From Zygnema cylindricum (lineage: Eukaryota; Streptophyta; Zygnematophyceae; Zygnematales; Zygnemataceae): a stretch of DNA of 64,000 nt. Of this stretch, positions 1 through 64,000 are shown one piece after another. Position 1 is the first letter of the stretch. Every line of letters starts with the position of its first letter. A program made the translations under genes and the position numbers. The notes beneath the pieces were generated by a model. The model was not told the origin of the DNA and ran no database searches. It worked only from the letters and a program-made list of their open reading frames with translations. The DNA lies in the NCBI GenBank assembly GCA_037447655.1, contig JBBHKE010002999.1, positions 124,001-188,000 of the forward strand, given 5' to 3'.

Positions 1-559
1 CTCATTGAAAAACTCCAACATCTTTACCTTCTTTGTATACATTCTCGTTAATTTTTTGATCAACTAACTGTTGTTGCTGAATTGGACCACTTCTGTACAT
101 CTCTATGAGAACCATCCAAAGATCACATGCCCTCTCTACGTGCAAATGATGAGATGCAAGCCTTTGAGTAAGATGGGAGAGGATGAAGTGCTTTGCCGCT
201 ATATTGTTTAAGTCTTAGGTATCAGTATCATTCTCCTCGTTCCTCGGACTAGGTGACATGCATGCACAACTAATTGCTATTGGTCTGGTCGTCTCCTTCT
301 CTTTCCTTTGTCCACCACCTCCCCTTCTTTTGTCTCCTCCGTTGGAGATGGATCTGCTTTCTTGGTGAATCTGCTTCCTCCAAACACTAGAGGCATTCCA
401 AGACTTGATGGACGCCCCACTCATCCACTCACTATTCCCCAAAACCTTTTTCTTGCAATGAGCTTCTGTCATCATACTTTCCGAGTATATGTAGCCGGTT
501 TCATTAAAGATAGGTATCCTAGAGTGTCGGCCCATAACGTGCAACTTTGAGACCTTCAT
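1..559 (-). pseudogene. gag N-terminal part, broken (element A0)
   Basis: Starts at the ATG complementary to 557-559, inside the LTR, with peptide MKVSKLHVMGRHSRIPIFN. The LHVMGR part is encoded by the primer-binding site. The frame stops near 215, where the intact relative (element A) reads DTETWDFNN and this copy has a stop after DTDT. Homology continues left of the stop (the QQQQLADQ and KEYVYKGG regions of the Copia Gag capsid-like domain), partly out of frame. It is a decayed copy truncated by the window edge. Confidence 0.75.
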
Positions 560-1608
560 AGGTCCTTAGAATGGACAACTTGCAAGAAGCCTTTAGGATA
601 ACCCTGACCCCTTTGTTTTTTAGCAATAATAATTGCCCCCTTGAAAGACAAAAACTATTACCACCTTCACCCCTATAAAGGGAAGAATCCCTTGAGTCAA
701 TAGCAAAAAGAATCTCTGAATTTGCTCCTCGAGTAGTAAGTTATATAGAGTCAAAGTTGACCTTTTGTATAGAAGCTCTCTAGGAGAGAGGGTCCTATCT
801 ACCAAATTTTTCTAAGTCCTATCTCTTTGTAAAACTCTATTTACTGACGTACGACACCAATCATATGACACTGCCGTACAAAAAAGTATAGTTGTTTGTG
901 TACTTGTTGTACGGACATTGTACGACATGGCCTAAATGTCGACACCTGTCATATCCGGACTCGTTCCCCAATCCCCAGAGATGCGCCGATCTAATGTCCT
1001 TGTGCCACGTGTCATCCTATGTGATAACAACCATAACCCGCCGAAATCATCTTTCGAGATCTCGGCATTCTTCTTGGCCATCCAATTGAATGCAGATTTC
1101 AATCGTAGCCGCAACAAATCATTGCGTGCATTAGTTTCGTTTTCGAAACAAATAGCGATACTTGTTTTTTCTCCGTACCGTAATCCGTACTTTTACGTCA
1201 CTGTATCTTTGTATCTTGTACACAGTTGCAGTTAAATGAATTAGCCTACGCGGTAACATCTATATCATTATCAAACCCTATAGCGTTTATCACTAGTCTT
1301 AGACTAAACGGATAAAGCTATCGGCTATCGGCACCTTTGACGGACGGTAGGTACTTGGATCAAATCTTGGGTCTGATAGCTCTCCTTTTAGTAAATCATC
1401 TAATCTACTACCAGTAAATCAACTAATCTACTGGATGTCTTTCTCTGGATAGCATAGGCAGCCATGGCTCTAGCTTCCTCTCCAACTTTCAGTGATTTTG
1501 ACAAGTGTGGGAGTTTGAAGAGTGAGATGTTATAGGCAGACTACCTTGGCTTCTTTTTTACATTTCTTTAGGACCTGGAAAATACTAAAAGAACCATTTA
1601 TTTCTACA
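540..1608 (-). repeat. 5' LTR of element A0
   Basis: Bounded in + orientation by TGCAAC on the left and TTTCTACA on the right, so it reads TGTAGAAA...GCA in element orientation, as in the LTRs of A and A2. It contains the gag start codon (557-559), a CACGTG-containing motif near 1004-1012 and a tRNA-like A/B-box module near 1310-1375. The sequence just inside the LTR, CGTTATGGGCC, is the primer-binding site. Confidence 0.85.
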
Positions 1609-2073
1609 GCTAGATATAGAGACATGCTAAGTCGGGAATCTAAAATCCGATTTGTTTTGAAGATGGAAGATGGAACTTGCTGTTGGAGTAGCAAATTCCA
1701 AAAAGTTACTGCTCAATCTACAACGGAGTCAAAATATATGGCAGTTGCATTTGCCCCCAACGAGCTCCTATGGGTCAAGTCAATTTTACAAGAACTTAGG
1801 TATATGCAAACAGGTCCTCAGGCTATCTGGTCTGACAACAAAGCAGCCATTGCAATTGCCTCTTACCCCAACGATCACTTTAAAAGCAAGCACATGGATG
1901 TTAGACTTCATTTTGTCTTGAAATATTACTTGTAAAAGTCATTAAATTATGTTTTTTACCGTTTGAGAAGATGGTGACTTACATGTTAACTAAAGCCCTT
2001 CTTGCTCATAAGTTACAATTTTGCATAGTGGCTATTGACTAAGTGAGTAACTAAGACTAAAGATTCAGGGGAG
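1609..2073 (+). pseudogene. Copia RNase H fragment, 3' end of pol
   Basis: Plus-strand remnant of a family-B Copia polyprotein. About 1612-1933 encodes the RNase H C-terminal half: CCWSSKFQKVTAQST, a TESKYMA segment with the catalytic Glu, a SDNKAAIAIA segment with the catalytic Asp, and HFKSKHMDVRLHFV. It is cut on the left by A0. After a stop at 1933, about 140 bp of degenerate pol end leads to the polypurine tract at about 2063-2073 (TTCAGGGGAG), followed directly by an LTR. The nearest relative in the window is element B. Confidence 0.8.
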
Positions 2074-3035
2074 TGTTGTAAATTGAAATCTTTAGATATG
2101 GCTGTGAGTTTTGATGTTATACTTACCACTATTAATGTTACAGTAGAAGAAAGTACAATAAAGTGTATTGTACTTCTACAATGACCCGTATCAACAAGAG
2201 AAGCGTATGCAATATATACGGAGTAGCGCCGCCAATAGATTACATGCGTCATACAATTGACGAGTAGATTCGCTCGATTGGACGGACGAAATGTGGACCG
2301 GTTATTTCGAAAATATATGGCATGGTTCGATGTTATGATCATTGATTGAATTCGTGTCAACGGACGCGATTCACTTGGGATCACAAGCATGATTCACGTG
2401 GGACCACAAGTGACCAAGCAATTAGGTGCTTCGTACTACACTATCACAATCAGATGGACTTTTAGTGACCACCGCTGACTTAGCACCTAGAACATTTATT
2501 GTACGGTTTGCTATTTGAAAATATTTGAAAAATTTTGTTTTGTTGTTTAGTGTCATGAAAATAGTGTTTCATTAATTAGGTTTTTGGAAAATAATGATTA
2601 GGTTTTTGGAGGTACTCATGGTACACTAAAGTACATGGTAGATTCTTTGTCGTAAGTCAAGATAGTACAGTAGAACAGTTACCCAAATTAGTGAAGACTA
2701 ATAGATACTCACTATGAGTATATGGTTTAGGACTTAGTCCAATTTGTATCATCTAGTTTTGGGATTATGATAATCTATGAGCAGTTTTTGGAAAACTTCC
2801 AGACATCATATCTTATGGTTTACTTCGTCATTTGGGCTGCAATTGTGGAATTTGTCTGTGTGCTATGTTGTGTTTCTTTCTGACAAATTTGAGGCATATT
2901 GGCCTTTTGATTCATATTTTGTGTCATCTAAAAGTAAGTTGTTGAGTAGGTGTTTTGATTGTTTCTATTGTTTTTCATGTCTACTTCCACTACTATTGCT
3001 GGTTCTCCTCCTGCAACGATGGTTGTAGAACTACA
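2074..3035 (+). repeat. 3' LTR of the truncated family-B' Copia element
   Basis: Begins TGTTGTAAATTG immediately after a polypurine tract and ends GTTGTAGAACTACA. A second copy of this LTR type is the solo LTR at 48174-49134; shared blocks include the TAGATA-(A/T)GGCTGTGAG start, the GGACTTAGTC block and the end of the LTR. Near its 3' end the LTR carries an ATG (2978) opening MSTSTT, the same N-terminus as the gag of element B, so the gag start lies inside the LTR here too. About 962 bp. Confidence 0.75.
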
Positions 3036-3640
3036 GGCCTATCACCCAAAATTTTGTGACCTCCATTGGTACACAAAATACACAACTTATTTGAAGCCTC
3101 TACAATGTTATTAAGTACCTCGCTTCTTATCAATACAACTACCATGTGTCACCCAATGACAAAGCGTCTATAAACAGCCAAGAAGACCATTGCGTGATGT
3201 CAGATTAAATAACAGATGTTTGATCTAAGATGTTTTTAAATGTCCGCCTTCGAAATAAAATGTTTGATATATTGTTAATTGCGGTAGCGACGTGCATATG
3301 AAATTCTTACGATTTCTATGTGCTATTTTTCTGTAACCTTAGTTAATCGGTTTAGTTTGTATGCAAATCTTTAAATAACTAACGAACCCTATATATCCCA
3401 GCAAAGATCTTAGACTATAAGACAAGGTTGCCGATTATTCCGACAAACCGTAGGGACCAAGTCCACTTTTCTCTCTTGGTTGCTTAGGCAGCCATGGATC
3501 TATCTCTCTCTATTTCTGATCATCAGTGACTACAACAAGTATAAAAATTAGAGAGAGAGAGGCTAAAACCTAGCTGATTTTCAAAATTGTTTCTTAGATA
3601 AATGACCTATAAATAACATAAAGAAATCACTCATAATATA
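3036..3640. repeat. Degenerate retroelement remnants
   Basis: From about 3220 to 3600 the sequence resembles the 3' half of the minus-oriented LTRs of element D. It has the CCGCCTTCGAAATAAAA block, a shift of the CTACCGGC region, the GGCAGCCATGG box and a TCAGTGACTACAACAAG box. It is too decayed for boundaries. 3036-3220 starts with sequence reminiscent of a gag start (GGCCTATCACCC) but has no usable frame. Confidence 0.45.
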
Positions 3641-3943
3641 ACATATATAAACATGTATATCTATTTATATATATGTATACATATACATATATATGTATAT
3701 ATATACATGTGCATATATATATACATATAAATAAATATATATATATGTATATGTATATATACACATATATATAAATAAATATATATATACATATATATAT
3801 ATATGTTTATATATATGCATATAGATACATATATATTAATAAATATATAGGTATATATATGTATATATACATATATAGATATTTCCATATATAAATAATA
3901 ATATAAATACATATGTTTATATATACATATATATATATCAATG

Positions 3944-3974
<31 letters not shown>

Positions 3975-4137
3975 TTATTATGTATATTTGTATATATATG
4001 CATATATATATGAATATATATATACATATGTATGTATTTATGTATATGCATATATATACACTTATATATGCATATATATACCTATATATCTATAAACATA
4101 TATACAAGTATATATGTATATAGTTACAGGTATATAT
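3641..4137. repeat. TA/TACA-rich microsatellite (left part)
   Basis: About 500 bp of almost pure alternating purine-pyrimidine TATA, TACA and TATG steps. The same sequence type resumes at 10143, across element B, so one microsatellite was split by that insertion. The tyrosine/isoleucine-rich open frames across it on both strands are composition artefacts. Confidence 0.95.
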
Positions 4138-5142
4138 TGTTGATCTACAACCAGCGGTGCAGGTGGAGGAGCAGCAATAGTAGTAGGAGTAGACATGATA
4201 CACTCTCAAAAACTATCAAAAATCCTACCAATTAGTTGTTCTTAAGTGCTCACCAATTCTTATACAAGCATCCAAACCTCACAAAACTCTATCAGAATAT
4301 AGAGTAGCATAAACACTGATAACTCCCAAAGTTATAGCACAATTGACCTAAAAACACTCAAGATATAATACTCTGAAGTTTCCCAAAAACAGTTTGCAGT
4401 TTTACTACTTCGAAGTCTGGATACATAATATGTTCTGAGTCCTAAGTCTTATACTTGTGTTGAACTGGCAACACTAATGTACTTCAGAGGTACATCAAAC
4501 CACCAAGCTACCACTAATCTGTCAAGCTACCACTAAGCTATCCCTAAGCTACCACTCAGTTACCCACTACGTTACCACTAAGCTACCCACTACGTTGACT
4601 AGAATCGTATCTATCGCAGTTGCTCTATCCTGTACAGAATGACATTAAGAATATCAGACGTTGCGTTGTCCGTACGGACCATATCAAATGTAATCGTGGT
4701 TGCATTGTCCTGTCTTTGTTGCAGCTTCGCTGCTACGCTGCTCTGCTGTATAGCAGTTGCTCTGCTGTATAGCAGCTGCTCTGCTATATAGTAGCTGCTT
4801 TGCTGTATAGCAGGTGCTCTGCTGTATAACAGCTTCTCTGCTGTATAGCTGTTGCGTAGCTCTGTCTGTATAGCATCTGCGCTACTTTGTCTGTATAGCA
4901 GCTGCGCTGCTTTGTCTCTAAAGCAGCTGCGCTGCTTTGTCTGTATAGCAGCTGCGCTGCTCTGTCTCTATAGCAGCTGCGCTGCTGTGTCTGTATAGCA
5001 GCTGCGCTGCTCTATCTATATAGCAGCTGCGCTGCTCTATCTGTATAGCAGCTGCGCTACTCTGTCTGTATAGCAGCGGCGCTCCTTTGTCTACATAGCA
5101 GCTGCGCTACTCTGAGACTGAAAACTTTCCAAAAACACAACA
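4138..5142 (-). repeat. 3' LTR of element B
   Basis: Runs from TGTTGATCTACA to AAAACACAACA in + orientation (TGTTGTGTTTTTGG... in element orientation). It is 1005 bp against 759 bp for the partner LTR. The size difference is almost entirely an internal minisatellite that is longer here. Confidence 0.85.
4720..5112. repeat. 25-bp minisatellite inside LTR B
   Basis: Tandem array built on units such as AGCAGCTGCGCTGCT followed by about 10 bp ending CTGTAT. The right half is a regular 25-bp repeat; the left half has shorter 18-21 bp variants (GCTCTGCTGTATAGCA). The arms AGCAGC and GCTGCT of each unit are reverse complements, so each unit can fold into a small hairpin. The partner LTR keeps only a few units at about 9984-10112. 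Confidence 0.9.
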
Positions 5143-5360
5143 CTCCTCTAAAGCTCTAGACTCAATATACCATCGCAGCTGCGGTGATAAACTAGCGCAG
5201 CATCGTAGAATAACAGCATAGCAATTAGCAAGTCACCTAGTCCCACTACATCTCAATGGTGGATTTATCGTAGAGTTACACTATAGCAGTGCATAAATTA
5301 AACTATTCACCTAATCCCACTACGTCCCTACAATACTTCAGCTTAGGAGCAGGAAGAGCT

Positions 5361-8300
5361 TTAGTGAGCATATGAGCAAATCATTTTTGCATCTGGCAAA
5401 TAACATAATTTAATCACTCTAGAGAACACATTTTCTCTTGCAAAGTGTAATTGTACATCCATGTGCTTACTTTTGAAGTGATGACTCGAGTTAGAGGCAA
5501 TGGCAATGGCAACTTGGTTATCACACCAGATCACCTGTGGACCAACTTGCATGTATCCTAGTTCTTGTAACATGGATTTTACCCATAAGAGTTCTTTGAG
5601 GGCCAAGCTTGTTGCCATATATTCTATCTCCATTGTCGATTGTGCTGTAACCTTTTGAAGTTTGCTGCTCCAACAGCAAGTACAATTCCCAATTTGTAGA
5701 ACGAATCCCGTGGTGGATTTATGGTTTGGCATGTTGCCATAGCTTGCATCACTCCATGTTTGCAGCTTGACTTCTCCTCCGCCTAGAGTGAGTTTGAGAT
5801 CTTTAGTTCCTGCCAAATATCTTAAGACTCTCCTTGCTGCTCAAGATCAGATTTTCTCGGATTTTCTAGACTCCTGCTCAGTACCCCGACTGCTGTAGCA
5901 ATGTCAGGGCGCGTACATTTCATGAAATATATTAAGCTTCCCACTATTTGTGTGTAAGATATTATAGGATCATTCTCCCTTGACTCTAAATACTCGCTAA
6001 CAATGACACGTGGTTCTGTCTCTTCTCCCTCTAACTTCTGCCGAACATTGGAGTTAAACATCCTTTTGCCCCCCGCATTCCGTTCTCATCTAACATGTTT
6101 CCAATAGCCTCTTTTTGAGTAAATTTTATTTTTTTCTTATTTTTGTCCCTCTCTACCTAGATACCCAAAATATATTTTGCCTCACCGAGGTCTTTCATCT
6201 CGAACCGTGAGTTTAGAGCAGTTTTGATTTTGTTAATTTCAGCTATTGATTTGCTAATTAATAGCAAATCATCTACATATACTGCTATATACACTATCCC
6301 ATTTTCACCCTTTAGAACGTAGACAGAGTGATCAAAACTTATCCTTTGAAATCCTAGGCTAGTCAAGAATTCATCAAGCTTTAGATTCCACTGTCTGAGG
6401 CCTGTTTTAGGCCATACAAAGATTTTAGCAATTTGCATACTAAGTGCTCTTTTCTTGGTTCCACATACTTTTCAGGCTGCAGCATGTAAATGGTCTCTTG
6501 TAGTTCTCCGTGCAAAAAGGCTGTGTTTACATCCATGTGATGAATTTCCATATCTTCTATAGCAACAATGGACAGCAAAATCCTAACTGTCGGAAATCTT
6601 ACAACCGGAGAAAATGTTTCTTCAAAATTGATTCCTCCCTTTTGATTATACCCCTTTGCCACAAGTCTAGCCTTATAGCGTTCAATGGTGTTATCGGGAT
6701 TTAACTTTACCTTGAATACCCATTTGCTGACGATCGCTTTTAGGTCTGGAGGAAGGTCCACAAGCTCCCATGTTTGAGCCTCTATGATAGACTTCATTTT
6801 GTCGTTTGCATCCTCGATCCAGTGATTCCATTTTGGTGATGAGAAGGCCTCCTGAATGGTCAAAGGCTCCCCTGAGGCTGCCAAGTAGGCAAAGCGAGAG
6901 CTTGCTTACAGGCGGCTGCTTGATCTTCTTCCCTCGGAAATTCTGAGGCTGAGATCATCGGATGCGGTGCAGTAAGCTGATTGCGCTGATTACGCTGGTT
7001 GCGATCTGTATGTATTGACCGCTCTTGGTCCGTCTGGACCTGAAGTTGTTGAGGAACTTGGAGAGAGTCTGACTCCGGACTCACCACCGGAGTTTGTGGA
7101 ATCTGCGAGACAATTTCTTGCATGCAATCTAAAATGATATATTCTTGTACCTTTTGTTGCTTTTGTTGCTCTGTCATTTGAAATAAATCTATGGAGTCTA
7201 GTTCATCTTTAACAATGATGTTCCTTGCTACAACTATTTTCTGCCTCTCAATTACATAGACTCTATAACCTTTTGAGTGATCATCATATCCTAACAGAAT
7301 ACCCGGTAATCCCTTCGGTTTCATTTTCCATCTATCTGTAGACGTATCTAATATAAATCTTTGACTACCGAAGACCTTAAAATGACTAACATTTGGTTTG
7401 CTACCTATCTAGATCTTGTAAGGAGTAGTTTCTACCGATCTTGATCCTATCCTATTCTTAATGTAAAATGCACAATTTAGAGCCTCAACCCAGAATTTCA
7501 GATCCACATTTTTATCTGCGAGCATGGACCTAGAGCTCTCCGTGAGAGTTCTATTCAATCATTCCGACACCCCATTTTGTTCCAATGAATATAGAACAAT
7601 CAATAGATGACTAATGCCTTCTTCGAGTAAAAAGGTTTCAAATTCTTTCGACGTATATTCACCACCATTGTTCGATCTGAGCTGCAAAATATGTGAATTA
7701 TGAAGTTTTTCAGCCCTTGCTTTATAGTGTTTGAAGTGACCAAACACTTCACTCTTCTCCTTCATGAAGTAAACGTTTGTAAACCATAGAGAAATCATCT
7801 GTGAAGGTGACCATAAATTTCATCCCTCGACAGATGGAACCTTCGCCCGACTAAAGACATCCGAAAAAAAATTTGCTATAAAAGTATCGTTGACTGATGC
7901 TCAAACTCTTTAGGAAATGGCAATCTGTGGATTTTGCCTAAACCGCAACCATCACAAGTTTTGACTGGCTCATTCGTGATTGATACACCCTCTATTCCAA
8001 CAAGGACCATTTTCCTCAATGTATCATAGTTTACATGGCCTAATCTTTTATGCCACAACTGATCTCAGTGCAAAACACCGGAGTACAGAACATCATTCTC
8101 TTTCGTATTAGCCATATCCATGTGATACATCTTGCTACTATCTCTAGTACCTGTAACCGCAACATTGCCATTTTTGCTAACAACATAATGACCATTTTTC
8201 TTATTAACCTCAAAGCCTTTACTCTCTACCAACGACGTAGAAAACAGATTTTTCTTAAAGTCAGGCACAAATAAGACATTGTGAAGAGTCCTTTCAATTG

Positions 8301-9445
8301 CTTTTCCCTTTACATCAACTAGTAAGGACACATCACCCACAGCACGAGTCTGGACACTCATTCCACAAGCATAATAAATATTTTTCTCTGGCTTTGCTTT
8401 CAGATTTGTGAAGATGGCCTTGTTCCAGCACATGTGGGCTGATGCTCTTGTATCCATTATCCATTCAGGGTACTTCGCGCCCTCCATTGCAGTCGCCATA
8501 GCGAATAGATCCGTATCGTCCTCTGTAGAAACCGTCAAAGTCTCGTCTTGGAGAGACAAAGAAGTCGAAAATAGTGCATTTCCAAGAGGTGTAGGCCCCA
8601 TGAAGCCTTCGTAAAATTGGCTTTGTTGCCATCCCAGCCTGTATAAACGTGTATCGTTAGCTTTTTTAAGCTTAGGACAAAATTTGTATCCATGACCTCT
8701 CTCACTACATTGTTGGATCATCTATTTCCACCATAATTAAACTGCCTGAACTAATTAAACTAATTCCTTTGCTGATTAAACTGTCCTTTTCTCTCAAATT
8801 CTGAATTAAAAGCCTCTACTTGCTCAACATTGAGAATATTAGATGTAGCTTCCTCTTCAGTAAAATATTGATGGCTAACTCTAAAGTCCAGCTAGCTTTA
8901 TCTTTTTCTTTGAGCATATCAGATGCTCCTTTCATACTACGAGGGAGACCCCTCATGAGCAATGCTGTCTGTTGAAAATGAGGAAACATCCCACCTTCAT
9001 AAGCATGTGCATCTACAAGGATACGAAATTTGTTAGAATATTCAGCGATTGTACCACTAGTGTACTTATAGTCCCAAATTTTTCCAGCCAATAGAAGCTC
9101 TTCCTGGACATTAGCTTTTTCATAATCACTTTTAAGGAATTTCCAGATATCAATTGTTTTTTTCATTTTTATCTGAGACATAGCCAAGTCCTCAGATATA
9201 CAAAATTTCAGAATAGAACGAGCTTGTGTATTTTTCCTAGATCATGACGGATCAGATTCATCCAGCGAACCATCCAAGATATCTAAAAATTTAACATTTT
9301 CAAAATGTGTCTCCACCATATCCGCCCAGTAAACATATTTATCCCCAGAAAAGATAGGAATTCTTAATGACAGGCCCATAACTTGTTGTTCTACAACCAC
9401 CGGTGCAGGTGGAGGAGCAGTAGTAGTAGTAGAAGTAGACATCAT
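5361..9445 (-). pseudogene. gag-pol of element B (broken)
   Basis: Decayed Copia polyprotein read from right to left. Gag starts at 9445 (MSTSTTTTAPPP, inside the LTR) and continues through EQQVMGLS, which is encoded across the primer-binding site. Gag remnants run to about 8730. A CX2C..H-like region near 8700, protease (WIMDTRASAHMC, with DTRA in place of DSGA), integrase HHCC start (MWHKRLGHVNYD) near 8058 and an integrase core (RSNNGGEYTS near 7680) follow. RT contains AVYVDDLLLISKS near 6280 and YKARLVAKGYNQK near 6660. RNase H (SDASYGNMPNHKSTTGFVL, EIEYMA, CDNQVAIAIA) ends near 5361. At least seven frame breaks separate these blocks. The changed protease motif shows decay. Confidence 0.85.
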
Positions 9446-10142
9446 ACACTCTCAGAAGCTATCAAGAATCTAACCAAACGGTTGTTCTTAAGTGCTCACT
9501 AATTCTTATACAATCATCCAAACCTCACAAAACTCTATCAGAATATAGAGTAGCATAAACACTGATAACTCCCAAAGTTATAGCACAATTCACTTGACAA
9601 CACTCAAGATATAATACTCACAAGTTTCCCAAAAACAGTTAGCAGTTTTACTACTTAGAAGTCTGGATACATAATATGTTCTGAGTCTTAAGTCATATAC
9701 TTGTGTTGAACTGGCAACACTAGTGTACTACAGAGGTACGTCAAACCACCAAGCTAAAACTAATCTGTCAAGCTACCACTGAGCTATCACTTAGCTACCA
9801 CTGAGCTATCACTAAGCTACCACTGAGTTACCCACTAAGTTACCACTGAGCTTCCCACTACGTTGACTAGAATCGTATCTATTGCAGTTGCTTTATCTTG
9901 TATAGAATCACATTAGGAATATCAGACGCTGCGTTGTCCGTACGGACCATATCAAATATAATCGTGGTTGCATAGTCCTGTCTGTGTTGCACCTTCGCTG
10001 TTGCGTTGCTCTGTTGCTCTGATGTATAGCAGCTGCTCTGCTATATAGCACCTGCGCTGCTCTGTCTGTATAGCAGCTGCGCTGCTTTGTCTGTATAGTA
10101 GATGTGTTGCTATGAGACTAAAAGCTTTCCAAAAAGACAATA
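9384..10142 (-). repeat. 5' LTR of element B
   Basis: 759 bp, from TGTTGTTCTACAACC to a right end where the expected CA is mutated (AAAAAGACAATA, aligned with AAAAACACAACA of the other LTR). The TSD TATAT follows. It contains the gag start codon (9443-9445) and a contracted version of the 25-bp minisatellite. Confidence 0.8.
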
Positions 10143-10335
10143 TATATATATGAAATATATATATGAATGTATATGTATGCATATGTGTATATTTATGTAT
10201 ATATATTTATAAATATATAGACACATATATACATTTATATATATATTCATTTATATTTATATTTATATATAATATATATACATATAATTGTATATTTTTG
10301 TCGATATACATATATGTATATATATCGATGTTTTT
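10143..10335. repeat. TA/TACA-rich microsatellite (right part)
   Basis: Continuation of the microsatellite at 3641-4137 across element B, with the same TATATACATA-type steps. Confidence 0.9.
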
Positions 10336-12478
10336 GTTAGTGGAAGACTTATGTTAGGATTATTTTGAGTTGGTCAACAGTTAGTGTAAATCCTCACATT
10401 GAGAGGGGGAATATTAGAATTGCAATGTGGCATTTAATGTCAATGTTGGTCCATTTTAAGTGTGGGTCAATTTTGCCGCGCGTCACGCCCAACATTTCAT
10501 TATGTTTCGTTTTATAAGTCTTCCTAGTTTTATTTGTACTTTTTGAGTGTAAACCGTTTATTTTATTTCGTTTGAGTTTTCGTACAAGACTTCAATAACT
10601 GTACTTTGTTCGTGCGTATTACGTCCACTAGTTTCATTTTGTGTTAAGGTACGGCACCATGTACTTGAACATTAGCGAACTTACTATATCTTTTATCATA
10701 GATCAGGCGGACTCAAATTTCAAGTGTCCCTGTGTCTAAGGATTTGTCTCTATGTACCTCAAACTCTGCGAATTAACTTTGTTTTAAGCACAGATCTGGA
10801 GGACCCTGATTTTCAAGTGTCCTTATGTGTAACAACGAAATAATTACTTAAGGTTTTTACGATTGTATACATTGGCAATGTCGTGACGGCTGTCATCGTC
10901 TACAATTTGTGATGACACACATTATTTTTTGTAACTGCTAGTGACGTCGCATGAGTTTTCATAACATTGTAGACGTACTGCCTTCCTGCCCGTGTCCTTT
11001 GACGGTTGAATAAGAAGTACTTTGCCTTTGTGCGCTTGTGTGCTCGACGTGAAATGGCATCCGAATCTTGAGTCCCCTAGCAAAATAAAATCCGTACCAG
11101 GTGCAAACGGACAAAACCAAACAAATTTTGTACTTTGCCTCGTCATACCTAACAAAAAAGAACAAAACATGATAAATGGTGTACCTTTCGCCGTCTCTTG
11201 AATACGTTTGAAATTTTTATTACAAAATTTACATGTGCGAATACGTATTCCTATTTGTTTCTCGAAAATACTTTGTTTTAAGACACGTCGTCCCTGTGTT
11301 TTAAAAAATAATTTGAAGATGACGTTTTCTGGCGTGGCCGTGGGTTGAAGAACACAAGACCGCACATGTAGTACAACTTAAAATTTGATGATGACGCAAA
11401 ATGTACTTCGCCATTTTTCTATTTTTTTGTATGGTTGAAACTTACGCGGTACAGCTCTAAGTTTTACAAGAAAACAACAGAAAAAAACCTTTACTCTGGC
11501 ACATAGAGACGCACCCTAACATCGAAATTGTTACTTAATAGTATGACAATTCTATACGTTGACAATGCTTGTTACTACCGTCAACGTCCACAATCTGTGT
11601 TATCGCACCGTATTTTTCCAAACTTTTTGAAGCGTTGCAAGACACATCATAATTTTTGAAACGATTTGGTATGTCGCATGTCAATGCGTGACATCATAGA
11701 CGTATAACCTTACAGGTGTGGTTGTACATCATGCCTATGTGTAAACCGCTCCTGTCCCTTCGCCATGACTTCGCAGATTTTTCACCTTCGCAAATTATTC
11801 ACCTTTACTTGAAATGACAATGCAACATCGAGACCCCTACAAAAAAAGACGTACAAGATGGAAGCGGATAAAATATTTTTTTTTGTCATCAAAAACTTAT
11901 AAGAACTTTTCACACGTGGGAATATGTTTTCACATTCGTCAAAGAGATTTCACTTTATTTAAAACATATCGCCAATGTGTTTTAATACAAGTTTGAAAAT
12001 GAAGTGATAACAGGTGGAAAAAACAAAAGTCGACAACTTTTTGTACATTTTATGTTAGACGATGTCGCGAATTGTACTCTACAATTTTGTGATTTTTTCG
12101 TACAGCTACAACTTTAGCAGTATGGAGCTAAGTTTTAAACGAAATCAAAAAAAAAAAACCCGTACATAGCTATGTGGGGCTTTACCCAAAGTTGTGTTTT
12201 ACGTCAACTACATCTTGATGTTTTGTTATAAGTTGTTTCAATTTTACGCTTTTAACATTAGATTTCAATGTATAATGTGTTCACTAAGTTAAAAAGTCAG
12301 CTAGTGAGGGAATTGTAATTATTAAGTAGAGACGAATAAAGAATCAATGTATGATCATTAATGTGAGTGTTTTTTTTCTATGCTTATGTGATTTTTGTAT
12401 CTTATGTTCATATGTGAGCTGGTTGATGTTTAATTTGAGTTAAATTTGCTTCTGCATTAAGGAATTTGTGAATGTTTG
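10336..12478 (+). repeat. LTR-like repeat E, copy 1
   Basis: A polypurine tract (GAGAGGGGGAA, about 10401-10411) precedes an LTR-like start at 10412 (TATTAGAATTGCAATG, with TA for TG). It matches the start at 60396 (TGTTAGGAATTCAATG), and homology to 60396-61059 is patchy but long. Examples are TTGTATAC followed by CAATG/CAACG, GCTCGACGTGAAATGGCATC, and CTTGAG(T/A)CCCCT. Blocks near 12280-12470 also match 39140-39330. Internally, about 10800-11140 and 11510-11850 look like a diverged tandem duplication of about 690 bp. The repeat is interrupted at 12478 by element A2 and resumes at 26618. No coding sequence is recognised. Confidence 0.6.
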
Positions 12479-13544
12479 TGAAACTCTGAGACATCAATTA
12501 GTCCTCAGAATGGACATCTTCCAACAAGCCTCTAAGATAACCTTGACCCCTTCGTGTTTTAGCATGAACAACTGCCACCCTGGCAGACAAAAACTCTAAC
12601 CACCTTTACCCCTATGAAGGTAAGACTCTCGCGAGTCGATAGCAAAAAGAATCTCTGAATTTGTTCCCCTGAGCAGTAAGTTATAGAGGGTCAAAGTTGA
12701 ACTTTGGTACAAAAGCTCTCTGGGAGAGAGGGTTCTATCTACTAAATTTTCTAAGTCCTATCTCTCTGACAGACTCTATCTATTGATGTACGGAACCAAT
12801 CAGATTACACTTTCGTACACAAAAGTACACCTGCCGGTGTACTTTATGTACGGACACTGTACGACATAGCCTTAATGTCGACACGTGGTATATCCGGATT
12901 CACTCCCTTAATCCTCGGAGATGTCGCGATCCAATGTTATTCTGCCACGTGTCATCCGATGTAGCGATGACCATAAACAACCGAAATCCTCTTCCGCGAT
13001 CTCGGCATTCATTCCGGCCGTCCGATTAAATGCACATTTAATCGTAGCGGTAATAAATACCTTTGCGGTACTTGTTTCACTATCGAAACAAATGCGCGGT
13101 ACTTGTATCTTCCCCGTACCGTAATCTGTACTTCTTCATAACTGAACCTATGTATTCTGTAAGCAGTTCCCGTTAAATGAAATATCCTACATGAAAACGT
13201 TTAAATAAATATCAAACCCTATAGAGTGTATCGTAACATCTAGACGTAACAGTTTAGGCTACCGGCTACTAGCATTCTGACGACCAGCAAGTGCCAGGAT
13301 CAAATCCTGGTTGCATCATTAGTCCTTTTAGTAAATACACTACCATTCAATAAATCAACTAATTCATTTCCCGTAAACCACTGGATAACCTAGGTAGCCA
13401 TGGCTCTAGCTTCCTCTCCAATTTCTCAGTGACTGCGACAAGTGTGGGAGTTGGAGAAAAGGTAAGAGATAGACTGCCTCGGCTTCTTTCTGTCTTTCTA
13501 TTTAGACCTAGAAAATACTTAAAAAAGAACCATCAATTTCTACA
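12479..13544 (-). repeat. 3' LTR of element A2
   Basis: TGAAACTCTGAG...TTTCTACA in + orientation, 1066 bp, next to the polypurine tract at about 13545-13560 (CTCCCTTTATTTTC on +). It holds the CCACGTGTCATCCGATG box, the tRNA-like module near 13250-13310 and the GCCATGGCTCTAGC box typical of this LTR superfamily. Confidence 0.88.
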
Positions 13545-13560
13545 CTCCCTTTATTTTCTA

Positions 13561-15108
13561 GTCAATCTTTAATTTTAGACCACACTTCTCCCTACAGAAA
13601 AATTAGCTTAGGTGAATGCACAGGTTTGGTCATAATATCTGCTACCATCTTGCTATCTCGTTGGTACTCTAAACTGATTATTTTGTTTTCTAATTTCTCT
13701 CTAACAAAGCTGAGTCTAATGTCCATGTGTTTGGCTTTATAATGATGTTTAGGATTGGTAGAAATAGCGATTGTTGCTTGATTACCACAACAAATTTTCT
13801 ACACCCCACTCTTAGGGTGATCAAAATCATCAAGCAAAGACTTGACCCACATTTAATCTTTTACAGCAGAGCAAGAGGCTATACATTTAGCCTCCATGGT
13901 GGATTGAGCAATAACCTTTTGTTGTTTGCTACTCCATCAGCAAGCCCCATTACCCACATATAATACATATCCAGAAGTACATCTCCTCATCGGAGCATCA
14001 CCATAACTGCCATCACTCCAAGTAGTGATGTCAGTATTCTCCCCACCCAAATGAAACCATAGATCTCTAGTTCCTATCAAATATCTATGGACTCTCTTAG
14101 CTTCCTCGGAATCCCTCTTAGTGGGAGCATTTAGACTTCTACTCAGCACTCCTACAGCTGCAACTAAATCCGGTCAGGTACAATTCATAAAATAGATTAG
14201 ACCTCCCACTACTTCCCTGTAAGGAATAGTCTGCATGAACTTCTGTTCTTAAGGAGATAATTCCACGTCTAAGACTAGGATTCCTTCTTCCTCACTCCCC
14301 TCCATTCTATTCTTTAACTCCATTGGAGTTGTACAACTATTAGCTTTATCTATCTGAAACTTTTCAAGCATGTTCCCTATTAATTCTTTTTGAGTTAATC
14401 TTATAATCTTCCTTTTTCGGTCTCTTTCTACTTGAATTCCCAAAATATATTTTGCTTCCCCCATATCCTTCATTTCAAATCTCCCTTTAAGATTGGTTTT
14501 CAGTTTATTAATTTTTTCCATTGATTTACTTAAAACAAGCAAATCATCAACATAAATTGCAATAAATATTACACTTTCCTCATCTTCAAAAACATAGATT
14601 GAGTGGTCTGAGCTGATCCGAATATATCCCAGACCGGTAAGAAACTCATCAAACTTCTTATTCCAGGGTCGAGGAGCCTGTTTCAAACCATAAAGAGATT
14701 TAATCATCCGACATACCTTACTCTCCTCTCCTTCCTCCACAAACCCTTTAAATTGTCGCATGAAGATCTCCTCTTCCAATTGTCCATGCAAGAAGGCAGT
14801 CTTGATGTCCATTTGGTGCACTTCCATGTCTTCTGCTATTGCCAAACTGAGAAGTTTGCGGATGGAGGGAAATCTTAGGACCGGAGCAAAGGTTTCCTCG
14901 TAGTCAATTCCCTCTTTTTGTGTAAATCCCTTTGCGACTAGTCGGGCCTTCTAGCGCTCGATTGTGTTATCTGGGCTTAGTTTTAACTTGAAAACCCACT
15001 TACAACAGATAGGTTTTCGGTTAGGTTGACAATCCACCAGCTCCTAAGTATCGGCTGCCATAATTGAGGCCATCTCCTCATTGATGGCTGTCTTCCACCG
15101 GTTTATTT
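13561..15108 (-). pseudogene. RT and RNase H part of element A2 pol
   Basis: Read right to left. Near 15050 is the INEEMASIMAADT segment that precedes RT. At 14249-14845 is RT with MDIKTAFLHGQLEEEIFM, SLYGLKQAPRPWN and the catalytic IYVDDLLVLSKS (14550 region). At 13937-14149 is the RT/RNase H junction with LSRSLNAPTKRD, TWSDGSYGDAPMRRCTSGYVL. The remaining RNase H is traceable to about 13565 out of frame. It is homologous throughout to element A, with several stops and shifts. Confidence 0.85.
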
Positions 15109-16345
15109 TGTTGAAATTTATGTATTTTCTAGGTTTGTATTGGAAAAATAAATAGAGTAAGTCAGCAAAGGCAACCTGCTTCTCGCTCAACTCTCTCCGG
15201 TCCCCATACTTGTTGCAGTCCATGAAGACCAAAGAGAGAGCTAAAGCCATGGCTGTCTAAAGAGGATAGGCTAGTTTGTTGTTTGTAACAAAATGGTTAT
15301 GGCGGTTACAGGATTTGATCCTGACACCTACATCATGTGATAGACGTTAGCTTTAGCCTATAGCTTAGAGTAAATGTTGGCAAATGTAGGGTACAACAGG
15401 TATTTATAACCGTACAAGAAGAGAGTTCAAACAAACTAACAAATAACCAAAAATTGCTCTAGACCAGATTTGAACCATGGTTTGTGGTTATATTTGTAGA
15501 AGTAAACCTTGACCAATAAGGCGTTATCGCAACGATACACGTGACGGGTTTCATAATTACATAAACATTAACGCAACAACTAATAAACAACAGACTAACC
15601 AAAAGGAGCAATTTCAGCATGTACGCGAATCTGAACCGTGTAAAATATATTTTGATCGAACGGCCAGCATTATAGACGCCACGCGAAGTTAGCTTTTTGG
15701 CGGCATACGAAGATAGCGTCACAAGGTGCCACGTGGCGCCACATTATTTGATACCGGAGAAGATGGGAGGAGGAACCATGGCTTCCGATTTGACAGGTGT
15801 CACCTTGTAGACCTTATCGTACAATGGTCGTACACTAAGTACATCGCCCATTGTACCTTCTTGTACTATATAGTGTTCCTATTGGACTACGGTTTAGTAG
15901 TAGGTAGTCGTGAGTAAGCAGACTAAGACTTAGTGATATTTCGGTACCTCTCTCTAAGAGAGCTTGTAACTATAAAGGTCATCTTTGACCAGCCATAACT
16001 TACTGCTCGGGTGAGCAAATTCAGTGATTCTTTTTGGTGCAGACTCAGGGGAGTCTAAGCTACACAGGGGAATAGTCGGTCAGATTCTTTGCGTGCCAGG
16101 GTGGCACTTATTCAGTGGGAAAGTCAAAGTGGGGAATATTGTCCAAAACACATATTCAAACATTGCATTTTGTGGTGGAACTGAGCACACAAAAGGTCTT
16201 CTCTTCACACGAGTGAAGGAGTATTGGGGTTATAATTGTGAAAGGATCACTCATTTGGGTTTATATCAACTTGGAGTCGGCACTATCTAGATTAGCTTCT
16301 TTTGGATCTGCGAATTCTGTGGGCAATGGACCCCATAGAATTTCA
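15109..16345 (+). repeat. Solo LTR in A2 pol (C/D-related)
   Basis: 1237 bp from TGTTGAAATT to TAGAATTTCA, plus orientation. The left part matches the LTRs of element C (CGCCACG..AAG..AGCTTTTTGGCGGCATACG, GTGCCACGTGGCGCCAC, TTGTACTATATAGTG). About 250 bp near the right end instead match the reverse complement of the element-D LTR (GGAACTGAGCACACAAAAG, CTTGGAGTCGGCACT). No internal domain or second LTR is present. The flanks TATTT and TCATT are only a partial TSD match. It interrupts A2 between NRWKTAINEE and the preceding residues. Confidence 0.75.
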
Positions 16346-18123
16346 TCATTCTGGAAAAGTCATTGCCTCTCCATAAGTTTGAGGTTCATCTTGATGAGAT
16401 AGTTTTGTTACCTTGTTATTAACCTGTTTTTCTTGCAATGTTTTGCTACTTCTCCTTCCCCCCTTAAAATTTGAGGCCGGAATAGATGGTTCTCTTGGAT
16501 TCTTTCGAACAATCTCAGCTTCTGCCCTATCCTTTGATTCTGAATCAATTTCCACCACGTCTTCCGCTTTGGGTAGAGTTGTCACTGGAGTTTCCATTGT
16601 CTAGTCCTTTTCAGTCTGATTTGTATTTGAAAGAATGTCATCTTCTCTATAACCTGGATAGTTAGGAAGCTCAAAGTAATCGGAATTTTCAAACTCAAAT
16701 TTGATTTTAACTGACTTTGTATATTTGAAGGGATCCATAGACTTTCCTTCATCCATAACTACTAGATACTTTACTAAGATTATATCTTCCATTTTTAGAT
16801 CATAAACTCTATATCCTTTAACATCCTCATCATTTCCTAACAAATATCCTAGTTTACCTTAAGGATCTAGCTTCCAATTAGACCGATATGTATCTAGACT
16901 AAATACTTGACTGCCGAAAACCTTTAATTGAGATATGTATGGTTTCCGGCTTGTCTATCTCTCATAAGTTGTTTGATCTTTTATAGCTGAAGTAAGAACT
17001 CTATTTTTGAGGTAATTAGCACAGTTCATTGCTTTTGCCTAAAACCATTTTCCTTTCTTCTTATCTGACAACATACTTTTAGAACTATCACTTAGTGTTC
17101 AATTTAAACTTTCAGCTACCCCATTCTGTTCCGGATTTTCTGGAACTGTCTTTTGGTGTTGGACTCCATCTTCCCTAAGAAAATCCTTAAACTGGTTAGA
17201 AGTATACTCCCCACCATTGTCACTCCTTACTCTCTTGATTGGATTTTCATGGAGTTTTTCACTCCATGCTTTGTATTGTCTAAAATAATCCCGAGCTTCT
17301 GACTTGTTTTTCAAAAAAAAACACCCGGGAATACCGAGACCAATCATCAGTGATAGTCATCATAAATCTCTTCATCCCCGGAGAGGGCACTTAAGCCTGT
17401 CCCCAAATATCTGTGTGTTCTACATCTAGATGTTTTTCTCCATTATAGGTGGTTGTTTTAGGAAAGGGTACTCTGTGTGTTTTACCTTGAGCACATCTAC
17501 TACAATCACTTATATTATCACTCTCACTGAACTCAATCCCTTCCACCACTCCCATCTTTTTCATCTCTCTTAACTTATCTAGATTCACATGCCCAAGCCT
17601 CTTATGCCACATCATAATATCATGAACACCATTATAATAAAGTTTATTCGTTTCATTACTTAAAATCAGCCTAAACATCCCATGGCTACCTTTCTCAGCA
17701 TTGAAATAGACATCCTCCTCAAAACTAGCAGTAAAGACTCCTTCCCTAGTGCTAGTGAAAAAACCCTTATCATCTAATACTGATGTAGAGATAAGATTTT
17801 TGTTCAGCTCCGAAATAAACAATACATCGCAGAATGTTACTATGGATGTCTTTCCTTCTACTAACACTTTCAAATCTACCGATCCTACAAGAGTAGTGAT
17901 GACTATCCTTGATCCCCGTACTCTATCTCTACATTGGGAATCTTTCTTATCTTAGTGAACAGGTGCCTATCCTTACACATGTGCATGGAGGCGCCTTAAT
18001 CTATTATCCGGCCTGCTTCACCTTTCAATCCACTCTAAGCACATTTCTCTCTTCGTGGAATTTTGACCTCGTTATTCGCCTCCTACTCCTCATCCAAAAG
18101 GAGCTCATCTTCCTCGTCCTCCG
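16346..18123 (-). pseudogene. Protease-integrase part of element A2 pol
   Basis: Read right to left. Near 18080-18123 is the acidic DEEDELLLDEE linker. At 17391-17873 are a protease-integrase segment (KVLVEGKTSIVTF, DKGFFTSTREGVFTASF) and integrase HHCC MWHKRLGHVNLDKL...CSRCAQGK. At 17099-17347 is the integrase core with RSDNGGEYTSNQF and PEQNGVAES. At 16346-16843 is the linker between integrase and RT. It is broken by stops and small indels. Its right edge is the insertion point of element A. Confidence 0.85.
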
Positions 18124-19165
18124 TGAAACTCTGAGACCTCCATAAGTCCTCAGAGTAGACAGCTTCCAAGAAGCCTCTAGGATAATTCTGACCCCTTCGT
18201 GTTCCAGCAAAAATAACTGCCACCCTGGCAGACAAAAGCCCTAACCACCTGCACCCCTGTGAAGACAAGACTCCCCTGAGTCGGTAGCAAAAAGAATCAC
18301 TGAATTTGCTCCCCTGAGCAGTAAGTTATGGGGGGTCAAAGTTGACCTTTTGTACAGAAGCTCTCTGGGAGAGGGGGTCCTATCTTCTAATTTTTCTAAG
18401 TCCTATCTCTCTCACAGACTCTATCTACTGATGTACGGAACCAATCAGAATTGAGTTCCGTACGTAAAAGTACAGCCGCCGGTGTACTTTATGTACGGAC
18501 ATTGTACGACATGCCCTAAATGTCGACACATGTCAAATCCGGATTCGGTGCCATAATCTCCGGAGATTCTACGATCCAACGGAATTTCGCCACGCGTCAT
18601 CCGATGTGGCGATGGCCACAAACCGCCGAAATCTTCCTCCGCGATCTCGGCGCTAATCCCGACCGTCCGATTAAATTCGGATTTAATCGTGGCCGTAATA
18701 AATACATGCGCGGTATTTATTTCACTTCCGAAACAAATGCGCGGTATTGATTCGTAATCCGTACCGTCATTCGTACCGGATCTATGTATCCCGTAAACCG
18801 TAACAGTTAAATGAATTATCGTACATATACGTGTTTAATTAATTATCAAACTATATACTACGTAACACTAATCTTAGACTTAACGGCTAAGGCTACCGGC
18901 TACTTCCTATCTGCCGGCCGGTAGGTACAAGGATCAAATCCTGCCGCCGGCACATACCTTTTAAATAAATAAATAAACCCTAGTATAAAATTCCCGTAAA
19001 CCTCAGGATAGCCAAGGTAGCCATGGCTCTAGCTTCCTCTCCAATTTCTCAGTGACTGCGACAAGTTTGAGATTTGGAGAGAGAAGTTAGAGGTAGACTG
19101 CCTCGGCTTCTTTCTATATTTCTATTTAGACCTAGAAAATACTAATAAATCCATTAGTTTCTACA
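18124..19165 (-). repeat. 3' LTR of element A
   Basis: TGAAACTCTGAGACC...TTTCTACA on +, 1042 bp. It contains a perfect 9-bp inverted repeat GTACGGAAC/GTTCCGTAC spaced by 13 bp (about 18433-18463), a tRNA-like module at about 18873-18958 and the GCCATGGCTCTAGC box near 19020. Confidence 0.95.
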
Positions 19166-19178
19166 CTCCCCTTATTTT
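19166..19178 (-). other. Polypurine tract of element A
   Basis: In element orientation the sequence reads AAAATAAGGGGAG and abuts the 3' LTR start TGTAGAAA. This is the expected primer for plus-strand DNA synthesis. The same tract precedes the 3' LTRs of A2 and, in altered form, D. Confidence 0.85.
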
Positions 19179-19667
19179 CTAGTCAATCTTTAATTTCAGA
19201 CCACACTTCTCCCTGCAAAAAATTAGCTTAGGGGAAGGCACAGGTTTGGTCATCATATCTGCTACCATCTCACTATCTGGTCTGTACTCTAAACTGATTA
19301 TTTTGTTTTCTACTTTCTCTCTAACAAAGCTGAGTCTGATGTCCATGTGTTTGGCTTTAAAATGGTGTTTAGGATTGGCAGAAATAGCGATTGCAGCCTG
19401 ATTATCACAAAATATTTTCTGCACACCACTCTTAAGGTGACCAAGCTCACCAAGCAAAGACTTGACCAACATCAATTCTTTTACAGCAGAGCAAGAGGCC
19501 ATATACTCAGCCTCCATGGTGGACTGAGCAATAACCTTTTGTTGTTTGCTACTCCAACAGCAAGCCCCATCACCCACATACAATACATATCCAGAAGTAC
19601 ATCTCCTCATCGGAGCATCACCATAACTGGCATCACTCCAAGTAGTGATGTCAGTATTCTCCCCACC
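19179..19667 (-). pseudogene. RNase H domain of element A, cut off by a stop
   Basis: In the same frame as the RT part but separated by a stop (TAG) at about 19665-19667, where related copies have Leu in LWLHLGGE. It shows the Copia RNase H signature: TWSDASYGDAPMRRCTSGY, MEAEYMASCSAVKEL, CDNQAAIAISANPKHHFKAKH, and the C-terminal VADMMTKPVPSPKLIF before the natural stop at 19179-19181. Without the stop it would join the polyprotein. Whether this copy is dead or read through cannot be told. Confidence 0.88.
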
Positions 19668-21887
19668 CTAATGCAACCATAGATCTCTAGTTCCTACCAA
19701 ATATCTAAGGACTCTCTTAGCTGCCTCCCAGTCCTTCTTAGTGGGAGCATTTAGACTTCTACTCAGCACTCCTACAGCTGCAGCTAAATCCGGCCGGGTA
19801 CAATTCATAAAATAGATTAGACTTCCCACTACTTGCCTGTAAGGAATAGTCTGCATGAATTTCTGTTCATCAGGAGATAATTCCTCGTCTAAGACTATGA
19901 CTCCTTCTTCCTCACTCCCCTCACTTCCCTTCTTCAACTCCATTGGAGTTGTACAACTATTAGCTTTATCCATTTGAAATTTTTCAAGCATGTTCCCTAT
20001 TGCTTCCTTTTGAGTCAGTTTTATAATTTTCCTTTTCCGGTCTCTCTCTACTTGAATTCCCAAAATATATCTTGCTTCTCCCATATCCTTCATTTCAAAT
20101 CTCCCCTTAAGATCGGTTTTCAGTTTGTTAATTTTTTCCATTGATTTACTTAATACAAGCAAATCATCAACATAAATTGCAATAAATATCAAACCTTCCT
20201 CATCTTCAAAAACATAGATTGAGTGATCTGAGCTGATCCGAATATATCCCAGACCGGTAAGAAACTCATCAAGCTTCTTATTCCATTGTCGAGGTGCCTG
20301 TTTCAAACCATAAAGAGATTTAATCAGCCGGCATACCTTACTCTCCTCTCCTTCCTCCACAAAACCTTCGGGTTGTCGCATGAAGATCTCCTCTTCCAAT
20401 TCTCCATGCAAAAAGGCTGTCTTGATGTCCATCTGATGCACTTCCATGTCTTCCGCCGCTGCTAAACTGAGAAGTATGCGGACGGAGGGAAATCTGACCA
20501 CCGGGGCAAAGGTTTCCTCGTAGTCAATTCCTTCCTTTTGTGTAAATCCCTTTGCCACTAATCTGGCCTTGTAGCGCTCGATTGTGTTATCTGGGTTCAG
20601 TTTTAATTTGAAAACCCACTTACAACCAATTGGTTTTCGGTTGGGTGGACAGTCCACCAACTCCCAAGTATCGGCTGCCATGATTGAAGCCATCTCCTCA
20701 TTGATGGCTGTCTTCCACCGGTTTCTTTCTGGACAAGTCATCGCCTCTCTATAAGATTGAGGTTCATCTTGATGAGATAGTTTAGTTACCTTGTTATTAA
20801 CCTGTTTTTCTTGCAGTCTTTTGCTACTTCTCCTCCCCCCCTCAAAATCTGATGCCGGAATAGATGGTTCTCGTGGATTCTTTCGAACAAACTCGGCTTC
20901 TCCCCTATCCCTTGATTCCGAATCAATTTCCACCACGTCTTCCGCTTCGAGTAGAGTTGTCACTGGAGTTTCCACAGCCGAGTCCTTTTCGGTCTGATTT
21001 GTACCTGCAAGAATGTCATCTTCTCTAAAACCTGGATAGTTAGGAAGCTCAAAGTCATCGGAATTTACTGACTCAAATCTGATTTTTACTGACTTTGTAT
21101 ATTTGAAGGGAACCACAGACTTTCCTTCATCCATAACTACTAGATGCTTTACTAAGATTATATCTTCCCTTTTTAGATCATAAACTCTATATCCTTTAAC
21201 ATCTTCATCATATCCTAATAAGTATCCCGGTTTTCCTTTAGGATCTAGCTTCCAATTGGACCGATCAGTATCTAGACTGAACACTTGACTGCCGAAAACC
21301 TTTAAGTGAGATATGTGTGGTTTCCGGCCTGTCCATCTCTCATAAGGTGTTTGATCTTTTATAGCTGAAGTAAGAACTCTATTCTTGAGGTAATTAGCAC
21401 AGTTCATTGCTTCTGCCCAAAACCTTTTTCCTATCTTTTTATCTGACAACATACTTCTAGCACTATCACTTAGTGTTCTATTTAACCTTTCAGCTACCCC
21501 ATTCTGTTCCGGATTTTCTGGAACTGTCTTTTGGTGTTGAACCCCATCTTCCCTCAGAAAATCCTCAAACTGGTTAGAAGTATACTCTCCACCATTGTCA
21601 CTCCTTACTCTCTTGATTGGAGTTTCATGGAGTTTTTCGCTCCATGCATTATATTGTCTAAAACAATCCTCAGCTTCGGACTTGTTTTTCAAAAAATATA
21701 CCCGGGAATACCGAGACCAATCATCAGTTATAGTCATCATAAATCTCTTCCCCCCCGGTGAGGGCACTCTAGCCGGTCCCCAAATATCTGTGTGTACTAG
21801 ATCTAGAAGTTTTTCTCCCTTATAGGTGGCTGTTTTAGGAAAGGGTAATCTGTGCGCTTTACCTTGAGCAAAATCCACTACAATCAC
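19668..21887 (-). CDS. Copia Pol: integrase and reverse transcriptase (element A)
   Basis: 739 codons, the main part of Pol. The N-terminus carries the last metal-binding residue region (AQGKAHRLPFPK). The integrase core follows, with HTDIWGPA at about residues 30-37 (first catalytic Asp), RVRSDNGGEYTS at about 95-106 (second Asp) and PEQNGVAERLNRTL at about 130-143 (catalytic Glu). Further on are the Copia-specific GYLLGYDEDVKGYRVYDL region, then WELVDCPPNRKPIGCKWVFK, YKARLVAKGFTQ and the RT active site YVDDLLVLSKS near residue 570. It ends at a stop in LWLH. It overlaps the upstream frame by 29 bp because of a small frameshift around the integrase zinc site (DCSG..AQGK), probably a mutation rather than programmed shifting, since relatives read straight through. 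Confidence 0.92.
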   Translation of the reverse strand: MIVVDFAQGKAHRLPFPKTATYKGEKLLDLVHTDIWGPARVPSPGGKRFMMTITDDWSRYSRVYFLKNKSEAEDCFRQYNAWSEKLHETPIKRVRSDNGGEYTSNQFEDFLREDGVQHQKTVPENPEQNGVAERLNRTLSDSARSMLSDKKIGKRFWAEAMNCANYLKNRVLTSAIKDQTPYERWTGRKPHISHLKVFGSQVFSLDTDRSNWKLDPKGKPGYLLGYDEDVKGYRVYDLKREDIILVKHLVVMDEGKSVVPFKYTKSVKIRFESVNSDDFELPNYPGFREDDILAGTNQTEKDSAVETPVTTLLEAEDVVEIDSESRDRGEAEFVRKNPREPSIPASDFEGGRRSSKRLQEKQVNNKVTKLSHQDEPQSYREAMTCPERNRWKTAINEEMASIMAADTWELVDCPPNRKPIGCKWVFKLKLNPDNTIERYKARLVAKGFTQKEGIDYEETFAPVVRFPSVRILLSLAAAEDMEVHQMDIKTAFLHGELEEEIFMRQPEGFVEEGEESKVCRLIKSLYGLKQAPRQWNKKLDEFLTGLGYIRISSDHSIYVFEDEEGLIFIAIYVDDLLVLSKSMEKINKLKTDLKGRFEMKDMGEARYILGIQVERDRKRKIIKLTQKEAIGNMLEKFQMDKANSCTTPMELKKGSEGSEEEGVIVLDEELSPDEQKFMQTIPYRQVVGSLIYFMNCTRPDLAAAVGVLSRSLNAPTKKDWEAAKRVLRYLVGTRDLWLH

Positions 21888-23538
21888 TTATATCATCACT
21901 CTCACTGAACTGAATCCCTTCCACCACTCCCATCTTTTTCATCTCTCTTAACTTATCTAGATTCACATGCCCAAGCCTCTTATGCCACATCATAATATCA
22001 TGAACACCAGCATAGTAAAGTTTCTTCTTTTCATTACTTAAGATCAGCCTAAACATCCCATGGCTACCTTTCTCAGCAAAGAAATAGACATCATCCTCAA
22101 AACTAGCAGTAAAGACTCCTTCCCTAGTGCTAGTAAAAAAACCCTTATCATCTAATACTGATGTAGAGATAAGATTTTTGTTCAGCTCCGGAATAAACAA
22201 TACATTGAAGAATGTTAATATGGATGTCTTTCCTTTTACTAACACTTTTAGATCTACCGATCCTACAAGAGTAGTGGTGACTATCCTCCCATCCCCGTAC
22301 TCTATCTCTACGGTGGGAATCTTTCTTATCTTAGTGAACAGGTGTCTATCCTTACACATGTGCATGGAGGCACCTGAATCTACAATCCAGCCTGCTTCAC
22401 CTTTCAATCCATTGTAAGCATATTTCTGCCTCCGTGGAATTTCGACCTCATTTTTCGCCTCCAACTCCTCATCCAAAAGGAGCTCATCGTCCTCGTCCTC
22501 GGATTGAGCCTCAAGTACCTGTGTGACAAGGGCCTTTTTCTTTCCTCTCGGGGTACCACCGGTATGCCCCTCCTTTAACCGAAGCTCGGTAAGCTTTGTG
22601 CACTCTGCCATATAGTGCCCCGGTTTCTTACAAAAATGACATAGACCTTTGGGAACCCTTGGTTCGCACTCATCTGCCTGTTTTTTTTGCTCCCTACCCC
22701 CATAGTTTCCGACCGGTTTTCGGGAATCCCTGTTCCTCCTATCAGTCGCTGTTGCCAAGGCTTGGCCACTCTTTCCTCCCCTTCGGATCTCAATTGTATT
22801 TTCTTGAACGAGGATCATCCCTACCACTGAGTTCCATATCCACCTTGAGTTAGGCAAGTCCTGCACACGGTACACTATGTTCACGAACTCATCAGGTAAC
22901 TTCATCAGTAAACAGTTAAACTTTTCTTTTTCACTAAAGGCTTTTCCCGCACTCTCTAGCTCCATGAAGAGTGTAGCAAGCTCATTGCAAAAATCCAACA
23001 TATTTCCCCCTTTGTATACATACTCCTTAACTTTCTGATCAGCCAGCTGTTGTTGCTGAATCGTACCACTTCGGTACATCTCTATGAGAGCCATCCAAAG
23101 ATCGGATGCCCTTTCTACCTGCAAATGAGGACATGCAAGTCCTTGAGTGAGATGGCGTAGGATGAAGTGCTTTGCCGCCATATTGTTGAAGTCCCAGGTT
23201 TCAGTATCATTCTCCTCATTCCTCGGAATAGGTGACATGAATGTGGAACCAGTTGCTATTGGTGTGGTCGTCTCCTTCTCCTTTCCTTTGTCCACCACCT
23301 CTCCATCCTTTGTTTCCTCCGTTGAAGGTGGGTCCTCTTTCCTGGTGAATCTGGTTCCTCCAAACCCTGGAGGAATTCCAAGACTTGATGGACGCCCCAA
23401 CCGTCCACTCACTATCCCCCAAAACCTTTTTTCGCATAGAGCTCCTATCATCATACTTTCCCAGTATATGAAGCCTGTTCCATTAAATATTGGTACCATA
23501 GAGTGTGGGCCCATAACCTGAAACTCTAAGACCTCCAT
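21859..23538 (-). CDS. Copia Gag-protease-integrase N-terminus (element A)
   Basis: 559 codons. The first codons (MEVLEF) are encoded by the LTR, the next (QVMGPH) by the primer-binding site, followed by VPIFNGTGFIYWESMM. Next comes the Copia Gag capsid-like region (WMALIEMYRSGTIQQQQLADQ, NELATLFMELE). The zinc knuckle CHFCKKPGHYMAEC lies at about residues 298-311, then an acidic linker (SEDEDDELLLDEELE). The aspartic protease motif is WIVDSGASMHMC at about 383-394, and the integrase HHCC start MWHKRLGHVNLDKL at about 515-528. The reading frame leaves at DISDCSG through a one-base difference from relatives. ATG at 23536-23538 is chosen because related copies (D, A0) keep an ATG at the same LTR position. 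Confidence 0.92.
   Translation of the reverse strand: MEVLEFQVMGPHSMVPIFNGTGFIYWESMMIGALCEKRFWGIVSGRLGRPSSLGIPPGFGGTRFTRKEDPPSTEETKDGEVVDKGKEKETTTPIATGSTFMSPIPRNEENDTETWDFNNMAAKHFILRHLTQGLACPHLQVERASDLWMALIEMYRSGTIQQQQLADQKVKEYVYKGGNMLDFCNELATLFMELESAGKAFSEKEKFNCLLMKLPDEFVNIVYRVQDLPNSRWIWNSVVGMILVQENTIEIRRGGKSGQALATATDRRNRDSRKPVGNYGGREQKKQADECEPRVPKGLCHFCKKPGHYMAECTKLTELRLKEGHTGGTPRGKKKALVTQVLEAQSEDEDDELLLDEELEAKNEVEIPRRQKYAYNGLKGEAGWIVDSGASMHMCKDRHLFTKIRKIPTVEIEYGDGRIVTTTLVGSVDLKVLVKGKTSILTFFNVLFIPELNKNLISTSVLDDKGFFTSTREGVFTASFEDDVYFFAEKGSHGMFRLILSNEKKKLYYAGVHDIMMWHKRLGHVNLDKLREMKKMGVVEGIQFSESDDISDCSGFCSR
23505..23518 (-). other. Primer-binding site for initiator tRNA anticodon arm (element A)
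   Basis: Directly after the 5' LTR the element reads GGTTATGGGCCCAC. This is the complement of the anticodon stem-loop of eukaryotic initiator tRNA-Met (GTGGGCCCATAACC), not of a tRNA 3' end. Drosophila copia and yeast Ty5 are known to prime from this part of initiator tRNA. The site is in the gag frame (codons for QVMGP). Confidence 0.8.
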
Positions 23539-24560
23539 AAGTCCTCAGAGTAGACAGCTTCCAAGAAGCCTCTAGGATAATTCTGACCCCTTCGTGTTCC
23601 AGCAAAAATAACTGCCATTCTGGCAGACAAAAACCCTAACCACCTGCACCCCTGTGAAGACAAGACTCCCCTGAGTTGGTAGCAAAAAGAATCACTGAAT
23701 TTGCTCCCCTGAGCAGTAAGTTATGGGGGGTCAAAGTTGACCTTTTGTACAGAAGCTCTCTGGGAGAGGGGGTCCTATCTTCTAATTTTTCTAAGTCCTA
23801 TCTCTCTCACAGACTCTATCTACTGATGTACGGAACCAATCAGAATTGAGTTCCGTACGTAAAAGTACAGCCGCCGGTGTACTTTATGTACGGACATTGT
23901 ACGACATGCCCTAAATGTCGACACATGTCAAATCCGGATTCGGTGCCATAATCTCCGGAGATTCTACGATCCAACGGAATTTCGCCACGCGTCATCCGAT
24001 GTGGCGATGGCCACAAACCGCCGAAATCTTCCTCCGCGATCTCGGCGCTAATCCCGGCCGTCCGATTAAATTCAGATTTAATTGTGGCCGTAATAAATAC
24101 ATGCGCGGTATTTATTTCACTTCCGAAACAAATGCGCGGTATTGATTCGTAATCCGTACCGTCATTCGTACCGGATCTATGTATCCCGTAAACCGTAACA
24201 GTTAAATGAATTATCGTACATATACGTGTTTAATTAATTATCAAACTATATACTACGTAACACTAATCTTAGACTTAACGGCTAAGGCTACCGGCTACTT
24301 CCTATCTGCCGGCCGGTAGGTACAAGGATCAAATCCTGCCGCCGGCACATACCTTTTAAATAAATAAATAAACCCTAGTATAAAATTCCCGTAAACCTCA
24401 GGATAGCCAAGGTAGCCATGGCTCTAGCTTCCTCTCCAATTTCTCAGTGACTGCGACAAGTTTGAGATTTGGAGAGAGAAGTTAGAGGTAGACTGCCTTG
24501 GCTTCTTTCTATATTTCTATTTAGACCTAGAAAATACTAATAAATCCATTAGTTTCTACA
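23519..24560 (-). repeat. 5' LTR of element A
   Basis: 1042 bp, equal in length to the 3' LTR. Differences seen by eye are mostly transitions, for example CACCCT/CATTCT near 23618 and CGGATTTAATCG/CAGATTTAATTG near 24073-24083. It contains the gag ATG (23536-23538) and the same hairpin, tRNA-like and CCATGG boxes as the 3' LTR. Confidence 0.95.
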
Positions 24561-24565
24561 CTCCG

Positions 24566-25580
24566 ATTTCACCTCATGTACCTGTGTCATAAGGGCCTTT
24601 TTGTTTCCTCTCGGGGTACCACTTGTTTGCCCCTCTTTTAACCAAAGCCCGGTTAGCTTAGTGCACTGTGCCATATAGTTCCCCGGTTTTTTACAAAACT
24701 GACATAAACCTTTAGGAGCCATTGATCCGAACTCGTCGGTCTTATTTTTTTGCTCCCTCCCCTTATAGTTTCCAACGGGTTTTCAGGAATCCTTGTTCCT
24801 CTAATCGGTCGCTGTTACCAAGGCTTGCCCACTCTTTCTTCCCTTTCGGATCTCAATCGTATTCTCCAGAACGAAAATCATCCCTACCAGTGAGTTCCAT
24901 TTCCACCTTAAGTCTGGGAAGTGGTGCACAAGGTTGACTATGTTCTTGAACTCATCGGGTAACTTCATTAGTAAACAATTTACCTTTTTTTTTCACTAAA
25001 AACTTTACTGGCACTCTTAAGCTCCATGAAGAGTGTAGCAAGCTCATTGCAAAAATCCAACATCTTCCCCCCTTTGTATACGTACTCCTTAACTTTTTGA
25101 TCAGCAAACTGTTGTTGCTGAATCGTACAACTTTGGTACATCTCTATGAGAGCCATCCAAAGATCAGATGCCCTTTCTACCTGCAAATGAGGACATGCAA
25201 GTCCTTGAGTAAGATGGTGTAGGATGAAGTGCTTTGCCGCCATATTGTTGAAGTCCCAAGTTTCAGTATCATTCTCCTCGTTCCTCGGAATAGGTGATAT
25301 AAATGCTGAACCAGTTGCTATTGGTGTGGTCGTCTCCTTCTCCGCTCCTTTGTCCACCACTTCTCCTTCCTTTGTCTCCACCGTTGAAGATGGACCTGCT
25401 TTCTTTGTGAATCTGCTTCCTCGAAACCCTAGAGGGATTCGAAGACTTGATGGACGCCCCAATCGTCCACTGACTATCCCCCAAAACCTGTTTTCGCATA
25501 GAGCTCTTATCATCATACTTTTCCAGTATATGAAGCCAATTCCATTGAAGATTGGTACCCTACAGGGTGGGCCCAAAACC
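24566..25580 (-). pseudogene. gag of element A2
   Basis: Read right to left from 25580. In the LTR the expected start codon is ATA (peptide IELSEF), and the PBS reads AGGTTTTGGGCCCAC, so the PBS AUG has become TTG. The frame continues from GPPCRVPIFNG through NEENDTETWDFNN and IQQQQFADQKVKEY to about 24980, then shifts. A zinc-knuckle remnant follows near 24650-24700, where the expected HFCKKPGHYMA is altered. The segment was split from the rest of A2 by element A. Confidence 0.85.
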
Positions 25581-26612
25581 TGAAACTCTGAGAGCTCTAT
25601 AAGTCCTCAGAATGGACAGCTTCCAAGAAGCCTTTAGGATAACCCTGACCCCTTTGTGTTTCAGCAAGAACAACTGCCACCTTGGTAGACAAAAACTCTA
25701 ACCACCTTCACCCATATGAAGGCAAGACTCGCGCGAGTCGATAGCAAAAAGAATCTCTGAATTTGCTCCCCTGAGTAGTACATTTTGGAGGGTCAAAGTT
25801 GACTTTTTGTACAAAAGCTCTCTGGGAGAGAGGGTCCAATCTTCTAAATTTTCTAAGTCTTATCTCTTTGACAGACTCTATCTATTGATGTACGGAACCA
25901 ATTAGATTACACTTTCGTACACAAAATTATAGTTGCTGGTGTAATTTCTGTACGGACACTGTACAACATGGCCTTAATGTCAACACGTGGTATATCCGAA
26001 TTCGCTCCCTTAATCCTCGGAGATGCCGCGATCCAATGTTATTCTGCCACGTGTCATCTGATGTGGTGATGACCATAAACCGCCGAAATCCTCTTCCACG
26101 ATCTCAGCATTTATTCCGGCTGTCGGATTAAATGCACATTTAATCGTAGCCGTAATAAAAACCTGCGCGGTATTCGTTTCGCTATCGAAACAAACGCGCG
26201 GTACTTGTATCTTATCCGTACCGTAATCCGTACTTCTTCATAACTGAACCTATGTATTCTGTAAGCAGTTCTCGTTAAATGAAATATCCTATATGAAAAC
26301 GTTGAAATAAATATCAAACCCTATAAAGTGTATCGTAACATCTAGACGTAACGGTTAAGGCTATTGGCTTTTCGTGTTCTGACGACCGGCAGGTACTAGG
26401 ATCAAATCCTGGTTGCATCATTAGTCCTTTTAGTAAATAAACTACCTTTGGATAGCCTAGATAGCCATGGCTCTAGCTTCCTCTCCAATTTCTCAGTGAT
26501 TGCGACAAGTGTGGGAGTTGGAGAGAGAAGTTAGAGATAGACTGCCTCGGCTTCTTTTTGTCTTTCTATTTACACCTGGAAAATACTTAAAACAGAACCA
26601 TCAATTTCTACA
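25581..26612 (-). repeat. 5' LTR of element A2
   Basis: TGAAACTCTGAGAGC...TTTCTACA on +, 1032 bp, followed by the TSD GTTTG. It is clearly more diverged from its partner (12479-13544) than the LTRs of A are from each other, in line with A2 being older than A. Confidence 0.9.
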
Positions 26613-29289
26613 GTTTGCACATTGTGATTGTGTTTTGATCCTTTCAAGTTTTAATGTTATTTGATGACAATGTTCGTTAAAATCATATAATACCGTTAAC
26701 AAACCTAAAACAACGTTAAATTTTGATCTAATATGTAAGTTTCGTGCAATTTACATACGTGGTTACGTCTATCGGTGGAGATGTCAATTTTCGACCTTAA
26801 ACTTAAAATAATGTTGACGTCAGCTTAGCGTAAAAATTACAAAATGCACACACGAATTGGCTTTAAATGCCAAAATTAATGTTAAAGATTTTATTTATTT
26901 TGACAGAAAAATAAAAAAATGCGTAATTAACACTATTGTAGCATATCACTATTTCTTTTTAACACCAATAACGATTAGTGGTCTAATTTTTTTTTGTGTT
27001 GTGTTTCGGTAGCCTTTTACCAATAACCCATATGTACCTTTCTATTTCTCACCTATAATTCATTTTATCAGTCCGTACTTCATACTTACAATTCTTTATT
27101 TTGTAAACGAAACCCCCTTGTTGGGCCCCCCCCCTTCCTCAAGGGTATATCTATTATTGGTCGTTATCGGTTATGGTTGTTGATATATCAGCACTATTGA
27201 CAATAATCATATATAGAGATTTATCAATCCCTTTAAAGATAACAATTCGCGATATATCAGTTATAGTAACTCACCGATACACAACGATAGCAATTTAATA
27301 ATTTATAAAATGATAACTGGGAAAAAGTCGCAAAAGTCAAAATTTTACATACTCAAAACAGACAATATTTTTGACCCGGTTATGTCACTCTCCTACATTG
27401 TTAACCATTACTCGATAAGCGTTTACAAATATAAAAATTAACCAAACCCCAATTTCTCGCGAATGCCCGTACTCGCCCGTACCCAACCATACCCGAATAA
27501 TTACAAAATTAATGGTACATCTCCCTCATACCTTCCACGATATTTTTTGCTTACCCAATCGTACTTCATTTATTTTTTCTTTTTTGTGAATCACCTGTCC
27601 GAATCCGACCGGCCTCGAAAGTTTGACACTCGAATTCGTTCCAAATTTGACGCGGGTAGTCGGGTATTTGCCAGGTACGGATTTGGGTACCCGATTGCGA
27701 CCTCTTTAACAGGGTAATTGGGCTTACGCGAAATATTATTTTTTACACATGGTCGTCGCAATTTTGTTTAATTTATAGTTGCAAGCCACGTGGATTGTTG
27801 CTTTCTTTTGACGGGCGACGTTCACATCAGCGACAAAATTTTAACTGGTTAATTTGATTTTTTGCAAGACAAAGCATTTATAAATGATTGACCGTCATAT
27901 CTTAACTCGATGCAACCAAATCTATAGTAATGTGTACCTTTACTGTACTATTGGAGAACCTGGCGTAGATGTTTGCGCACAAAAAATATAGTACACAACG
28001 AATCATTATTATTGTCAAAGTTTAAATAGCGTTGAAGAAGATTTATCGTAATTGATGCTAATTAATAATTTTATTTAAAAAAATAAAAGGTGTATTCTAC
28101 TTTCGGCGTTAATGCTAATTGGGAACACCAAAAATGGAATATTTTCTGTACTATTATATACATTAATATATGTATTCGTACAAAATATTAGAAATCGTAC
28201 GGCGTCGTGAAATTAAAATATCCGTACATGTCAGGATAATTTACGTGTCAGACTTATCCCGTTTTTTTAGCGCACATTCCTATGCGTGCGCGTCTGATTT
28301 AATTCATTTTTTGTAAAATTTTCACTTGAAAAGGTACATTTATGTACGGTCTGATTTCGACCGTACACCACACTATTTAGATTTTATTGTACTTTCCTTC
28401 TTTACGCTATTCTGTACGGTACCTTAATTAACGTCAAGGAAAAATTAAAATCATGTATCCTATTTTAGGAAAAAAAAAAAATGAACCCAAATTAGAGTTG
28501 TTGACACTAATAACGATTCGCGGTGTAGTGTTGTGTAATGGCAAGGATTTGCCGATAACCGATATGGGTCTTTTTTTCATTTGTCAATAATCAATTTATT
28601 GGCACGATATATCAACATCGGTATTGTCGTTGAAATATCGGTTGTTGATCGACAATAACACGGATATCAATAACTATACGGAATGTACAGCTAAATGTAC
28701 GGTGGTAAACTCAACTGTAAGTGTTATTCCACGGATGCGTCGCGGACCCCTTTCCCCCTTATTTCCGGAAAATATCACGATATTTGCTTGATTATTTCTA
28801 ATTTAAGAGGGTTTTATTTGGGTTCCATGCTCCCATACCCTTCCCGAATATTCTTTTAAATTTTCACAAGATGGTGGTAATAAATGGCGACAGTCTGATA
28901 GAATTGTTCGTATGCTCTGTTCGTGTGGTTTTTGGAAAAAGTTTGTTTTTACAAATTTACACTGTAATATATTTTTCTCGTTTCTTTAATATAGTTTTAG
29001 AACTATAAACTGTTGTTTTAATTTTGTCAACGTTTATGTGCTGCGCAGTCCGTAACAAAATTTAGTTTAAACAAAACACGGAACAAATTCTTATACGTGG
29101 CTTGCCACGCTATATAAAGTCAATAATGTAATAAAGTATATTATAGCAAACTATTGTATGCGTACCATATTTTATTTAAGTTATCGTTGATAAGGAATTT
29201 GTTGGTCTCGAACCAATATATCTGAACCTCTAACCGTTCGATAATCGATAACTATCGATATTGGTGTTATCGCCATAATTTTTTTGCTG
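26613..29289. other. AT-rich non-coding DNA, continuation of repeat E then dispersed repeats
   Basis: 26618 onward continues repeat E across A2, but its end cannot be placed. From about 26950 onward short related blocks recur in both orientations, for example ACTAATAACGATTCGCGG near 28508, GTGTTGTG(T) followed by a CGG/GGC-AAGG block, and TTGCCGATAACCGATAT near 28560. A GC-rich patch at 27586-27612 (GTGAATCACC..CCGAATCCGAC) is the inverted partner of 30249-30276. No gene is supported. Confidence 0.5.
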
Positions 29290-29560
29290 ATACACAACAC
29301 TAAAAAATATGCACGAGCTTATCGTTTCATGTCTCCTCTTTTTGCAAAAAAACACGCTTTTTGTTGCGCTAATGTACTGTACTGTACAGTACTATACTCA
29401 ACTTGACACTTTTATATTATATTTATCGTACGTGACGCGTTTGGATTGTTTGACATACGCAGTTACGCCAACCCAAAAGTACGCATGTCCAGATCATACG
29501 CCAATAAAAATGACGCACTCGATGATCATTTTGGTAAGTTTTAAAAGAATCGTGTTAAAA
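29290..29560 (+). repeat. Upstream copy of a direct repeat near the CG-1 gene
   Basis: Shares aligned blocks with 30605-30830: GCTTATCRTTTC..GTCTCCTCTTTTTG, ACGCGTTTGGA, CTACGCAGTT-like, and ACGCATG..GATCA.ACGCC..GAAATGACGCACT. The relationship is colinear with small indels. A short frame covers both copies (TYAV..AC.D.TP..MTH), but it is not convincing as a gene. Confidence 0.65.
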
Positions 29561-30604
29561 TTTTTTAATGCAACGAAAAAAATAGATTTATTAAGAGTAT
29601 GTTGGGTTTCATGACCTCGCGCCAACAAAACATTTACTTAACTTATACATCTAACACATAGCTAGGATATCCATTCCCATAGTGTAGCCCCTCCATATAG
29701 TCGATCTTTGAACATGTGAGAACATGTTTGCTGAATTTTGCCCATCTATATTAATATGATTCAATTTGGTGAGCACTTTACAACGCCACTCAATTCACAG
29801 TCTCTACAATTTTTCTGTACGGTTGGGCGCGGATATAGTGTTATTAACACTAAAACCTCGTGTTGTGTATCAACAAGAAATATTTCACAATAACATCGAT
29901 ATTGATAGTTATCGGTTATCACACGGCCAGGGGTCCCGATATATCGCTCCGAGACCAACCAATTTCTTATCGGCGATAAGTAGAAAAAATATAGTACACT
30001 ATACAATAGTACTTTATAATATATTGTACTATATTTTTCACTGTATATTGTGTGTCATGCCATGTGTAACCTGTTTCGTACCTTGTGTAAGAGAAAAGCG
30101 GCGGTTCAGTACGTCGGATTATGCCGTACAAACAATTATTGCCAATAGGTATCGGCAGAGGTCGCAAACGGTTAACTGAAACCGTAACCGACCATTAACC
30201 GACCGCCCGCGTTGGATCCGGAACGGATTCGGTTGCCAAATTTGGGGGGTCGGGCGGATTCGGGCGGGTGATTCACGAAAAAAAAAATCGGTTACGGTCG
30301 GCTAAGCAAAAAGCAAAAAAAAATGAAGGTTCTGTACTGTCAATACTATCCAACATTATTGTACTTTGTACTCTTGGTATCGTGGAAGGTATAAGGGAGA
30401 TGTACCACTAATTTTGTACTTATTCGGGTACTGGCGGGCACTGGTGGTTGAGAGAAATCGAGTTTCGGTTACTTTTGCGACCTCTGGTTATCGGTACCAG
30501 TGTTATCGCGATCAAATACCGATTTTATCGGTTTTTTATAGTAGATAAACCAGTTTCTATATATCGTTCCAATATATCGATTATCGGCAAAACCTTGCCG
30601 ATTC
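29561..30604. other. Non-coding interval with inverted short repeats
   Basis: Contains TATCGATATTGATAGTTATCGG-like motifs (near 29895-29920 and 30460-30590) and a GC-rich block 30249-30276. That block is the reverse complement, with few mismatches, of 27586-27612. No coding signal is recognised. Confidence 0.45.
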
Positions 30605-30830
30605 ACGACACTTCTAAAACACATTGACGTTGTACTCCTCCCACTTGCCCCTCACATACAAACTACGTATGCGCTTATCATTTCCCGTCTCCTCTTTTTG
30701 TTACGCGTTTGGAGTTTGGACAAAGGTGACCTACGCAGTTGCGCAAAACCAAAACAACGCATGCGGTGATCAAACGCCGACCGAAATGACGCACTTCGTG
30801 AACATTTCCCCTAAATTTAAAAAGCAAGAG
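30605..30830 (+). repeat. Downstream copy of the direct repeat, about 300 bp before the CG-1 start codon
   Basis: Second copy of the block at 29290-29560. Its position just upstream of the CG-1 gene suggests a duplicated promoter-proximal segment, but this is inference from position only. Confidence 0.6.
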
Positions 30831-30854
30831 ATCCGGGTACTACTCACACTTCCT

Positions 30855-31112
30855 CTCGGCCCTCGCCGCCCACTTCCCGCTCCCTCTCCCTCTCCTTTTT
30901 TTTCCCTCCTTCCCTCTCTCAGCCTCCCTAACTTCCTCCCTGCCTCCGTTCGTCCCACCTTTCTTCCCTCCCTCCTTCCGTCTCCCCCTTTCTCCCTCCC
31001 TCCCTCTCGCTCGCTCCCTCCCTCCCTCTCTCCCTCCCTCCCTCCCTCCCTCCCTCTTTCCCTACCTCTTTCCCTCCATCCTTGCCTCCCTTCTTCCCTC
31101 CCTCTTTTTTAT
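30855..31112 (+). repeat. Pyrimidine-rich tract (CCTCCC/CTCCCT) before the CG-1 gene
   Basis: About 260 bp of nearly pure C/T on +, directly upstream of the start codon at 31123. It is the complementary strand type of the GGGAGA satellite at 46-60 kb. It could lie in the 5' UTR or core promoter. The serine/proline-rich open frame through it is an artefact. Confidence 0.85.
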
Positions 31113-31122
31113 TTTTGAAATA

Positions 31123-31314
31123 ATGGATTTTGACGACTTTAGGCATTTTCATTTTGAGAATATTCGCAAAAAAATTTGCGAACTAGAGGCTTCTATAACT
31201 CTATTGGAAAAATATCTCCACGGAGACGGATTTTTGGCGGAACATTTGAAGGATTCATTTCGATGTGAGTTCTTTTGAAATCCGTTTTAACTATTTCTTC
31301 ATTCTTTCTTGACT

Positions 31315-31350
<36 letters not shown>

Positions 31351-33833
31351 CCCCTCTCTCTCTTCACCTACCTCTCCACCTTTCTCTTCCTCTCTCTTCC
31401 TCCCTCCCTACAGCTCTCATTCGCCCTCTCCCTTTTATTCTCCAGTTCCTCTCCCTCTCTAGATCCCTTCACTCTCGCTCTTCCTCTTCTTATCCCTCTC
31501 CATCTCCCACTCCCTCTAGGTCTCCCACTCTCTTTCGCTTTACTTCTCTCCCTTCCTCTCCCTCTCCCTCTCCCACTCTTTCCCCCTTACTCTTTTCCTC
31601 TCCTTTCCTCCCTCCTTACCACTCTCGTTTGCCCTCTCCCTCTTCTACTCCAATTCATCTCCCTCTCCAGCTCCCTTCCAGTGTGAAACAGGCCGAAATC
31701 CCGAATATTTCGGAAATCGAACATCTCTCTCCCCTCTCTCCCTTTCCCTTTTGGTCGCCCTCTCCCTCTTCACCTCTCTCCCTCCCCCTCCCTCTTCTTC
31801 TCCCTCTCCTTCTCTCCCTCTCTGTCCCTCTCCACCTCCCTCTCCTTCGCTCTCTCCCTCTTCTTCCCTCCCCCACCGCCGAGGAAAGAAAAAAAAAGAT
31901 TAAATCTTGCACTTAAAAAAAAAATGGGTTGGTTATTGTAGGTGAAAATTTTTCCTACCCAAAAAAAGAAACTAACGAAAATAATCTTCAACAAGAAAAG
32001 GAAAACTCCACACTAAATATGGTGTTGGGAAATTTATGTTTACTGGACATGGGGGAAGCTTCAAAGGTTCATATTCCGGAAAAACTGTCGAATATTTCAC
32101 AAAGTTAGTATTTTTTTCCTCTCAAGATTCTTTTTTTGTGTTCCAAGATTTTTTTTTACTCTTAATAAAAAATCGCCATTTTTTTTTTGCCTCATTTTTT
32201 TCAGTTTCTCCTTTCATATCTAAAATGAAATTTCCCGGTTCAGAAAGACAAAAAAAAAAAAACCCTTTATTATCTAGCTCACATTTTTTTCCTCCTTTCA
32301 TGTCTGGTGTTGCAGGTGAAACTTCCCCACTCCCTCTCCCTCGCTCTCCTCATCCTCCCTTTACCCCCCTCCCTCTCTCTCTCTCTCCTCGCTCTCCTTC
32401 TCACCCTCTCCCTCTCCCTCTCTTAAAGGATTCTCCTCCCTCCCCCCCCGAAAACATAGAATTTAATAATTTGCAAAAAATTGCGGAATCGAAGTTGTTG
32501 ACCGCATCGGAAATTTTTATTTTTTTGGTTAATTTTGAAGGAGGGGAGTTTTTATTGACAAAAAGGGCACCCGAGAAACCAGGAAGTGAGTTTTTCTATT
32601 TTCATAATTTTATTTTATTTCTTTATTTTTTTTTTTCAAATGCATTGTTTTACAAAAAACTCTTTTTATTGAGAAAAATAATTGGTCGAAAAAGGTAAAA
32701 AATGAAAGCTTAGTTAAATATCCCTTTTATTTTATCTTTTTTAAGAGGAAAATAAAAGATAGTAATTTACGACTCCATTTTTATTTATAGGTATTTTTTC
32801 ACTTTTTTTTTTAATTTATTTATTTGTTTATTTATTTATTTTCGTTCTGGTGGAACCTTGTTTATATAGATTTTACTCATTTTTTGCTTTATTTATATAT
32901 TTGTTTATTTGTTTATTTGTTTGTTTTTTTGTTTATTTTTGGGCAGGTGGAACTTTGTTTTTGTACGATAAAAGAAAATCTCGATCTTTCCGAAACGACG
33001 GTCATATTTGGCAAAAAAAAAATAACGGAGGAAGCACAGTGAACGAAAGCCACGTCAATCTTAAAGTATTTCATTTTTCTGCTTTTTTTAGGAGTTAACT
33101 ATTTATTTATTCAGTCAATTAAATAAATAGATAAATAAACAATAATTTTTTTATTAATTAATCTACGAATGGATGAATCAATTAATTAATTATTCTTTTT
33201 GTTTATTCTTACAAAAACACAAGAGTACTCTATTCGTCCGTGCATCGATTTTCTTACAACATGCTTTTTTTATTTTTTTGGTCTAATTATTTGTTTATTT
33301 ATTTTCTTTCTCCTAAAAATGTTGCAACAACTAAATAATTATTTAAGAATTGAGAAATTGCTTAAAAATTTGGTTTTTGCCGGTAATTTTTTTGTCCATT
33401 CATAATATTTCTGTTCAATAATATATGTACTTATTTATTGTATTATATTTTATATCATTTACTTCGGACTGGTCAATGGGAAAAGGAAGTCAATAAAAAA
33501 TGTTTTAGGTTTGTTTACTTTTTCTGTTTTCTTTTTTATCCGTTGTTTTTATTTTATTTTTGTCTCTTGGTAAGTCATTGGGAAGGATGTCAATAAAGAA
33601 TGTACTCAGTTTTTTTTTTTTTCTTTATTTTGTATTTATTTATTTGTTTTTTTTGTTTACATTTATTAATTTCATTTTTTTATTTTCGGGCAGATCAATG
33701 GGACGGAGGTCGTCTCTTGTTATTACGCTCGAAAGGAAGATGACTGCGAGTTTCATCGACAAATTTATTTTCTATTGAGAAAGTAAGTGAAAAAAATAAG
33801 TTTTATATATATATATAATATATATAGATAGAT

Positions 33834-33881
<48 letters not shown>

Positions 33882-36800
33882 ATATATATACATATATTTC
33901 TTCCCAATCGATGGTATCGTGTTATAAGAGACTCCTACTGCTCAATTTTTTTTTTTTTGATGAATTGTTACCATTTCTATTATTTGTATTGTTATGGTTA
34001 TTATTTTTTTTGGTATGAACATATTTTTTTTGCCTTTTTTCAGATCACAAAACGGGGGTCCTAAAAACGAAAATCTTGTTCTAGTTCAATATCTCAAAAC
34101 TACGGTACTTTCTATAAATTCCCGGCTTTTTTTTTTTTTTTTTTTTTGGCATTTTTTTATTTTATCTGCAATTGCCTTTATGTTAACGTCACACACTATA
34201 TTTGGGAAAAGGGAAAAAAAAATGAAATTTCTCACAAATGAGAGGAGTCTCCTACCATATTGTATTTTTCTATTTGATTTGTTTATTTAATTTTATTGCG
34301 TATGCCAAAATTCGATCGACAAAATATAAAAAAGATATTCCTCAAACATAAATATTCAACTTGATAAAAAAAAAAAAAAAAAAACAATTTTCAAATGATT
34401 CGATCGGACTTCGAAAATCTTTATTACATTTTTTTGTTTTTGTCTTTAATGCAGGAAAATCGTAGGGGTGGATCAAAAAAACTATTTCGGAAAGAAATTG
34501 AAGAAAAACCTCAAGAAGAAAAAACTCGAATTGAGAAAGAAATTCAAGAAAAAAGTGAAATTCGATCGGAAATTAAAAAAAATCGAGCAGAAAAAAAGGA
34601 AATTCGGTCAGAAAATATCGGAATTTGGGCAGAAAGTAACAAAATTCCGTCAGAAAGAACCGACAGTTGGGTACCGAATTATTCGCCTGATGAGGACGAC
34701 GAAATCTCTCACAGAAGATTTGATTCCGCTGCGTCTTTTTCCAAAACTGACGAGGTAATTAAAATTTAAACTATTTTTTTTTCTTCTTTTTGTTTTAGTA
34801 AATTTTTCTTCTTATTTTCCTTTTTCCTTTAGAAGTAGGAGTAGGAAACAAGAAAAAAAATTATATATATGCCACCAAGACGACAAAAAATCAAATTTAA
34901 AATAGAAAACTACTTTTTTTCTTTTTTCCATTTAAATTTCCTTTTCTTAACACAAGTTTTTGTGATAAGACAACCGGTCAACTCCAAACAATTTTTTTGA
35001 ACCAAATTAAAGTTCTTTCTTCGGAGACCCGAAAACAGGAAAAGATTTGAAAACGGGAAACGACTCAAAAATGGGAAAAGAGATGAAAATGGGAGAAAAG
35101 ATGAAGGTTTCAAACTAGGAATGGAAATCAGTAATTGGCGTGGAATTCTCTCATTATAACAAAGGTTATAAGAGGCAAATGTAGATGGTATAAAAAAAGG
35201 AAGTGATAAAACAAAAAGTAATTAAAATCTCAACAAGACGTAAGTGATATAGAAAAGTAAGCAAATCTCAACAAAAAGTAGGTGGTACAGAAAAGTAATT
35301 AAATCTTAGCTGCGAAATGCATGTTACTTCCAGATATCTGATGGAATTTAAAGGACTTTATCGTGTTTTTTCAGATGATGGTGGAAAATCTTGAAGCAAT
35401 AATCGCCTCCAGTCGACCCGAGGAAGAAAGGTACACCATTTACCATTATTAGCGTGGTTTCTGTCAATAATCAACTATAATTTTTATCGTTAATAACAAT
35501 AAAGGTTAAAGTTTTTTTCGTCAATCAAAACATATTTTTTCCGTACACATTGGTCGGATTGTTAATCAAAGAGCGCCAATAGGAAGGTGAGAATATTGCC
35601 TTCCAATAGCAACCATCCGATTGACAATATGACAAGTGTGCACGATGAAAAGATATTTTAAGGGCCGAAAAAAAATTAGCTTTAATAACGAGTATTGGTG
35701 TAGTTCCCCGGGCCATTCTGTTGGTCCAATGGGACGCCAGTTGTTATAGCGTATATCATGAAAAATATCATTGTTTGACCGATCTCTTATATTGGGATGT
35801 ATCACTGATATGTTGACTAATCATATATCGGCCTGTATAATCATAATGACAATCATAAACATAATCGTAATCGTAACAGTAGTTGCAATGATAATGATAA
35901 TCATAGTTATAATCATCGTAATTGCCATCGTCATCGTAATTATAATCATTAATCATATATTCATATTCATAATATTGATATTTTGGGGATTTTCCTTGTG
36001 TTTTAGGCAACGGGAGAAGCTCGCTCTACAGAGACCTCTTGAAACTTGTTGTGGAGGAGGAGGTTTGACAATGACAACGCCAGGTAAGGATAGTTTTGGT
36101 TTTGATTTGGTTTTAGTTTTGGTTTCAATTTGGTTTTGATGTTTTTTTTTTTTTTTTTTGAGCATTGTTGGAAAGGGAATTGACTGGCACGTCTGAATCG
36201 TGACCTGAAACTGAATTTTTCTTGTTTTTTTTTCCTTTTCTATACTTTTTGCTTTTCCTTCCTTTCAGTTTTCTCTTTCATTTCCTTCCATTTAGTTCTC
36301 TTATTTGGCTTTTTTTTTCTGGGTGAAATTCCTCTGCAGGGCCTCCAGATTTGAGTCCAAAATGGTCAGACATAGAACGTGACGTGACAGTGACAGGAAA
36401 AACTGGCTTTTCCTCGAGAATCACAGAAAGTCGAAATGCAGTCAATGGAGTTAGAGAGAAAACCGTTCAGTTGGATGAAGTGGGTAGTGGATCTCGAGTA
36501 ACTATTGATTCCACAGTTTCTCAAACTGTTTTGCCACATGGAAAAGTTAAACGGAAACGGACAGAGAGAGATTCTGACTGGGAACTCGCAAATAAGACGG
36601 TGGGGAAAAGGACGGAGAGAGAGAGGGTTTCTGATGTCAAAGCTTCAGAGAGAAATAACAACGGGAGAGAAGAAAGGAAAGCCAAAGGTCGACCTCATAA
36701 TCGAGGTTTGTCGAATTTTGCTCGACAATCGAATGGATTACTTTCAGATACAATTCCTTTAGAAACAGAGACTCATAATTTGTCTGTAGAAGAACTTCTT

Positions 36801-37082
36801 GTTCCCATATCGGAAACTTCGATCCTGACACCAATTCCTGTCGTTCCTCCACCTGTTTCTTTCTCTGGGGTTGGAGTAGGAGTAGGAGGCGGAGGAGAAG
36901 TAAAAACAGATTTGAATTTTCATGGGGAAAATGATCTTTCGGAGGAAGATTTGGCAGAACTAGAAGTTGATTTTGACAGGCTGGAAAATCTCGGAGAAGA
37001 TCCGAACGACAGTTTCGGGGACCTTCCGGAAGAAGGTCTCGCTGTTCCTATGGATGACTTGTGGGAACTCGACATGTATTAG
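31123..37082 (+). CDS. CG-1 domain (CAMTA-like) transcription factor, multi-exon
   Basis: Predicted exons: 31123-31264, 31942-32103, 32316-32585, 32947-33065, 33694-33782, 34044-34104, 34455-34754, 35375-35430, 36007-36083, 36340-37082. All introns are GT-AG, phases join, and the total of 2019 bp gives 672 residues. A 33-bp optional exon (32205-32237) would also keep frame. Residues about 156-280 form a CG-1 DNA-binding domain spread over four exons: LLTASEIFIFLVNFE, then SGTLFLYDKRKSRSFRNDGH and WQKKNNG..VNESHVNLK, then VVSCYYARKEDD..FHRQIYFLL, then NLVLVQYL. This is the order and spacing known from CAMTA proteins. Next come a Lys/Glu-rich, probably coiled-coil region (exon 7), a basic stretch KVKRKR that could be a nuclear signal, and an acidic C-terminus (LSEEDLAELEVDFDRL, DDLWELDMY). 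No TIG, ankyrin or IQ region is seen. Exon 1-3 joins are the least certain. Role inferred: nuclear DNA-binding regulator. Confidence 0.82.
31318..31875 (+). repeat. CT-rich tracts in intron 1 of the CG-1 gene
   Basis: Two blocks of (CT)n and CTCCCT repeats (31318-31680 and 31718-31875) fill most of the 677-bp first intron. A shorter block occurs at 32325-32420, inside the predicted third exon, where it encodes Ser/Pro/Leu repeats. That makes the 5' limit of the third exon less certain. Confidence 0.85.
33800..33897. repeat. (TA)n microsatellite in a CG-1 gene intron
   Basis: Almost uninterrupted TA dinucleotides with a GATAGATAGATA patch, between exons 5 and 6. Confidence 0.9.
35835..35990. 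repeat. ATR/ATY trinucleotide-like low-complexity tract in an intron
   Basis: Imperfect AATCAT, AATCGT, AATGAT steps between exons 8 and 9, giving repetitive I/V or D/Y frames on the two strands that are not genes. Confidence 0.8.
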
Positions 37083-37113
37083 TTTCGAATTCCTTCATTT
37101 GCTCCCTCTCTAC

Positions 37114-37114
<1 letters not shown>

Positions 37115-37160
<46 letters not shown>
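37115..37160 (+). repeat. (TC)n microsatellite, 3' of the CG-1 stop codon
   Basis: About 23 TC dinucleotides beginning some 30 bp after the TAG at 37080-37082, probably in the 3' UTR. Confidence 0.95.
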
Positions 37161-37163
<3 letters not shown>

Positions 37164-38509
37164 CTCTTGGTTTGAGGTGACGCTTGTCACACGTCTTAGA
37201 GCCGCTGTCCATCTTCAGACATCCTCGAGTTTGTGGCCATAATAATGTCCTTGTCAATTTTTTTTTCTGGTCTGAATAGAAAATGAAGCCGGATTCGAGG
37301 TTTCAAGATTCGTGGCTTTATATTTCATTTGGGGTTTGTTTTTGGGATTTTACGTTTTCTATGTAAAGGTTATTCAAAATCCTCGGTTGGAAGAATAGGC
37401 CAAAATCAGCCAATCAGAGGATTACTTCTTTTTCCTTTTTTGGTATATCTCGTTATTGCGTTTGACTGATTTTTTTCTCTTCTCTTTCTCTCCCTTTGTT
37501 CCATAACATCCTTTTTTATAACCCATCTTAAAATGTTTCTCATACTCCGGAATTATCGCTTGAAGGAGACGCTTTGACTTTTCGAGAAGATGGAAAATTG
37601 TACCGCCGCATTGTACGGAGAATTGTCAGAGTTGACTTTTTCTGACAATTTTTCGCGATGGATGGGAAAATTTGGTTTTTTTAAGGGATTCTGACAACGA
37701 TTAAAAAGGAAAAAAAGGAGGAAAGCAAAAGCCGAGTTTCTAGGGTTTTTAGGATTTGTAAGGATCTAGGGTTTTAAGAATTCTAGGGTCTTAAGGGTTT
37801 TCAGTGTTTGTAGGGTTTCTCAGGTTCCATTTCCGTAGGGGAATCAAAAGTAGGGTTTAGGATTTCTGTGGAACTTGAAAATGACCAATTTTATTTAAAA
37901 AGTTCGTCGATTCACGCACAATTTATCTAGTGAGAGTTATAATTCGTGGGAAAAAAAATGAGTTTGGAAATTATCGAGTTTGGAAAAAATAGAGGCTGGA
38001 GAAAATCAAAGCTGGAAAAAAAAAGGAAATCTTCTCCTGCGTCAATTGCTTAAGAGTCTTTTTTTTACGAATTCTTTACACTCCCTTCGGTTTTCGAGAA
38101 TTCGTTTCGGTTTTCCAAGACGTATTTCAGTTTCGATTATTTCTTCCGTTTTCCAAAAAAATCTTTTTTTTTATGGTGAGGGGGAGGGGGAGGGGGACGG
38201 GGAGTTTCAAATATTTCTTCCGTTTTCGAAAAAAAAAAAAATTTCCAAATTTTTCTCCCGTTTTACATAATTTCTTTCGGTCTCCAAGAACTAAAAAATG
38301 GCCGAAAAAGTGGTGTGTGAGATTTGTGAACCTATGAGCTCCTTTCTTGTATTCTCCGAAAACCCTAAACCTTGAGGGTTCGGTTCCATACTTAAAAATA
38401 AATGCAAGAGAAAAACATTTTGGGGGATTTTTTTTTTTTTTTTTTTTTTACTTTTTTCTCTTTTTGAATTCCCATAGTCACTAGGAGGAAGAGGGGTAAG
38501 GCTCTAGTA
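37161..38509. other. Gene-free interval downstream of the CG-1 gene
   Basis: No recognised coding region. It includes a cluster of degenerate TTTAGGG-like motifs (37738-37865: CTAGGGTTTT, TAGGGTTTCT, AGTAGGGTTTAGG) and homopolymer-rich stretches. A short GGGGAGGGGGAGGGGGACGG tract lies near 38182-38201. Confidence 0.6.
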
Positions 38510-39355
38510 ACATTTTTAGTGTGGGTCAATTTTGTCGCGCGTCACGGTGCGCTTTTCCTTTCGTTTCGTTTCATTAGTACTGTACTTTTGTTTTTATAAC
38601 TTTATTGTACTTTCTTTTCGTTTCATTAGTATTTTTTGTTTCTATTGTACTTTCTTTTCGTTTAATTAGTACTTTTGCCTCTATTGTACTTTCTTTTCGT
38701 TTCATTAGTACTTCTGTTTCGATTGTACTTTTTTGATTCTATTGTACTTTATTTTCACTTCATTAGTACTTTTGTTTCGATTGTACTTTCTTTTCGTTTC
38801 ATTAGTACTTTTGTTTCCATTGAACTTTCTTCTCGTTTCATTAGTACTATTTATACGATTGTAATTTCTTTTCGTTTCATTAGTACTTTTATTTCGATTG
38901 TACTTTTTGAGTGCACGTTTCATGTATTCGGTTTGATTTACGATTTCGTACAGGTCTAACAGTACAGTACTGTATTTTATTTATTGCGTAGTATGTCTCA
39001 TAGTTTCGTTTCGTGTAGATTACGATTTACGTATAATACTTTTAGATGTTTCGTTTCGATTGGTTTCAGTTGCGTCGTCCTCTAAATTGCATCTAAGTGC
39101 ATGTCACGCTTTTAGAATTAGATTTCGAAATGTAATCTGGCGACTAAGTTAAAAAGGTCAACTAGTGAAGGTATTGGAATAAAATTAGGAGTAATTATTT
39201 GAGGAACATCCTTTTATAATTTTTGTATTGCCTCTATCTTTTGTTCAAGAAAATTCAATGTATGAAATGTGAGCTGGTTGATGTGTAATTTGAGTTGAGA
39301 TTCGCTTACGCATTGTGAAATTTGTGAATATTTTCGTGCATTCCAAATGTGTTTT
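38510..39355 (+). repeat. LTR-like repeat E, copy 2, with internal minisatellite
   Basis: Starts with AGTGTGGGTCAATTTTG and CGCGCGTCACG, as at about 10460-10487 in copy 1. It ends with AATTCAATGTATGAAATGTGAGCTGGTTGATG, matching the 12390-12430 region in parts. Unlike copy 1 it carries an expanded minisatellite (38566-38915). It is cut at the right by another LTR-like start. Confidence 0.65.
38566..38915 (+). repeat. About 38-bp minisatellite (TTTCGTTTCATTAGTAC units)
   Basis: Around nine imperfect units of TACTTTCTTTTCGTTTCATTAGTACTTTTGTTTC-like sequence (never identical). Only a single equivalent unit is visible in repeat E copy 1. Confidence 0.85.
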
Positions 39356-39620
39356 TGTTGAAAAAAGTTATTCTTTGTTTCTTTTTCTGTTATTTCTAGA
39401 ATTTATAGAGTTAAGGAGGAGAGTTAGACAGAAAAAACCATGGTTGCCCCTCTAGCAGCTTAAAGAGACAAACTGAGGCAAGAGAGAGAGAGAGAGAGAA
39501 GTTGCAGCTAACAAAAGGAAGTGGACGGGCAAGGGATTGATCCCTGCCTTGCTAGTCCATCGAAGCCGTCATCCCTACCCGTTATGTTGAAGAAAATGCG
39601 ATACACACATGGGGTGTTAT
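39356..39620 (+). repeat. LTR fragment, plus orientation
   Basis: Begins TGTTGAAAAAAG, like the LTR starts at 15109 and 57692. It carries a CCATGGTTGCC box, a GAGAGA run and a tRNA-like T-arm palindrome (AAGGGATTGATCCCT at about 39530-39544). The right boundary is not visible, so this is a solo or truncated LTR. Confidence 0.5.
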
Positions 39621-40150
39621 TTTGAATTAAAAACATGTTAAGTTCATTAAACCATTTGACGACATAAACCCAACCTACGCACATATAAAGGTTTCATATT
39701 ACTAACGGAATCTAAGTTAAACATGTTAATAAAAAACAAAAAATAACAGCATGGCCTTGCACTTAAAGTAGGTTTTACAACAAACAACCGCAATTTTCGC
39801 TTGATGGAGGTTCACTCTTAATTACTCGCACAAAGTGGATTATAATGTACTATCTGAAATTTAAAGCGAAACGGGGTGTAACGGCAGAGGAGGCGGCTTA
39901 TAACACGTGTAAACACTCGATCGCGCGTTCATCGTGAGCCCGAGCAAAGCAAAGCACAGTAGAGCATTCGACGGTCCAGGTTTACGCCCATAACCTTAGA
40001 GATAATTTACTAAAGATGTTTTAACAAAAAAAAAAAGGAAAATGTACGGAATGGTACCAAACAGTAAGGCCCTCAATCAATGACAATCTCACTTTTACGT
40101 TAATGCATATCCAACCTGAATTTAAGGATTTTGTCTTTTTCGCAAGTCGA
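39621..40150. other. Gene-free interval
   Basis: AT-rich, no open frame or repeat that I recognise. A TTTAAGGATTTTGTCTTTTTCGCAAGTCGACA-type block at its right end (split here as AAGGATTTTGTC and GCAAGTCGACA) recurs after the 35-bp array at about 40363-40388. Confidence 0.5.
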
Positions 40151-40154
40151 CAGT

Positions 40155-40366
40155 GAAGTACACACTAATGTACGACCTCGATGTTAAAGATCGTACACAC
40201 TAATGTACAGCCTTGATGTTAAGGATCGTACACGCGAATGTACAGCCTCGATGTTAAGAATCGTACACACTAATGTACGGCCTCGATGATGAGGATCGTA
40301 CACACTAATGTACAGCCTCGATGTTAAGAATCGTACACACTAATGCACAGCCTTGATGCTAAGGAT
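40155..40366. repeat. 35-bp tandem repeat array
   Basis: Six units of CGTACACACTAATGTACAGC plus CTCGATGTTAAGGAT with few substitutions. The array is bracketed by the direct repeat AAGGATTT..GTC/GTTCTTTTT..GCAAGTCGACA. Confidence 0.92.
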
Positions 40367-40496
40367 TTCGTTCTTTTTGCAAGTCGACAAAGAAGTGATT
40401 ACCAACCGACATTGCATGAATATTTGTCCTTTTGAGCACTTTTTTGTCGACTTGCAAAAAAAGTGATTACCAAACGACATGTGTACGACTGTCGGT

Positions 40497-41252
40497 TGAT
40501 AGGATTTAGTACTTAGAACTCATTTAGCGACGAGACATTCTCGTAGCTAAAGTAGCGACCACCAGCGACGAAGTAGTCTCGTCGCTAGTTATTTGAAGTG
40601 TCGTAGGAAGATATTTGAAGTGACGTAGAAGTTAGCGACGAAGTAGTTTCGTCGCTGGATATTTGAAGTGACGTAGAAACTGTTTGTTCGTTTCGTTTCA
40701 CGCGAGTTCTAGTCGTACTATTGAAGTGACGTGGAAAATGTTTGGTCGTTTCGGTTCACGTAAGTTCTAGTTGTACCGTGTGGTTCAAGTCGGTTCGTGG
40801 TTGACTTGTCTTGTCGTACCGTGTAGTTCAAGTCAGTTCGCAGTTGTCGGTCGGATGTTTTCACCACATTGACTCTTACGCGTTTCTAATCGTGTACCGT
40901 TGTTTTGTTACTTGACGTTTGAAGGAGTATATTGAGGCGTAGTGAGAGAGAGGTTCTTATCAATTTGGCGAGAGTTGATCCTCCTTGTAGATTATGAAGG
41001 AGTTCAAGGAGTTAAGGAAGTTTGATAGCTTTGTGGGGTTTCTTGAGGAGTTAGAGGAGGTTAGTGAAGATTATCTTTTGTATGATTAAGAGGAGTTAGA
41101 AGTGAGTGCGTTTTGAGGGTGTGAGGAAATTATGTAAGAAAAGTTTCCCTTTGGAATATATTGACTTTCGGTTACATTTCTCTTGTGTGCGTTCTGTCAT
41201 TTATGCTTCCGCTGGCATTTGCACTAAGTTTATTATTGTATAAGATCCTTCA
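40497..41252 (+). repeat. 5' LTR of element G
   Basis: 756 bp from TGATAGGATTTAG to GATCCTTCA. It contains GCGACGAAGTAGT boxes and a GTGTGCGTTCTGTCATTTATGC end shared with the 3' LTR. Confidence 0.85.
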
Positions 41253-41254
41253 AT

Positions 41255-41269
41255 TGGTATCGGAGCAGG
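41255..41269 (+). other. Primer-binding site of element G
   Basis: TGGTATCGGAGCAGG two bases after the LTR. It is complementary to the 3' end of plant-type initiator tRNA-Met (TGGTATCAGAGC is the usual plant form, one mismatch). This contrasts with the anticodon-arm PBS of elements A, B and C. Confidence 0.8.
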
Positions 41270-41334
41270 TTGTAGTGCTCCATGAGTGTTTTGATGATGG
41301 AGATGGAGACGATTGGAGGCGAAAAGGATTGACG

Positions 41335-41815
41335 ACGAAGACGACAGATTGAAGACGAAGAGAGAAGACGAAGACGGAGCTTGAAGACGAATATGAAGAC
41401 AGAAGACGAAGATGAAGACGAAGATGAAGAGGGAAGTCGAAGATGAAGATGAAGAAGAAGACGAAGATTGAAGACGAAGAAGAAGATGAAGAAGAAGATT
41501 GAAGACGAAGTGGAAGACGAAGACGACAAATTGAAGACGAAGAGAGAAGACGAAGACGAAGTTTGAAGACGAATATGAAGACAGAAGACGAAGATGAAGA
41601 CGAAGATTAAAACGAAGATTGAAGACGAAATGGAAGACGATGACGAAGTTTGAAGACGAATTCGAAGACAGAAGACGAAGATGAAGACGGAAGTCGAAGA
41701 TGAAGAAAGGTAGAAGACGAAGACTGAAGACGAAGATGAAAACTGGAGACGAAGTGGAAGGCGAAGACGAAGACGGAGATTGAAGACGAAGACTAAAACG
41801 AAGACTGAAGATGAT
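41335..41815 (+). repeat. GAAGAC/GAAGAT-rich tandem region in element G
   Basis: About 480 bp of degenerate GAAGACGAAGATGAAGACGG units, with a roughly 200-bp superperiod (GACGAAGTTTGAAGACGAAT.TGAAGACAGAAGACG recurs). It has no long frame on +; the Ser-rich frame on - is an artefact. Confidence 0.85.
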
Positions 41816-41816
41816 G

Positions 41817-42766
41817 TGAAAGAAGTTCGGAGGAGGAGTTGTGTGACTTGTTCTACAAGTTTACCCTTTATGTTGATGTGAAAATTCAGATGGAGATGGG
41901 AGGAAGAAAAGGATTTTGTTCTTTGAAGTGTGAACAGGATCTCGATCCGGATGGAGGTGATTCTTTATATGAAGTAGAAGAAGAAGAAGATGATGAAAAA
42001 CAAGTAGATGAAGAATCCGAAAGTCGAAGAAGGTGAAGAAGAGAAGAGTGAATTAAAAACTGAAGAAAGGAGTGAAGAAAAGTGTGATGAGAAGTGTATT
42101 AAAAAGAGAGTGAATTAAAAACTGAAGAGAGGAGTGAAGAAAAGTGTGATGAGAAGTGTATTAAAAAGAGTGATTTGATGAAAGAGAAGAAGAGTAAAAA
42201 GAAGAGTGAAGAGAAGAAGATAAATTTCTTTTGGGAGGAGAAATGAAGTTGCCGATGTGGTATATTGATTGAGGTGTAAAGGAGTGGTTTATGAAGAAGA
42301 AAGTAAGTGTGTTGTCGTGAGGTGAAAGAAGTTCGGACGAGGTGTTGTGTGACTTGTTCTACAAGTTTACCCTTTATGTTGAAGTGAAAATTCAGATTGA
42401 GATGGGAGGAAGAAAAGACTTTTGTCCTTTGAAGAGTGAACCTGATCTCGATCCGGATGGAGGTGATTCTTTATATGAAGTAGAAGAAGAAGAAGATGAT
42501 GAAGAAGAAGTAGATGAAAAATCCGAAAGTCGAAGAAGGTGAAAAAGAGAAGAGTGAATTAAAAACTGAAGAGAGGAGTGAAGAAAAGTGTGATGAGAAG
42601 TGAATTAAAAAGAGTGATTTGATGAAAGAGAAGAAGAGTGGAAAGAAGAGTGAAGAGAAGAAGATAAATTTCTTTTGGGAGGAGAAATGAAGTTGCCGAT
42701 GTGGTATATTGATTGAGGTGTAAAGGAGTGGTTTATGAAGAAGAAAGTAAGTGTGTTGTCGTGAGT
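41817..42766 (+). repeat. Tandem duplication of a 445-505 bp unit in element G
   Basis: Two units, 41817-42321 and 42322-42766, both start GTGAAAGAAGTTCGGA and end TGTTGTCGTGAG. Unit 1 is about 60 bp longer owing to an internal duplication (ATTAAAAACTGAAGARAGGA block). Each unit carries a 65-66 codon frame (41839-42036 and 42342-42542) beginning CDLFYKFTLYV and ending in an acidic EVEEEEDDE tail. Frame and acidic tail are conserved between units, so these may be parts of a captured gene. Function unknown. Confidence 0.85.
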
Positions 42767-42771
42767 TGAAA

Positions 42772-42957
42772 ATGAATCTCGGCATTTTTGAAGATCTTTT
42801 TTGGAGGGAGTTTTATTTCGTACTCTTGTACGTTTATTTATTGAAGACGTTATTCGAAGTGAATCGAGGAGGAAGAAGAGGAGGATTTTTTGTGTTAGCG
42901 AAAGACCGGTTGCTTTACCGGCTGTTTTGGCCATTTATTGACAAAGAGGAGGATTGA
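42772..42957 (+). CDS. Hypothetical small frame in element G cargo
   Basis: 61 codons starting MNLGIFEDLFWREF, with an aromatic-rich segment and ending PFIDKEED. I do not recognise it. It directly follows the tandem duplication and may be an exon-like piece of captured sequence rather than a complete gene. Confidence 0.3.
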   Translation: MNLGIFEDLFWREFYFVLLYVYLLKTLFEVNRGGRRGGFFVLAKDRLLYRLFWPFIDKEED

Positions 42958-43156
42958 AAAAATTGACGAAGATGAAGAAAAAGAGGAGAAATCAGATTCT
43001 TGTTTTGGGTTTGAAAGAAGATAAGAGTAAAGACGAAGTGGAGGTAGTGAGAGATTATTCTCTCGGAAGGAAGAAGAGTACTCCTTCCCTCCTGGCGGCT
43101 TCAACGTTTGTTTGGAGAAACCATTTTTTTTTAGTTTTATTTGAGGAAGAATTCGG

Positions 43157-43354
43157 ATGTATGGAGCGACAAATTTGGAAGATCAATTTCCGAAAGATTT
43201 CAACAAATTGATGGGGTATATTGATGCCCTATTACAATCTGAATCAAGAGGAGAAAAGGAAAAGAATCATTTGCCGGATAATTCAAATTCCTATTTTGAT
43301 GGAGATGGAGATGAGAGTGGAGGAGACGAGTATGTGAAAAAAGAGAAGAGGTAA
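43157..43354 (+). CDS. Hypothetical small frame in element G cargo
   Basis: 65 codons, MYGATNLEDQFPKDFNKL..., with an acidic, Asp/Gly-rich end (DGDGDESGGDEY) and a basic tail. Unrecognised. It could be part of the same captured sequence as the neighbouring frames. Confidence 0.3.
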   Translation: MYGATNLEDQFPKDFNKLMGYIDALLQSESRGEKEKNHLPDNSNSYFDGDGDESGGDEYVKKEKR

Positions 43355-43430
43355 ACTGTCACTTAGAATTTCGAGGAGGAGAGGTGGCATTTAAAGAGCT
43401 TGAGAACATTTTTTTTTACTTTGTTAAACT

Positions 43431-43598
43431 ATGTCGGTAGTGGAAGAGATCGCAAAAACGGCGATTGAGGTGATCGCAGTGGAAGTTGCGGCCGTGTTAA
43501 ATTTACAAATTATTTTGGGTTTGGAAATTATACTGACAGACTATAATTTTCCGATTCGCATTTTAATGATTAATTCGATGAGAGGAGATGAAGAATGA
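43431..43598 (+). CDS. Hypothetical small frame, weakly RNase H-like
   Basis: 55 codons, MSVVEEIAKTAIEVIAVEVA..., containing LGLEIILTDYNF. The pattern of a Glu-containing helix followed by a strand ending in Asp recalls RNase H-fold proteins, but without the other catalytic positions this is speculation. Confidence 0.25.
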   Translation: MSVVEEIAKTAIEVIAVEVAAVLNLQIILGLEIILTDYNFPIRILMINSMRGDEE

Positions 43599-43599
43599 G

Positions 43600-45373
43600 A
43601 GAATACTTTGTTTTTATGGGAGAGCGAAACTCATGATTTCTTGTCCATTGCGCATTCTGCATTGGAGGAGAAAGCACATGTCCATTTCGGTTTGAATAGT
43701 TAAAGGAAAATGTTGACATTAAGAGTGACATTGAATTTTACATTGATGATTGGAGTGATGAAATTTTTATTTCTCGAGTGTATTTGAATTCTCGGAAATT
43801 TAAAGGTTTAAAATCGAGTTCTAATTTAGATTTAACAAATCCGAATCGGAGGAAGATAAAAGGAGAGAACAAATTTGTTCAAATGAGATTCAAGTTATGA
43901 TGGGGAAGAGGCCTAATAAGTTTTTTTATTTTTGGCAAGGAGAAAGGATTTCAAACTTGTTTCATTTTATTTTTGATGTGAGGAAAAATCAACTTTATCT
44001 GTTGAGAATTTTGTTTGCGAGAATGTTGTTGGAAGCCCACAGTCGTTTTCTAAATTAAGAGAGGTTGAAGAGTGGGAAACGATATTGGAGGCGGTAGAAG
44101 AGAAGAGTGTTGAGAAAGAGAAAAAAAAAGTGAATTAAAAAGTGTGACATCTTTTTTTTTCTATCAACGAAAAATAAAAATGTGAAGTTTTTTTTTGGGT
44201 TATATATGAGAGGAGGACAAGTCGTTCAGTACGAAGAGCCGGTTGAACGCTTGACGTACATTGAGGAATGAACGATGATGTCGAATATTAGGCGGCCGTT
44301 TTGGTCGTCGTCAGATTTTGTCGGTCATAGAGTTATTCAAAATTTGTTTACGCAGATCTTTCCGTACCTTATGGTACCATGTGGATGTGACTATGGTTTC
44401 AGTTGACGAAAAAATTATATTTGGAAGTGCTAATTTTGAAAGAGGTTGTGACGCGGAGTTATTTGACGTGGATTTGCGGCGTGGACTTTTCATTTATTTT
44501 CATTTCGAAATTTCATCACCTTGTTACGTTTTTTTTTTCGTTTAGAGCGGCATTTTGTTTCTTTTTAAGATTCTAAGAACAAATGGAGAAGCGCCATGTG
44601 GCGTATGCGTGAATTTTGACGCGCGAAGTTACGAATGAATTTTGAGTGATAATTGAAGGAAAAAATTCGCAATCAAGTTGTAACGTTTCACAAGGGGCTA
44701 CGACATTTGGAGTTGATTGAAGTTTGTGAGGATTCAGTTGGGGGATTATTCGATTTGGCGTTTATGGAAAAATCGCGAGGAGATATAATTGTTTCTTACG
44801 TTGGACATTTGATGTTTTAATTCGTACGTTAATATGGTATTTTAATTTGTCGTTTACGTATGCTTCATGATGTTTTACGGAGGGGAAGTTTTAAGTTGTG
44901 ATTGGTGTAATGACTACAAGTTTAAAAGGGGGATTGTTAGACTCAAATTTGTAATCGCTTGTCGCTTGTCTGTCGCACGGTCGTCTAGTTTGTCTTTTGC
45001 TATTTTGTTTAACTTTGTTTACGTTATTTTGGAGTTGAGGTGGCGCTTTGACAATTCCCACATTAAGAGGGAGATTGCTAAGGTTTACATTTTGGGGTTT
45101 GTGTTAGCGTCGGTTGGCAGATTAAGTGTTGATTTTGTGTGTCGTAGTTATTTCTGTCTTGAAGTGTTTGTACGGAGGGTCTCGGTCACTCTACAGTTTT
45201 GTGTCATAGTGATCGTAGTGGTCTTTGTTTTGAGGTAGTATTTTGTCGTAGTACGTTGGCGGCGCACGTTTCGCACGCCGCGTCTGATTGGTTAATTTGT
45301 ACTTAGGTACTTGTTCGTTCGTTTAAAGTCTTGAGGTTTCATTTGAGTGAATGGGGAGTCCGCATGATTTACG
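43600..45373 (+). other. Decayed cargo and LTR-like start within element G
   Basis: Short frames with protein-like composition occur at about 43700-43900 (DIEFYIDDWSDEIFISRVY). Another at about 44380-44500 (VDEKIIFGSANFERG) loosely resembles the GSxN part of phospholipase D HKD motifs, but the His/Lys spacing does not fit. At 44937 TGTTAGACTCAAATTTG follows a purine run AAAAGGGGGAT, as at the start of a Copia LTR, and a similar AAGAGGGAGATTGCTAAGG occurs near 45065. No boundaries are resolved. Confidence 0.4.
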
Positions 45374-45603
45374 ATGTTTCGCATCGCGACGCACGATTCT
45401 ATTTCGGTTCGATGTGGAGATTTGTTTTTGGGTTGCGGAGTACATTTGTACGACCTATATCGTTTCACTTTGTTGAGGAATTTTTCAGTTGACGTTTGCG
45501 TAAGTTCCTTTGAGCGTGTACTTACAGTTGCTAATATGTTAACCAAAGCAACATTAAAAGAATTATATAAAATGGGAAAGAAGTTAGTGGGCATGGAGTA
45601 AGA
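45374..45603 (+). pseudogene. Copia pol C-terminal remnant of element G
   Basis: Ends with VANMLTKATLKELYKMGKKL, matching the Copia RNase H C-terminus (VADxLTK...). A stop follows at 45601-45603 and the polypurine tract about 25 bp later. Upstream RNase H motifs are not recognisable. It identifies G as a Copia derivative. Confidence 0.7.
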
Positions 45604-45635
45604 GGGGGCTTTGAGTGTCTCAGTAAGAGGGGGAA

Positions 45636-46394
45636 TGAAAGGATTAAGTACTAAGACCTCATTTAGCGACAAGATATTCTCGTAGCTAAAGCAGCGACGA
45701 CTAGCGACGAAGTAGTTTCTTCACTAGATATTTGAAGTGACGTGGAAATTGTTTGTTCGTTTCGTTTCGTTTCACGTAAGTTTGAGACGTATTTTAGAAG
45801 TGACGTGGAAATTGTTTGGTCGTTTCCGTTCACGCAAATTCTAGTAGTACCGTGTGGTTCAAGTCCGTTCTTAGTTGATTTTTCTAGCCACACCGAGTAG
45901 TTCAAGTCGGTTCGCACTTGTCGGTTGTTTATTTCACCACGTTGACTCTTACGCGTTTCTAGTCGTGTACTGTGTTGTGTTACGTATTGGTGTAGTTTGA
46001 TTAGTTAGCGTTTAGTGCATTTTACATGTACAGGTTGGTTGGTATCATTACGTGACGTTTGAAGGAGTATATTGAGGCGTAGTGAGAGAGAGGTTTTTAT
46101 CAATTGAGTGAGACTTGATCCTCCTTGTAGATTATGAAAGAGTTCAAGGAGTTAAGGGAGTTTGATAGCGTTGTGGTGTTTCTTGAGGAGTTAGAGGTGG
46201 TTAGTGAAGATTATCATTTATATTATTAAGAGGAGTTAAAAGTGAGAGTGTTTTGAGGGTGTGAGGAAATTATGTAAGAAAAGTTCTCCGTGGAATATAT
46301 TGGCTTCCGTGGGGTTATCTTTCTCTTGTGTGTGTTTTATCTTTTATGCTTCCACTTGAATTTGCACTCAGTGTTTTATTGTTCGATCCTATCA
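45636..46394 (+). repeat. 3' LTR of element G
   Basis: 759 bp, TGAAAGGATTAAG...GATCCTATCA. It has an extra stretch (near 45990-46050) relative to the 5' LTR and lacks others. By eye the two LTRs have diverged noticeably, so the element is old. Confidence 0.85.
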
Positions 46395-46612
46395 AAGAAG
46401 AGTGAGGTGAAAGAGAAAGAGAGGGAGAGGGAGAGGGAGGGAGGGGAAGAAGGAGAAGGTGAGAGAGTGAGAGAGGGAACCAAAGGGCGAGGGAGGGGGA
46501 GGGAGAAGGTGAGGGAGAAAGAGTGGGGCAAGGGAGAAAGGGTGCGTGGGAGAGAGTGGGGGTAAGGGAGTGGGGGAAGCGGGGGAGGGAAATGGAAAGG
46601 GAGAGATAGAGG
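46395..46612. repeat. Purine satellite (GGGAGA type), part 1
   Basis: Almost pure A/G on +. It ends at the TSD AGAGG of element D and continues at 51775. It includes the AGTGGGGCAAGGG and GTGCGTGGGAGAG segments that recur at about 59103 and 60113. Confidence 0.9.
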
Positions 46613-47772
46613 TGAAACTTTGAGACCTCCATTGGTCCTCAGAGTAGGCAGCTCTCAAGAAGCTTATCTAGTTAGTGCCGACTCCAAGTTGATTCAAACT
46701 CAAATGATTGACCCCTTGACAATCAAAACCCCAATAAAACTTCACCCCTGTGAAATAAGACTTTCTGTGTGCTCAGTTCCACCACAGAATACAAAGTTAG
46801 AATATGAGTTTTGGACACATTCACCAACTTTGACTTTCCCTTAGAAATGCAGCCACCTTGGCGGGCAAAAACTCTAACCAACTACACACTTGTGTAGCTT
46901 GAACTCCCCTGAGTTTGTAGCAAAAAGAATCACTAAATTTGGTAAACCGAGTGAGTTGTAATTAAATGGCAAAGTTTGTCTATTTATACAGATGCTCTCT
47001 AAGAGAGAGACGACTATTTACCAAAATTATTCTAAGTCCTAAAACCCCTCTCTAAGCTTCCTAGTACTGAGATACGGTCCAATTGTAAGACTGTACCGTA
47101 GAAAAAAGTAGAAGCACCGTCGTACTTTTTGTACAGTCAATGTACGATATCACCATAGTGTGACATTTGTCACATCCGGAATTTAATCTTGCATCCCGGA
47201 AATCCCGCGATCCTCTGGGATCATGCCACGTGTCATCCGGAGTGGCGGTGCCCGAAAACACCAAATCGTCCACTCCGGAATCTCGGCTTGCACCATGGCC
47301 GTTCGATGAAGACCGACATTTAACATTGGCCGTCGAAATAAAATATCATTTCGTTAATTGTGTGCGGTCCGGAATTTGTGTGATCTAATGCGTTTCCGTG
47401 TACAGACAGTCCCATAACCAGTTAAATTAAAGATACTGCGTGTTCAGATTTATATAACTATCGTACCCCGTGTACTCTAGTAGTGATTGTAGTCTACAGG
47501 ATAAAGCTACCGGCTATCGGAATTTGACGGACGGTAGGTACCAGTATCAAATCTTGGGTCCATCAAATATCCTTTTGGTAAACCTACCAAATACTACAGC
47601 CTGTCTCTCTCTGGGCACCATGGGCAGCCATGGCTCTAACTTCCTCTCCAACCTTCGGTGACTGCGACAAGTGTGGGGGTTTGGAGAGTGGAGCGAGAGG
47701 CAGGCTGCCTTTGATGACTTCCTCTTATTGATTTTCCTTTATTCAAACCTAGAAAATACATATATTTAAACA
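46613..47772 (-). repeat. 3' LTR of element D
   Basis: TGAAACTTTGAGACC...TTTAAACA, 1160 bp, followed on + by the complement of a polypurine tract (CTACTCTTATTTTC). It carries a CCACGTGTCATCCGG box, a tRNA-like module (about 47500-47570) and the CCATGGCTCTAAC box. Confidence 0.85.
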
Positions 47773-47837
47773 CTACTCTTATTTTCTAGTGTACTTTCTT
47801 CTCAACTCCTACTTTTTTTTTCCTTTTTTTTCTTCTC

Positions 47838-48173
47838 CTAAAACTTTAAGTAAACAACCTCATGTTCAAATAGGTATATTAGATAAGCTGAAATAAAAAT
47901 TGCATTTTGTTGATCACACATTTTATTTTGCATCCCACTTTTCATAAATCCGAACAAAGATTTTATCCACCTCATCTCTTTTACATCCACACTAAATCCA
48001 ATTTTCCTCTTGCAATTCAAACAGTCAGTCCCATCTCCAATATGCAACACACACCCTGATGCTAACCCTTTTACAGGCACACCTTCTTCGATGGCATCAC
48101 TCCCATTAGTGATGTCAAAACCATTACCCCCCAAATTTATCCTTAAATCAAAAGTCTGTTCAATTTGGAAATC
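47838..48173 (-). pseudogene. RNase H remnant of element D
   Basis: In the frame at 47838-48134 the Copia RNase H order survives weakly: GGNGFDITNGSDA, SGCVLHIGDGTDCLNCK, EMRWIKSLFGF, MCDQQNAIFISAY. The catalytic pattern is damaged (SDQQ to CDQQ, loss of AEYMA). Confidence 0.65.
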
Positions 48174-49134
48174 TGTAGTTCACTAGATAAGGCTGTGAGG
48201 GGAGATTTAGGACTTGGAATATTTTCATCTAAGTCAAATTTACTAATGACCTCTAATAGTGTGACAGTAGCAGGTAGATAGTAGAGTGTAGTGTACGACT
48301 GTAGGGACACGTGTTGACATTTGAAGACAGTGCAGGTATTCCGGAGTGACACCAACACCCACAGCCACGTGTCATTAATCATATGGGCGGTATCAATGAA
48401 TTGGACTGACGGAGACTAAGCCGAACATCCGGGAGAGGAGCTTAAGAGGATCGTTGATGCAAACCGACTCGACGGACGCGATTCAAGTGGGGACGACAGT
48501 GACTGAGTGCGCTGTACGAACTCAGGATGTTTCGTACCATTTGACCGACAGACATTTGGACTGTTGTGAATAGTGTTGACTAAGCACCGGCAACATTTAC
48601 TGTACGAACAATATCTCTAAATATTTGGGAAACAAATATTTGTTGTTTAGCGCATTAGAAAATAGTGTTACATTAGTAGATTTGCTGCAGGTAGCAAATA
48701 TGGTTTAGGAAAGTACTTACGGTATAGTAAAATACAGTTTAGATAGTTTGTTAGAACATAGCACAGTACCATAGTATAGGGAACATATTTAGTATGGATC
48801 AGTAGATACTCACTGTGAGTATATAGTTTAGGACTTAGTCAAAATTATGTATCCACTCTTGGAATATAGTTTTTCTAAAGGCAGTTTATAAGAAACTTGC
48901 AGAGACTATTTCTTATGGTTGACTGGGTTAATTGATCTGAAACTTTGTGAATTGTCAATTTATTGTATAGTGTAACACTGTGCTGATTTTGGTGGTAAGT
49001 GGCCTTTTCAGTCACATTCTGTGTCAGCTGAAAGGAGGCTATTGGAAAAGGTATTTGATAGCTTCTGTTGGTTTTATGTCTACTTCCACTACAACAGCTG
49101 GTCCTCCACCTGCAACGGTGGTTGTAGAACAACA
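48174..49134 (+). repeat. Solo LTR of family B' inside element D
   Basis: 961 bp, TGTAGTTCAC...GTAGAACAACA, homologous along its length to 2074-3035. Flanks AAATC and AAGTC agree in four of five positions, a slightly decayed TSD. No interior is present. Near its end an ATG opens MSTSTTTAGPPPA, the LTR-encoded gag start of this family. Confidence 0.8.
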
Positions 49135-49350
49135 AAGTCCCCACTAAGTTCCTCATAAAATCTACATCTTCTGAACTCATATTTTTATCCATGATAATTA
49201 CCCCATTTTCTGAACTTTCCTCACTCTCTCCCACAGAATTATTTCCACAATCACTTTATATTTTTATTCCCAAAATATATTTCTCCTCCCCTAAACTTTT
49301 AATCAAATATTCCTCTTCTCCGCTATCTTTTAGAGCCCCCTTTAGATTTA
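49135..49350 (-). pseudogene. RT C-terminal scrap of element D
   Basis: The frame reads MDKNMSSEDVDFMRNLVGTL, equivalent to the DEQKFMQTIPYRQVVGSLIYF part of element A. Continuity with gag a hundred bases to the right implies deletion of integrase and most of RT. Confidence 0.6.
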
Positions 49351-50640
49351 CTTCTCCCCTTTCCTTGAAGTCTCTCTTTCTGACCAGTTTTCTGTTTCCA
49401 AAATATTTATGAAACTATCCTCAATATTTTGAACTCCCTGAAGTTTCTCCTCTCTCTTTAATTCCCTTATATCTCCAAAAGCACACCGTTGCTTTCGTGG
49501 AATTTCTGTGTGCTTTTCTTTCTTCCCCATATTATCGATGCAAAGAAGCTCCAAAATATCTTCATCCTCGTTCTCCTCTTCCCCTTGTTCCTCCTCATCA
49601 ACATTCCAACTTCTAATTCATTCCAAACAATGACACTCCTCCATATAGTGACCTGGCTCCCTACAAAAGAAGCAAACCCCTTTTTTCAAAGCTCCGTTTT
49701 TTTTTCCTCTCCCTCTCTTTCCACCAAAATTCCGATAAAGTTTACCCTTGTCATTCTTCCTCTCATCACGCTTCCGCTCGTCACCGCCGTTCCTCTCATC
49801 ACGCTTTTGCTAGTTACCACCACCTGTTAGTGCTTTCACCCTGTTACTTCCCCTACGAAGCTCCAAAGTGCTTTCCCTCACAAGAATTATCCCCATGGTA
49901 ATGCTCCAAGTCCATGAGTAGCCATCCATTTCCTGCACATGAGTAATGATGTTTTCGTACTCATCTAGGAGTTTCAAGATAAGTGTGTTAATCTTTCTCT
50001 CCTCAGATTCTACATATCCCGCACTAGCAAGCTCAACATATAACGCAAAAATATCATTGCAAAACTCTATCATGTTTCCTCTTTTATAAACATAGGCCTC
50101 TATTTCCTGTTTTACTAAATGCAGCCTCGGTATAGTCTCACTCTTATAAATTTGTCTTAGTGTTTCCCATATTTCTGAAGAATTGGTTAGATTTAAAAGA
50201 GTGATAGCTATGGACTTAGACACATTTCTAAGCATGAGATGTTTTGTTATAGTGTTCTTATACTCTCAAATTTTACTGTTACTTTCTTCAGTTGTGGTTG
50301 TAACCCCTACAAGTGGGACCGTAGCCGAGAGCCTAACTTCCCTCATCATAGGTGTTCCTTTTTTTTTCTCCCCTTTTCCCCCTTCCATGGCAATGATTTT
50401 CCCTTCACCTTCCGCAGCATCTCAAATCCGATTGGTTTTCTGGGAAGCTCCAGATGATTCTCCATAGTGAGCTCCACCAAAGCCTGGTGGCGGACACCTC
50501 ACTTGTCTCGAAACAATTCCCCATAAGTGCTTTTCGAAAGTCAATCCCTCCATCGTAAACTCCCAATAAGTGAAGTCTGTTCTATTAGACATAGGCACCC
50601 TCGATGGCGGGCCGATAACCTGAAACTCTAAGACCTCCAT
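49348..50640 (-). pseudogene. gag of element D (broken)
   Basis: Starts at 50640 with MEVLEFQVIGPPSRVPMSN. MEVLEF comes from the LTR and QVIGPP from the PBS, whose AUG has become AUC. It shifts near 50430. The capsid-like part at 49810-50235 has IYKSETIPRLHLVKQEIEAYVYKRG-type sequence and VQEMDGYSWTW. A zinc knuckle CFFCREPGHYMEEC lies at about 49635-49680, and an acidic linker plus PRKQRCAFGDI lies near 49490. Confidence 0.8.
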
Positions 50641-51774
50641 GGGTCCTCAGAGTACGCAACTCTCAAGACGCTTATCTAGTTAGTGCCGACTCCAAGTTGA
50701 TACAAACCCAAATGATTGACCCCTTGACAATCACAACCCCAATACAACTTCACCTTTGTGAAATTAGACTTTTTGTGTGCTCAGTTCCACCACAGAATGC
50801 AATGTTAGAATATGAGTTTTGGACACATTCACCCACTTTGACTTTCCCTTAGAAATGCAGCCATCTTGGAAGGCAAAAACACTGAACGAATAAACTCATG
50901 TGTAGCCTAGAATCCCCTTAGTCCGCAGCAAAAAGAATCACTGAATTTGATCAACCGAGTGAGTTGTAATTAAATGGCAAAGTTTGCCTATTTATACAGT
51001 TGCTCTCTGGGAGAGAGGCGACTTCCTAGCAAAATTATTCTAAGTCCTAAAACCCCTCTCTAAGCTTCCTAGTATTGAGGTACGGTCTAATTGTAAGATT
51101 GTACCGTACAAGAAAGTACAGGTAACGTCGTACTTTCTGTACGGTCAATGTACGACATCGCCATAATATGACATTTGTCACATATGGAATTATTATCTTG
51201 CGTTCCGTAAATCCCGCGATCCTCCCGGATCATGCCACGTGTCATCCGGAGTGGCGGTGCCCGGAAACGCCAAATCGTCCACTGCGGAATCCTGGTTTGC
51301 ACCATGGCCGTTCGATGAAGACCGACATTTAACATTGGCCGTCTAAATAAAATATCATTTCGTTAATTCCGTGCGGTCCGGAATTTGTGCGATCTAATGA
51401 GTTTCCGTGTACGGGCCGTCCCGTAACCAGTTAAATGAAAGATACTGTCTGTATATAATTATCGTACCCCATGTACTCTAGTAGTGATCGTAGTCTACAG
51501 GATAAAGCTACCGGCAATCGGATTCTTGACGGACGGCAAGTACCAAGATCAAATCCTGGGTCCGTCAAAGGTACTTTTGGTAAACCAACCAAATACTACA
51601 ACCTGTCTCTCTCTGGGCAGCATGGGCAGCCATGGCTCTAGCTTCCTCTCCAACCTTTAGTGACCTCGACAAATGTGGGGGTTTAGAGAGTGGAGTGAGA
51701 GGCAGGCTGCCTTTGCTGGCTTCCTCTTATTGATTTTCCTTTATTCAGACCTAGAAAATATATACATTTCAAAA
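50622..51774 (-). repeat. 5' LTR of element D
   Basis: TGAAACTCTAAGACC...TTCAAAA. It aligns end to end with 46613-47772, including the GGAACTGAGCACAC-type block. It contains the gag ATG at 50638-50640. Confidence 0.85.
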
Positions 51775-52379
51775 AGAGGGCAGGGGAAAGGAAAAACAAA
51801 GAGAAGGAGAATTCGGAAAAGGAAAATCATGATGAGAGGTAGAGAGAGATGGTGGGTGAGGGAGAGGGATAAGGAGAGGGAGTAAGAGAGGGAGATTGAC
51901 AAGGAGAAATTGAGGAGTGAGAGAGGGAGAAAGATGGTCACGGAGAGGGAGAGGGTGAGGACGAGGGTAAGGGTGATATAAAGGAAGAGGGAGAGGGAGA
52001 GGGAGAGGGAGAGGGAGAGTGAGCGAAAAGGGAGAGGGAGAGGGAGAGGGAGAGGTTGAGGGAGAGAGAGAGGGAGAATGAGAAGGAGGGGGAGGGGGAG
52101 GGGGAAAAGGAAAGGGAAAGAGGGGTGAGGGAGAGAGAGAGGGAGGAGGGAGTGGAAAAAAGAGAAAGAGAGGGAGTGAGAGAGGGGAGGAGAGGATGAG
52201 GGAGGGAGAGGGAGAGAGATAAGAGGAAGGTAATGCATAAAGTTGGGTGGAAGGGAGAGCAAGAGGGAGAAGGAGAGGGAGAAGGAGTGGGAGAGGGAGA
52301 GGAAGAGTGGGGTGAGGGAGAGTGAGTTTGGGAGGGAGGGAGAGGAGGAAGCGGGAGAGGGAAACAACGAGGGAGAGGG
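51775..52379. repeat. Purine satellite, part 2
   Basis: About 600 bp of GAGAGGGA/AGGGAGAG sequence between elements D and C. The Ser/Leu/Pro-rich frame on the - strand across it is an artefact of composition. Confidence 0.92.
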
Positions 52380-53267
52380 TATTGAAAAGAGGTAATTAAT
52401 AGTTCACTTCTATATTTTAGTTTTACTTTAAAGAAAGAGAGTAAGGATCAAAGGCACGCCATGGCTGCCGCCATATTTAGAAAGTGGCAGATTTTGAAGT
52501 AGATAATATTTTACTAAAATGTTGCCTGAGTCCAGATTTGAACCTGGGTTTGTGGACTTCTATATAAACGTAGGTCTTAACCACTAAGGCGTTATCGAAA
52601 CGATACACGTGACTGGTTTCAAAGATATATAAACATTAACGCGACAGCTAGTTAACACCAGACTAACGAAGAGGAACAACTCATGCATATACGCGTATCT
52701 GAACCGTGTAAAATATGTTTTGATCGGACGGCCGGAATTATAGCCGCCACGTGAAGTGAGCTTTTGGCAGCATACGGAGATAGCCTCACGCGGTGCCACG
52801 TGGCGCCACATTATTTGATACCGAAGAAGATGGGAGAAGGAACCATGGCTTTCGATTTGACAGGTGTCACCTTGTAGACCTTGTCGTACAATGGTCGTAC
52901 AATAAGTACATCGCCCATTATACCTTCTTGTACTATATAGTGTTCCTATTGGACTAGGGTTTAGTAGTAGGTAGTCGTGAGTAGGCAGACCAAGACTTAG
53001 TAATATTTAGGTACCTCTCTCTAAGAGAGCTTGTAACTATAAAGGTCATCTTTGACATGCCATAACTTACTGCTCAGGGGAGCAAATTCATTGATTCTTT
53101 TTGCGTTTGACTCAGGGGAGTCTTGTCCTCACAAGGGTGAGGGTGGTCAGAATATTTTTGTGCCTGGGCGGCGCTTATTCAGTGGGAAAGTGGAAGGGGC
53201 AAATATTATCCTAGAGGCTTTACATAGGTTGCTCATTCTGTGGGTCAATGGAGACCACATAATTTCA
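52380..53267 (+). repeat. 5' LTR of element C
   Basis: TATTGAAAAGAGG...AATTTCA. It contains an antisense tRNA-like module (about 52525-52605) with a B box GGTTCAAATCT and a Ser/Leu-like D arm, a GCCACGTGGCGCCAC box (about 52794-52810) and TTGTACTATATAGTG. Confidence 0.88.
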
Positions 53268-53281
53268 CGTTATGGGCCCAC
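53266..53281 (+). other. Primer-binding site of element C (initiator tRNA anticodon arm)
   Basis: The bases across and after the LTR end read CACGTTATGGGCCCAC. GTTATGGGCCCACC complements the anticodon arm of plant initiator tRNA-Met (GGTGGGCCCATAAC). The AUG of the PBS is also the first in-frame AUG of gag here. Confidence 0.78.
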
Positions 53282-54371
53282 CCTCTAGGGTGCCCATATT
53301 TGATGGATCAGACTTTCTTTATTGGGAAATGATGATGGAGGGAGAACTATTTGAGAAGCATATATGGGGCATAGTGTCTGGACAAATTCGATGCCCACCT
53401 CCACCTGGGTTTGGAAGGACACGTTTTTCTGGCACCTTCGCCTCTACACTTGGTAGAACAGCTGCCACCATCACCGAGGATGAAGATGAGGAAGGAGAGG
53501 AGAGTTTCATGGAAGGAGAAAAGGGAGAAGTTGCAACTCAAGTGACACCATTCCGGAAGGCGATACCGGCAGCAACACCACCAGCAATGACGACAAGGGT
53601 TCGGACCGAAAGATAAAAGTATGAAAAGTGGAACTACAAAGACAAGGTTGCTAAGCTCTTAATTCTTAAAAGTGTAGCAAAGGGCATTGCCATTCCCTTT
53701 ATGCATGTCAAATCTACATCTCAGATTTGGATATCACTAGTTAACAAATATAAGAGTGGATCATTAGAGCAACAACAATTGGCGGAAAATAAGATTGCAG
53801 CTTATACTTATAAATGAGGAAGTATGAATAATTATTGGAATGATTTATGAGCATTATTTGGAGAGTTAGAGAGTGCAGGTAACTCATGGTCTGAGAGACA
53901 ACGAGTGAACACATTGATGATGAAACAACCAGAAGAGTATGAGAATATCATTAACCGATTGCAGGACATTGGAGATAGCAATTGGAATTGGGATGACACA
54001 TTGGGAATGATTTTAGTGAAAGAAACCACCATAGAGCTTAGGAGAGGAAGTCCACGTGTTCAAGCATTGTCTACAGGAGCTGATTATCAGGAAACGTGAT
54101 GAGGAGAGAGGGAAAGATCCCTATCGAAACTTTGGTGGAAATGGTCAAGGAGGTAGTTGATTTGATAGACGAGGAGAGGAACTTCTCGAGGAGGATTATG
54201 TCACTTCTGCAAGAAACCGGGACACTATATGGCAGATTGTGTCAACCTTGCAGATCTTCGACTGAAAGATGGTCAAGGAACCTCAAGGGATGGAGGAAAG
54301 AAAAGGCTTTCCTGACTGAAGTTCATGATGAGGAAGTGAAAGAAAAAACTGAACTAGAAGAGGAGCTTTAG
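53272..54371 (+). pseudogene. gag of element C
   Basis: From the PBS AUG: MGPPSRVPIFDGSDFLYWE..., an acidic stretch TEDEDEEGEES, then in the same frame after stops near 53614, 53815 and 53848 the capsid-like part (YKSGSLEQQQLAENKIAAYTYK, ELESAGNSWSERQRVNTLMMKQ, RLQDIGDSNWNWDDTLGMIL) to 54099. After a shift comes the zinc knuckle CHFCKKPGHYMADC at about 54200-54242. The upstream LTR AUG seen in A and D is followed by a stop here (METT). Confidence 0.85.
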
Positions 54372-55916
54372 GAGCTTCTTCTTAATCCGAAAAACACTGA
54401 AAAGCATGTCGACATTCCACGGAGACAAAAGTGTGCTTTCGGAGGTAAGAGGGATCCACCCGAGGATGGGTGGATCATAGACTCAGGGGCTTCAATGCAT
54501 ATGTGCAAAGATAAGCGGTGGTTCACTAAACTGAGAAAGATCCTAACAGTTGAGATAGAGTACGGAGATGGTAGAGTAGAAACAACAAGTCTTGTTGGAA
54601 CTGTTGACTTAAAGGTTCTAGTTGATGGAAAGGCCTCAATTGTAACACTCTCAGACGTTTTTTACATTCCACAGCTTAGCAAGTACCTAGTCTCAACAGC
54701 TGTCCTAGATGACAAGGAGTTTGAAACAAGAACTAGGAAAGGAATCTTCACAGCAAGCTTTGATAATGAGGTTTATTTCATAGCTGAGAAGGGCAGTCAA
54801 GGAATGTTCACAATTGTTCTTTGCAATGTAAAGAGTGTTCTCTACTCGTGTGCAAGTGAGATGATGCTTTCGCATAAAAGGTTGGGGCATGTGCATCTAG
54901 ATAGATTAAAGAAAATGAAGAAAAAATGAATAGTGGAGGGTATTACTTTTGAGGATGATGAGACCTTTGATGATTGTAGTGGATGTGCCCAAGGGAAGAT
55001 TAATAGACTTCCATTTCCAAAGGCAACCACATTTAGGAGAGAGAAAGTGTTAGATCTAGTTCACACTGATGTTTGGGGACCTGCTAGGTATGCTTCACAT
55101 GGGGGGAAGAGATGGATGTTAACCATCACAGATGATTCGTCTAGATACACGAAGGTATACTTTCTCAAACATAAGTCAGAGGTATTAAGATGTTTCAAAG
55201 AGTATAAAGTATGGAGTGAAAAGCTACATGAAACCTCAATAAAAGAGATAAGAAGTGAAAATGGGAAAGAATACACCTCAAGGGAATTTGAAGAATATCA
55301 TAAAGAAGAAGGAATTCATCATGAGGAAACTGTTCCCTATAATCCAGAACAAAATGGAGTAGCAGAAAGAGTGAATAGAACTTTAGGAGATATGTCTAGA
55401 AGTATGTTAAGTGACAAGAGGATAGGGCTGCAGTTTTGGGCTGAGTCTATCAACTATGCTAATTTCATCAAAAATAGAGTCCTAACTTCAGCAAATAAGG
55501 AGGAAACTCCGTATGAGAGGTGGACAGGAAGAAAGCCTGATTTTTCTAGTTTGAGAGTGTTCGGAAGTCAAGTTTATAGTTTGGATTCCGATAAGACTAA
55601 ATGGAAGTTGGAGGGAAGAGGGAAACCAGAATATCTTGTAGGATATGATGAGAGCACAAAAGGATACCGGGTGTATGACTTGAAAAAGAGAGATAAAATT
55701 TTGGTAAAACACATAGTGGTGATGAATGAAGTGAAGTCCTCTGATCCATTCAAATATAATAAGGAAGTAAAAATCAGATTTGAAACGGATCAGTTTTTTG
55801 ACTTTGACTTTGAAAATAAAGAGAAGGAAGATGGAGAAAAAAAAAATTGCAGATCTACCAAAGGAGGAGGAAAGGATAATATCCGAGGCAACGCCATAAT
55901 AAGAAGTGGAAACTGA
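54372..55916 (+). pseudogene. Protease and integrase of element C
   Basis: One frame with a single stop at 54927-54929. Protease: WIIDSGASMHMC at about 54469-54504. Integrase HHCC: LSHKRLGHVHLDRL...CSGCAQGK (HKRLGH intact). Core: HTDVWGPARY, IRSENGKEYTSREF (Asp replaced by Glu in SDNG), PEQNGVAERVNRTL. The GYDESTKGYRVYDL region follows, with a frameshift near 55900 into RT. The changed second catalytic Asp suggests an inactive integrase. Confidence 0.88.
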
Positions 55917-57129
55917 TGAGGATTTTGATGAGACACCGGAATTGGAAGATAGGGGAGCTGAAAATCTTCCTAAACGAAACCCAAGGATGCCTTCCATACC
56001 GGCTTCCGATTTTGAAGGGGGAAGAAGAAGTAGTAAACGACTTCAAGAAAGACAAGTAAATAACCAACTCACAAAGATGTCTCACCCGAATGAACCTCAG
56101 ACATACTTAGAGGCCATAAACACCCCAGAAAGTAGCCGGTGGATCATAGCTATAAATGAAGAAATGGCCTCTATCATGGAAGCCAATACATGGGAGTTGG
56201 TAGATTGTCCACCGGACCGAAAACCGATCGGATGTAAGTGGGTTTTTAAACTTAAATTAAACCCCGATAATACCATTGAGAGGTACAAAGCTAGGTTAGT
56301 TGCAAAAGGTTATACTCAGAAAGAGGGGATAGACTACGAAGAAACCTTTGCACCTGTAGTCAGATTTCCATCTGTTAGAATCCTTTTAAGTATAGCTGCA
56401 GCGGAGGATATGGAAATCCACCAGATGGATATTAAAACGGCCTTTTTGCACGGAGAGTTGGAAGAAAAAATTTACATGAGGCAACCGGAAGGATTCGTGG
56501 AAAGTGGGGAAGAAAATAAAGTTTGCAAACTGATAAAATCACTGTAGGGGCTTAAGCAAGCCCCACGACAGTGGAATATAAAGCTAGACGAATTTCTGAC
56601 CGGTTTGGGGTATATCAGAATTAGTTCAGATCACTCTATATATTTATTTGAGGATGAGAATGGAGTGATATTTATTGCTAATTATGTGGATGATTTGTTG
56701 GTCTTAAGCAAGTCATTAGATAAAATTAACAAACTAAAACGCGATCTTAGAAGCAGTTTTGATATGAAAGTTCTCGGCAAAGCAAAGGACATTTTGGGAA
56801 TTCAGATGGAGAGAGAAATAGGGAATAGAATTATAAGACTCACTCAAAAAGAAGCAATCGATAATATGCTAGAAAAATTTCAGATGGAAAAGGCAAACGG
56901 ATGTACTACTCCTATGGATTTGAAAAAAGTGTTTGAAGGGAGTGAAGAAAGAGGAATATTAATCATTAATGATGAGATGGATGAGATAGAAAGAAAATTT
57001 ATGGAAAATAGTCCTTATTGGCAGATTGTAGGCAGTTTAATTTATTTTATGAATTATACCCGTCCAGATATAGTTGTAGCAGTAGGTGTCCTTAGTAGAA
57101 GTCTAAATGAACCAAGAAAGAGAGACTAG
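55906..57129 (+). pseudogene. Reverse transcriptase of element C
   Basis: Frame with a stop (TAG) at 56545-56547. WELVDCPPDRKPIGCKWVFK, YKARLVAKGYTQKEGIDYEE, MDIKTAFLHGELEEKIYMRQ and the active site NYVDDLLVLSKS (catalytic YVDD intact) at about 56680-56715 are present, then MNYTRPDIVVAVGVLSRSL before a second TAG at 57127-57129. Confidence 0.9.
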
Positions 57130-57678
57130 GAGGCTGCCAAAAGGGTGATGAGATATCTGGTGGGGACAAGGGAATTATGGTTGCATTTGGGAGGGGAGCA
57201 CACTAACATCACCACCTGGAGTGATGCCAATTATAGAGATGTGCCTTTAAGACGGTGTACGACTGGATATGTGTTGCAAATTGGATCCGGTGCATGTTGT
57301 TGGAGTAGCAAGCAACAAAAAGTAGTTGCTCAGTCTACTATGGAGGCTGAATACATGGCTTCCTGTGCTGCCACCAAAGAATTAATGTGGGTTAAATCTC
57401 TTGTTGAAGAACTTGGGTTCATGAAGTCTGGAACTCAAAATGTTTTTTGTGATAATCAAGTTGCTATCTCTATTGCAGCTAATCCGAAACATCACTTCAA
57501 AGCTAAGCATATGGATATAAGACTAAGCTTTGTCAAAGAGAAGGTTGAAAATAAAATTATTAAACTACTTCATAAAACTGATAGAGAAATGATTGCAGAC
57601 ATAATGACAAAACCAGTGCCTTCCCCTAAGTTGATTTATTGCAGAGAAAACTGTGGATTAAAATTAAAAAGTGACTAG
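57130..57678 (+). pseudogene. RNase H of element C
   Basis: Same frame as RT, after the TAG. Shows TWSDANYRDVPLRRCTTGYVL, MEAEYMASCAATKELMWVKS, CDNQVAISIAANPKHHFKAKH and DIMTKPVPSPKLIYC before the natural TAG at 57676-57678. The domain looks intact apart from its separation. A PPT-like AATTAAGAAGAG precedes the 3' LTR. Confidence 0.9.
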
Positions 57679-57691
57679 GAATTAAGAAGAG

Positions 57692-58579
57692 TGTTGAAAA
57701 GAGGTAATTAATAGTTCACTTCTATATTTTAGTTTTACTTTAAAGAAAGAGAGTAAGGATCAAAGGCACGCCATGGCTGCCGCCATATTTAGAAAGTAGC
57801 AGATTTTGAAGTAGAGAATATTTTACTAAAATGTTGCCTGAGTCCAGATTTGAACCTGGGTTTGTGGACTTCTATATAAACGTCCGTCTTAACCACTAAG
57901 GCGTTATCGAAACGATACACATTACTGGTTTCAAAGATATATAAACATTAACGCAACAACTAATTAACAACAGACTAACCAAAAGGAGCAATTCATGTAT
58001 GTACGCGAATCTGAACCGTGTAAAATATGTTTTGATCGGACGCCCGGCATTATAGCCGCCACGTGAAGTGAGCTTTTGGCGGCATACGGAGATAGCGTCA
58101 CGCGGTGCCACGTGGCGCCACATTATTTGATACCGAAGAAGATGGGAGGAGGAACAATGGCTTCCAATTTAACAGGTGTCACCTTGTAGACCTTGTCGTA
58201 CAATGGACGTACAATAAGTACATTGCCCATTGTACCTTCTTGTACTATATAGTGTTCCTATTGGACTAGGGTTTAGTAGTAGGTAGTCGTGAGAAGGCAG
58301 ACCAAGACTTAGTAATATTTAGGTACCTCTCTCTAAGAGAGCTTGTACCTATAAAGGTCATCTTTGACCTGCCATAACTTACTGCTCAGGGGAGCAAATT
58401 CAGTGATTCTTTTTGCGTTTGACTCAGGGGAATCTTGTCCTCACAGCGGTGAGGGTGGTTAGAATAATTTTGTGCCTGGGCAGCCCTTATTCAGTGGGAA
58501 AGTGGAAGGGGCAAATATTATCCTAGAGGCTTTACATAGGTTGCTCATTCTGTGGGTCAATGGAGACCACAAAATTTTA
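57692..58579 (+). repeat. 3' LTR of element C
   Basis: TGTTGAAAAGAGG...AAATTTTA, 888 bp. Keeps the canonical TG but not CA. Otherwise colinear with the 5' LTR. Confidence 0.88.
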
Positions 58580-59164
58580 GAGGGAGAGGGAGAGGGAGAG
58601 GGAGAGGGAGAGGGAGAGGGAGAGGGAGAGGGAGAGGGAGAGGGAGAGGGAGAGGGAGAGGGAGAGGGAGAGGGAGGGGATGAGGGAAAGGGAGGGGGCG
58701 AGGAAGGGGACGAGGGAGGGGACGAGGAAGGGGACGAGGGAGTGGGCGAGGTGGAGAGGGGCTAGGGAGGGAGAGGGAGAGGGAGAGGGAAAGGTAGAGG
58801 GAGAGGGAGATAAAGAGGGAGAGGGAGAGGGAGAGGGAGAGAGAGTAGAAGAGGGAGAAGAAAAGGGAGAGGGAGAAGGAAAGGAAGAGGGAGAGGGAGA
58901 GGGAGAGGGAGAGGAAAAGGGAGAGGGAAAGGTAGAGGGAAAGGGAGAGGGAGAGAGAGAGGGAAGGGTAGAGGTAGAAGGAGGGGATGAGGGAGAGGGA
59001 GGGGGCGAGGAACGGGACGAGGGAGGGGACGAGGAAGGGGACGAGGGAGTGGGCGAGGTGGAGAGGGGCTAGGGAGGGAGAGGGAGAGGGTGAGGGGGAA
59101 AGAGTGGGGCAAGGGGGAAAGAGGGGTGCGAAGGGAAGAGTGGTGGGGAGGAAGAGGTGAAAAA
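58580..59164. repeat. Purine satellite, part 3
   Basis: Begins with about 100 bp of near-perfect GGGAGA hexamers (58580-58677). The array then becomes a longer repeat in which GAGGAAGGGGACGAGGGAG and GGCGAGGTGGAGAGGGGC segments recur (58700-58763 and 59010-59070). It ends at the TRIM insertion. Confidence 0.92.
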
Positions 59165-59269
59165 TGTTGGATTGGCACGTGAAACCGGTCCAATACGGGG
59201 TAGAATATGGAAATATCCATACTCGAGCCGCCCGTAATAAATGGGTACGGACCCGCTAGTCTCAACAAT

Positions 59270-59340
59270 GAGCTGGTGGCACAGTGGTAGTGCGTTCGCA
59301 GCTGAAGTGAAAGGTCCCAGGTTCGAACCCTGGCCGGCTC
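59270..59340 (+). ncRNA. tRNA-like sequence in TRIM LTR 1
   Basis: Folds by eye into a cloverleaf: acceptor GAGCTGG/CCGGCTC, D stem GCAC/GTGC with loop AGTGGTA, anticodon stem TTCGC/GTGAA, T arm CCAGG-TTCGAAC-CCTGG. The T loop and B box (GGTTCGAACCC) are perfect. The anticodon loop AGCTGAA has G where U33 is universal, so it is not a normal tRNA. It may give an internal Pol III promoter. Confidence 0.75.
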
Positions 59341-59393
59341 AATTTTCCCAAGTGTGGGACATGCCGAATTCCGGATTTCTAGGAAATCTAACA

Positions 59394-59406
59394 TGGTATC
59401 GGAGCC
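59394..59406 (+). other. Primer-binding site of the TRIM
   Basis: TGGTATCGGAGCC abuts the LTR end. It differs by one base from the classical plant Copia PBS complementary to the 3' end of initiator tRNA-Met. Confidence 0.85.
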
Positions 59407-59555
59407 AACGGGATTGCGGATGGTTAGACCGGCTTTCCCGTGAGGGGGGGTGTTGGATTGGCACGTGAAGCCGGTCCAATACGGGGTAGAATATGGAAAT
59501 ATCCATACTCGAGCCGCCCGTAATAAATGGGTACGAACCCGCGAGTCTCAACAAC

Positions 59556-59626
59556 GAGCTGGTGGCACAGTGGTAGTGCGTTCGCAGCTGAAGTGAAAGG
59601 TCCCAGGTTCGAACCCTGGCCGACTC
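59556..59626 (+). ncRNA. tRNA-like sequence in TRIM LTR 2
   Basis: Same as the copy in LTR 1 but the 3' acceptor strand reads CCGACTC, breaking one pair. D arm, anticodon arm and T arm are identical. Confidence 0.72.
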
Positions 59627-59679
59627 AATTTTCCCAAGTGTGGGACATGCCGAATCCCAGATTTCTAGGAAATCTAACA

Positions 59680-60395
59680 AAAAAGGGGGAGGGAAATGGA
59701 GAGGGAGAGGGAGAAGGAGTGGGAGAGGGAGAAGCGGGGGCGGAAACAGAGAGGGAGGGGGAGAGAGAGAGGGAGGGGGCGAGGGACGGGTGGAGGAAGG
59801 GAGCGAGGGAGAGGGAGAGGGAAAGGGTGAAGGAGGGGGAGAGGGAGAGGGAGAGGGAGTAGAAGAGGGAGAAGAAGAGGGAGAGGGAGAGGGAAAGGAA
59901 CAGGGAGAGGGAGAGGGAGAGGGAGAGGGAGAGGGAAAGGGAGAGGGAAAGGTAAAGGGAGAGGGAGAGGGAGAGGGAGAGGGAAGGGTAGAGGTAGAAA
60001 GAGGGGATGAGGGAGAGGGAGGGGGCGAGGAAGGGGACGAGGGAGTGGGCGAGGGAGAGGGAGAGGTAGAGAGGGGCTAGGGAGGGTGGAGGAGAGGGTG
60101 AGGGGGAAAGAGTGGGGCAAGGGGGGAAGAGGGGTGCGAGGGGGAGAGTGGGGGGGAGGAAGAGGTGAAAGAGGGGGAGGGAAATGGAGAGGGAGAGGGA
60201 GAAGGAGTGGGAGAGGGGGAAGCGGGGGCGGAAAATAAAGAGGGAGGGGGAGAGAGAGAGGGAGGGGGCGAGGGAGGGGGGGAGGGAGGGGGCGAGGGAG
60301 AGAGAGAGGGAGAGGGAGAGGGAGAGGGAGGGGGAGAGAGAGAGGGAGGGGGAGAGGGAGAGGGAGAGAGGGGTGAGCGAGGGAGAGGGAGAGGT
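59680..60395. repeat. Purine satellite, part 4, with higher-order repeats
   Basis: A block of roughly 500 bp (AGTGGGGCAAGGGGG...GAGGTGAAA, then GGGGGAGGGAAATGGAGAGG...AAGCGGGGGCGG) occurs twice: once interrupted by the TRIM (59103-59164 plus 59685-59760) and again at 60113-60235. The end contains closely spaced runs of three or more G (about 60245-60300). Confidence 0.9.
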
Positions 60396-61059
60396 TGTTA
60401 GGAATTCAATGTGTAAATTATGTTCAGTCTCGCGATTTGATTTAGTTTGTGTTCTTAGTTACATTAATGTTAGTTGACGTCGGCGGTTATATTTTTCTGG
60501 CACGTCCTATTTAGTTTGAGTGTTTGCAAAGGTTCATGACGTGGTACTGTACAATTGGAAAATTGTTTAGTGCGTAGAACCATGGTACGTTGTTATGTCT
60601 AGCTAACTTTTAGTTTGGGCGCACTAATGTTTTATTAGGCATTTCAGCACCTAAGGGTGCGTCTCTATGTACTTCAAACGTAGAGAAATTCCTTTGTTTT
60701 TTGGCACACATTTGGCGCACCTCGATTTCGGGTATCCCTATGTGTACCAAACAAAGTTGTCACTTAAGGGCGTGACGATTGTATACCTCGACAACGCCCG
60801 TGACTGTAGCCCAAAGTGTACAATCTGTGATGACCCACGCTATTATTTGTAGCTGCAAGTGACGTAGTATGAGTTTTCGTGACATTGTAGATGTATTGCC
60901 TTCCACCGTGTGCGGTTTCACGGTAGAAGAAGCTACACTTTGCCTTTGCGTCTATTGTCTGCTCGACGTGAAATGGCATCAAAATCTTGAGACCCCTCGG
61001 TGAAAAAATTTGTACCATGCGCAAACAGATAAAACTAAACAAATTGTATACTTTATTTC
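60396..61059 (+). repeat. LTR-like repeat E, copy 3
   Basis: Starts TGTTAGGAATTCAATG at the edge of the purine satellite and follows repeat E copy 1 with indels: GTCTCTATGTAC, ACGATTGTATAC, GTGATGAC..CAC, GCTCGACGTGAAATGGCATC, AAACAAATT. It is interrupted at 61059 by element A3, so its end is outside the window. Confidence 0.7.
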
Positions 61060-62092
61060 TGTATAAAATAAAGGCTATTTTAGAATTTTCTAGGTTTTAT
61101 AAAATGCAGAAAAAGAAGCACAGGGAGTCAACCTCTTACTCCTCTCTCCAGCTCCCACACTTGTCGCGGTCACCGAAAGTTGGAGAGGGAGATAGAGCCA
61201 TGGCTGCCTATGCTATCCAGACGAGGACAGACATTAGATTGGTAGATTTACCAAAATAGTAATTGACGGACCCGGAGTTTTGAACCTAGTACTTGTCGTT
61301 CGTCGAAGCCGCCGGTAGCCGGTCGCCTTAGCTTATTAATCCAGGATCAAGGTTATACGATATAGTGTTTGATAATTACATAAATACTTACACGTAGGCT
61401 ATTTCATTTAACAGGATATTTGGACATAGATAAAGTTTGTGTTGTACGCCGTACGGAACATCCGAAACGGATACCGCACACTTTGTTTCGAAAGCAAAAC
61501 AAATATCGCGCAAGTATTTATGATTGCTACGATTGAAATCCGGTTTAATCAGACAGCCGCGAAGCATGCCGAGATCGCGGAAAAGGTTTTCTGGGGTTTG
61601 CGGTCAAGTCACATCTATTGTCACGTGGCACAACCATATTGGAATACGGCATCTCCGGGGATTACAAGAACGAATCCAAAAATGGCATTTGTCTAGTTGT
61701 TGGCCATGTCGTACAATGGCAGTAGAGAAAGTACACCGGCACCCGTACCTTTCTGTACGATTCAATATTATGATTGGTGTCGTACTTCAATAGATAAAGT
61801 TTTAGAGAGAGATAGGACTTTGAAAAATTTGATAGATTGGACCCTATCTCCCAGGGAGCTTTTTCAAAAGGTCAACTTTGACCCTCCATAACTTACTGCT
61901 CAGGGGAGAAAATTCAGAGACTTTTTTTGTTATAGACTCACGGGAGTCTTCCATTCACAGGGTTGAAGGTGGTTAGAGTTTTTGTCTGTCAGGGTGGCAG
62001 TTATACTTGCTGAAACACAAAGGGGTGAGGGTTATCCTAGAGGCTTAGTGTGAGCTGCCTACTCTGAGGATCTATGGAGGTCTCAGAGTTAG
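61060..62092 (+). repeat. 5' LTR of element A3
   Basis: TGTATAAAATAAAGG... to CAGAGTTAG, about 1033 bp. The canonical end is altered by a one-base deletion that also throws the LTR-encoded gag AUG (62074) out of frame with the PBS. It keeps the AGCCATGGCTGCC box (61197-61209) and an antisense tRNA-like module (about 61270-61345). Confidence 0.82.
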
Positions 62093-64000
62093 TGTTATGG
62101 GTCCAACCTCTAGAGTACCCATCTTCAATGGAGCAGGCTTCATCTATTGGGAAAGTATGATGACAAGAGCTCTATGTGAGAAACGGTTTTGGGGAATAGT
62201 AAATGGACGGGTGAGGCGTCCATCAAGTCTTGGGATCCCTCGAGGGTTTACAGGAGGTAGATTCACTAGAGATGCAGATCCATCTTCAACGGAGGAGACA
62301 AAGGAAAGGGAGGTGGTGGAAAAATGAAAGGAGAAGGAGACCGCACACCAATAACAACCGGTTCGGCATTCATGTCACCTATTTCGAGAAACGAGGAGAA
62401 TGATATCGGTCCTGGAACTACAACAATATGGCGGTTAAGCACTTCATCCTCCGCCATCTTACTTAAGGGCTTGCATCTCCTCATTTGCAGGTAGAGAGGG
62501 CATCCAATCTTTGGGTGGCTCTCATAGAGATGTATTTAAGTGGTACGATTCAGCAACAACAGTTGGCTGATCAGAAAACTAAAAAGTATGTATACAAAAA
62601 GGGGAAGATGTTGGATTGTTGCAATGAGCTTGCTACACTTTTCATGGAACTAGAGAGTGCTAGAAAAGTATTTAGTGAAAAGGAAAGGTTAATTGTTTAC
62701 TGATGAAGTTACCCAATGAGTTCGAGAACATAGTCAACCGTGTGCAGGACTTGGCGAACTCAAGGTGGATTTGGAATTCAGTGGTAAAGATGATTGTCGT
62801 TCGGGAAAATACGATTGAGATCCGAAAGGGAGGAAAGGGTGAGCAAGCCTTGGCAGCTAAGACCGATTGGAGGAACAATGATTCCAGGAAACAGGTTGGA
62901 AATTATTGAGGGGGGGGGCAAAAAAATAAGACCGAGGAGTTAGGACCAAGGACTCCAAAAGGTTTGTGCCATTTTTGTAAGAAACTAGCGCACTATATGG
63001 CTGAGTGCACTAAGTTAACCAAGCTATAGTTAAAGGAGGGGCAAACCGATGGGCCCTCGAGAGGAAAGAAAAAGGCCCTTGTGACACAGGTATATGAGGC
63101 GGAATCCGAGGACGAGGACGATGAGCTTCTATTCGATGAGGAGTTGGAAGCTAAAAACGAGGTCAAAATTCCACAAAAGCAGAAATGTGCTTTCGGTGGA
63201 TTGAGAGGTGAAGCAGGATGGATTGTAGACTCAGGTGCATCCATGCACATGTGTAAATATAAACACCTATTCACTAAGATAAGAAAGATTCCCACCTTAG
63301 AGATAGAGTACGGGGATGGGAGGATAGTCATTACTACTGTTGTAGGATCGATAGATCTAAAAGTGTTAGTAGAGGGAAAGACATCTATAGTTACATTCTC
63401 CAAAGTATTATTTATTCCGGATCTGAACAAAAACCTCATCTCTACGTATGTATTAGATGATAAGGGTTTTGATACTAGCACTAGGAAAGGAGTCTTTACT
63501 GCTAGTTTTGAGGAGGAAGTTTAGTTTACTCCTGAAAAAGGTACCCAAAGGATGTTTAGGCTGATTTTAAGCAATGAAAAGAATAAACTTTATTATGCTG
63601 GTGTTCATGATATAATGATGTGACATAAGAGGCTTGGGCATGTGAATCTAGATAAGTTAAGAGAGATGAAAAAGATGGGAGTAGTGGAAGAGATTCAATT
63701 CGGTGAGAGTGAGAATCTAAGTGATTGTAGTGGATGTGCTTAAGGTAAAGCACACAGGTTACCCTTCCCAAAAACTTCCACCTATAAGGGAGAAAGATTT
63801 TAGACATAGTACACACAGATATTTGGGGGCCAACCAGAGTGCCATCACCGGGGGGGAAGAGATTTATGATGACTATCACCAATAATTGGTCTCAATATTC
63901 CAAGGTGTATTTAAAAAAAAATAAGCCAGAGGCTCAGGAATGTTTTAAACAATATAAAGCATGGAGTGAAAAACTCCATGAAACCTCAATCAAGAGAGTA
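62093..64000 (+). pseudogene. gag-protease-integrase of element A3 (broken)
   Basis: From the PBS AUG at 62097: MGPTSRVPIFNGAGFIYWE. After shifts comes IQQQQLADQKTKKYVYKKG near 62550. The knuckle CHFCKKLAHYMAEC is near 62970 (a Gly replaced by Ala). Protease WIVDSGASMHMC is near 63218. The frame stops at 63522-63524, then integrase-type CSGCA and PFPK lie near 63730-63770 with stops. At least six breaks. Confidence 0.85.

Follow-up and report, generated by a model that had tools for sequence, protein, structure and literature searches.

What does a tRNA-like sequence do inside both long terminal repeats (LTRs) of a tiny retrotransposon that encodes no protein? This question is raised by positions 59165 to 59679 of the stretch of Zygnema cylindricum DNA analysed here (64,000 nucleotides; hereafter the window), which an initial annotation had read as a complete terminal-repeat retrotransposon in miniature (TRIM), with 229-bp LTRs, a 57-bp interior made of a primer-binding site (PBS) and a polypurine tract (PPT), and the target site duplication (TSD) AAAAA.

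A complete TRIM and its genomic family

Comparison of the LTRs and the TSDs of related copies bear out this reading. The 515-bp element is complete, with two LTRs of 229 nt that are 97% identical (96.9%, 7 substitutions) and a 57-bp interior with PBS and PPT, which starts TGGTATCGGAGCC and finishes GTGAGGGGGGG (Table 1). The AAAAA duplication is weak by itself because of its low complexity, and the TSD question was settled by the other copies of the family.

Table 1. Positions of the parts of the TRIM within the window.
Feature	Position	Strand	Basis
5′ TSD AAAAA	59160..59164		sequence; exact 5-bp TSD in 31/40 family clusters with intact ends
5′ LTR, 229 bp, TGTTGG...CTAACA	59165..59393	+	LTR repeat comparison
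AATAAA, possible Pol II poly(A) signal upstream of tRNA-like module	59236..59241	+	present in 87/88 full LTRs; absent from L124
CAA motif, 7 nt upstream of tRNA-like start	59263..59265	+	in 85/88 LTRs; CTA in L124 and L125
tRNA-like module, 5′ LTR	59270..59341	+	ARAGORN, Rfam tRNA
Box A TGGCACAGTGG	59277..59287	+	motif match
Box B GGTTCGAACCC	59320..59330	+	motif match
TTTT, possible Pol III stop right after tRNA-like module, 5′ LTR	59343..59346	+	in 87/88 LTRs
PBS TGGTATCGGAGCCA	59394..59407	+	perfect complement of host initiator tRNA-Met 3′ end + CCA
PPT region GTGAGGGGGGG	59440..59450	+	seen in sequence
3′ LTR, 229 bp	59451..59679	+	LTR repeat comparison
tRNA-like module, 3′ LTR	59556..59627	+	ARAGORN, Rfam tRNA
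TTTT after tRNA-like module, 3′ LTR	59629..59632	+	sequence
3′ TSD AAAAA	59680..59684		sequence

The element is surrounded by GGGAGA-type purine tracts with a 12-bp spacing (~58600-59160 and 59685-60100); a similar purine tract occurs near 52 kb of the window and a pyrimidine tract near 31 kb. Within a pyrimidine-rich tract, the 44 bp at 31680-31723 match the final 44 bp of the LTR at 77% and are either a relic of an LTR or part of another, related LTR family. One ORF that does not look like part of a transposable element yielded no relatives. Elsewhere in the host genome (G000), light-harvesting-type genes (PF00504) form clusters on C519, C2590, C610, C1077 and C1116; in a tree, one host light-harvesting protein clusters at weak support (82/80, drawn open) with rows from transcriptomes and metagenomes and separately from most rows of land plants, and Ceratopteris, Mesotaenium and Closterium have no clear position. 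The host genes look like those of a streptophyte, and this weak grouping would fit an alga of that lineage without demonstrating it.

Copies throughout the 352.8-Mb genome were counted with 30-nt patterns allowing up to 3 mismatches on both strands, with reversed patterns as controls. These counts gave 594 tRNA-like cores (control 0), 582 matches to the LTR segment downstream of the module (U5; control 0) and 244 matches to the PBS plus interior (control 2). The cloverleaf belongs to the family and has not been lost from most copies, as the similar numbers of cores and downstream segments attest. Cores exceed twice the number of interiors by 106, as solo LTRs would give if the patterns were equally tolerant. 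Viral contigs contained no exact match to a 39-nt pattern.

With the complete element as query, 49 places were listed from 40 scored of 968 candidates, so the sample is biased toward close copies. TSDs were counted at L001-L047 minus the overlapping L008, L012, L015, L016, L017, L019 and L023, which leaves 40 loci; of the 41 clusters at these loci, 40 have intact outer ends. L048-L072 and L122, some of which are degraded or incomplete, lie outside this count. An exact 5-bp TSD was found at 31 of the 40 clusters with intact ends, with 29 distinct sequences, compared with a mean of 0.9 and a maximum of 5 in 2000 permutations. The nine clusters lacking a TSD are L004, L020, L031, L034, L035, L045, L046 and two at L047, which share a 5′ flank and may be one duplicated insertion. 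Solo LTRs with TSDs were present at two of three further loci (TCCCT at L125, whose module has a short internal duplication, and CTTTT at L126). The copies, distinct TSDs and solo LTRs that the initial annotation had proposed to look for therefore exist, and the window TRIM is one copy of a genuine multicopy family.

The lower U3 count (270, versus 594 cores and 582 U5 segments) raised the possibility of a shared tRNA-U5 module joined to a variable U3. We rejected this possibility on finding that L124-L126 all carry U3. The gap is at least partly an artefact of the pattern, since a one-base deletion falls inside it at two of these three loci, although three loci are few and explain the gap only in part. 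A search with the element minus its tRNA-like module gave 128 pieces (40 scored of 701 candidates), and seven of these loci or places were examined for their layout.

Nine of 33 adjacent LTR pairs, from 27 loci, are 100% identical, and such still-identical pairs point to recent movement. The window pair, at 96.9%, is the most diverged of 32 pairs, the 33rd spanning two separate elements at L016. Some copies form tandem arrays in which LTRs are shared: L005, L032, L033 and L040 have 3, 3, 5 and 5 LTR matches, respectively, each array with a flanking TSD and intact ends, and a fifth array with 4 LTR matches has broken ends (L043). At L068 (G000:C144:50400-53000), LTRs recur with a period of 243 bp, a 17-bp spacer replaces the interior, and an inverted LTR adjoins the array. 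Tandem arrays of this type are described for Cassandra and other TRIMs in the available text of PMC7215508 and PMC4717578.

The tRNA-like module and host tRNAs

ARAGORN calls one tRNA in each LTR of the window TRIM, and the Infernal-type check that had been suggested agrees, with Rfam tRNA matches of 53.6 bits (E 9.9e-9 over the whole window) for the 5′ module and 49.2 bits for the 3′ module, both above the gathering score of 29. A permissive Rfam scan of the window found no tRNA match beyond these two. The initial annotation was therefore right to see a tRNA-like sequence in each LTR; its length is 72 nt with the discriminator base included, rather than 71. The B box that was called perfect (GGTTCGAACCC) does match GWTCRANNC but is one base off the stricter consensus GGTTCGANTCC. 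All four stems (acceptor, D, anticodon and T) pair in the 5′ module, whereas one acceptor pair is broken in the 3′ module. None of 20000 dinucleotide shuffles of the majority LTR of the family produced box A together with box B (GGTTCGA..CC) spaced as in a tRNA; when a looser box B was allowed, 21 of 20000 did.

Across copies, stem pairs are intact in 331 of 332 cells for the D stem, 414 of 415 for the anticodon stem, 407 of 415 for the T stem and 571 of 581 for the acceptor stem, and box A and box B are unaltered in 82 and 79 of 86, respectively. Over 60 LTRs, all from young copies, variants per site amount to 0.0076 in the module versus 0.0073 in the upstream and 0.0045 in the downstream part of the LTR. 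Folding of the module segments (taken 1 nt short at the 5′ end) gave stabilities no better than those of shuffled sequences (z of 0.52 and 0.13), and the minimum-energy fold of the 3′ segment is not a cloverleaf.

ARAGORN labelled 87 of 91 copies tRNA-Gln, one Ser and one His, and left two unlabelled. The anticodon loop is AGCTGAA in 80 of 83 LTRs, which confirms the G noticed earlier at position 33; the remaining three have A33. tRNAs have U33. We compared the module body with a sample of host tRNAs (63 scored of 24620 candidates), in which 49 of the 63 places (L073-L121) gave 54 ARAGORN calls, 32 of them distinct. The sampled isotypes were Phe, Lys, Asn, Cys, Trp, Gln(TTG), Arg and a tRNA with a CTA anticodon (Pyl in ARAGORN), plus initiator tRNA-Met (iMet) from L123. 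ARAGORN calls longer than 100 nt were left out of the host tRNA set, as were those longer than 85 nt in the iMet and PBS comparison. Identity of the body to host tRNA-Gln(TTG) was 61%, less than to Arg, Asn and Cys, and the best match was Arg(CCT) at 70%, where identities between isotypes average 59% with a 95th percentile of 76%. Derivation of the module from the initiator tRNA was considered and set aside: its T arm is identical to that of host iMet at 20 of 22 positions, the highest among sampled tRNAs, yet the whole module reaches 65% versus 70% for Arg(CCT), and we claim no parent. Judging from the G in place of U33 and a body unlike host tRNA-Gln(TTG), the cloverleaf is probably not a working tRNA, in keeping with the earlier argument that the odd loop speaks against simple capture of one.

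Primer, partner and transcription

The initial annotation had also allowed that the module might mimic a tRNA for priming. A 22-nt pattern allowing up to 2 mismatches, which occurs at 9 places, led us to the gene for host initiator tRNA-Met, of which one copy was read (L123). The PBS is a perfect 14-nt complement of the 3′ end of this tRNA plus CCA, whereas the next best sampled host tRNA offers a run of 5 nt. Most of the interiors among the matches listed (244 in total) have GCCAGCGGG, which extends the complementarity to 15; a variant, TGGTATCAGAGCC (for example at L124), fits iMet one base less well. Because the PBS pairs with initiator tRNA-Met, whose 3′ end differs from that of the module, self-priming is unsupported.

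A genome-wide search for an autonomous partner, in the form of the LTR end and PBS followed by a non-A base, found a single place, which proved to be a degraded member of the TRIM family itself (L122). A 19-nt pattern of the iMet complement also occurs at one place in the genome. At ~40630-46390 the window contains an LTR element with a similar PBS (TGGTATCGGAGCAGG), in which no pol-like ORF was recognised in the ORF listing and which is possibly a large non-autonomous, LARD-like element. The Copia elements at 52376-58577 and 18124-24564 have, next to the LTR, PBSs that are 14-nt complements of the iMet anticodon arm (GTTATGGGCCCACC and GGTTATGGGCCCAC). As these target the anticodon arm and not the 3′ end, the window Copias are not obvious partners. 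Among the 120 relatives listed for a window Copia protein, identities are 37-48% and the plant-named ones are seed plants. As to mobilisation by Copia or Gypsy elements, the TRIM has a 5-bp TSD and the window Copias have a different iMet PBS.

An internal Pol III promoter in the LTR, which the initial annotation had proposed, would be the best mechanism for this arrangement. We think it probable that the TRIM is transcribed by Pol III, with the tRNA-like module serving as promoter and R region, and that it is primed by initiator tRNA-Met and mobilised by proteins of an autonomous element. In the 5′ LTR, Pol III would start close to the CAA motif belonging to the tRNA-like unit and pass the weak four-T stop; it would end at the corresponding stop of the 3′ LTR, such that the module would form the R region at both ends of the RNA. 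Initiator tRNA-Met would then prime reverse transcription, and the product would be packaged and integrated by the proteins of an autonomous LTR retrotransposon. The cloverleaf would thus work as a promoter and not as a tRNA.

This model is favoured because the CAA motif, boxes A and B and T4 are kept in most close copies and because the Helenus elements described below have the same architecture. The 88 full LTRs examined were selected because they resemble the window element; 85 of them have CAA 7 nt before the module, and in 87 a TTTT, the single T4 run of the majority LTR, begins two nt beyond the last base of the module. In the available text of PMC11700998, CAA occurs within 10 nt upstream of 36-45% of angiosperm tRNA genes, so it is common and not required, and 67-73% have a poly(T) of at least 4 (mean about 5), four T being the shortest stop counted. 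Several observations weigh against the model. CTA replaces CAA at two of the three further loci (L124 and L125), the pattern searches found no autonomous partner, the polymerase would have to pass T4 in one LTR yet stop at it in the other, the module is no more conserved than the rest of the LTR, though the copies are young, and it folds no more stably than shuffled sequences do. In addition, CCAAT, AATATGG and AATAAA upstream of the module could equally serve Pol II.

If Pol II instead transcribed the TRIM from LTR sequence upstream of the module, the module would lie in U5, between cap and PBS, as a leader structure (tRNA mimicry) or a passenger. The tRNA-like element of HIV-1 offers a parallel for mimicry near a PBS. 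CCAAT, AATATGG and AATAAA, at LTR positions 26, 40 and 72, all precede the module at 106, and AATAAA, which we take to be a possible Pol II poly(A) signal, is retained in all but one of the 88 LTRs. However, most close copies jointly retain box A, box B, CAA and T4, which a leader role would not require, and folding gives a stable structure no support, leaving this alternative somewhat unlikely. It is quite unlikely that the module is a passenger throughout, left by an old insertion of a SINE or tRNA, without a current function and still present because the copies are young. Its lack of excess conservation and of a clear parent among the sampled host tRNAs (best 70%) fit such a history, whereas the kept stem pairs, though expected in young copies anyway, and the same arrangement in fungi, animals and Selaginella (PMC10886601, as far as its available text goes), which suggests use, do not. 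That the element has multiplied a captured working tRNA-Gln(CUG) gene, as the ARAGORN labels would have it, is very improbable given the replacement of U33 in all 83 LTRs and a body closer to Arg, Asn and Cys than to host Gln(TTG), in a sample lacking host Gln(CTG).

Returning to Pol III transcription, a more specific proposal can be put forward only tentatively: in a recently active Helenus family of a streptophyte alga, or of another early-diverging streptophyte, the tRNA-like unit, with its CAA start, its two boxes (A and B) and its T4 stop, may be R itself, with Pol III both starting and ending the genomic RNA there, and the leaky T4 may decide between an ~80-nt dead-end RNA and a mobile full-length RNA.

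Relation to known elements and significance

Several known elements carry a functional RNA sequence in a comparable place. Retrozymes are non-autonomous plant LTR elements with a hammerhead ribozyme in the LTR. They share with the window TRIM a functional RNA in the LTR of a non-autonomous plant element; Rfam found no hammerhead in the window LTRs at the gathering score or at E up to 1. tRNA-derived SINEs likewise have a tRNA-like head with Pol III boxes, but here there are two LTRs, a PBS, a PPT and a 5-bp TSD, and the module lies inside the LTR. The initial annotation's analogy with Cassandra TRIMs holds in that both are non-autonomous, have a small RNA gene sequence in each LTR, share the PBS TGGTATCAGAGC and form tandem arrays; according to the text available from PMC7215508, however, the Cassandra LTR has 5S rRNA sequence, whereas Rfam finds only tRNA here.

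The closest match is Helenus, the name given by Kojima in 2024 to TRIMs with tRNA-like LTRs, found in fungi, animals and one plant, Selaginella moellendorffii (PMC10886601, here and below in its available text). Among the open-licence papers searched, PMC10886601 alone mentions Helenus, tRNA and LTR retrotransposons together, and of the four that name TRIMp3 it is the only one on retrotransposons. As in Helenus, both LTRs of the window element contain a tRNA-like sequence that has boxes A and B, and a PBS and PPT lie between the LTRs; its 515 bp fall within the published range of 311-1263 bp, and it is multicopy with a 5-bp TSD, as are plant and fungal Helenus (PMC10886601). Many Helenus families have an anticodon that disagrees with the isotype of the body (PMC10886601), and such a disagreement may hold in the window family, whose body is nearer to Arg, Asn and Cys than to Gln(TTG) within a partial isotype sample. 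Helenus-1_SMo, the only plant family named, has an LTR of 120 bp and an interior of 85 bp, versus 229 and 57 bp here (PMC10886601). We conclude that the window TRIM is a new family within the known Helenus group, placed there by structure and compared with Helenus-1_SMo by description only. Pol III transcription of Helenus lacks experimental validation according to the same paper (PMC10886601).

Several hundred sites of this family would tend to be labelled tRNA-Gln by a tRNA finder, as were 87 of the 91 tested, and would inflate tRNA gene counts. Whether Pol III is used can be tested directly on the young copies with identical LTRs. The family also ties the PBS of a TRIM to the host's own initiator tRNA gene, and it adds an abundant, recently moving member from the plant side to Helenus, for which one plant species is listed in the available text of PMC10886601.
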